Position numbers and translations under genes: made by a program. Under the pieces are notes generated by a model. It made no database searches, had not been told where the DNA came from, and saw nothing but the letters and a program-made list of their open reading frames with translations. Shown here in pieces: positions 1-32,055 of a stretch of 32,055 bases of DNA (positions are counted from its first letter, which is position 1; the number at the start of each line of letters is the position of its first letter). The stretch is from Actinomyces oris. Lineage in GTDB: Bacteria; Actinomycetota; Actinomycetes; Actinomycetales; Actinomycetaceae. The stretch is taken from NCBI RefSeq assembly GCF_001937665.1, contig NZ_MSKL01000028.1, forward strand, positions 1 to 32,055. Direction: 5' to 3'.

Positions 1-167
1 GAGACGGGGACGGGCCGTAGAACACGATCGGAGACGGGGACGGGACGTAAAACAGGGTCGGAGACGGGGACGGGCCGTAGAACACGATCGGAGACGGGGA
101 CGGGACGTAAAACAGGGTCGGAGACGGGGACGGGCCGTAGAACACGATCGGAGACGGGGACGGGACG
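1..167. repeat. 30-bp tandem repeat, two alternating unit types
   Basis: Five complete 30-bp units and a 17-bp partial sixth run from the left edge, so the array extends out of the window. Units alternate between type A (1-30, 61-90, 121-150) and type B (31-60, 91-120, 151-167). Both begin GAGACGGGGACGGG and differ at only four positions, giving a 60-bp higher-order period. The unit length is a multiple of three, and several frames are open on both strands. There are no unique spacers between units. Confidence 0.97.
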
Positions 168-176
168 CGGGCTCAC
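1..176 (-). CDS. Possible decapeptide-repeat protein, N-terminal part only
   Basis: A minus-strand reading frame starts at GTG (176-174) and stays open to the window edge (58 codons visible). It reads as a repeated decapeptide of the form SD(R/P)VLRPVPV. Three of the four differences between the two DNA repeat types are silent in this frame, which hints at coding constraint. A TAGGCT hexamer (189-184) lies 7 nt before the GTG, the spacing seen at other leaderless starts here. I recognise no family. The frame could simply be open because of the 30-bp periodicity, so the call is tentative. Confidence 0.3.
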   Translation of the reverse strand, partial: MSPRPVPVSDRVLRPVPVSDPVLRPVPVSDRVLRPVPVSDPVLRPVPVSDRVLRPVPV

Positions 177-252
177 GCCCGGGAGCCTATGGGTTCCATG
201 GCGCCATCGCACGGGTGATTCCCGCCCCATGTCGGCCGAGCGGTCGGGAGAG

Positions 253-258
253 TAGCGT
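253..258 (+). promoter_or_regulatory. -10 element of leaderless flavin-reductase mRNA
   Basis: TAGCGT fits the actinobacterial TANNNT -10 pattern and ends 6 nt before the ATG at 265, so transcription would start at or next to the start codon. No well-placed Shine-Dalgarno is present (GAGG is only 2 nt from the ATG). The -35 is not recognisable. Confidence 0.5.
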
Positions 259-264
259 GAGGTC

Positions 265-1371
265 ATGACTACCTCCAGCGCGCTGCGCATCCTTGAGCCG
301 ATGACCATGCGCGGGCTGACTGCCCGCAACCGCCTGTGGCTGCCGCCGATGTGCATGTACTCGGTCGAGGCGCGGGACGGCGTCGTCACCGACTGGCACG
401 TGGTCCACTACGCCAGCCGCGCGGTGGGCGGCTTCGGCACGATCGTTGTGGAGGCCACGGCGGTCACCCCTGAGGGGCGTCTGTCCCCCAACGACCTGGG
501 GCTGTGGTCCGACGAGCAGGTCGCCGGCCAGCGCCGCCTGGTGGAGGCGATTCACGCCGGCGGGGCCCTGGCCGGTATTCAGATCGGGCACGGCGGGCGC
601 AAGTCGGGGACCCGGCCGTGGCGACCCAAGGTGGAGGGTGCGCGCACCGGCACCCTGGAGGGCTGGGAGCTGCTGGCCCCCAGCTCGATCCCCTTTCCGG
701 AGCACGCGGTTCCCGCCGAGCTGGACGAGGCCGGTATCCGCCGGATCGTGGAGGCCTTTGCAGCGGCCGCGCGCCGCGCCGTCGAGGCCGGGTACGACGT
801 CATCGAGATCCACGGCGCCCACGGCTACCTCATCCACGAGTTCCGCTCTGCCCTGTCCAACCAGCGCACCGACTCCTACGGCGGAAGCGTTGAGAACCGT
901 CAGCGCTTCCCGCTCGAGGTGGTGCGGGCCGTGCGCGAGGCCATCGGGCCGGACACGCTGCTCGATATCCGGCTGTCGGCCTCGGACTGGGCCGGGGGCG
1001 GCGTCACTGGTGAGGAGACCGCCGCCTTCAGCCGCGAGCTGGTGAAGGCCGGTGTCGACGTCCTGCACATCTCCAGCGGCGGTAACGTCCCGGCCGAGAT
1101 CCCGGTGGGGCCCGGCTACCAGCTGCCGCTGGCCGAGCAGGTCAAGCAGGCGGTCGCCGGCAGCGACGTCCCGGTGGTGGGCGTGGGCCTCATCGAGGAG
1201 GCGGCCCAGGCCGAGCAGGCGCTCATCGCCGGGCAGGCCGACGCGATCGCCGTGGGCCGGGCCGCCCTGCGCGACCCCTACCTGCCGCTGCGCTGGGCGG
1301 CCGACCTGGGGGCGCGCTCCTGGGACGAGGCCCCCTGGCCCATCCAGTACTGGCGCGGCACCTGGCGCTGA
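265..1371 (+). CDS. NADH:flavin oxidoreductase, Old Yellow Enzyme family (YqjM-like)
   Basis: A 368-residue FMN-dependent ene-reductase that would reduce activated C=C bonds of electrophiles with NAD(P)H in the cytoplasm. The whole protein is one TIM barrel. The N-terminal PPMCMYS (Cys30) is the redox-tuning cysteine motif of the YqjM subclass. HGGRKSG (about residues 107-113) and HGAHGYLIHEF (about 184-194) carry the conserved substrate and FMN contacts. The AVGRAALRDP segment near the C-terminus is the usual phosphate-binding end of the barrel. The length is normal for the YqjM group. The start is the first ATG, supported by a leaderless -10. It is followed 85 bp later by a redox regulator on the same strand. 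Family assignment is secure; the natural substrate is unknown. Confidence 0.93.
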   Translation: MTTSSALRILEPMTMRGLTARNRLWLPPMCMYSVEARDGVVTDWHVVHYASRAVGGFGTIVVEATAVTPEGRLSPNDLGLWSDEQVAGQRRLVEAIHAGGALAGIQIGHGGRKSGTRPWRPKVEGARTGTLEGWELLAPSSIPFPEHAVPAELDEAGIRRIVEAFAAAARRAVEAGYDVIEIHGAHGYLIHEFRSALSNQRTDSYGGSVENRQRFPLEVVRAVREAIGPDTLLDIRLSASDWAGGGVTGEETAAFSRELVKAGVDVLHISSGGNVPAEIPVGPGYQLPLAEQVKQAVAGSDVPVVGVGLIEEAAQAEQALIAGQADAIAVGRAALRDPYLPLRWAADLGARSWDEAPWPIQYWRGTWR

Positions 1372-1456
1372 GCAGAGCCCGGCCACCCTCAGCCATTACT
1401 ATCTCCTGGGAAGTCCTCAGTCGCATGCGACGTATCCATCCTCTGGAGGTAGATCC

Positions 1457-1843
1457 TTGGGCAGCAGCCATTCGACGGCACCCAGCGCGCAAAGGCACCG
1501 CGGGGACGTGTACTCCTCCCAGTGCCCGTGCCGCGATCTTCTTGACGTCGTGGCCAACAAGTGGTCCGCTCTGGCCATCGGCGCACTGGCCGAGGGGCCG
1601 TTGCGCTTCGGGGCGCTGCAACGGCGCCTTCAAGGCATCTCGCCGAAGGTACTGACCGCCACGCTGCGCCGGCTGGAGGACCACGGGCTCGTGCACCGAG
1701 AGGTGATCCCGGAGGTTCCTCTTCACGTGGAGTACTCCCTGACGGAGGTCGGCCGGAGCGCCGTCGAACCGGTATTCGCACTTCGGGAATGGGCCGAGTC
1801 CCGATACGCGCATGCGCTGACTCACGTGAGGTCGATCCCCTAG
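1457..1843 (+). CDS. HxlR-family winged-helix redox regulator (QorR/YodB-like)
   Basis: The product is 128 residues. I chose the TTG at 1457 because TGGAGGT (1444-1450) lies 6 nt upstream and the HxlR homology starts shortly after it; the frame is open further upstream only as a shadow of the preceding gene. CPCRDLLDVVANKWSALAIG (residues 23-42) is the family N-terminal signature. Cys23 sits where QorR/YodB-type members carry their thiol sensor. The winged helix follows, including the SPKVLTATLRRLEDHGLV recognition region. QorR of Corynebacterium represses a neighbouring quinone reductase gene. Here a zinc-type quinone oxidoreductase gene follows 308 bp downstream with a palindrome before it, so that gene is the likely target (inference). 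Confidence 0.9.
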   Translation: MGSSHSTAPSAQRHRGDVYSSQCPCRDLLDVVANKWSALAIGALAEGPLRFGALQRRLQGISPKVLTATLRRLEDHGLVHREVIPEVPLHVEYSLTEVGRSAVEPVFALREWAESRYAHALTHVRSIP

Positions 1844-1867
1844 GTCGTGTTGCGGCGTGAAGGCGGT

Positions 1868-1886
1868 CCCGGGGCTATGACCCGGG
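1868..1886 (+). terminator. Weak GC hairpin after the HxlR gene
   Basis: CCCGGG arms (1868-1873 and 1881-1886) enclose a 7-nt loop 25 bp after the regulator stop. There is no T-tract, so termination is only a guess. The rest of 1844-2151 shows no gene with convincing coding features. Confidence 0.3.
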
Positions 1887-2023
1887 GAGTCGCCAATGCG
1901 CGCAGTTCGGCGGGAACGCGCCTCAGTCCTCGACCTCGGACTTTGAGGGTGCAGCGGGGCCTACGGTGCACCCACGAGTCCCTGGGCATCCGGACGCCAT
2001 CACGGCCGGCGCACCGGCACTCC

Positions 2024-2040
2024 ACTATCTTCTTGATAGT
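2024..2040 (+). promoter_or_regulatory. Palindromic operator candidate before quinone oxidoreductase
   Basis: ACTATCTTCTTGATAGT has perfect 6-bp arms around a 5-nt centre. It lies in the 308-bp intergenic space between the HxlR regulator and the oxidoreductase it probably controls. HxlR-type proteins bind AT-rich dyads of about this size. A second, looser dyad, TAGTAG/CTACTA, begins within the same site and ends around 2075. Confidence 0.5.
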
Positions 2041-2151
2041 AGAGGTCATTGCGGGTAACCACTTTCTTCCTACTACGGTCTGTGCCCGTTGACGGTGCAC
2101 CTCCGTCGAACCTGGTACAAGCCGATGAGCAAAAAGAGCAAGGAGCTATCG

Positions 2152-3192
2152 ATGCCCTCAAGCAGCCCTGACACCCGAAGTACCATGACCGCTGTCGTCA
2201 CTCGATCCGGAGGCTCGGTGGACGCCCCGGATGCCCTGATCGATGCCACCGTCCCCGCCCCGGCGGCCCCCACTGGCCACGACATCCTCGTGGAGGTTAA
2301 GGCACTGTCCGTCAACCCCGTTGACGTCAAAGTGCGCGCCGCCCTCAACCACGCCGGCGGCGAGGAACGCATCCTGGGATGGGATGCAGCGGGAACGGTC
2401 ATCGCGGTCGGTGAGCAGACCACTCTCTTCCAACCGGGCGATGACGTCTACTACGCCGGAGCACTGGAGCGTCCCGGCTCCTACGGACGGCTGCAGCTCG
2501 TGGACGAACGCATCGTCGGACCGAAGCCGAGCTCGTTGGACTACGCGAGTGCCGCGGCGCTGCCCCTGACCTCCCTCACCGCGTGGGAGGCGCTTTTCGA
2601 CAAGCTCCACTTGAGCAGGAACTCCACAGGCACGATCCTCGTGCTGGGAGCCGCAGGAGGGGTGGGATCCATGGTGATCCAGCTGACCAAGGCCCTCACC
2701 GATGTCTCCGTCATCGCCACCGCCTCACGTGAGGAGTCCCGCGACTGGGTCCGGTCGCTGGGTGCCGACGCAGTGGTGGACCACTTCGCCGAGGACCTTG
2801 CCCAGCAGATCCTCGCCATCGCACCGGATGGCGTCGACTATGTCTTCACCCCACAGAGTCGAGGGCGCGTGCCGCTGCTGACCACAGTGGTTCGTCCTTT
2901 CGGGGAGATCGTCGCCATCGACGACGAGCGAGACCTGGACCTGTACGCGCTCAAGGACAAGGCCATCTCCTGGCACTGGGAGTTCATGTTCGCCCGGCCC
3001 AGGCACGGCTACGACCTCATCACCCAGCACCGCATCCTCTCCACCGTCGCCGAGCTCATCGACAGTGGAAGAATCCGTGGCACTGCGTCCCAGACGCTCA
3101 CGCCTCGCAATGCTGCCCAGATACGGGAAGCTCACCGCCTCATCGAGAGCGGGCGCACAGTGGGGAAGATCGTCGTGGCCGACGCCGGCTGA
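2152..3192 (+). CDS. Zinc-type alcohol dehydrogenase family / quinone oxidoreductase
   Basis: A 346-residue MDR-superfamily oxidoreductase, predicted to use NAD(P)H to reduce quinones or other electrophiles. The start at 2152 is fixed by AGGAG (2141-2145) 6 nt upstream; a second in-frame ATG lies 12 codons in. The N-terminal GroES-like domain contains GWDAAGTVIAVG. The Rossmann domain carries GAAGGVGS, and a C-terminal catalytic lobe completes the fold. The usual structural and catalytic zinc cysteine clusters are not visible, as expected for quinone-oxidoreductase-like members. It lies next to an HxlR regulator and a candidate operator, matching the QorR-Qor2 arrangement. The physiological substrate is not deducible. 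Confidence 0.9.
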   Translation: MPSSSPDTRSTMTAVVTRSGGSVDAPDALIDATVPAPAAPTGHDILVEVKALSVNPVDVKVRAALNHAGGEERILGWDAAGTVIAVGEQTTLFQPGDDVYYAGALERPGSYGRLQLVDERIVGPKPSSLDYASAAALPLTSLTAWEALFDKLHLSRNSTGTILVLGAAGGVGSMVIQLTKALTDVSVIATASREESRDWVRSLGADAVVDHFAEDLAQQILAIAPDGVDYVFTPQSRGRVPLLTTVVRPFGEIVAIDDERDLDLYALKDKAISWHWEFMFARPRHGYDLITQHRILSTVAELIDSGRIRGTASQTLTPRNAAQIREAHRLIESGRTVGKIVVADAG

Positions 3193-3241
3193 GTCGACCG
3201 AATCGGGACCGAACGGGGCTTCGATCGCCGTACGCGGTGGA

Positions 3242-3697
3242 CTACCCGACGGCGTCGAGGTAGAGCCAGCGGCCGGCGCGGCGGGTGAAGCGGGAGCGCT
3301 CGCACAGGGCGTCGTCCACCACTCCCCCGCGCCCGTCGCCGGTGCGGTAGGTGGCGGTGAACTCCACAATGCCGGTCTCGTCGTCCGCCCCGCCATCGAC
3401 GGTCTCGTGGATGGTCAGTCCCATCCACCGGGTCCCGGGATGGCAGTAGGGCCCCTCGGGACGGGTGCGTGGGTGCCAGGTGCGGAAGAGGTAGTCCTCG
3501 TCGCCGACGACGAAGGCCGTGTAGCGCGAGCGCATGAGGGCCTGGGCCGTGGGCGCTGGGGCGCCGTCGTGGAACGGCTCGCAGCACTGGGCGTAGGTTC
3601 CCCCGCTGCCGCAGGGGCAGGGGGCGGCGCCGTGTACGCCCGCAGCGCGGATCGGCGAGTCCGGCTGGGTCCTGCGGCCCGCTCGCTCCCCCGCCAT
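3242..3697 (-). CDS. YchJ-like (UPF0225) SEC-C motif protein
   Basis: A 151-residue protein with an N-terminal SEC-C-type cysteine motif, PCPCGSGGTYAQCC, followed by an NTF2-like domain (SRYTAFVVGDEDYLFRTWHP and GIVEFTATYR), the pattern of the YchJ family. Its molecular role is unknown; the cysteines probably bind a metal. The ATG at 3697 lies 2 nt after the stop of the aminopeptidase upstream on the same strand, so the two are probably translated from one mRNA. An upstream in-frame ATG inside the aminopeptidase is rejected because coding similarity starts after 3697. Confidence 0.88.
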   Translation of the reverse strand: MAGERAGRRTQPDSPIRAAGVHGAAPCPCGSGGTYAQCCEPFHDGAPAPTAQALMRSRYTAFVVGDEDYLFRTWHPRTRPEGPYCHPGTRWMGLTIHETVDGGADDETGIVEFTATYRTGDGRGGVVDDALCERSRFTRRAGRWLYLDAVG

Positions 3698-3699
3698 GC

Positions 3700-5070
3700 T
3701 CAGGCCCCCTGCCAGTAGGCGTGCAGGGCCTGGGCGAGCCAGGGGCCATCCTTGACGCCGCACATCTCGCGGGCCGAGTGCATGCTCAGCAGGGGCACGC
3801 CCACGTCGACCGTGGTGACGCCGAGGCGGGTGGCGGTGATGGGGCCGATGGTGGACCCGCAGGGCACGGCGTTGTTGGAGACGAAGTCCTGGCTGGGCAC
3901 GCCCGCGGCGGCGCAGGCCCGCGCCCAGATCGCGGCCCCCACGGCGTCGGTGGCGTAGCGCTGCTGGGCGTTGATCTTGAGCAGGGGGCCGTGGTTGATG
4001 AGCGGCTGGACGGCCGGGTCGTGCAGGTGAGCGTAGGCGGGGTGAACGGAGTGCCCGGCGTCGGCGCTCACGCAGGTCGAGCGCGACAGGAGGGCATCGA
4101 CGGCGTCGCCCTTGATCCCTAGGGCCGCGGCCAGGCGCCGCAGCAGCGTCTCAAGGAAGGGGCCGCCCGCCCCGGAGCGGGTGTCCGAGCCGACCTCCTC
4201 GTGGTCGAAGGCGACCATGATGACGGGTTCGGCCGGCTCGGCCCCGGTGGCCGCGAGCGCCTCGAGCGCGACCAGTCCGGCGTGGACGGAGGAGAGGTTG
4301 TCCAGGCGGGAGGAGGCCAGGAACTCCCCGTCCCGGCCGAAGCGGGTCGGTGCCTGGGTGGGGTAGGTCAGGACGTCGTGGCCGGCGAGCTCGACCGCGT
4401 CGATGCCGGCGATCTCGCACAGGTGGGTCTCAACGGCGTCGGGGGCGGCGTCGGGGCCGGCCAGTGACCACAGGGGCAGCAGGTGGGTCTGGCGGTCCAG
4501 GTGAAGGGTGTCGTTGACGCTGCGGTCCAGGTGCGGGGCGATCTGGCAGACACGGGCGATGGGGCCGGTGCGCACGAGGTGGACGGCGCCGTCGCGAGTG
4601 GTCAGGCGCCCGGCCAGGCCCAGCTCGCGGTCGAGGAAGGAGGCGAGCAGGGGGCCGCCGTAGACCTCGGCGTTGATGAGCTGCCATCCGGAGCGGACGA
4701 GGGCGGCCCCGGGCTTGAGCTTGAGGGCCGGGGAGTCGGTGTGGGCGCCGACGATGCGCAGGCCCGTCCCCGAGGCGAGTGTCTCGGGCAGCACCCAGGC
4801 GGCGATGGCGCCGTCGCGGATGACGTAGCCGCGGCGCGGCAGGCCGTCCTCCCAGGAGACGGTCTCGTCGGCGCGGGTGAAGCCGGCCGCCTCCAGGCGG
4901 CGGGCTACCTCGGCGGCGGCGTGGTAGGAGCTGGGCGAGGCGGTGACGAAGTCGATGAGCGAGTCGGTGTAGGCGTCGTTGTCGTGCAGGATCGCGCCGG
5001 CATCGGTGGCGAGGACGCCTGAACAGAGGTGGGGCGGGGCACTGGCGGGTGTGCTGGCGGCATCAGTCAT
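3700..5070 (-). CDS. M18 family aspartyl-type aminopeptidase
   Basis: A 456-residue cytoplasmic dinuclear-zinc aminopeptidase that would trim acidic or other N-terminal residues from peptides. All expected metal-ligand motifs are present in order: GAHTDSPAL, SSRLDN, FDHEEVGS with the catalytic and bridging glutamates, SADAGHSVHP, and the C-terminal MHSAREMCG. The length is typical for bacterial ApeB-like members. The start at 5070 fits the beginning of family homology; an ATG at 5100 with GGGAGGT 10 nt upstream is a possible alternative that adds ten residues. It is divergent from the HAD gene and cotranscribed with the YchJ-like gene. Confidence 0.92.
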   Translation of the reverse strand: MTDAASTPASAPPHLCSGVLATDAGAILHDNDAYTDSLIDFVTASPSSYHAAAEVARRLEAAGFTRADETVSWEDGLPRRGYVIRDGAIAAWVLPETLASGTGLRIVGAHTDSPALKLKPGAALVRSGWQLINAEVYGGPLLASFLDRELGLAGRLTTRDGAVHLVRTGPIARVCQIAPHLDRSVNDTLHLDRQTHLLPLWSLAGPDAAPDAVETHLCEIAGIDAVELAGHDVLTYPTQAPTRFGRDGEFLASSRLDNLSSVHAGLVALEALAATGAEPAEPVIMVAFDHEEVGSDTRSGAGGPFLETLLRRLAAALGIKGDAVDALLSRSTCVSADAGHSVHPAYAHLHDPAVQPLINHGPLLKINAQQRYATDAVGAAIWARACAAAGVPSQDFVSNNAVPCGSTIGPITATRLGVTTVDVGVPLLSMHSAREMCGVKDGPWLAQALHAYWQGA

Positions 5071-5154
5071 GGCCCCAGTCTTCCACCCGGTGCGCCGCAT
5101 GCCCCGACCGACCTCCCGGCCGAAATCCACCGTGGGGTAGGGCAGAATCGGGGC

Positions 5155-5808
5155 GTGAGCATCTCTCAGCCGGTCATCCCGCCCGCCTCGTCCTCTCCCG
5201 TCCACGCCGTCCTGCTCGATGCCGACGGCGTTCTTCAGCTCATCGGCACCCCGTGGGGCGAGGCGCTGACACGAGGCGGCGGACCCGCCTTCGCCCAGGC
5301 CATGATCGATGGTGAGACCGACGCCCTGACAGGCCGGGAGACCCTGACCGAGCTGCTGGAGCGGGTGGTGAAGAACCTGGAGCTGGAGCTGCGCACATCG
5401 GACCTGTTGGAGATGTGGCACCGGGCCACACCCGACCCTCTGGCCTGGCAGCTGGTGGGGGATCTGCGCGAGGCGGGCTACACAACAGTCCTGGCCACCA
5501 ATCAGCAGTGGGAGCGTCGGGCCTGGATGCGCGAACAGCTGGGCTATGACGGCCTGTGCGACATCGACGGCTACTCCTGCACGCTGGGGGTGGCCAAGCC
5601 GGATGCCGCCTACTTCCAGCGGCTGCTGGAGCTCGCAGGGGTGGAGGCGGATCAGGCTCTGTTCGTCGATGACAGCGCCACCAACATCACCGCGGCCCGT
5701 AAGGTGGGCTTGCGCACTATCCACCACCCGGCCGACGCCGGCGGCGAGCTCCTGCGCCGCGAGGTCGCCCAGGCCCTGATGCCGGCTACCTCTGCGTCAC
5801 AAGGATGA
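5155..5808 (+). CDS. HAD-superfamily hydrolase
   Basis: A 217-residue phosphatase-type HAD protein. Motif I is LLDADG (Asp22 nucleophile, Asp24 acid/base), motif II is ATNQQ, motif III is the lysine of AKPDAAYF, and motif IV is FVDDSATN. The helical cap between motifs I and II marks subfamily I. I chose GTG 5155 because homology starts just after it and a CAGAAT -10-like hexamer lies 6 nt upstream, so the mRNA is probably leaderless; no Shine-Dalgarno is seen. It is divergent from the M18 aminopeptidase. The substrate cannot be named from sequence. Confidence 0.88.
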   Translation: MSISQPVIPPASSSPVHAVLLDADGVLQLIGTPWGEALTRGGGPAFAQAMIDGETDALTGRETLTELLERVVKNLELELRTSDLLEMWHRATPDPLAWQLVGDLREAGYTTVLATNQQWERRAWMREQLGYDGLCDIDGYSCTLGVAKPDAAYFQRLLELAGVEADQALFVDDSATNITAARKVGLRTIHHPADAGGELLRREVAQALMPATSASQG

Positions 5809-5904
5809 GCCGGCGGGCCACCGTTCCTCCTTTCGGAACTTGCCCAACCGACGAGGGCGGGGAAGACTCGCCCTGACAGGAGCGTTCACAGGGAAGGACA
5901 CCTC

Positions 5905-6492
5905 ATGGCAGGAACCGCGACGGACGACCGGACCCCCGGGACCACCACCGCTGAAGCCGCTGCGTCCACCGTCGAGTCCTCCGCCTCCACGGCCCGCCGG
6001 GCCCCGGAGGTCTTCCTGCGCCTCATCACGGCGATCCACTCCGTCCTGCCGGGCTTCGTGCGCAGCCGGCTGCCGGTGACCTTCATCGGCTACGCGATCA
6101 TCAACGGCTCCGCCTTCTTCCTGGACATCACCTGCCTGTGGGTGTTCTACAACCACTTCCACTGGTTCTACCCGGTGGCGGTCACGGTCGGCTACGCCAT
6201 CGCGGCCGTCTACTCCTTCCTGCTCAACCGGTGGCTGAACTTCCAGGCCCATGGGCACGTCGTCGAGCAGGGGGCGGGCTACATGGCTGGAGTCATCAGC
6301 CAGTACGTCATCTTCATCCTGGGCCTGTCCTCGCTGCTGCACTGGTTCGGGGTCAATGCGGAGCTGGCGCGCGTCATCTCAGCCTGCTGCGAGGGCATCT
6401 ACCTCTACGTGTTCATCCGGCTGTGGGTGTTCCGCGGGGTGCCGGAGCCCGAGCAGGCGCGCAAGTCCGCGGCCTCCTCCGTCGAGGCCTGA
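5905..6492 (+). CDS. GtrA-family membrane protein
   Basis: A 195-residue integral membrane protein with a roughly 40-residue Ala/Thr/Ser-rich cytoplasmic N-terminus and four predicted transmembrane helices starting near VTFIGYAIINGSAFFLDI. Diagnostic GtrA segments are SFLLNRWLNF in the second half of the bundle and YLYVFIRLWVFR at the end. GtrA proteins help move or modify polyprenyl-linked sugars for cell-envelope glycans. No glycosyltransferase gene is adjacent, so the substrate is open. AAGGA (5894-5898) lies 6 nt before the ATG. Confidence 0.9.
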   Translation: MAGTATDDRTPGTTTAEAAASTVESSASTARRAPEVFLRLITAIHSVLPGFVRSRLPVTFIGYAIINGSAFFLDITCLWVFYNHFHWFYPVAVTVGYAIAAVYSFLLNRWLNFQAHGHVVEQGAGYMAGVISQYVIFILGLSSLLHWFGVNAELARVISACCEGIYLYVFIRLWVFRGVPEPEQARKSAASSVEA

Positions 6493-6497
6493 GCACC

Positions 6498-6517
6498 CCG
6501 GTCGGAGGCGAGACCGG
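6498..6517. terminator. Short hairpin between convergent genes
   Basis: CCGGTC and GACCGG arms with an 8-nt loop lie in the 40-bp gap between the convergent GtrA and Pth2-type genes. No T-tract is present, so this is only a weak terminator candidate. Confidence 0.35.
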
Positions 6518-6532
6518 CGAGGAGGTCGGCGC

Positions 6533-7345
6533 TCACCAGGAGGCGCGGGTCGTCTCAGTGGGTCCGTCGAGCTCGGTGAAGCCGGCGTCCGTGACGCTGA
6601 CGGGCCGGGTGGTGGCCTCCCACTGCTCCCGGCTGGGCACGACGACGCGCACCCGGTAGCCGTCATCGGCCCAGGCCCGCCTCAGGGCGGGTGGCATGAG
6701 GCTGCTCTCCCAGGCCAGCTGGGCGGCGTGAGCGCACTGGGCGGCCAGCTTGCCCGAGGTCATCTCGTGCAGGGGCGTGGCCTCGATCGTCACCAGAGCC
6801 CCGGTGGAGGCCGACGCCGCCGTGAGCGTGATCTCCTCGACCGCAGCGGGGTCCTTGGCGACGCGCGCGGTGATCTCGGCGGGCGGCGGGGGCAGCTCGT
6901 CACCGGCCGGGAAGTGGGTGCCCTCCACCTGGGTCTTGGCCAGCGCCCCGGGCAGGGGGCGCACCGGACCGGGGACGAAGGCGCGCGCGGCCGCCTGCCC
7001 CCAGCCGGTGGGGCCGTCCTGGGTGACGGTGACGCCGTCGATGCCCTGAACCTCCTCCCAGCGCTTGCCCCGGGCTCGGCGCACGAGCTTGCGGATGCGC
7101 CCGTCGCGCCAGTGCTCGACGGCCGGGCTCCACGGTCCGCCGGAGGCGGAGGCGGGCGAGGCAAGGAGTGAGACGACGGCCCGGGCGGCGACCTCGGCGA
7201 CGTCGATCCGCCGGGGCGGGTGGACCTTGTCGTAGCGCACGGCAATCTGCATGCCCCAGGGCACGGTGTGGTCCAGATTCCCGGATAGAGAGGGCAGAGG
7301 CGATGACGGAAGTGACGACGATGACGGTGATGCGGAGTGCGGCAC
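6533..7345 (-). CDS. Peptidyl-tRNA hydrolase Pth2-type domain protein
   Basis: A 270-residue protein whose C-terminal half contains the Pth2 signature MTSGKLAAQCAHAAQLAWE, the Lys-Cys-His-containing helix of archaeal/eukaryotic-type peptidyl-tRNA hydrolases. The N-terminal ~180 residues include WGMQIAVRYDK and a long linker, an arrangement I associate with actinobacterial members. It may hydrolyse peptidyl-tRNA or be a paralogue of altered function. GTG 7345 is chosen because TAGGCT (7358-7353) lies 7 nt before it, a leaderless pattern; ATG 7252 would remove the conserved VPW preceding MQIAV. Confidence 0.78.
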   Translation of the reverse strand: MPHSASPSSSSLPSSPLPSLSGNLDHTVPWGMQIAVRYDKVHPPRRIDVAEVAARAVVSLLASPASASGGPWSPAVEHWRDGRIRKLVRRARGKRWEEVQGIDGVTVTQDGPTGWGQAAARAFVPGPVRPLPGALAKTQVEGTHFPAGDELPPPPAEITARVAKDPAAVEEITLTAASASTGALVTIEATPLHEMTSGKLAAQCAHAAQLAWESSLMPPALRRAWADDGYRVRVVVPSREQWEATTRPVSVTDAGFTELDGPTETTRASW

Positions 7346-7352
7346 GGGCAGG

Positions 7353-7358
7353 AGCCTA
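7353..7358 (-). promoter_or_regulatory. -10 element of the Pth2-type gene
   Basis: Read on the minus strand this is TAGGCT, 7 nt before the GTG start. A CTGACG -35-like hexamer lies 18 nt further upstream. It supports a leaderless transcript and the long start choice. Confidence 0.5.
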
Positions 7359-7532
7359 CGGGGTCGTGATTGACGGCGTCAGGCCCCACCTGCACCTCGA
7401 CTCCTGGAGGACCGTCAGAGCCATGGGAACGGTGGACGGGAATGACCAACGAGCACATTTCCCACCAGATGGAGGATAGGTGACGCATGAAGATCCTCCT
7501 GCGGCAGGAGAGGATTCTCAATGCGAGTCGTT

Positions 7533-7538
7533 TAGGTT
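7533..7538 (+). promoter_or_regulatory. -10 element of the M48 protease gene
   Basis: TAGGTT ends 6 nt before the ATG at 7545; no Shine-Dalgarno is positioned for that ATG. An imperfect stem-loop (about 7492-7516, ATCCTCCTG against CAGGAGAGGAT) covers the -35 region. The 200-bp space from 7346 to 7544 otherwise shows no gene. Confidence 0.5.
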
Positions 7539-7544
7539 GCCGCT

Positions 7545-8906
7545 ATGCAACCACCTGTTCCGTCCACCATTCCCGGTTCTCCGGGCTCGACGCCGTCAGC
7601 CGCGCCGGCCTCTCGCCCGCGGATGTTCAACGGCGCAACCGTTCACGGCATCAAGGGAATCCGCGAACTGCGTCACCCTGCCGAGATCCCGCTGCTGATC
7701 GCGACGAGCGTGGCGACGGGATTGGCCTATCTGCTGTGGATCGGACTGCTGATCTGGCTGATCGCCGTACCAGAACCGACCGGTCCGGGGGCTCAGGTCC
7801 GCGATTTCTTCCTCACCAAGGAGGGCAGCGGCATGCAGTTCCTGCTGCTGGTACCCGCCGTCCCGATCATCCTCTGGGTGGCACGCGCGATGATGTACGC
7901 CAAACTCCGCGCAACCGCGGTCCAGATGAGTCCCACCCAGTTCCCGGAGGGCTACCGAATGGTTGTCGAGGCGGCCCGGCAGTTCGGCCTGCGCCGGGTT
8001 CCCGATGCCTACGTGGTGATGGGCAACGGTCGGATCAACGCCTTCGCGGCCGGCCACGGCTTCCGGCGTTTCGTGGCCGTCCACTCCGACATGTTCGAGA
8101 TCGGTGGCCGGATCCGCGATCCCGAGGGGCTGCGCTTCGTCATCGGACACGAGGTCGGGCACCTCGCCGCAGGCCACATCTCCCTCCTGCGTCTGCTGTT
8201 CGTCACACTTGGCCGCAACGTTCCATTTCTGGGCAGTGCTCTGAGCCGGTCCCAGGAGTACACAGCGGACAACCACGGCTATGCCTATGCACCTCAGGGC
8301 GTGCCCGGACTCGTCGGGGTCCTCTCCGGCGGCAAGTACCTGGGGGCCGAGGTCAACACCCACGCCGTGGCAGATCGCGCCACACGGGAGAAGGGCCTGT
8401 GGTTGCACATGTCCGTCTGGCGGTCCTCACACCCAGTCATCACCTGGCGCGCCCACGCCCTGCGCGACCGCAGCCGGCCGGGACGACTCATGATCCGCCC
8501 GCCGGCGTCGACCGCCTGGTTCCCGCCCTCGGTCCCCAGCGGCTACGAACGCTCCAGTTCCTGGCCGACGCCGGAGCAGATGCTCGCGGTGCTGGACTCC
8601 ACTACTACGAGCGTGCCCAGCGAGGAGCAGTTCGGCCGCTACCCGGGCGTGACCTACGAGATTCCCAGTAATGAGCTGCGCTGGGCCTCCCCCGTTCCCG
8701 TTCCGGTGAGAACGGAGCCTCTCGGGCAGGCCGCCTTCGGAGCACACCACAGCATGGCCGGTTCCGCCGGGCCTCAGCAGCCCGAGCCCTACGGGTACGC
8801 CCCACCAGCAAGTCCCGTGCAGGAACAACGCATGGATGCCCCGGGGGCGGCATCCACTGAGGCAACGATCCAGGAGACTTCGCACTCCGAGACCGACCAG
8901 TACTGA
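7545..8906 (+). CDS. M48-family membrane zinc metalloprotease (HtpX-like)
   Basis: A 453-residue protease with two hydrophobic helices (about residues 47-75 and 97-115) anchoring it in the membrane. A cytoplasmic peptidase domain follows. The zinc motif HEVGH is at residues 202-206. The third ligand Glu238 lies in SRSQEYTADN, the canonical spacing for M48. A Pro/Ser/Gln-rich tail of ~100 residues follows the peptidase domain. HtpX-type enzymes clear misfolded membrane proteins during envelope stress. The start follows a TAGGTT -10 with leaderless spacing. Transcription converges on the PAS gene and meets a perfect hairpin. Confidence 0.92.
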   Translation: MQPPVPSTIPGSPGSTPSAAPASRPRMFNGATVHGIKGIRELRHPAEIPLLIATSVATGLAYLLWIGLLIWLIAVPEPTGPGAQVRDFFLTKEGSGMQFLLLVPAVPIILWVARAMMYAKLRATAVQMSPTQFPEGYRMVVEAARQFGLRRVPDAYVVMGNGRINAFAAGHGFRRFVAVHSDMFEIGGRIRDPEGLRFVIGHEVGHLAAGHISLLRLLFVTLGRNVPFLGSALSRSQEYTADNHGYAYAPQGVPGLVGVLSGGKYLGAEVNTHAVADRATREKGLWLHMSVWRSSHPVITWRAHALRDRSRPGRLMIRPPASTAWFPPSVPSGYERSSSWPTPEQMLAVLDSTTTSVPSEEQFGRYPGVTYEIPSNELRWASPVPVPVRTEPLGQAAFGAHHSMAGSAGPQQPEPYGYAPPASPVQEQRMDAPGAASTEATIQETSHSETDQY

Positions 8907-8954
8907 GCTCGGTCGGGGGACGGCGAGCCCGCGTCAGCACTCGGTCAGCGCAGT

Positions 8955-8994
8955 GGCGCCGGTTGGTGAACGGAAGCGTTCACCAACCGGCGCC
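8955..8994. terminator. Perfect 18-bp-stem bidirectional hairpin
   Basis: Arms at 8955-8972 and 8977-8994 are exactly complementary and enclose a GAAG loop. The hairpin lies between the convergent M48 and PAS genes, so it can serve both. No long T-tract follows on either strand, as often seen for actinobacterial terminators. Confidence 0.85.
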
Positions 8995-9061
8995 GTTCTG
9001 CACCCGTGCAGTGTTCGTGCTGCGCCCCGCGTACTTCTCCGCACCGGGAGCGCCGGAGGAC

Positions 9062-10420
9062 TCAGCTCGGAGCGACAGCGCTGGCCGCCGTCGTGAAGGA
9101 TTCCAGGGCGTCCCGAAGGTCCGCGGAGTTGTCGGCGACATGAATGGCCTGGCAGCGGGTGGTGAGCTCGTCGAGCTCGGCCAGGCGACGTCCCACGGAC
9201 TCGACGACGCCGGAGGCGGCGCTGGAGAGCTCTGCGGCGGTGGCGGGCAGTGCCGGGTCGCTCGACGCGGGAGAACCGGTCCACAGCATGAGGAGCTGGT
9301 TCGGGATCGTCATCATGCGGCTGGCCTCGCCGATGTAGGCGACCGCCTGGGCCGCGAGCGCGCTGTGGGCCTGAGCCTGACGCTCCATCTCGGCAATGCC
9401 GTCACGAAGCGACTCGATGAGGTCGGGGATGGCCTCCGCCGAGTACTGCAGGTCTCCGGCGCCGTCGATGAGCTCGACGGTGAACAGCGAGGTGATGGTG
9501 GCGTGCAGGCGGGCCAGCGCAATGCGGAAGCGGGTCCGGGCGCCATTGGAGTCGAGCTGGGCCAGGGTGTCGACCAGTCGCGCCACGAGGGGGCTGACCA
9601 GGCTCTGCATCTGGGTCCACAGGTCCAGCAGGTCGGCCAGGGGCTTGACCCGGGGGTCGGAGCGGTCCAGGGCGGCAATGCGCTCGGCGTTCAGACGAGG
9701 GTCCTCCAGGGTTCGGGTCAGCCCCTTCCCCGCAGCCTTGAGGGAGGCGGAGAGCTCGGCAAGCTGCTGCTGACCGGACATCCACGAGTCGAGCCCCGCG
9801 GCGATGGTGGTCACCGCCTCGAGCATGACGCGCAGGTCCCCGGTGGCGCCGGGGCGCTCCGGAATCCCCTCGGAGAGCTCCTCACGGCGCGCCACCTCCG
9901 CCGGCAGGGCCGTGTTCTGGAACTCCTCGTAGGAGGACAGACCCACCCCGGTCAGCAGCTCAGCGATACGGCCGAGTCCCTCCTCCGCCGCCGCCCGGCG
10001 GTTGGCCCCGGCATTGACAGCCTGGTCCTCGATGGCACGAGCGTCGCGGTAGATGTCGCAGGCGGTTTCGAACAGGTCGGAGCACACCGGCCGGGTGCGC
10101 ACCGAGAGGTAGCCGCCGTCGGACAGCGGGGTGACGGTGGCGAAGACGTCGTACTCACTACCGTCGGCGGCGAGGTTGCGCACGTAGGCGGCGAAGGGAC
10201 TGCCGGTCTTGAGGGTGTCCCACATGGCTTTGAAGGCTCCACCGGGCATCTCCGGATGGCGGATGATGTTGTGCGGGGCGCCGGAGAGCTCGTCACGCCG
10301 GTAGCGCGAGAGCTCAATGAAGACGTTGTTCGAGTGGCGGATGACGCCACGCGCGTCTGTGGTGGAGAAGAAGAGCTGGTCAACCCCCACCTCGTGAATG
10401 GCTCCGGTGACCTGCGGCAT
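9062..10420 (-). CDS. Aer-like PAS-domain sensor without chemotaxis signalling domain
   Basis: A 452-residue protein. Residues ~14-110 form a PAS domain very like the FAD-binding PAS of the aerotaxis receptor Aer, including PHNIIRHPEMP (49-59) and the downstream AMWDTLKTG. The remaining ~340 residues look mostly helical. I see no transmembrane helix, HAMP domain, or the conserved hairpin tip of methyl-accepting proteins, and no flagellar or che gene is nearby. A cytoplasmic redox or energy sensor with an unknown output is a reasonable inference. The ATG at 10420 has AAGGAG (10435-10430) 9 nt upstream; a more upstream ATG at 10459 lacks a ribosome site. Confidence 0.8.
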   Translation of the reverse strand: MPQVTGAIHEVGVDQLFFSTTDARGVIRHSNNVFIELSRYRRDELSGAPHNIIRHPEMPGGAFKAMWDTLKTGSPFAAYVRNLAADGSEYDVFATVTPLSDGGYLSVRTRPVCSDLFETACDIYRDARAIEDQAVNAGANRRAAAEEGLGRIAELLTGVGLSSYEEFQNTALPAEVARREELSEGIPERPGATGDLRVMLEAVTTIAAGLDSWMSGQQQLAELSASLKAAGKGLTRTLEDPRLNAERIAALDRSDPRVKPLADLLDLWTQMQSLVSPLVARLVDTLAQLDSNGARTRFRIALARLHATITSLFTVELIDGAGDLQYSAEAIPDLIESLRDGIAEMERQAQAHSALAAQAVAYIGEASRMMTIPNQLLMLWTGSPASSDPALPATAAELSSAASGVVESVGRRLAELDELTTRCQAIHVADNSADLRDALESFTTAASAVAPS

Positions 10421-10580
10421 AGGCAACTGCTCCTTGAAGAGATCGAGGGACGGTGACATCCGGCACGCGGAGCCGGGTAACCACGACCTTCCACCCGTTG
10501 ATTGACGGTTGGACGGCTGAACAATACACCCCACTTCCGGAACAAGACCTGGAAGGAATCAAAGAAAAGAGATCGCTCAC

Positions 10581-10609
10581 GTGTTTAAAACACATCAGAG
10601 ATTAATCAC
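10581..10609. promoter_or_regulatory. Two adjacent palindromes, candidate operators
   Basis: GTGTTTAAAACAC (10581-10593) is a perfect dyad. GAGATTAATCAC (10598-10609) is a dyad with one mismatched pair and on the minus strand resembles half of a CRP/FNR-like TGTGA site. Both lie about 160-190 bp upstream of the PAS gene start. Confidence 0.4.
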
Positions 10610-10751
10610 ATTTACCCCCTCGGAAAAGCACATATCCCGCCTCGGAAAATCAAAAGAAATCCACTGAACGAATTCCCAGAATACTCTCAGGTACATTGAA
10701 GCGCTCCCCCAGGAGCAGTGGGTTACATAGTGATCGCCGCCGGACGGAACC

Positions 10752-10821
10752 GGTCGCGAGGGTTGGGGAGCCCGATGACCGATCGGTTTTCGAGGTCGCC
10801 CGGGTTGATAGGGAGCCCGAT
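10752..10821. repeat. Two imperfect 42-bp-period direct repeats
   Basis: GGTCGCGAGGGTTGGGGAGCC begins at 10752. A near copy begins at 10794, ending GGGAGCCCGAT at 10821. CGATCGG lies between them. They are non-coding as far as I can see. Confidence 0.6.
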
Positions 10822-10899
10822 CGCGAACCGCTCCGGCGAAGGGGGGTGAGTCTCCTCTGGAATATGGGATTCAGAGGCGATACCACCCTCAACGACAGG

Positions 10900-10950
10900 G
10901 GCCTGTGGGGCTCGGAGAAGTCCGAGCCCCACAGGCCGCGTCGTTTTTCG
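10900..10950. terminator. Perfect 17-bp-stem hairpin terminator
   Basis: Arms 10900-10916 and 10921-10937 are exactly complementary with a GAAG loop, the same loop as the hairpin at 8955. On the plus strand GCGTCGTTTTTCG follows. On the minus strand it lies ~50 bp after the permease stop, which it probably terminates. Confidence 0.85.
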
Positions 10951-10985
10951 ACATCATTGCGTCGGTTTCTTCTCCACACTCCCGT

Positions 10986-11966
10986 CTATCGAATAAGGCG
11001 GGGAAGCAGACGGACACCAATCGCCATGACTACGAGCTCCACCAGGGTCTGAGTCACCACCGCAATCGGTGCCATCCCCATGGAATCGGGCAGCGCCAGA
11101 GCCAACGGCAGAACCACCAGCGAGTTACGGGTGGTCCCGGAGAAGGCGAGAGCCAGGCGCTCCTGACGTCCCTGGTGAGCCATGCGCCCAGCAATGTCTC
11201 CCACAGCCGGCATAACAAGAGCGAAAGTCACGAAGAGGGGAACAACCCGGGCGACGACGTCGGGCCGGGAGGCGACATGGGGAACCTGGGACGCGACGAC
11301 GAGTACCAGGGTCGCCATCATGAGCGGAACCATGAGCGCCGTCGTCGCTGAAGCGAGCCGGGCGGCTGACCGGAACCGGGGTGAGGCACGCCGCGTGAGG
11401 ATCGACAGCCCCATGGGCAGTGCGATCATGAGGACGAAGGCCTGCGCGAAGGGCTGCCAGCTGATACCACCGCCCTGAGCCCCAGGTGAGCCGGTGGCGA
11501 AGGCCAGCCACAGTGGCAGGACGAGGGCCTGGATGAGCATGAGAGCCGGAGATGCCGCCAGGATGCACGACCATGCGCCGCCGGCCAGACGGGTGAAGAC
11601 CATGACGTAGTCGACGCAGGGCGCCAGAAGCACCAGGAGGGTGCCGACCAGGAGCCCCGGCTCATCGGCCACCAGCCGGGACAGGGGCAGGACCACCGCC
11701 GGCACCACCAGGAAGTTGACCACCAGAAGCGCCGTCATGAACCGGGCGTCGGCGAAGGCGGCCCGCAGGCGATGGAAGGGGACACCGAGAAAGGTCGCGT
11801 ACAGCAGTGCGACCAGTGCCGGGGCGATAGCCACCTCAAGAAGGCTGCGGGCTGCAGGAGCGGCCAGCCCCAGGACGGCGCCGGCCACGAGCGCACCCAG
11901 GTACAGGACCACCTGGTGGTGCTCCATCCACGCGACCACCGGGGCCTCCTCGCCTGCGTCCTCCAT
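10986..11966 (-). CDS. Arsenite/bile-acid-type permease (ACR3/BASS superfamily)
   Basis: A 326-residue polytopic membrane protein with about ten predicted helices. APCVDYVMVFTRLAGG (about residues 116-131) resembles the cysteine-bearing segment of ACR3-type arsenite exporters. The late FSGTTRNSLVVLPLALALP resembles the second conserved discontinuous helix of the BASS fold. Proteins of this kind are annotated as arsenic resistance proteins, but substrate proof is lacking and no arsR or arsC gene adjoins it. The ATG at 11966 follows a TACGGT -10 with 6-nt spacing. The first ~11 codons and promoter are repeated at 20404-20449, marking the border of an inserted element. Confidence 0.75.
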   Translation of the reverse strand: MEDAGEEAPVVAWMEHHQVVLYLGALVAGAVLGLAAPAARSLLEVAIAPALVALLYATFLGVPFHRLRAAFADARFMTALLVVNFLVVPAVVLPLSRLVADEPGLLVGTLLVLLAPCVDYVMVFTRLAGGAWSCILAASPALMLIQALVLPLWLAFATGSPGAQGGGISWQPFAQAFVLMIALPMGLSILTRRASPRFRSAARLASATTALMVPLMMATLVLVVASQVPHVASRPDVVARVVPLFVTFALVMPAVGDIAGRMAHQGRQERLALAFSGTTRNSLVVLPLALALPDSMGMAPIAVVTQTLVELVVMAIGVRLLPRLIR

Positions 11967-11972
11967 AACGGA

Positions 11973-11978
11973 ACCGTA
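11973..11978 (-). promoter_or_regulatory. -10 element of the permease gene
   Basis: On the minus strand TACGGT lies 6 nt before the ATG at 11966, with TTACCG 16 nt further upstream as a possible -35. The same -10 is preserved in the duplicated copy at 20449-20444, where it would drive the permease/recombinase fusion. Confidence 0.5.
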
Positions 11979-12014
11979 TCGCGACCGGACGGGACGGTAA
12001 CCGTTGCCGGGCGG

Positions 12015-12848
12015 CTACGCCTCCAGGGAGTAGCCCGTCACCGGCCCGGCAGTGTTGGGCTGCCAGCCCAGCGCCGGGGCAACGTGCTCAGCGAAGGCCT
12101 GAAGGATGTGGAGATTGAAGTCGACGCCGAGCTGACTGGGGATGGTGAGCATGACGGTGTCGGCGGCATGGAGCGCCTCGTCCTGGGTCAGCTGCTCGAT
12201 GAGGACGTCGGGCTCGGCGGCGTAGGTGCGCCCGAAGGTCGACTGCAGGCCGTCAATGATGCCGATCTGGTCGCGGGAGTCCTCGCCACGCAGGGCGAAG
12301 AATCTGCGGTCGACGTCGGAGACGATCGGGAAGATGGAGCGCGAGACGCTCACACGCGGGGTCCAGTCGTGGCCGGCCTCCTTCCACGCCTCGCGGTAGC
12401 GGCGGATCTGCTCGGCCTGGAGGTGGGAGAAGCCTTCACCGGTGGCCTCGGTCAGGAGGGTCGAGCTCATGAGGTTGAGTCCCTGACGGGCGGTCCACTC
12501 GGCGGTCTCCCGTGAGCCGGCACCCCACCAGAGGCGGCGGTCCACTCCGGGGGCGTGCGGCTCGATGCGCAGACGGGCACCGGCGCCGGCACCCGGGGTC
12601 ATGCCGCTGCTGGTATCGAGGTCGGCCTGAGGGACGCCCCGGACGGCATCGAGGAACTGAGCGGTGTGGGCGTGAGCGACGTCAGCCCCGCGCGGGTCGA
12701 CGCCGCCGGTGTAACCGAAGGTCTCCCAGCCACGTACAGCCTGCTCCGGCGAGCCGCGGGAGATGCCGATGGCGATGCGCTGGTCGGTGAGCAGGTCGAG
12801 GGCGGCGACCTCCTCAGCCAGGTAGAGAGGGTTCTCGTAGCGCATGTC
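12015..12848 (-). pseudogene. 5'-truncated LLM-class flavin oxidoreductase
   Basis: The frame from DMRYENPLYLAEEVAALD to the stop matches the complete gene at 20486-21553. The first ~80 residues, including the first strands of the barrel, are missing because the element border falls at 12848. An ATG at 12845 could give a 276-residue product, but this would lack part of the FMN-binding barrel and has no recognised promoter. Upstream codons belong to the plasmid side. It is probably non-functional, though the reading frame itself is intact. Confidence 0.85.
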
Positions 12849-12873
12849 TGAGTTATGGCGTTGGACGGAACAC

Positions 12874-14778
12874 CTATTGCTTGCGGGCACGCGCAGCCCG
12901 CAGTCCGTTGGCGATGACGACGACTTCGGCGACCTCGTGCACGAGGACGACCGCTGCCAGGCCGAGCACGCCGGTGATCGCCAGCGGCAGCAGCACAGTG
13001 ATGATCGCCAAGGACAGCACGATGTTCTGGTTGATGATCCTGCCGCCGCGGCGGGCGTGGCGCAGAGCCTGCGGGATGAGGCCGAGGTCGTGGCCGGTGA
13101 AGGCGACGTCGGCGGACTCGATCGCGGCGTCGGAGCCGGTCGCGCCCATCGCGATGCCCACGGTCGCCCCGGCCAGGGCGGGCGCGTCGTTGATGCCGTC
13201 GCCGATCATCGCGGTCGGCGACGTCTCCGAGAACCCGGCGACGATGCGAGCCTTGTCCTCGGGACGCAGCTCGGCGTGCACGTCGCCGATCCCGGCCAGC
13301 TTCGCCAGCGCAGCAGCGGTGCGGGAGTTGTCGCCGGTGAGCATGCTCACCTCGACGCCCTGGTCGCGCAGGGTCCGCACGACCTCGGGGACCTCGGGGC
13401 GCAGCTCGTCGCGGACGCCGATCGCCCCGGCCAGGAAGCCGTCGACGGTGACGAGCACGCAGGTCTGCCCCTCGGCCTCCAGGTCCTCGACCCGGGCCTT
13501 GAGCGGACCGGCGTCGATCCAGCGCGGACTGCCCACCGCCACCCTGCGGCCGTCGACCAGGCCACCGATGCCGTGCCCGGCCTCCTCGGCCACGTCCTGC
13601 GCGGCGGGGGTTCCCCGGCCCGCGGCGGCGATGGCGGCGGCGAGTGGGTGCGTCGAGTGCTGCTCCACGGCGGCAGCCCAAGCAAGCACCTGCGCATCGT
13701 CGAACCCATGGGCGGCGACGATGGCGGTTACCTCGGGCCGGTTGCGGGTCAGAGTGCCGGTCTTGTCCACGGCCAGGTGCCGGATGCCGCCGAGGCGCTC
13801 GAAGGCGGCCCCGCTCTTGATGACGACGCCGAACTTGGTCGCCGCGCCGATCGCGGAGACCACGGTGACGGGCACCGCGATCGCCAGCGCGCAGGGGCTG
13901 GCCGCGACGAGGACGACCAGGGCGCGGGTGATCCAGGTCTCCGGGTCGCCGAGCAGGGACCCGAGCACGCCGACGAGGACGGCGAGGACCATCACGCCGG
14001 GCACCAGCGGGCGGGCGATCCGGTCAGCGATCCGGGCTCGGTCGCCCTTCTCGGCCTGGGCCTGCTCTACCAGCTCCACGATCGTGGTCAGCGAGTTGTC
14101 GGTGCCCGCGGCGGTCGCCTCGACCTCCAGCACGCCGGCGCTGTTGATCGCGCCCGCCGACACCGCTTCTCCGGGCGCGACCTCGACCGGGATCGATTCA
14201 CCGGTGATCGCCGAAGTGTCCAGGCTCGACCGGCCCGAGCGGACCAGCCCATCGGTCGCGACCCGCTCGCCAGGGCGGACCAGCAGCACGTCGCCGACGG
14301 CGATCTCCCTGGCCGGGACCGAGGCGGAGGTCCCGTCGCGCAGCACGGTCGCGGTCTCCGGCACGAGCTTCAGCAGCGCGCGCAGCCCGCCGCGGGCGCG
14401 GTCCATCGCCTTGTCCTCCAGGGCCTCGGCGATCGAGTAGAGGAACGCCAGCGCGGCCGCCTCCTCGACGTAGCCGAGGATCACCGCGCCCACGGCGCTG
14501 ATCGTCATCAGCAGCGCGATCCCGAGCTTGCGCTTCACAACGAGATTCCGGATCGCACCGGGCACGAACGTGTACGCGCCCAGCAGCAGGCCCGCCCAGA
14601 ACGCGACCAGCGCCGCGATGTGCAGCCCCGACCACTCCAGCGCCAGGCCGGTGCCGAACGCGACGCCGGAGAGGATCGGCACGACCAGGCCGGGATCACG
14701 CCACCACGGGCGCTCTGCCTCCTCTGCCTCGTCCGCGGGGCTGGTCGTCGGCTCGTCGCAGCCGCAGGCGGCGCTCAC
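12874..14778 (-). CDS. Heavy-metal P1B-type ATPase (Cd/Pb/Zn/Co-class exporter)
   Basis: A 634-residue membrane pump. The N-terminus carries CGC, a possible metal-binding motif, in place of a full HMA domain. Core motifs are TGES in the actuator domain, SPC at residues 294-296 in the metal-transport helix, DKTGTLT with the phosphorylated Asp338, STHP in the nucleotide domain, and GDGINDAP around Asp527. SPC and a HEVAE motif in the last helix point to a P1B-4-like or CtpG-like pump, so Cd, Pb, Zn or Co are candidates. The GTG at 14778 overlaps the cmtR stop as GTGA, so translation is coupled; an ATG 63 nt upstream inside cmtR is less likely. The gene ends 25 bp from the element border. Confidence 0.93.
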   Translation of the reverse strand: MSAACGCDEPTTSPADEAEEAERPWWRDPGLVVPILSGVAFGTGLALEWSGLHIAALVAFWAGLLLGAYTFVPGAIRNLVVKRKLGIALLMTISAVGAVILGYVEEAAALAFLYSIAEALEDKAMDRARGGLRALLKLVPETATVLRDGTSASVPAREIAVGDVLLVRPGERVATDGLVRSGRSSLDTSAITGESIPVEVAPGEAVSAGAINSAGVLEVEATAAGTDNSLTTIVELVEQAQAEKGDRARIADRIARPLVPGVMVLAVLVGVLGSLLGDPETWITRALVVLVAASPCALAIAVPVTVVSAIGAATKFGVVIKSGAAFERLGGIRHLAVDKTGTLTRNRPEVTAIVAAHGFDDAQVLAWAAAVEQHSTHPLAAAIAAAGRGTPAAQDVAEEAGHGIGGLVDGRRVAVGSPRWIDAGPLKARVEDLEAEGQTCVLVTVDGFLAGAIGVRDELRPEVPEVVRTLRDQGVEVSMLTGDNSRTAAALAKLAGIGDVHAELRPEDKARIVAGFSETSPTAMIGDGINDAPALAGATVGIAMGATGSDAAIESADVAFTGHDLGLIPQALRHARRGGRIINQNIVLSLAIITVLLPLAITGVLGLAAVVLVHEVAEVVVIANGLRAARARKQ

Positions 14779-15143
14779 GAGGCGTCCCCCGAACTGCTCG
14801 CGGCGCAGCAGCCCGGCACCGAGCAGGCCGGGTCGATGCACGGCGCGCTCTCGTCCACGGCGAGGGTCACATCGACCAGTGCCGTCAGCGCCGCAGCCAG
14901 GTGCGGGTCGGCGATCTCGTAGCGAGTCTGGCGGCCCTCGGGCTCGGCGACCACGATCCCGCAGTCGCGCAGGCAGGTCAGGTGGTTGGACACGTTCGAG
15001 CGGGTCAGCCCCAGCTCGCGCGAGAGCACCGCGGGGTGGCTCGGGCTGTCGAGCAGGGACATCAGGATGCGGGAGCGCGTCGGGTCGGCCATGGCCCGGC
15101 CGAGCCGGTTCATGACGTCAAGACGCGAAGCAATGGTCAGCAT
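14775..15143 (-). CDS. cmtR: CmtR-type ArsR/SmtB metal-sensing repressor
   Basis: A 122-residue winged-helix repressor. Cys57 and Cys61 lie in HLTCLRDCG of the recognition helix and Cys102 in the tail. These are exactly the three positions that bind Cd or Pb in mycobacterial CmtR. The tail adds a further Cys-rich CIDPACSVPGCC. Metal binding should release it from its operator and switch on the coupled P-type ATPase. The ATG at 15143 follows a strong TATAGT -10 with leaderless spacing. Its stop overlaps the ATPase start by 4 nt. Confidence 0.95.
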   Translation of the reverse strand: MLTIASRLDVMNRLGRAMADPTRSRILMSLLDSPSHPAVLSRELGLTRSNVSNHLTCLRDCGIVVAEPEGRQTRYEIADPHLAAALTALVDVTLAVDESAPCIDPACSVPGCCAASSSGDAS

Positions 15144-15150
15144 GCACTGA

Positions 15151-15180
15151 ACTATACAGCAGCCGCTGACCTAATGTCCA
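15151..15180 (-). promoter_or_regulatory. Promoter of the cmtR-ATPase operon
   Basis: On the minus strand TGGACA (15180-15175), an 18-nt spacer and TATAGT (15156-15151) precede the ATG by 7 nt, giving a leaderless mRNA. The repressor operator probably overlaps this promoter. The 88-bp space 15144-15231 holds nothing else. Confidence 0.75.
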
Positions 15181-15231
15181 GTTGTCGCGGCTGCCGCACG
15201 CGCTGCGCGCGCTTGCCCTCGTGAGGCGTGA

Positions 15232-16137
15232 TCACCTCTTGCGCCAGCGGGGCCACTTCGGCATCCCGCGGCCCTTCCAGGTCTCCACGAGACCCGCAAC
15301 CCAGCGGACGGACGCGAAGAGCCCGTAGCCGGCCCCGGCGAGGCCAGCGCCGACCACGAGCCACCGGCCGATGCCGAGCCACACGCTCCCGTCCACGTCC
15401 AGCGCCCACTGAACACCCGTGATGAGCCCGGCGATGCCCATCCAGAGACCGGCGACGACCACGGCCACCGGCAGGAGAACGAGGCACATCGCGGCGGCGG
15501 CGGACCAGAGCTGTCGCGCCTCCAGCTTCGCCGTCGCGGCGATGATCCGCTCCGCCCGCGCGTTCGAGGCGTCGAGGCTCGCGGTCATCGTGGCCGAAGC
15601 CTCCCCGGCGACCTGCTCGACAGCCTTCTCGACCCGTTCCTCGGTGCGCTTCTCGATCCGCTGGACCGCGCCGCCGACCTGGCTCACGAGCTTCTGGTTC
15701 GCTGTGACCTGCGCCTTCAGACCCTCAATCGCCGAGGCCGTAGCCGCGCGATTCTTCTGCGCCTCCGCGACCAAGCTCCGCGACGCGGCGTTCAAGCTCT
15801 CGCCGTTGAGACTCTGCGCGAACTCGCCGAGCGTGCTCGCGATCTCGTTCTGCCTGCTCTCGATACTCGCGATCCTCGCGGACACGTCACTGGAGGGCGA
15901 GGAGGTCGACGCCGGGGCCGTGATCCGCTCCAGCCGCCTCGTCGTCTCCTCGTCCATGACCTTCACGAACCCCGCGAGCTTCTTCTGCTGTTCGGTCAGC
16001 GTGGCGATCCTCGTGTTCTGCGCCTCGACGGCGGCGAGGATCGAGGTCAACAGCTCCATCGTCTCCGGACTGCCGAGCTGCTGCTGCGACTGCTCGGGCT
16101 CGTTCTGCTGCTTCAGCCTGTCGAGCGCTGCGCTCAT
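15232..16137 (-). CDS. Nested in-frame protein from internal start of mobA
   Basis: An ATG inside the relaxase gene (16137) is preceded at 7 nt by AAGGAG (16150-16145), the best ribosome site of the whole operon. It would give a 301-residue protein in the same frame: a Gln-rich coiled-coil region followed by two membrane segments, without the nuclease domain. Same-frame internal starts are known in other mobilization genes, for example RSF1010 mobA/repB. A membrane-anchored MobB-like accessory factor is a plausible role. Expression is inferred from sequence only. Confidence 0.6.
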   Translation of the reverse strand: MSAALDRLKQQNEPEQSQQQLGSPETMELLTSILAAVEAQNTRIATLTEQQKKLAGFVKVMDEETTRRLERITAPASTSSPSSDVSARIASIESRQNEIASTLGEFAQSLNGESLNAASRSLVAEAQKNRAATASAIEGLKAQVTANQKLVSQVGGAVQRIEKRTEERVEKAVEQVAGEASATMTASLDASNARAERIIAATAKLEARQLWSAAAAMCLVLLPVAVVVAGLWMGIAGLITGVQWALDVDGSVWLGIGRWLVVGAGLAGAGYGLFASVRWVAGLVETWKGRGMPKWPRWRKR

Positions 16138-17001
16138 GTTCCTTCTCCTTCGGTAGTCGAAGAACGCCTGCGCGCCCTCCGGGGTGAAGTCCGCCGAGAG
16201 GGCGCTCGCGCGCTTGCGGCGCTCGGCGCGGCCGGACTCGCCGCGGCGATCCTCGATGTAGAGCGTCCAGGTCTCTTGCCCGGCGCGCTTGCCCTTCTTG
16301 CTGACGGGGCTGTGCAACCGCATCCGCGGCACCCGCTCCCCGTCATCGCCGAGCCGCTGGTTCTGCTCCTCGATCACCGAGACCAGACCGGCCTTGTCCA
16401 CCGCCCGGGGATCGGCCAGCGCCGCGCTCATCCGGTCGCCCATCTCGCGGTCGAGCGATCCCTCGGCGAAGTCCTCGCGGCGCAGCTCCCAGTCCTTCGG
16501 TGCGTGCTCCAGCCGCTTCACGACCGAGAGCCCGTGTTCTCGCATCAGCTGGTCGTTCGCCGACTGGACGCCCCGCTGATTCCCGGCCTTGCGGTCGTGG
16601 AACGTGCGATAGTCCGAGAGCGCCTTCCCCGTCCGGTTGTTGTGGTTGATGACCAAGATGTGGTTGTGCGGCTTCTTGCCCCGCCCATCCACATGACTGA
16701 CTACGAGGCAGTCGGAATCCGGGTGCATCTTCTTCGCGAGCTGATAACCGAGATCGTTCACCCGCTGCACGTCCTCCGGACTCTTCGGGTCGAACTCCTC
16801 GTCGCTGAACGACTGGCGGTAATGCACCGCCTCGACCTCGCGCGTCGTGTTCTGCGTGAGCGACCGAGCGCGCGCCGAGAACGCGCCGGGGCCTCCCGGC
16901 ACATCGCACGTGATCGCGATGCCCCGCTCGTCCTCCTTGCCACGGATATAGCGCTCCGTGTCGGCGGCGCTGGCGCTCGCGCTGTAGTGCGTGGTGCTCA
17001 T
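15232..17001 (-). CDS. mobA: MobA-type relaxase with C-terminal membrane domain
   Basis: A 589-residue relaxase/mobilization nuclease. The N-terminal ~200 residues form the HUH relaxase domain: SHVDGRGKKPHNHILVINH supplies His103, His112 and His114 for the metal site, and upstream tyrosines (Tyr6, Tyr61) are nick-tyrosine candidates. After residue ~290 a long Gln/Glu/Ala-rich coiled-coil region leads to two hydrophobic segments near the C-terminus. It would nick oriT and lead the strand into a helper's transfer pore. The ATG overlaps the mobC stop as ATGA. An internal ATG at 16137 has its own strong ribosome site. Confidence 0.92.
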   Translation of the reverse strand: MSTTHYSASASAADTERYIRGKEDERGIAITCDVPGGPGAFSARARSLTQNTTREVEAVHYRQSFSDEEFDPKSPEDVQRVNDLGYQLAKKMHPDSDCLVVSHVDGRGKKPHNHILVINHNNRTGKALSDYRTFHDRKAGNQRGVQSANDQLMREHGLSVVKRLEHAPKDWELRREDFAEGSLDREMGDRMSAALADPRAVDKAGLVSVIEEQNQRLGDDGERVPRMRLHSPVSKKGKRAGQETWTLYIEDRRGESGRAERRKRASALSADFTPEGAQAFFDYRRRRNMSAALDRLKQQNEPEQSQQQLGSPETMELLTSILAAVEAQNTRIATLTEQQKKLAGFVKVMDEETTRRLERITAPASTSSPSSDVSARIASIESRQNEIASTLGEFAQSLNGESLNAASRSLVAEAQKNRAATASAIEGLKAQVTANQKLVSQVGGAVQRIEKRTEERVEKAVEQVAGEASATMTASLDASNARAERIIAATAKLEARQLWSAAAAMCLVLLPVAVVVAGLWMGIAGLITGVQWALDVDGSVWLGIGRWLVVGAGLAGAGYGLFASVRWVAGLVETWKGRGMPKWPRWRKR

Positions 17002-17588
17002 GAGGCCGCCCGATCCCCGAGCAGGGCGCGGACCTCGCGCAGCAACTCGATCAGCTCGGGCACCTCCGCCGACAGCGCCACTGACTCACCAGCCCGCGCC
17101 CGGCGGTCGAGGTCGTTGACGTTGATCGCCAGCGGGCGAATCTGCGCGGCTAGCTCGCGAGCATCCGCCGACGCCTGCACCCGCGCCTCGACCCCGAGCA
17201 GGTGCGCGGCCACGGCGGCGTCCAACTCCTCGCTCCGAGAGGCGTGGAGGGCATCCCGGACGACGGTCCGCACCCACGTGCTCGGAGCCAGCCCGAGCCG
17301 CTTCGCACGAGTGCGAAGCGCCGCGAGCGTCTCCTCTCCGAAGTCGGTATCGAGCTTCGCGCGGCCCCCACGACGACGCTTCGCGCCGCCGTGACTCTGA
17401 CGCACAGCCTCCGCATCAGCCCGACCGGTGTTCACCTGGGAGTCGGTCTGCTGCTCCACCTGTACGCCAGAGTGGCAAGCAGTAGCCGTGTCGGACATTT
17501 CGCTGGCGCTCATGTCCTCCCCGGCTGCTTGCGAGGGGCCTCCGGCCCCCTCGACCCCCTGGAAGAGCGCATCGCGTTCGGTGCTCAT
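16998..17588 (-). CDS. mobC: MobC-like relaxosome accessory protein
   Basis: A 196-residue protein with a variable polar N-terminus, a basic KRRRGGRAK segment, a ribbon-helix-helix-like DNA-binding region near LGLAPSTWVRTVVRDAL, and the C-terminal IRPLAINVNDLDRRARAG typical of MobC-type mobilization proteins. It would bind oriT and help the relaxase open the strand. It overlaps both neighbours by ATGA (rep stop at 17585, mobA start at 17001), so all three are translationally coupled. Confidence 0.85.
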   Translation of the reverse strand: MSTERDALFQGVEGAGGPSQAAGEDMSASEMSDTATACHSGVQVEQQTDSQVNTGRADAEAVRQSHGGAKRRRGGRAKLDTDFGEETLAALRTRAKRLGLAPSTWVRTVVRDALHASRSEELDAAVAAHLLGVEARVQASADARELAAQIRPLAINVNDLDRRARAGESVALSAEVPELIELLREVRALLGDRAAS

Positions 17589-18994
17589 GCGGCACCTCCG
17601 ATCAGCGCCAGCGGCACGTCAGGGCTCCGCACCGCGAGCCCGCCCAGCAGCTCAGCAACCGCGCCCTCAGCGTCATGTTCCCCCGAGGTCTCCGGACCGT
17701 AGGTCAGTTCCCGCGACCCGACGTTCTGGTGATACGCGTTGCCGTACATGCCGGGCGTGTGTGCGGCGGTCGGGATGCTGCACTGGTGCCACTCGTAGGG
17801 CTCGATCTTCCCAATGTGCTGCACGAGGTAACGATTGATGTCGTCGGCGCGATAGACCTTCACGACCGAGGCCAAGCGGCGGATGAACTGGTCCAACGCC
17901 TCGTCCACGTTGCCCTTCTGGCGGGCGTAGTAGAAGAACTCGACAGGCTCGATCGTCGCCGTGATGACGATAAGGCGCGGGGCCACCTCGCCCTTGTTCT
18001 TGTACCGAGCCTTCGCAGGCGAGGCGTTGTACGGATCAAGCAGCAGCCAGTCGTTCGCATCCATCGCCGAGGCCCGCAGATCGTCCAGCAGCAGCACCTC
18101 CTCGCCTCGCCAGTCATCAAGCGGGTTCCCCGTCGCGGCCCGGTAGACCTGCCACCGCTCGCCGTGCGCGTTCGCCGCGTTGATCGCCTCGGTGATGAAG
18201 TCCGTGGCGAACCGGGTCTTGCCGATCCCGGCATCCCCATGGACGAACACCACGTGCGTCGAGAACTCACCGGCGCGGAGCTTCGCCGCCGCCCGGTATG
18301 CGCGGCGCTGGCCGTAGGCCGACAGCGCGTCGTCGATCTCCCGCTGATGCCGCGAGTAGATGTCGAACAGCTCGTCCGTGAGCATGATCTGATCCCGCGT
18401 GAACTCGCCCTGGAGCACGCGCTCGCGCATGTCCTCGAAGTTCTCGGCGACGACCTTCTTCTTCACGTGCGCGCGCCCCTTGAGCAAGGTCTCCCGACGC
18501 TGGGCGTCGATCCCGAGGTAGTCAGGCCCACGCACCGTAGCGACCTCCGAAGCCGCGTATTGGTGCTTGTCCGCGTACTTCACGTGCGTCAGATACGACA
18601 GCATGTTGTCGTAGGCGTACCGCCCGCGGCCCGGCTTCTCGACGTACTGGGGCTCGACGCCGATGCCGAACGCGAGCCGATCCAGCGGTGCGCTCTTCGC
18701 ACGGCTGGCGAACTTGATGACCGCGTGCAGGTGATCGGGCTTCGGCTCGATCACCAGAGCCTTCTCCGTGTCGCTCCAGACCTCGCGCTCGTCCTTGTCA
18801 TGCACGATGCCGTAGGCCTCGACGACCTCGCAGCCGGTGGCCTCGAGCCGCTGCACCACGTAGGCGAGGATCGCCTCGGCTCCCTGCTGGAGCAGCGCGG
18901 CCCCGTTCGGGTCCTCGGCAGCCCAGGTCCAGTACGACGGATCGAGGTACTGCGTGAGCCCGATGCTCGTCGGGTTGTTCTCCTGCTTAGCCAC
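17585..18994 (-). CDS. rep: Rolling-circle Rep protein with SF3-type helicase domain
   Basis: A 469-residue replication initiator. The N-terminal Rep_2-like endonuclease has the HUH motif EPKPDHLHAVIKF (His88, His90) and the catalytic-tyrosine region SYLTHVKYADKHQY (probably Tyr134). The C-terminal half is an ATPase with Walker A GDAGIGKT (253-260) and Walker B VLLLDD (300-305). It would nick the double-strand origin and unwind plasmid DNA. GTG 18994 is preferred because homology begins there; GTG 19003 is equally possible, and the longer open frame to 19228 runs through the origin-like region. Its chromosomal location suggests an integrated replicon. Confidence 0.9.
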   Translation of the reverse strand: MAKQENNPTSIGLTQYLDPSYWTWAAEDPNGAALLQQGAEAILAYVVQRLEATGCEVVEAYGIVHDKDEREVWSDTEKALVIEPKPDHLHAVIKFASRAKSAPLDRLAFGIGVEPQYVEKPGRGRYAYDNMLSYLTHVKYADKHQYAASEVATVRGPDYLGIDAQRRETLLKGRAHVKKKVVAENFEDMRERVLQGEFTRDQIMLTDELFDIYSRHQREIDDALSAYGQRRAYRAAAKLRAGEFSTHVVFVHGDAGIGKTRFATDFITEAINAANAHGERWQVYRAATGNPLDDWRGEEVLLLDDLRASAMDANDWLLLDPYNASPAKARYKNKGEVAPRLIVITATIEPVEFFYYARQKGNVDEALDQFIRRLASVVKVYRADDINRYLVQHIGKIEPYEWHQCSIPTAAHTPGMYGNAYHQNVGSRELTYGPETSGEHDAEGAVAELLGGLAVRSPDVPLALIGGAA

Positions 18995-19051
18995 GGCGAC
19001 CACCCCCGCCGCGGACAGCGCGGAGGGCCTCAGAGAGAGTGCGGCGCCTAA

Positions 19052-19094
19052 ATGACCCCCTATTGACCCCCAAATGAGACCCAAAATGATCCCA
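19052..19094. repeat. Phased iteron-like repeats upstream of rep
   Basis: Four copies of (A/T)TGA followed by a C-rich tail (ATGACCCC, TTGACCCC, ATGAGACCC, ATGATCCC) start at 19052, 19063, 19075 and 19087, one helical turn apart. They lie ~60-100 bp before the rep start. This is a reasonable place for the Rep binding site or double-strand origin. The remaining 18995-19345 region shows no convincing gene. Confidence 0.55.
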
Positions 19095-19345
19095 CGAGGC
19101 CACGCGACGGAGCGCGGGCGGAACCGACCGCTGACCAGGCACGTTGTTGCAGGACGCGGCAATCGACAAGCCCTTGCCGCGCCCGTAGGAACGAATGAGG
19201 CTCCCGAAACTCTTAGAGTGCGAAGCACGGCTGCGGACCGTCATCACGACGACGGGCGGCCCGCCTTCGGCGGGTGCCAGGCCAGGCCCTCCGGGCGGGG
19301 TCAGGTCGGCGGGAGCGGTGCTGAGGTTGCGTGCGTCGGCGCGCA

Positions 19346-19594
19346 TCAGCGACCACCGCCCCGGCCGTAGCGCTTGATGACAGCCTGGTGCGTGACGCCG
19401 AGGGCGTCGCCGATCTTCGCCCAGGTCACCCCATCGGCGCGGGCGTCGGCGACGGCGATCTCGACGGACTCCTCCAGCACGGAGCGGAGCACGCCGAGGT
19501 CGTAGAGACGTGCCTCGGACTCGGCGAGGGAGGGGTCGCCCTGTCGCCAGCGGAAGCCGTTCACGTGGTCGAAGGCGGCGGAGTTGGCGCTCAT
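19346..19594 (-). CDS. Small helix-turn-helix protein
   Basis: An 82-residue protein whose C-terminus, VTWAKIGDALGVTHQAVIKRY, is a clear helix-turn-helix of the kind found in small actinobacterial plasmid and phage regulators. The ATG shares its first base with the stop of the upstream 70-residue gene (TGATG), so they are coupled. It lies directly upstream of the rep region and may control copy number or transfer (inference). No enzymatic domain is present. Confidence 0.75.
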   Translation of the reverse strand: MSANSAAFDHVNGFRWRQGDPSLAESEARLYDLGVLRSVLEESVEIAVADARADGVTWAKIGDALGVTHQAVIKRYGRGGGR

Positions 19595-19806
19595 CAGTGA
19601 CCACCGCCCATCACGGCGGCGACCGCGGCGCGCTGTCGCGGGGTCAGGGGCGTGCGAGCCAGGCGTTCACCGGCCAGACGACCAGCAGCACGAGCGGCGG
19701 CGATGACGGGATCGAGGCCGTCTGCCTGCGGAGAAGGAGTGGAGCCCTGATCGAGGCCAGGGCGGTCGAGCGCGGATGCGCGGGGAACGTCGATAACGAC
19801 AGACAT
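19594..19806 (-). CDS. Small hypothetical plasmid protein
   Basis: A 70-residue protein of unknown function. The C-terminal half is alanine/arginine rich with the phrase ARTPLTPRQRAAVAAVM, which suggests an amphipathic helix. GAGGA lies 6 nt before the ATG at 19806, a good ribosome site. It is the first gene of the leftward plasmid operon and is coupled to the HTH gene. A nested 34-bp palindrome lies ~145 bp upstream. Confidence 0.6.
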   Translation of the reverse strand: MSVVIDVPRASALDRPGLDQGSTPSPQADGLDPVIAAARAAGRLAGERLARTPLTPRQRAAVAAVMGGGH

Positions 19807-19948
19807 CGGAAGTCCTCAGACATGAGTATCTTCCGGTTCCCCGCCACGGTAATTGGGCTGTTTGACCGGCTACTCATCCGGGAGCAGAACCCCGCGCTTC
19901 TAAGTCGCGGCCCCGGTGGGATCTTCTTGTCTGCAACCATTCTCCCAC

Positions 19949-19982
19949 GAGTCGACTCACCATTGCAATGACGAGTCGACTC
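19949..19982. promoter_or_regulatory. 34-bp symmetric array of three palindromes
   Basis: GAGTCGACTC (19949-19958), CATTGCAATG (19961-19970) and GAGTCGACTC (19973-19982) are each perfect palindromes separated by AC, so the whole block is symmetric apart from the spacers. A TGAGTCA follows at 19984. It lies between the serine-recombinase remnant and the start of the plasmid operon (19807-19987 has no gene). Candidate roles are a dimeric-repressor operator, an origin element, or a recombination site. Confidence 0.7.
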
Positions 19983-19987
19983 ATGAG

Positions 19988-20437
19988 TCAGTCGCGACGC
20001 GGCTCTATCCGAATCAGGTCGGGGTCGAATTTCACGTGACCGGGCGTGATGGGCTCGATGGTCACTGTCACCAGCTCGTCCACGAGCATCCGGCGGCGGT
20101 CCACGTCCAACACCTTCCACTTCGCCTCGACCACCTCGCGGCGCTCCGCGGTGCCGACCGGCTCCTCGACGTCCGCGAGCAGCTTCGCCGCCGCCGACAC
20201 CGAACGGTCGAGCAGCTCCGCGTCGATCTCGTCGATGCGGGCCTTCACGTCGTTGATCGCTGCCGTTATCTCCAGGACCGGCTGATGGATGTCGCGCAGC
20301 AGCGGGCTCAGCTCCTTCACCCGATCGACCAGGGCGTTCCGCTCCGTCAGCAGCTCCTCGCGATCCGGCCCATCGTCCTCCTGTGGCATCACGAGGTCGT
20401 GCACGACCACCGGGGCCTGATCGCCTGCGCCCTCCAT
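19988..20437 (-). pseudogene. Permease tip fused to C-terminus of large serine recombinase
   Basis: A 149-codon frame begins with MEGAGDQAPVV, a variant of the first ~11 codons of the permease gene (MEDAGEEAPVV), and keeps that gene's TACGGT -10. From about codon 17 it becomes the coiled-coil and C-terminal tail of a large serine recombinase: a long Glu/Arg-rich helix, then DRRRMLVDELVTVTI and the characteristic end FDPDLIRIEPR. The catalytic serine domain, recombinase domain and zinc ribbon are absent, so it cannot recombine by itself. It marks a deletion or capture event at the element's right border. Confidence 0.8.
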
Positions 20438-21313
20438 GACGGAACCGTATCGCGGCCGGACCGGACGGTGACCGCTGCCGGAGGTCTACACCTCCAGGGA
20501 ATAGCCCGTCACCGGTCCGGCGGTGTTGGGCTGCCACCCCAGTGCCGGGGCGACATGCTCTGCGAAGGCCTGCAAGATGTGGAGGTTGAAGTCGACGCCG
20601 AGCTGGCTGGGGATGGTGAGCATGACGGTGTCGGCGGCATGGAGCGCCTCGTCCCGGGCGAGCTGCTCGATGAGGACGTCGGGCTCGGCGGCGTAAGTGC
20701 GCCCGAAGGTCGACTGCAGGCCGTCGATGACGCCGATCTGGTCGTGGGAGTCCTCGCCGCGCAGCGCGAAGAACTTCCGGTCGACCTCGGAGACGATCGG
20801 GAAGATGGAGCGCGAGACGCTCACACGCGGGGTCCAGTTGTGGCCGGCCTCCTTCCACGCCTCGCGGTAGCGGCGGATCTGCTCGGCCTGAAGGTGGGAG
20901 AAGCCCTCGCCAGTGGCCTCGGTCAGGAGGGTCGAGCTCATGAGGTTCAGACCCTGGCGGGCGGTCCACTCGGCGGTCTCCCGCGAGCCGGCACCCCACC
21001 ACAGGCGGCGGTCCACGCCGGGGGCGTGCGGCTCGATACGCAGGCGGGAGCTGGCGCCGGGTGCCATGCCACCGCTGGTGTCGAGGTCCGCCTGCGGGAC
21101 GCCCCGGACGGCATCGAGGAACTGAGCGGTGTGGGCGTGAGCGACGTCGGCTCCGCGCGGGTCGGCGCCGCCGGTGTAACCGAAGGTCTCCCAGCCACGT
21201 ACAGCCTGCTCCGGCGAGCCGCGGGAGATGCCGATGGCGATGCGCTGGTCGGTGAGCAGGTCGAGGGCGGCGACCTCCTCGGCCAGGTAGAGAGGGTTCT
21301 CGTAGCGCATGTC
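20404..21313. repeat. Right ~0.91-kb direct repeat flanking the integrated plasmid
   Basis: This is the counterpart of 11933-12848. It spans the permease 5' tip, the permease-LLM spacer and most of the LLM gene. Similarity stops after CGCATGTC at 21313, beyond which the LLM gene continues normally here but not in the left copy. Confidence 0.95.
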
Positions 21314-21553
21314 AATGACGCCGGTGCCGACCTCGATGCGCTTGGTACGGGCACCGGCCGCGGAGAGCAGCGGGATGGGGGCCGCGGCCTGGCGGGCATA
21401 GTGGTGGACGCGCCAGTAGGCGCCATTGACTCCGATCTCGTCAGCGCCGACGGCGATCTCGACGGCGTCCTTGAGCGCCTGACCGGCGTCGGGGTCGCCA
21501 GGGCCGCGACCGTGTCCGTAGTGTCCAAAGCTGAGGAACCCGAATGCTTTCAT
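20486..21553 (-). CDS. LLM-class flavin-dependent oxidoreductase (complete copy)
   Basis: A 355-residue luciferase-like monooxygenase fold protein, FMN or F420 dependent. MKAFGFLSFGHYG forms the first barrel strand. IEVGTGVIDMRYENPLYLAEE and AIGISRGSPEQAV are the conserved flavin-binding segments, and RLWWGAGSRETAEW lies in the insertion region. The length is complete. An inverted repeat spans the start codon. In the presumed ancestral order the permease followed this gene; here it is followed by the permease/recombinase fusion. The oxidised substrate is unknown. Confidence 0.9.
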   Translation of the reverse strand: MKAFGFLSFGHYGHGRGPGDPDAGQALKDAVEIAVGADEIGVNGAYWRVHHYARQAAAPIPLLSAAGARTKRIEVGTGVIDMRYENPLYLAEEVAALDLLTDQRIAIGISRGSPEQAVRGWETFGYTGGADPRGADVAHAHTAQFLDAVRGVPQADLDTSGGMAPGASSRLRIEPHAPGVDRRLWWGAGSRETAEWTARQGLNLMSSTLLTEATGEGFSHLQAEQIRRYREAWKEAGHNWTPRVSVSRSIFPIVSEVDRKFFALRGEDSHDQIGVIDGLQSTFGRTYAAEPDVLIEQLARDEALHAADTVMLTIPSQLGVDFNLHILQAFAEHVAPALGWQPNTAGPVTGYSLEV

Positions 21554-21562
21554 GCAGCATTC
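21542..21562 (-). promoter_or_regulatory. Inverted repeat overlapping the LLM start codon
   Basis: GAATGCT (21542-21548) and AGCATTC (21556-21562) form perfect 7-bp arms around a 7-nt loop that contains the ATG at 21553. It could hide the start codon in the mRNA or be a repressor site. The truncated copy lacks this region. Confidence 0.5.
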
Positions 21563-21640
21563 AACTACCGATGCTGCCGAACCATTCCAGCCGACTGCGC
21601 GAGCCGCGTCACCCCACCTCAGGTGCCAGACATCGTCGGC

Positions 21641-22126
21641 TCATGAGCGGGGCTGCGTCGACAGGCCTGACACACCCAGCCAGCGAGGAACAGCCTCCTT
21701 GTAGTCGAGGTAGTCCTGACCGAACCTCGCCGCCAGGGCCGCCTCCTCGGCCGGGATCTGGTAGCGGTCGATGAGCCAGACGAAGCCGATCAGGGGAATC
21801 ACCGCGGACGGGCTCCTACGCGCGATCGCGTGCGAGAGCAGCGCTCCCGCCAGGCCCAGGTACATGGGATTGCGCGTCAGCCGGTTGGGGCCGTCCACAA
21901 CGAGGTGCTGCGCGCGCTCAACCCTAACCGGGTCGACCGTGGTGCGGTGCCGAAGAAAGTTGCCCGCACTTCCGGCGAGCAGACACAACGAGCCTCCGGC
22001 AACAGGAGCGGCCACCGCCATCGATGACGGCGTCACCTCCCGACCACGAGTCATGACGTGCTGCGTCAGCCCTGCCATCGCCAGCAGCACTGCCGGAGGC
22101 GGCCGCCTGAAGATCTGTTCCATCAC
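21641..22126 (-). CDS. Isoprenylcysteine carboxyl methyltransferase-like membrane protein
   Basis: A 161-residue membrane protein with about four helices and the C-terminal ICMT/PEMT signature: LVVDGPNRLTRNPMYLGLAGALL for the S-adenosylmethionine-binding region, then the EE motif of PAEEAALAARFGQDYLDYK and a PRWLG end. Bacterial members methylate unknown lipids or small molecules. It starts at GTG 22126 or ATG 22123, with AGAGG 9-11 nt upstream. It is divergent from the propeller gene. Confidence 0.82.
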   Translation of the reverse strand: MMEQIFRRPPPAVLLAMAGLTQHVMTRGREVTPSSMAVAAPVAGGSLCLLAGSAGNFLRHRTTVDPVRVERAQHLVVDGPNRLTRNPMYLGLAGALLSHAIARRSPSAVIPLIGFVWLIDRYQIPAEEAALAARFGQDYLDYKEAVPRWLGVSGLSTQPRS

Positions 22127-22446
22127 CAGGTCATCCTCTCACCCAGCACGCCCCAGCGGGACATCGGGCTCAGCCACACGACTGCACCGAACCACCAGAA
22201 CGGAGGTCGCACCGAGGGACCGACTCCTGGAGACGAAGGACAGGAGCCCGCGCTCAAGTGGCGCACGACACTCACAATCAGTACTCTCTCAGTGACTTAT
22301 CGTTCAACTTCACGTTTGGTTTCGCCATCGTTCGTGTTGCCCCCGTTGAACAATGGCCACACGCTTCGTTCCACCCCAACGAGTTCAGCTGGTTGGACGG
22401 CGACACGCGTAGCACCTTCCTCCCCCGACACAATGCGAGAACAGAT
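22127..22446. other. Intergenic region upstream of the propeller gene
   Basis: 320 bp with no supported gene. A plus-strand frame joins the propeller gene in frame from 22258, but its codons lack family features and the signal peptide begins at 22447. GTTCAAC (22302-22308) and GTTGAAC (22345-22351) form a spaced dyad, possibly regulatory. Confidence 0.5.
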
Positions 22447-24651
22447 ATGAGACAGCCAGCAAGGACGACCATCATCACGCTATGGGGCGCGCTTATCACC
22501 GCCCTTACCCTGGCTCTGTCCATCACCGCGCCCGCCGTTGCCATCGACCCGGGGGGCCGGGAGGAGGCCCTACCCACTACGCCGCCACCCGACCCCAGCG
22601 TGCCGAGCATCGGAACCACCGTCCTGAGTGACGGCACCCCCGTCGGCATCGTCGTGGCCGGCGGCAACGGCGGCCTGCTGCACGTCGTGGACCTCAATAC
22701 CCGCACGCTGAGGTCGCGCGAGCGGCTCGTCCCGGAGAACACCGACGTGCAGCCCTGGGAGTTCGCCACGTTGTCGAACCGGCACGTCATGCTCGCCAGC
22801 GGCGGCGGACAGCTCTTCGAGATCGATCCGGACGCCCCCGAGGGACAGAAAGCCACGAATCTGAGCGATCCGTCCCGGCCCGGCTACGAACAGGTCGCCG
22901 CCTACAGCACGTTCCTCTGGGACGTCGCCGTCGACGAGCACGACCGGGTCTATGTGGCCACGCAGAGCAATCACGGCGGCCACATCCTGCGATACGACCC
23001 CTCCGCCAACCAGGGACGGGGCCAGTGGACCGACCTGCTGCCGGGAGGAGTTCAGGCAGGAGAGAGCGACGTGCGCAGCCTCGCTTACGACAACGGGTTC
23101 CTCTACGCCGGGACAGGTACGAAGAACCCCTCCATCGTCCGGATCAACACCTCCACCAACGCCGCCACCAAGCTGGCGGTGCCCAGTCACGTCACCGCCG
23201 GCCTCTCCCACCTCGAACGGCTGCAGGTCAAGGCCGGCAACCTGTACGTCGGCACGAATGTCCCGGGCGGCGTCCGGCCGGCCTGCGGGGGAACCTGCGT
23301 CCTGGACCCGGCCACCGGGGCGCAGAAGATGAAGGACGGCAAGGCGCTTGAGGTGGACACCTGGTCCAGCCAGGTCGTCACTCGCCCCGGCGAGGCTGAG
23401 AAGGTCTACTACACCGTTCAGAGCCACAACACACCGACGCTACAGGAGTACGACCCACGGACCAACACCTCACGGACACTGGCCCAAGGACTGGCCTCCA
23501 CGGCCAGGCCGAGTCAGTCGAGCTGGGCGACGCACGAGCACTTCATCTCAGCGGGCAAGGACGACGCCAGCATCGCCATTGTCCACGCCTCCGACGGCAG
23601 CGCGACGGGCCTCCCCAAGGACGCGAACGGAGGCAACGCGATCCAGGGATCACCTCGCGATATCCAGTCCCTGACGGCAGTCCCCGGCGGAGACCTCTAC
23701 GCCTCCTGGTACATGACCGCACCGATGCTCCTTCGCGCCACCCCCAACGCGCAGGTGGACAAGACGCAGTACAGCCTGCCCCAGGCCCCGCTGGGTCAGG
23801 TCGAGGGCTTCGGGCACAGCAGCAAGTGGTTCGTCACGGGCATCTACCCCAGTGGCGAGCTGGTCAGGTACGAGATGGGGGCCTCCGGGCCGACGCTGGA
23901 GAATCACCAGTCGGTGAGGATCACGTCTGATGCCCGCCAGGCGCGGCCGTACGTCATCGTGCCGATCAATGACGACGAGTTCGCCGTCGGCACCTCTCCC
24001 AAGAACAAGGCCGGCTCCGGGGCGCTGTCCATCTACGACGCCGCGCACAACAAGATCGACACCTACCCGCTGGACACGATCAACTATGCGGATCCGTCGC
24101 TGCGGGGCTTGTTGAGCGACCGCCGGCCGCTGTCGATCGTCCACCACCAGGACAAGCTGTACGTGGGGACCAGTGCCAGCGGCAACGGCATGAACCCCGA
24201 GCAGACGGAGGCGAGCGCGCCCAGGCTCTTCGAGTTCGACCTGAAGACGCGGAAGGTGACCCGGGTGATGACGCCGTTCAAGGACCAGCGTTCCATCACG
24301 GCCCTGACCTTGGGCAGCGACGGCACCGTGTACGGGACTACCGGCATGCACGTCTTCGCCATGATCCCGGCCGACTTCACGATCGGACGCAGCCGGGCGC
24401 TGACCAGGCAGGGCTACGCCGACGCCAACCGCAGTCAGCTGATAGAGCGCGACGGCGTGCTCTACGGGATCATGGCGGGGCGCCTGCGGGCCCTGAGCAC
24501 GTCCTTGCAGGATGAGGGCACCGTCATCGCCGACTTCGCCACCACGCCTCAAGGAAAGGTCTACGTCAACTCCCTGGCCCTCGGCGCCGACGGCAGTCTC
24601 TACTACGCGCGGGGAAGCAGGATCTACCGCTACCGGTTCCCGGCGGGCTGA
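22447..24651 (+). CDS. Secreted beta-propeller repeat protein
   Basis: A 734-residue exported protein. I chose ATG 22447 because it begins a classical Sec signal peptide: MRQPAR, a hydrophobic core, and a cleavage site near AVA. The rest consists of WD40/YVTN-like beta strands with repeated motifs such as YDP, VYVAT and LYVGT, consistent with one large or two stacked propellers. An isolated Cys pair (ACGGTC) could form a disulfide outside the cell. No LPXTG anchor or lipobox is present, so it is probably released. The function is unknown; carbohydrate or protein binding and lyase activities all occur in such folds. Confidence 0.85.
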   Translation: MRQPARTTIITLWGALITALTLALSITAPAVAIDPGGREEALPTTPPPDPSVPSIGTTVLSDGTPVGIVVAGGNGGLLHVVDLNTRTLRSRERLVPENTDVQPWEFATLSNRHVMLASGGGQLFEIDPDAPEGQKATNLSDPSRPGYEQVAAYSTFLWDVAVDEHDRVYVATQSNHGGHILRYDPSANQGRGQWTDLLPGGVQAGESDVRSLAYDNGFLYAGTGTKNPSIVRINTSTNAATKLAVPSHVTAGLSHLERLQVKAGNLYVGTNVPGGVRPACGGTCVLDPATGAQKMKDGKALEVDTWSSQVVTRPGEAEKVYYTVQSHNTPTLQEYDPRTNTSRTLAQGLASTARPSQSSWATHEHFISAGKDDASIAIVHASDGSATGLPKDANGGNAIQGSPRDIQSLTAVPGGDLYASWYMTAPMLLRATPNAQVDKTQYSLPQAPLGQVEGFGHSSKWFVTGIYPSGELVRYEMGASGPTLENHQSVRITSDARQARPYVIVPINDDEFAVGTSPKNKAGSGALSIYDAAHNKIDTYPLDTINYADPSLRGLLSDRRPLSIVHHQDKLYVGTSASGNGMNPEQTEASAPRLFEFDLKTRKVTRVMTPFKDQRSITALTLGSDGTVYGTTGMHVFAMIPADFTIGRSRALTRQGYADANRSQLIERDGVLYGIMAGRLRALSTSLQDEGTVIADFATTPQGKVYVNSLALGADGSLYYARGSRIYRYRFPAG

Positions 24652-24654
24652 GGC

Positions 24655-24678
24655 GGGCGCCCGGCCACCGGGCCGCCC
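24655..24678. terminator. GC-rich hairpin between convergent genes
   Basis: GGGCGCCCGG pairs with CCGGG-C-CGCCC across a CCA loop with one bulged base. It fills the 28-bp gap between the propeller stop and the MFS stop, serving both. Confidence 0.7.
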
Positions 24679-24679
24679 A

Positions 24680-26476
<1,797 letters not shown>

Positions 26477-26480
26477 TCAG

Positions 26481-27236
26481 CTATCCCGGCGAGCTCGACG
26501 GCCTCGGGTCGTTGGAAGCGGTGGAGGCCACTACTACCGACCGGGGGTGGGAGACGACCTCGGAGATCGCCTCAACCATGGCGCGGACGGCGTCGACCAA
26601 GCGGGCATGGGGGCACTGGCTTGAGTCCTCGGAGGCTCCGGGGGCCTTGGATGCTCCGGGAGTCTCCGTGCGTGCTGCCGCCTCACGGCGTTCCTCCCAG
26701 GGGTGGGAGCGCCCGCACCACAGGTCCAGGGAGCTGCGCTGGATGGCCATGGCCAGGGCGACGACGGCGCGGGTGCGCGGGTCGTCAGGCTCGGCTCCCA
26801 GCCGACGGCCCGCTGCCTCCGCCAAGGACTGGGCGACGATGCGCAGCCGCTCGTGGACGGCTCGTTCCACCTCCGGGTTGTCCCGCACGATCTCCGGGAA
26901 GGACAAGAGCCAGCCGCGCTCAGACTCGACAGCCTCGGCGCCGGAGGCGAGCAGGGAGCCAAGGTCCTCCAGGAGACTTCCGGAGCCGTTGACGAAGGCC
27001 TCGATAACCGCGGGAGCCGGAGGCTCCAGGCCGACGACGAGGAGGTCGGCCTTGGAGGAGAAGTGGTTGAAGACAGTGCGCCGGGAGACTCCGGCGAGGG
27101 CGGCGACATCGTCGACCGTCATCGCGGCATAGCCGCGCTCCCGGGTCAGGGTGAGCGCGGCGGCGCGGATGGCGGCGCGGGTGCGTTGCGCCTGGGTGGC
27201 GCGCAGGTCGGTTCCGGTCACACCATCATCTTGCAC
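26481..27236 (-). CDS. TetR-family transcriptional repressor
   Basis: A 251-residue regulator with an N-terminal TetR DNA-binding domain (TVDDVAALAGVSRRTVFNHF is the helix-turn-helix) and a C-terminal ligand domain ending in a low-complexity Ser/Pro tail. GTG 27236 is the longest start; GTG 27221 is an alternative. The start codon is embedded in two tandem operator-like repeats, consistent with autoregulation and control of the downstream efflux pump. The ligand is unknown. Confidence 0.9.
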   Translation of the reverse strand: MQDDGVTGTDLRATQAQRTRAAIRAAALTLTRERGYAAMTVDDVAALAGVSRRTVFNHFSSKADLLVVGLEPPAPAVIEAFVNGSGSLLEDLGSLLASGAEAVESERGWLLSFPEIVRDNPEVERAVHERLRIVAQSLAEAAGRRLGAEPDDPRTRAVVALAMAIQRSSLDLWCGRSHPWEERREAAARTETPGASKAPGASEDSSQCPHARLVDAVRAMVEAISEVVSHPRSVVVASTASNDPRPSSSPG

Positions 27237-27261
27237 TCAGTGCATCATTGCACTCAATGCA
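27231..27261 (-). promoter_or_regulatory. Tandem TetR operator candidate
   Basis: TTGCACTCAGTGCA (27231-27244) and TTGCACTCAATGCA (27248-27261) are direct repeats 17 bp apart. The first contains a perfect TGCACT-C-AGTGCA dyad. They overlap the predicted leaderless start of the TetR gene, so repressor binding would block its transcription. Confidence 0.65.
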
Positions 27262-27345
27262 GGCGTGCGCGAGGTTCCTCACGCAGGCCGTGCACCGGAC
27301 ATCGCGCCCCCAAGCGCAGCGCGACCGGCCACGATGTGTTGGTCG

Positions 27346-27467
27346 GTGTCCAAATCGGCCACAAAGGCTCGCCCCCAGTTCGGACACACAGAAAGAAACC
27401 GCGCGATTCCGCGGTTCAGTCAGCGGCTATGTCGGGCCTCGGACTCCTTTGTGTCCGTTTTGGACAC
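27346..27467. repeat. 122-bp element bounded by 22-bp inverted repeats
   Basis: The 22-bp ends at 27346-27367 and 27446-27467 are reverse complements at 20 of 22 positions and start with GTGTCCAAA. No target-site duplication or transposase is visible. The interior holds a perfect AACCGCG hairpin. It may be a MITE-like element or a structured terminator region. Confidence 0.6.
27388..27416 (-). terminator. Rho-independent terminator, minus strand
   Basis: Reading leftward, AACCGCG (27416-27410) pairs with CGCGGTT (27403-27397) around a 6-nt loop and is followed by the T-rich TCTTTCTG. It would end transcripts from the RpiB-like gene and the VOC remnant. It is enclosed by the 22-bp inverted repeats. 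Confidence 0.65.
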
Positions 27468-27495
27468 GGATGCTCTTGCGGTACCTGGGCGGTCC

Positions 27496-27590
27496 TCAGA
27501 CACTCTCGTAGACAGCGACCTCAATGAAGTTCCGATAGGGGCCACGCACGTAGAGGCTGCGGATAGTGCCATAGGCACCTATCCGCTCGC
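27496..27590 (-). pseudogene. C-terminal fragment of a VOC/glyoxalase-family protein
   Basis: About 30 codons reading ERIGAYGTIRSLYVRGPYR and then NFIEVAVYES match the final strands of vicinal-oxygen-chelate proteins (the usual phrase is SLYLRDPDGNLIE). The glutamate metal ligand remains, but everything upstream is missing and has been replaced by the 3' end of the RpiB-like gene in another frame. Confidence 0.55.
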
Positions 27591-27602
27591 ACAGGGCCGC
27601 CT

Positions 27603-28052
27603 TCAGGAGCGAAGGTGCGCCTCGTAGGCCTCGATCTCGCCGACCTTGGGACCGTAGTTGCTGGCGGGATCGTGGCGCAGGTCGAGCCAGATATCGATGA
27701 GCGCCCAGGCAGCGGGTGCCGCGATGACGTTCTGCCCCATGCACAGGATCTGGGCGTCGTAGTTCTCCACCGAGCCGCGCACGGTGAGCAGGTCGTGCGC
27801 GGTCGCCGCACGCACCCCCGGGACCTTGTTGGCGGCGATGGCGGTTCCCACGCCGGTGCCGCAGATGAGAACACCGCGGTCGGCCCGCCCCTCGGCGACC
27901 GCTCTGGCGACCCGGAAGGAGACCTCCGGGTAGGTGATGTCCGGTGCGGACAGGTCGACGACGTCGCTCACGCGCTCATCCTCGACCAACCGCTCTTCGA
28001 TGGCCTCCTTCAGGAGGGCTCCGTTGCCTGGAGCGCCGATGGCGATTCGCAT
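27603..28052 (-). CDS. RpiB/LacAB-family sugar-phosphate isomerase (copy 1)
   Basis: A 149-residue protein of the RpiB fold. CGTGVGTAIAANKVPGVRAA carries the catalytic-base cysteine and the anion hole, and the downstream NYDAQILCMGQNVI matches the family. The N-terminal SDHAG signature of true ribose-5-phosphate isomerase B is replaced by GAPGNG, so the substrate is probably different, for example another pentose or tetrose phosphate (inference). It is ~88 % identical by eye to the copy at 29762-30211. It is followed by a VOC remnant and a terminator. Confidence 0.85.
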   Translation of the reverse strand: MRIAIGAPGNGALLKEAIEERLVEDERVSDVVDLSAPDITYPEVSFRVARAVAEGRADRGVLICGTGVGTAIAANKVPGVRAATAHDLLTVRGSVENYDAQILCMGQNVIAAPAAWALIDIWLDLRHDPASNYGPKVGEIEAYEAHLRS

Positions 28053-28106
28053 GCGCCAAGTCTCTCAGGCCTCGTCACGGAAGGCGAGTACGCCCCGGTC
28101 AATGTG

Positions 28107-28931
28107 TCAGCGGGACTCTCCTGCCACGGCAAAGTCGGCGACGACCTCATAGAGAGCCCGGCCCTGCCTCATCTGGGCGAAGCCCTCGAGTACCTGTGCA
28201 GGAAAGGCTGAGAGATCGGTGGCGTAGGAGGACAGGTCGAAGTTCACCCTGATCTGGGAGACGTGGGAGCTCCAGGTGTGTGCGGCGCAGGGGTCGGCGA
28301 CCCGGAAGGGCATGGGGGCCGCATCGATTCCTCGATCCCGCACGGCCTGCTCGCTCATCGCGACCATTTCCGGGGACTCGGCGTCGTAGACCAGACGGCC
28401 ACCGGGAAAGCGGCGGGCCATCGCGTCGACAAGATTCTGAACCGAGCCACTCTCCAGGAAGTAGAAGACCCCGGAGGCCACGGCAATCAGTCCGCCACCG
28501 GCGTCGACCTCGTCCATCCAGCGATGATCGGTTAAGGAGAAGGGAAGCTCCCGCTCTCGCTCATGGGGCTCGACCCAGGTGCGTCGGGACTCGAGAACGT
28601 CGGGGAAGTCCAGGTTGTAGATCAGCGCCCGACCGTTGTCGACCTCGTCAACGAGACGATCCAGCCCGCAGCCGAGATCGACGACGGCGGCCTCGGGGTG
28701 GGCATCCAGGTAGCGCCGGATCTCCGTCACAGCGGCAAGGTGGCGCAAGGCGTAGATGGCGGCGGGCATCTCACCCATATCCATGTCCTCGACGCCAGGG
28801 CGGACGGCGGAGACCATCGAGACCAGACGCTCGGACCAAGAGTCCTGAAAGCAGCTCGGCCAGCTTCGCGCAGCACGAGCCCGCCCCAGAAGCGGGAAGA
28901 AGAGAGTCTCCTGAACCCCTGCGCCGATCAT
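28107..28931 (-). CDS. LCM-family O-methyltransferase (SAM-dependent)
   Basis: A 274-residue class I methyltransferase related to leucine-carboxyl and polyketide O-methyltransferases. Motif I is VVDLGCGLDRL with a downstream acidic NLDFPDVLESRR that fits the LCM pattern; GLIAVASGVFYFLE is the motif IV region. No biosynthetic cluster surrounds it, so its acceptor is unknown. The ATG at 28931 is preceded by TAGGAT at 6 nt. It sits between the RpiB-like copy and remnants of the oxidoreductase, where the other copy of the duplication has only ~110 bp. Confidence 0.85.
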   Translation of the reverse strand: MIGAGVQETLFFPLLGRARAARSWPSCFQDSWSERLVSMVSAVRPGVEDMDMGEMPAAIYALRHLAAVTEIRRYLDAHPEAAVVDLGCGLDRLVDEVDNGRALIYNLDFPDVLESRRTWVEPHERERELPFSLTDHRWMDEVDAGGGLIAVASGVFYFLESGSVQNLVDAMARRFPGGRLVYDAESPEMVAMSEQAVRDRGIDAAPMPFRVADPCAAHTWSSHVSQIRVNFDLSSYATDLSAFPAQVLEGFAQMRQGRALYEVVADFAVAGESR

Positions 28932-28937
28932 GGTCTC

Positions 28938-28966
28938 ATCCTAGGAGACGGCACCACCGATGTCGA
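28938..28966 (-). promoter_or_regulatory. Promoter of the methyltransferase gene
   Basis: On the minus strand TCGACA (28966-28961), a 17-nt spacer and TAGGAT (28943-28938) precede the ATG by 6 nt: near-consensus spacing for a housekeeping sigma factor and a leaderless mRNA. Confidence 0.7.
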
Positions 28967-28981
28967 TACTGACAATCACAT

Positions 28982-29170
28982 TCATTCTCCTTCATAGGAG
29001 GCCTCGCTGGTGAAGGACTCGATGAGCCGGGAGGCGAAGGACTCCGCAGCCGACAGGAGGCGGGGACCACGCACCAGCATGGTGACATCGCAGCCCAGGG
29101 CGGACATCCACGTGGCGGCCTCGCAGGCGACGACCCCGCCACCGACGACGATGAGATGCTGCGGGATCTA
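28982..29170 (-). pseudogene. Internal fragment of the FAD/NAD disulfide oxidoreductase
   Basis: 29018-29169 is nearly identical to 31079-31230 and encodes the NAD-binding region QHLIVVGGGVVACEAATW through LLSAAESFASRLIE. Beyond it the frame runs into unrelated codons and stops at 28982. Both ends of the gene are missing, so it cannot work. Confidence 0.9.
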
Positions 29171-29171
29171 C

Positions 29172-29428
29172 GGCATGTCGAGCCTCAGGCCAACCGCAGC
29201 GGAGTGATGGCATCGATCTGCATCGAAAGACGGTCCTCCGCCACGTCAAGGTCGTATTGGGTCTGCAGGTTCAGTCAGAACTGCGCGGATACCCCGAAGT
29301 ACGTGCCGAGCCGCAGCGCCGTATCCGCGGTCACCGCAGGCTCGGAGGGCGAGCTCCCATCCCTGGCTCAGGAGGTCAGAGGGTCGTAGGCGGTGACGGC
29401 GCAGACACCCAGGAGGAGGATGCCGAAG
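29172..29428. repeat. Segmental duplication, left copy
   Basis: 257 bp aligning with 31799-32055 (which continues past the window). It covers the HigA remnant and the end of the membrane-protein gene. It is joined at 29170 directly to the oxidoreductase fragment; relative to the right copy ~0.57 kb (31231-31798) is deleted here. Confidence 0.93.
29185..29334 (-). pseudogene. HigA antitoxin C-terminal remnant with nonsense codon
   Basis: This encodes the tail of a HigA-type antitoxin, VTADTALRLGTYFGVSAQF, then TGA (29277-29275) where the other copy has TGG for Trp, then LNLQTQYDLDVAEDRLSMQI. The N-terminal helix-turn-helix half is absent and no higB toxin is present. It is doubly disabled. 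Confidence 0.85.
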
Positions 29429-29505
29429 GCGGTCGTCAGGATCGAGGCCGAGGCCCGCCTCGCCAACGGCCCACCGAGGAGCCCTCCCACCTCTCCCCCG
29501 GCACC
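29368..29505 (-). pseudogene. C-terminal remnant of a membrane protein
   Basis: The frame ending ILTTAFGILLLGVCAVTAYD and PLTS has one hydrophobic helix and matches the gene entering at 31995 from the right edge. Upstream it becomes Gly/Arg-rich and reaches no convincing start. The left boundary of homology is uncertain because the other copy leaves the window. Confidence 0.45.
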
Positions 29506-29521
29506 CCGCCTCACTTCGACA

Positions 29522-29564
29522 AAAACTCAGAAACGACGCGGCTCCGGGTCGTTTCTGAAGTTTT
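29522..29564. terminator. Strong bidirectional intrinsic terminator
   Basis: CAGAAACGAC and GTCGTTTCTG form a perfect 10-bp stem with a 10-nt loop. It is flanked by AAAACT on the left and AAGTTTT on the right that extend the stem and give U-tracts on both strands. The 196 bp that follow (29566-29761) hold only a short, unrecognised frame. Confidence 0.8.
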
Positions 29565-29761
29565 GGTCGGTGAGTGAAAATTCCGTCTTGGCGCCCCTTC
29601 CAGCGAGCAGTGCCATCATGGGGAGCGTGGACGCAAGAACCGAGCACACACCGGTGGACGCCTGAGGGACCCGACATGAGACGCGCACTGCCCACCGTGG
29701 AGCTCATGGGCGCTGGGATCGTCATCTACGGTGCCACCCAGGCGCTTCGACGAGGCCGCCG

Positions 29762-30211
29762 TCAGGAGTGGAGACGCGTCTCGTAGGCGGTGATCTCGCC
29801 GACCTTGGGGCCGTAACTGCTGGCGGGATTGTGGCGCAGGTCGAGCCAGATGTCGATGAGCGCCCAGGCGGCGGGGGCCGCGATGACGTTCTGCCCCATG
29901 CACAGGATCTGGGCGTCGTAGTTCTCCACCGAGCCGCGCACGGTGAGCAGGTCGTGCGCGGTCGCCGCACGCACCCCCGGGACCTTGTTGGCCGCGATGG
30001 CGGTTCCCACGCCGGTGCCGCAGGTGAGAAGCCCTCGGTCAACCCGCCCCTCGGCGACTGCCCGGGCGACCTGGAAGGAGACCTCCGGGTAGGTGATCTC
30101 CGGCGTGGACAGGTCGAGGACGTCGCTCACGCGCCCGTCCTCAGCCAGTCGTTCCGCAAGAGCGTCCTTCAGGAGGGCTCCATTGCCCGGGGCACCGATG
30201 GCGATTCGCAT
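29762..30211 (-). CDS. RpiB/LacAB-family sugar-phosphate isomerase (copy 2)
   Basis: A 149-residue paralogue of the protein at 27603-28052, with about 18 amino-acid differences concentrated in the first third and the last 20 residues. The middle, including CGTGVGTAIAANKVPGVRAA, is identical. It likewise lacks the SDHAG signature (GAPGNG instead). It lies ~110 bp downstream of the complete oxidoreductase gene on the same strand, so the two probably form an operon. Confidence 0.85.
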   Translation of the reverse strand: MRIAIGAPGNGALLKDALAERLAEDGRVSDVLDLSTPEITYPEVSFQVARAVAEGRVDRGLLTCGTGVGTAIAANKVPGVRAATAHDLLTVRGSVENYDAQILCMGQNVIAAPAAWALIDIWLDLRHNPASSYGPKVGEITAYETRLHS

Positions 30212-30319
30212 GCGCCCAGTCTCTCAGACTGATGCCACTCAAGGCGAGGCTGCTCCAGGCTGATATCGCTGAAGACCTCTCATCCGCTTCCCATGGACGC
30301 CACGTGGCGCCGCCGCATA

Positions 30320-31753
30320 TCACCTCTTCGGGTGGAGCAACTCGCTCGGGAGGGATTCGATGAGGCGCAGCCATATCTCACTGGCGGTGGGGTAGGCGGG
30401 CACGGCGTGACGCAGCCGATGGACGGGGACGCCCGCAGTGATGGCGACGGTGGCGGCGTGGATGAGCTCACCCGCACCGGGGCCGACGAAGGTGGCTCCC
30501 AGCACGGCCCCCGTCTGCCGGTCGACGACGAGCTTGGCCTCACCGTGGGCATCGTCGCGCAGGAGGGCAGCTCCAGCAGCCGAGGTGTAACCGACCTGGG
30601 CGGTGACGACGTCGTGGTCGAGGGCCCGGGCCCTCTGCTCGGTCAGGCCGCTGGAGGCGAGCTGGGGATCGGTGAAGACGACTTGCGGGACCGGGATGCT
30701 CTCGGGCACTGGTTCGGGCTCGCAGCCGGCCGCAAGGGCGGCGATCCTCTCCCCTACAACGCGTGCTCGGTACTTGCCTATGTGGGTCAACTGGGCCTCA
30801 CCACTGGCGTCGCCGACGGCGTAGAGCCAGTCGGGCAGGCGACCGGCCAGGACGTCGTCGGGCTCCAGGCCGACGGTCTCCAGCCCAATGCCGGTCAGTA
30901 GCGGGCGACGGCCGGTGGCGACCAGAATCTCATCGGCCTCGATGGTTCGACCGGCGCAGGTGACCGTGACAGGGCCGCCATGGATACGACCGAGCCCGGT
31001 GTCACTGGCCTGGGACCGCTCGGCGGCAGTCACCCGAGCATCCGTTATGACGGTGACACCGCGGGCAGTAAGAGCCTCCTCGATGAGCCGGGAGGCGAAG
31101 GACTCCGCAGCCGACAGGAGGCTGGGGCCACGCACCAGCATGGTGACGTCGCTGCCCAGGGCGGACATCCACGTGGCGGCCTCGCAGGCGACGACCCCGC
31201 CACCGACGACGATGAGATGCTGCGGGATCTCCTGCACGCCGGTGGCGTCACGCGAGTCCCAGGCCTCAAGGCCTTGGAACGCAGCAGGCATGACGGGCTG
31301 CGCGCCAGTGGCGAGAACGACAGCGCGGCGGGCGCGAAGGACCCGCTCCCCCTCAGCGGTTCTCACAGCGACGCGCCGTTCACCGTCGAGGCGAGCCCAT
31401 CCGCGAACGACGTCGAGGCCGGCACCCTCGGCCCAGCGCACCTGAGCAGCGTCGTTGTAGCGGGAAACCCACTCGTCACGACGCTCGAGCAGATCGAGCG
31501 CAGACAGTTCGGCAGGGCGCAGGCCACGGAGGTTGGCGGACGCCGCCGCGACCTCGATAGGCACGAGGAACGCCTTGCTGGGCATGCAGGCGTAGTAGGA
31601 GCACTCGCCACCCAGGAGCTCGCCCTCAACGAGGACCGCGGTCAGGTCGGTGCCCTTGATGGCGTACTGGGCGACGTTCTCCCCCGCCGGCCCGCCACCG
31701 ATCACGACGACATCATAGGTGCTGGTCTGCTCAGGCACTGTTTCCCTGCTCAT
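30320..31753 (-). CDS. FAD-dependent pyridine nucleotide-disulfide oxidoreductase
   Basis: A 477-residue class I flavoprotein disulfide reductase. The FAD motif is VVVIGGGPAGEN, the redox-active CxxxxC lies in GGECSYYACMPSKAF, the second nucleotide-binding motif is GGGVVACEAA, the FAD ribityl site is YAVGDASGEAQLTHIG, and the dimerisation domain is C-terminal. At the active-site base position the usual His-Pro-Thr-x-x-Glu reads AYPTASE, with Tyr for His, as in dihydrolipoyl-dehydrogenase-like or mercuric-reductase-like paralogues of uncertain substrate. ATG 31753 is chosen because the FAD motif follows within 20 residues. A 38-bp palindrome ends 12 bp upstream. Confidence 0.9.
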   Translation of the reverse strand: MSRETVPEQTSTYDVVVIGGGPAGENVAQYAIKGTDLTAVLVEGELLGGECSYYACMPSKAFLVPIEVAAASANLRGLRPAELSALDLLERRDEWVSRYNDAAQVRWAEGAGLDVVRGWARLDGERRVAVRTAEGERVLRARRAVVLATGAQPVMPAAFQGLEAWDSRDATGVQEIPQHLIVVGGGVVACEAATWMSALGSDVTMLVRGPSLLSAAESFASRLIEEALTARGVTVITDARVTAAERSQASDTGLGRIHGGPVTVTCAGRTIEADEILVATGRRPLLTGIGLETVGLEPDDVLAGRLPDWLYAVGDASGEAQLTHIGKYRARVVGERIAALAAGCEPEPVPESIPVPQVVFTDPQLASSGLTEQRARALDHDVVTAQVGYTSAAGAALLRDDAHGEAKLVVDRQTGAVLGATFVGPGAGELIHAATVAITAGVPVHRLRHAVPAYPTASEIWLRLIESLPSELLHPKR

Positions 31754-31764
31754 GCCACCGATGC

Positions 31765-31802
31765 TGCCACGCATCTCGGCCGGCCGGCCGAGATGCGTGG
31801 CA
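31765..31802. terminator. Perfect 38-bp palindrome upstream of oxidoreductase
   Basis: The sequence is fully self-complementary, with its centre in GGCCGGCCGGCC, and would form a very stable hairpin. It lies 12 bp before the oxidoreductase ATG and 10 bp after the HigA remnant's stop, so it may terminate upstream transcription or attenuate the reductase mRNA. Only one side survives at the deletion border in the left copy. Confidence 0.75.
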
Positions 31803-31811
31803 TGTCGAGCC

Positions 31812-31961
31812 TCAAGCCACCTGCAGCGGGGTAATGGCGTCAATCTGCATCGAGAGGCGATCCTCCGCCACATCAAGGTCATACCGGGTCTGCAGGTTCA
31901 GCCAGAACTGCGCGGATACCCCGAAGTACTTGCCGAGCCACAGCGCCGTATCCGCGGTCAC
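31812..31961 (-). pseudogene. HigA antitoxin C-terminal remnant
   Basis: An uninterrupted 49-codon tail, VTADTALWLGKYFGVSAQFW then LNLQTRYDLDVAEDRLSMQI and DAITPLQVA, typical of HigA-type XRE antitoxins. The DNA-binding half is missing: upstream codons run in frame into the stop of the preceding membrane-protein gene. GTG 31961 is the only possible start. It is probably non-functional, but without the nonsense codon of the other copy. Confidence 0.8.
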
Positions 31962-31994
31962 CGCAGGCTCGGAGGGCGAGCTCCCATCCCTGGC

Positions 31995-32055
31995 TCAGGA
32001 GGTCAGAGGGTCGTAGGCGGTGACGGCGCAGACGCCCAGGAGGAGGATGCCGAAG
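31995..32055 (-). CDS. C-terminus of a membrane protein (partial)
   Basis: Nineteen codons, FGILLLGVCAVTAYDPLTS, with a hydrophobic stretch precede the TGA at 31997-31995; the gene enters from the right edge. The family cannot be recognised. The same tail exists at 29368 onward. Confidence 0.5.
   Translation of the reverse strand, partial: FGILLLGVCAVTAYDPLTS

Follow-up and report, generated by a model that had tools for sequence, protein, structure and literature searches.

The metal-resistance element analyzed here probably acquired its present form by site-specific insertion into a conserved LLM gene, followed by loss of its integrase through a microhomology join and by homologous recombination in LLM. 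It is located in a window, i.e. the whole stretch of 32,055 nucleotides from Actinomyces oris that was analyzed, which represents bases 1-32055 of a 47809-base contig of the genome designated G000.

Layout and gene content of the element

The element lies between two direct repeats, 11933-12848 and 20404-21313, which are identical at 846 of 916 positions in a window-versus-self BLASTN (92.4%, 6 gap positions, E=0). A repeat search recovered this pair with a spacing of 8465-8471, and the ~0.91-kb direct repeats proposed in an initial annotation of this DNA are thereby confirmed. The same applies to the arrangement described there, with a complete permease and a truncated LLM gene on the left and a permease tip and a complete LLM gene on the right:

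10986-11966, minus strand: complete permease, SBF/ACR3-like (PF01758, E=1e-12; NCBIfam acr3 below cut-off)
11933-12848, minus strand: left repeat copy, comprising the displaced LLM 3' part from codon ~81 onward and the start of the permease; assumed to be the native allele
20404-20437, minus strand: permease 5' tip, fused in frame to a recombinase remnant (149-aa ORF 19988-20437)
20486-21553, minus strand: complete LLM gene, the restored target (PF00296, E=1e-24)

The complete permease is the downstream partner of LLM on the native side, where the LLM gene (12015-12848) is broken at its 5' side. This layout is also present in two other genomes, G020 and the single-contig assembly G021, with an identical junction, and misassembly is therefore unlikely. 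Uninterrupted LLM loci, for which the initial annotation suggested a search, were found in related genomes: the permease adjoins LLM in G036, G045 and G040 and is absent or largely absent from G031, G022, G001 and G014. Two separate native LLM loci are disfavoured, as each of these seven genomes contains one strong LLM match and otherwise scraps.

The rep, relaxase (mobA) and metal-resistance genes that had been placed between the repeats are supported by Pfam and NCBIfam matches:

12874-14841, minus strand: heavy-metal (Cd-type) P-type ATPase (TIGR01512 and TIGR01525 over cut-off)
14775-15143, minus strand: cmtR, Cd(II)/Pb(II) sensor of the ArsR family (NF047906, 175.6 bits, cut-off 150)
15232-17001, minus strand: relaxase mobA, in-frame fusion with the overlapping downstream ORF (PF03432, E=5e-13)
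16998-17588, minus strand: small ORF, "mobC" by position only
17585-19228, minus strand: rep, HUH origin-binding domain and SF3-type helicase (PF01719 and PF00910 over cut-off)
19346-19594, minus strand: small ORF, weak HTH (PF13384 below cut-off)
19594-19806, minus strand: small ORF, no Pfam match
19988-20403, minus strand: remnant of a serine recombinase of 478 codons, of which about the last 140 are kept

The ORF at 16998-17588 occupies the position expected for mobC, but it matches no Pfam or NCBIfam family that would justify the name. The earlier inventory also overlooked two features, the serine recombinase remnant and the fusion of the relaxase ORF. The relaxase ORF measures 589 aa in the window, against 427-428 aa in 15 of the 16 copies that were compared, and the fusion is, judging from the sequence, caused by a small deletion. 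Besides this fused relaxase (PF03432), no transfer-pore gene was present among the element ORFs scanned.

Attachment sites and the recombinase family

The left border of the element and the complete LLM gene carry the following sites:

12838-12848, minus strand: hybrid att site at the ATPase end, with junction letters as in the forward insertions L037/L067, L042 and L076
21303-21313, minus strand: unoccupied attB in the complete LLM gene, with the sequence of the uninterrupted LLM of G031, G022, G001 and G045

In the comparison, 8 other insertions carry the att letters of 12838-12848 at one end or at both, and TA at 12838-12839 is the deduced crossover dinucleotide. Relatives in many actinobacteria combine a full serine recombinase with one site in the LLM gene and either orientation. 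In 32 of 44 loci, a full recombinase adjoins an LLM gene whose break falls at roughly the same codons, and these 32, which have LLM flanks, divide into 14 forward and 18 inverted insertions. The intact recombinase of the relative L042 contains the PF00239 (Resolvase) and PF07508 (Recombinase) domains and is thus a large serine recombinase. Given the att letters at the left border and the full recombinase beside a broken LLM at 32 of the 44 loci, sequence comparison indicates that site-specific recombination was most likely the way in which the element originally entered LLM.

The window copy itself retains a remnant that is 98-99% identical to the C-terminus (residues 337/338-478) of the intact 478-aa recombinase and lacks the catalytic N-terminal domain; the 149-aa ORF composed of permease tip and remnant has no Pfam match. 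This remnant is the sole match to the recombinase in G000, and the window copy therefore does not encode a complete integrase of its own. A canonical att core with an active integrase had been named in the initial annotation as an opposing explanation of the borders. This holds for the left border, which is the att site of the family, but not for the right border, which is a microhomology junction next to a truncated recombinase.

The element is best explained as an 8.65-kb actinobacterial integrative mobilizable element with a serine recombinase, a CRESS-like Rep, a relaxase, CmtR and a Cd-type ATPase. Comparison of sites and orientations suggests that it enters a conserved spot in the LLM flavoenzyme gene by site-specific recombination, and the deduced TA crossover dinucleotide in a palindromic attP would permit either orientation.

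The right border and homologous recombination in LLM

Two features define the right side of the element:

20404-20412, minus strand: junction J1 between permease tip and recombinase (perfect microhomology of 6 bp; 8 of 9 positions agree)
21095-21113, minus strand: recombination breakpoint in the right LLM copy, native upstream and A. oris-type downstream to J1

Of 49 genomes from the genus, 3 (G000, G020 and G021) contain the exact J1 24-mer, and the same fusion of tip and recombinase is seen in P0001-P0006. G023 has a full LLM gene and a different junction of the J1 kind, and a draft contig of G018 starting at a third joint probably represents a third. The microhomology at the three junctions amounts to 6, 9 and 9 bp; among random joins, at least 6 bp occur in 0.3% and at least 9 bp in 0.007-0.02%. 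Genomes with a full LLM copy have a truncated recombinase. A unique shared allele adjoining J1 was not found, the permease-tip letters being common in related genomes. G000, G020 and G021 have no sequence in common at the 99.7% level directly at J1 and at the att end, so that a later exchange of flanks must be assumed.

In the right LLM copy, 8 of 8 sites are native before the breakpoint and 44 of 45 are A. oris-type after it (53 informative sites, 0 of 10000 permutations). Since this copy is native at its 5' part and A. oris-type up to the junction, homologous recombination in LLM is regarded as having shaped the window locus. Divergence between the two copies is 7-8% in the window and amounts to 14% over the duplicated LLM 5' region in G023, so that the extra LLM-permease copy is probably foreign. 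The two copies of G021 contain an identical run of 477 bp, a signature of conversion that makes RecA-dependent excision of the element plausible. The identical-run test also returned P 0.006 for G000 and P 0.03 for G020, but these runs barely exceed those of certain between-genome control pairs (P 0.013 and 0.033), and only G021 was counted as conversion.

A microhomology join within the recombinase gene would, in oral Actinomyces, have added the LLM-permease segment and deleted the catalytic part; the junction is seen, and the order of the events that formed it is inferred. Along one route, an aberrant circle would capture its flank and re-enter through a single crossover. Along the other, an incoming empty-site allele would pair homologously on one side and be joined illegitimately within the recombinase gene. 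Both would yield a whole LLM gene, an integrase-less element and 0.91-kb direct repeats. In the window lineage, homologous recombination in LLM at ~21.1 kb, where the breakpoint is visible, joined the native 5' part to the A. oris-type 3' part and the junction. On the simplest reading the element arrived with its junction from an A. oris-type source; alternatively, J1 may have been made locally on an A. oris-type allele that came in, with the left copy later serving as donor for conversion. Excision or transfer of the element would now be expected through homologous recombination only.

Alternative histories, known systems and spread

A possible variant, which forms one route within the preferred explanation and shares part of its likelihood, is that one-sided recombination of linear DNA, for example during transformation, made and spread J1 and that a circle never existed. 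Homology-facilitated illegitimate recombination has reportedly been described under this name (PMC6382021). The microhomology joins and the probably foreign extra copy are in line with it, but a linear transfer in the window needs a second exchange less than ~20 bp from the element end, unless conversion erased the signal.

The initial annotation explained the locus by a plasmid with a captured LLM-permease segment that entered the empty locus by one crossover, with no site-specific step. In Campbell-type single-crossover integration, direct repeats flank the replicon and the crossover lies inside the shared segment. Both apply to the window, and this reading gives the exact layout, accounts for the recombinant right copy and suits an element that encodes Rep and relaxase. 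However, an att site forms one end of the element here, and acquisition of the shared segment seemingly followed an integrase-driven insertion. A plain crossover also predicts donor sequence at the left att end, where the left copy is native from the first informative site (alignment position 20), so that a conversion tract or second exchange is needed. The family att letters, the recombinase remnant and the full recombinase beside the broken LLM at 32 of 44 loci likewise speak against it. No plasmid among 72,556 plasmid records covers 80% of the element interior, and no close free relative of the kind that this reading anticipated, a plasmid with rep, mob and cmtR content, was found there. 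Matches among the best 20 of 1754 records concern the ATPase-cmtR part only. Neither the rep stretch at the DNA level nor the junction matched any plasmid record, the 24 distant plasmid Reps are all below 60% identity and a search of IMG/VR with Rep returned no relative. As a complete history the single crossover is unlikely and disfavoured, but it stays alive as the last step.

Vertical inheritance of J1 from a common ancestor of G000, G020 and G021, with no transfer, would fit the same locus and junction in three species of one genus, but it is improbable in view of the recombinant right copy and of the 19-24 SNPs that separate the elements over 7.2 kb, as opposed to a 6-kb core segment with 90% identity to that of G000. 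That the element carries a target-restoring module (LLM 3' part and permease tip) and uses its own integrase for insertion, as elements in tRNA genes do when they restore their tRNA, agrees with the start of the left repeat at the att site but is highly improbable, as a full LLM copy occurs in 0 of 30 loci with a full recombinase and both LLM halves, and full-copy genomes have the truncated enzyme.

Elements of the integrative and mobilizable type have been described in general terms (PMC5704250, in part). As in those that use serine recombinases, the relatives carry a recombinase, a relaxase and cargo, and both their ends, which lie in a conserved gene, show att letters, whereas in the window copy the catalytic recombinase part and one of the two att junctions are gone and the target is whole. 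The HUH and SF3 helicase domains of Rep and the YLTH read by eye in its translation, which fits YLxH of nuclease motif III as defined in the consulted part of PMC6668415, resemble integrated pCRESS of the YLxH supergroup (pCRESS4-8). Outside pCRESS7 and 9, 97.5% of such Reps are in site-specifically integrated elements (Kazlauskas et al., 2019, PMC6668415, same part). That portion of the paper does not mention the window element, an LLM target, two orientations or integrase-less derivatives, which its supplement may list. Similarly, Tn5252-family ICEs of Streptococcus suis are described, in excerpts of PMC7168690 and PMC9652813, as residing in the luciferase-like monooxygenase gene llmO; these are conjugative and from another phylum, and what they have in common with the window element is the type of target gene. 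No paper describing the element was found among the titles and abstract starts listed by searches of open-access literature.

The element of G000 is 99.2-100% identical per 500 bp to those of five other Actinomyces genomes, G020, G021, G023, G017 and G003 (aligned bins 20000-13001). When G000 is compared with G018, G020, G021 and G023, one 6-kb core segment shows 89-93% identity; of a second, only 1.4-1.6 of 6 kb matched in these genomes, at a higher identity of 95-98%. Element phylogeny did not trace the J1 carriers to a single ancestor: they are not grouped, and the informative sites are few and conflicting. Thirteen of the compared copies, from several actinobacterial genera, differ at no more than 28 positions, which points to a recent wide spread of the metal-resistance version.

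It is tentatively proposed that the element exchanged site-specific for homology-directed integration, with a piece of its target locus replacing the integrase and the target gene left intact, and that such a switch arose at least twice, probably three times, among oral species that are closely related. If true, the element would be a RecA-dependent mobilizable circle spreading among Actinomyces species at the same locus. Related genomes with near-identical elements provide a natural series, from a split target with a full-length integrase to a repaired target with a broken integrase, which makes it possible to test both the domestication of an element by its host without loss of cargo and the spread of an element by homologous recombination alone.

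Insertion site and hosts of the element

Across loci, tblastn places the break in the LLM gene (encoding a luciferase-like monooxygenase-type flavoenzyme) at about codons 81-83, with edges that drift in some loci with Rep relatives (e.g. L069, L073 and L085). Forward insertions are preceded on the recombinase side by LLM sequence ending in ...GACATGCGC-TA and carry CTCAGACATGCGC-TA-CGAG on the ATPase side; in inverted insertions, the LLM halves are swapped between the ends. The uninterrupted LLM genes of four genomes of the genus (G031, G022, G001 and G045) read GTCATCGACATGCGC-TA-CGAGAACC. This att comparison covers one or both ends of eight insertions plus the window, and a few letters vary. 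The attP deduced from L042 (the intact copy in A. massiliensis), L066 and L076 contains an 18-base perfect palindrome, ACATGCGCTAGCGCATGT, centred on TA, from which the recombinase ends of L067 and L068 deviate by one letter. An attP palindromic around TA would explain why orientation is free.

Rep is present in nine of the 49 genomes of the genus, once at 54% identity and once in pieces. A pattern scan with Rep over the species-genome collection, which detects close relatives only, yielded 44 loci in hosts including Brevibacterium, Gordonia, Corynebacterium, Leucobacter, Janibacter, Kocuria, Arachnia and Pauljensenia. A full-length recombinase adjoins LLM sequence in 32 of these 44: both LLM halves occur in 12 forward and 18 inverted loci, only the C half in one and only the N half in another, the last two both forward. 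In one further locus, a full recombinase lies at a contig end with no LLM beside it; L079 (A. oris) combines a full LLM with a partial recombinase, and L065 (A. naeslundii) has a partial recombinase and is contig-limited. Nine lack a recombinase above 65% identity, three of them with LLM pieces and six without any. Identity to L042 is about 99% in some loci, 87-94% in many and lower in a few. Judged by sequence, the cargo of several loci (e.g. L075, L077 and L080) differs from that of L042, since their match ends short of cmtR and the ATPase gene. Detailed comparison covered 14 copies, 13 picked for near-identity and the fourteenth from Flaviflexus: over 5.3-7.6 kb, the 13 differ at 7-28 positions, with 15-21 separating the window from the six non-Actinomyces copies among them, and the Flaviflexus copy is 8-10% distant. 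A shortened inverted copy in Gordonia alkaliphila (L107), without recombinase, rep start or LLM codons 84-103, is by its sequence a one-ended deletion that left LLM unrestored. In L042, the displaced LLM 3' half (14008-14879) is matched as separate fragments only, as if decaying.

The copy in the window

The window occupies bases 1-32055 of a 47809-base contig in a 3.1-Mb genome (G000). All genes of the block lie on the minus strand, in the order listed.

Features of the window
20404-21313 and 11933-12848: direct repeats, 846/916 identical (window against itself)
21553-20486, minus: complete LLM gene, holding an unoccupied attB at 21303-21313
20404-20412: junction J1, joining a permease tip to a serine-recombinase remnant of about the last 140 codons
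Minus: two small ORFs, rep and an ORF in the mobC position
15232-17001, minus: relaxase ORF
Minus: cmtR and P-type ATPase gene
12838-12848: retained ATPase-side att
Minus: LLM 3' part and complete permease gene
10733-10844, plus: Actinomyces-1 RNA (RF02928, 101.6 bits), near the permease gene 3' end
10891-10945: near-palindrome, close to this RNA
27595-28068 and 29754-30227: two LacAB_rpiB-type isomerase genes, 89.7% identical and about 2.2 kb apart (assigned by a Pfam search covering the first)
29018-29428: shortened copy of the adjoining pyridine-nucleotide oxidoreductase region (31079-31236 and 31799-32055)
31765-31802: perfect 38-base palindrome
1-167: tandem repeat at the contig start, with two alternating unit types of about 30 bases

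The pieces of the oxidoreductase region (96% and 93%) are adjacent in the shorter copy and 562 bases apart in the longer, by which alignment one duplicate carries an internal deletion. The relaxase ORF encodes 589 aa, against 427-428 aa in 15 other copies, as a small deletion joins it to an overlapping downstream ORF in one fusion; with this altered frame, mobilization by the window copy may be impaired. A family search of the genome gave one match to the T4SS coupling-protein family elsewhere, of putative role.

Truncated recombinases and complete LLM genes

The exact 24-base joint of J1 is found in G000, G020 (A. oris) and G021, and is absent from the other 46 genomes of the genus searched. 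Protein clusters P0001-P0006 (48 member sequences, all 149 aa) carry the same permease-tip/recombinase fusion, and P0020 (one member) has the same start. In the single-contig genome G023, the element is inverted and its recombinase, which starts at about codon 120 and has an extra frame break near codon 184, abuts the DNA preceding a complete LLM gene. A third joint, shared by P0007 (two members), opens a contig of G018 (A. naeslundii) and sets recombinase codon about 321 against LLM-upstream sequence; on the LLM side, an intact attB is read through as far as the contig end. Since this evidence consists of draft contig ends, we can only infer that LLM is restored in G018. Microhomology at the junctions measures 6 bp (J1), 9 bp (G023) and 9 bp (G018), with the G020 flank and the G017 recombinase as references for the latter two; chance joins reach at least 6 bp in 0.3% and at least 9 bp in 0.007-0.02%. 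By contrast, G003 (A. bowdenii) and G017 (A. massiliensis) have a full recombinase and a split LLM, and G026 has a full recombinase in a rearranged locus. G020 and G021 also have in common an internal deletion close to the start of rep, which is missing from G000; this would fit J1 predating the deletion.

Recombination at the locus

Within the element, 500-bp bins of G000 are 99.2-100% identical to G020, G021, G023, G017 and G003 (with one bin lacking in G020 and G021), and flanking bins drop to 67-97%. Identity to G000 over a 6-kb core segment is 93% in G023, 90% in G020 and G021, 89% in G018 (with an extra 0.8 kb at 85%) and far lower in G017 and G003; a second core segment matches only in part, at 95-98%, in G018, G020, G021 and G023. 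There are 53 alignment sites that set the left LLM copy apart from all six copies grouped as A. oris-type (G018, two in G020, two in G021, and G023). The right copy agrees with the left at the first eight sites and with the A. oris type at 44 of the next 45, alignment position 626 being the sole exception, a pattern matched by 0 of 10000 permutations. The breakpoint falls at 21095-21113. At its LLM 5' end, the window is 93.8-94.6% identical to the A. oris-type group, compared with 97.9-99.2% between G020, G021 and the full G023 copy. Given the breakpoint and the divergent 5' end, native LLM was joined to the junction-bearing segment either by a crossover at 21095-21113 or by one nearer the 5' end, with the left copy then serving as donor for conversion. 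The simplest reading is that J1 was imported from an A. oris-type source; alternatively, an A. oris-type allele may have come in and J1 been made on it within the window's lineage.

Either of two routes may have led to the window state. A single crossover with a circle would be expected to leave donor alleles at the left copy's att end, but native ones are found there, so that this route would need a conversion tract. With linear DNA, a double exchange would call for its second event no more than about 20 bp from the end of the element. Beside J1, no donor-like tract remains at the 99.7% level.

In G021, a 477-bp stretch is identical between the two copies (0 of 5000 permutations), which also have in common nine alleles found in no other genome compared; this is evidence of recombination between the repeats. 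The identical runs are shorter in G000 (115 bp, P 0.006) and in G020 (146 bp, P 0.03), and some control pairs between genomes are almost as strong (P 0.013 and 0.033).

Integrated CRESS-Rep plasmids (PMC6668415) and IMEs (PMC5704250) are kinds already known. Among the open-access papers listed, no title or abstract start describes repeated target-gene restoration with integrase loss, or signs that such a locus has undergone homologous recombination.
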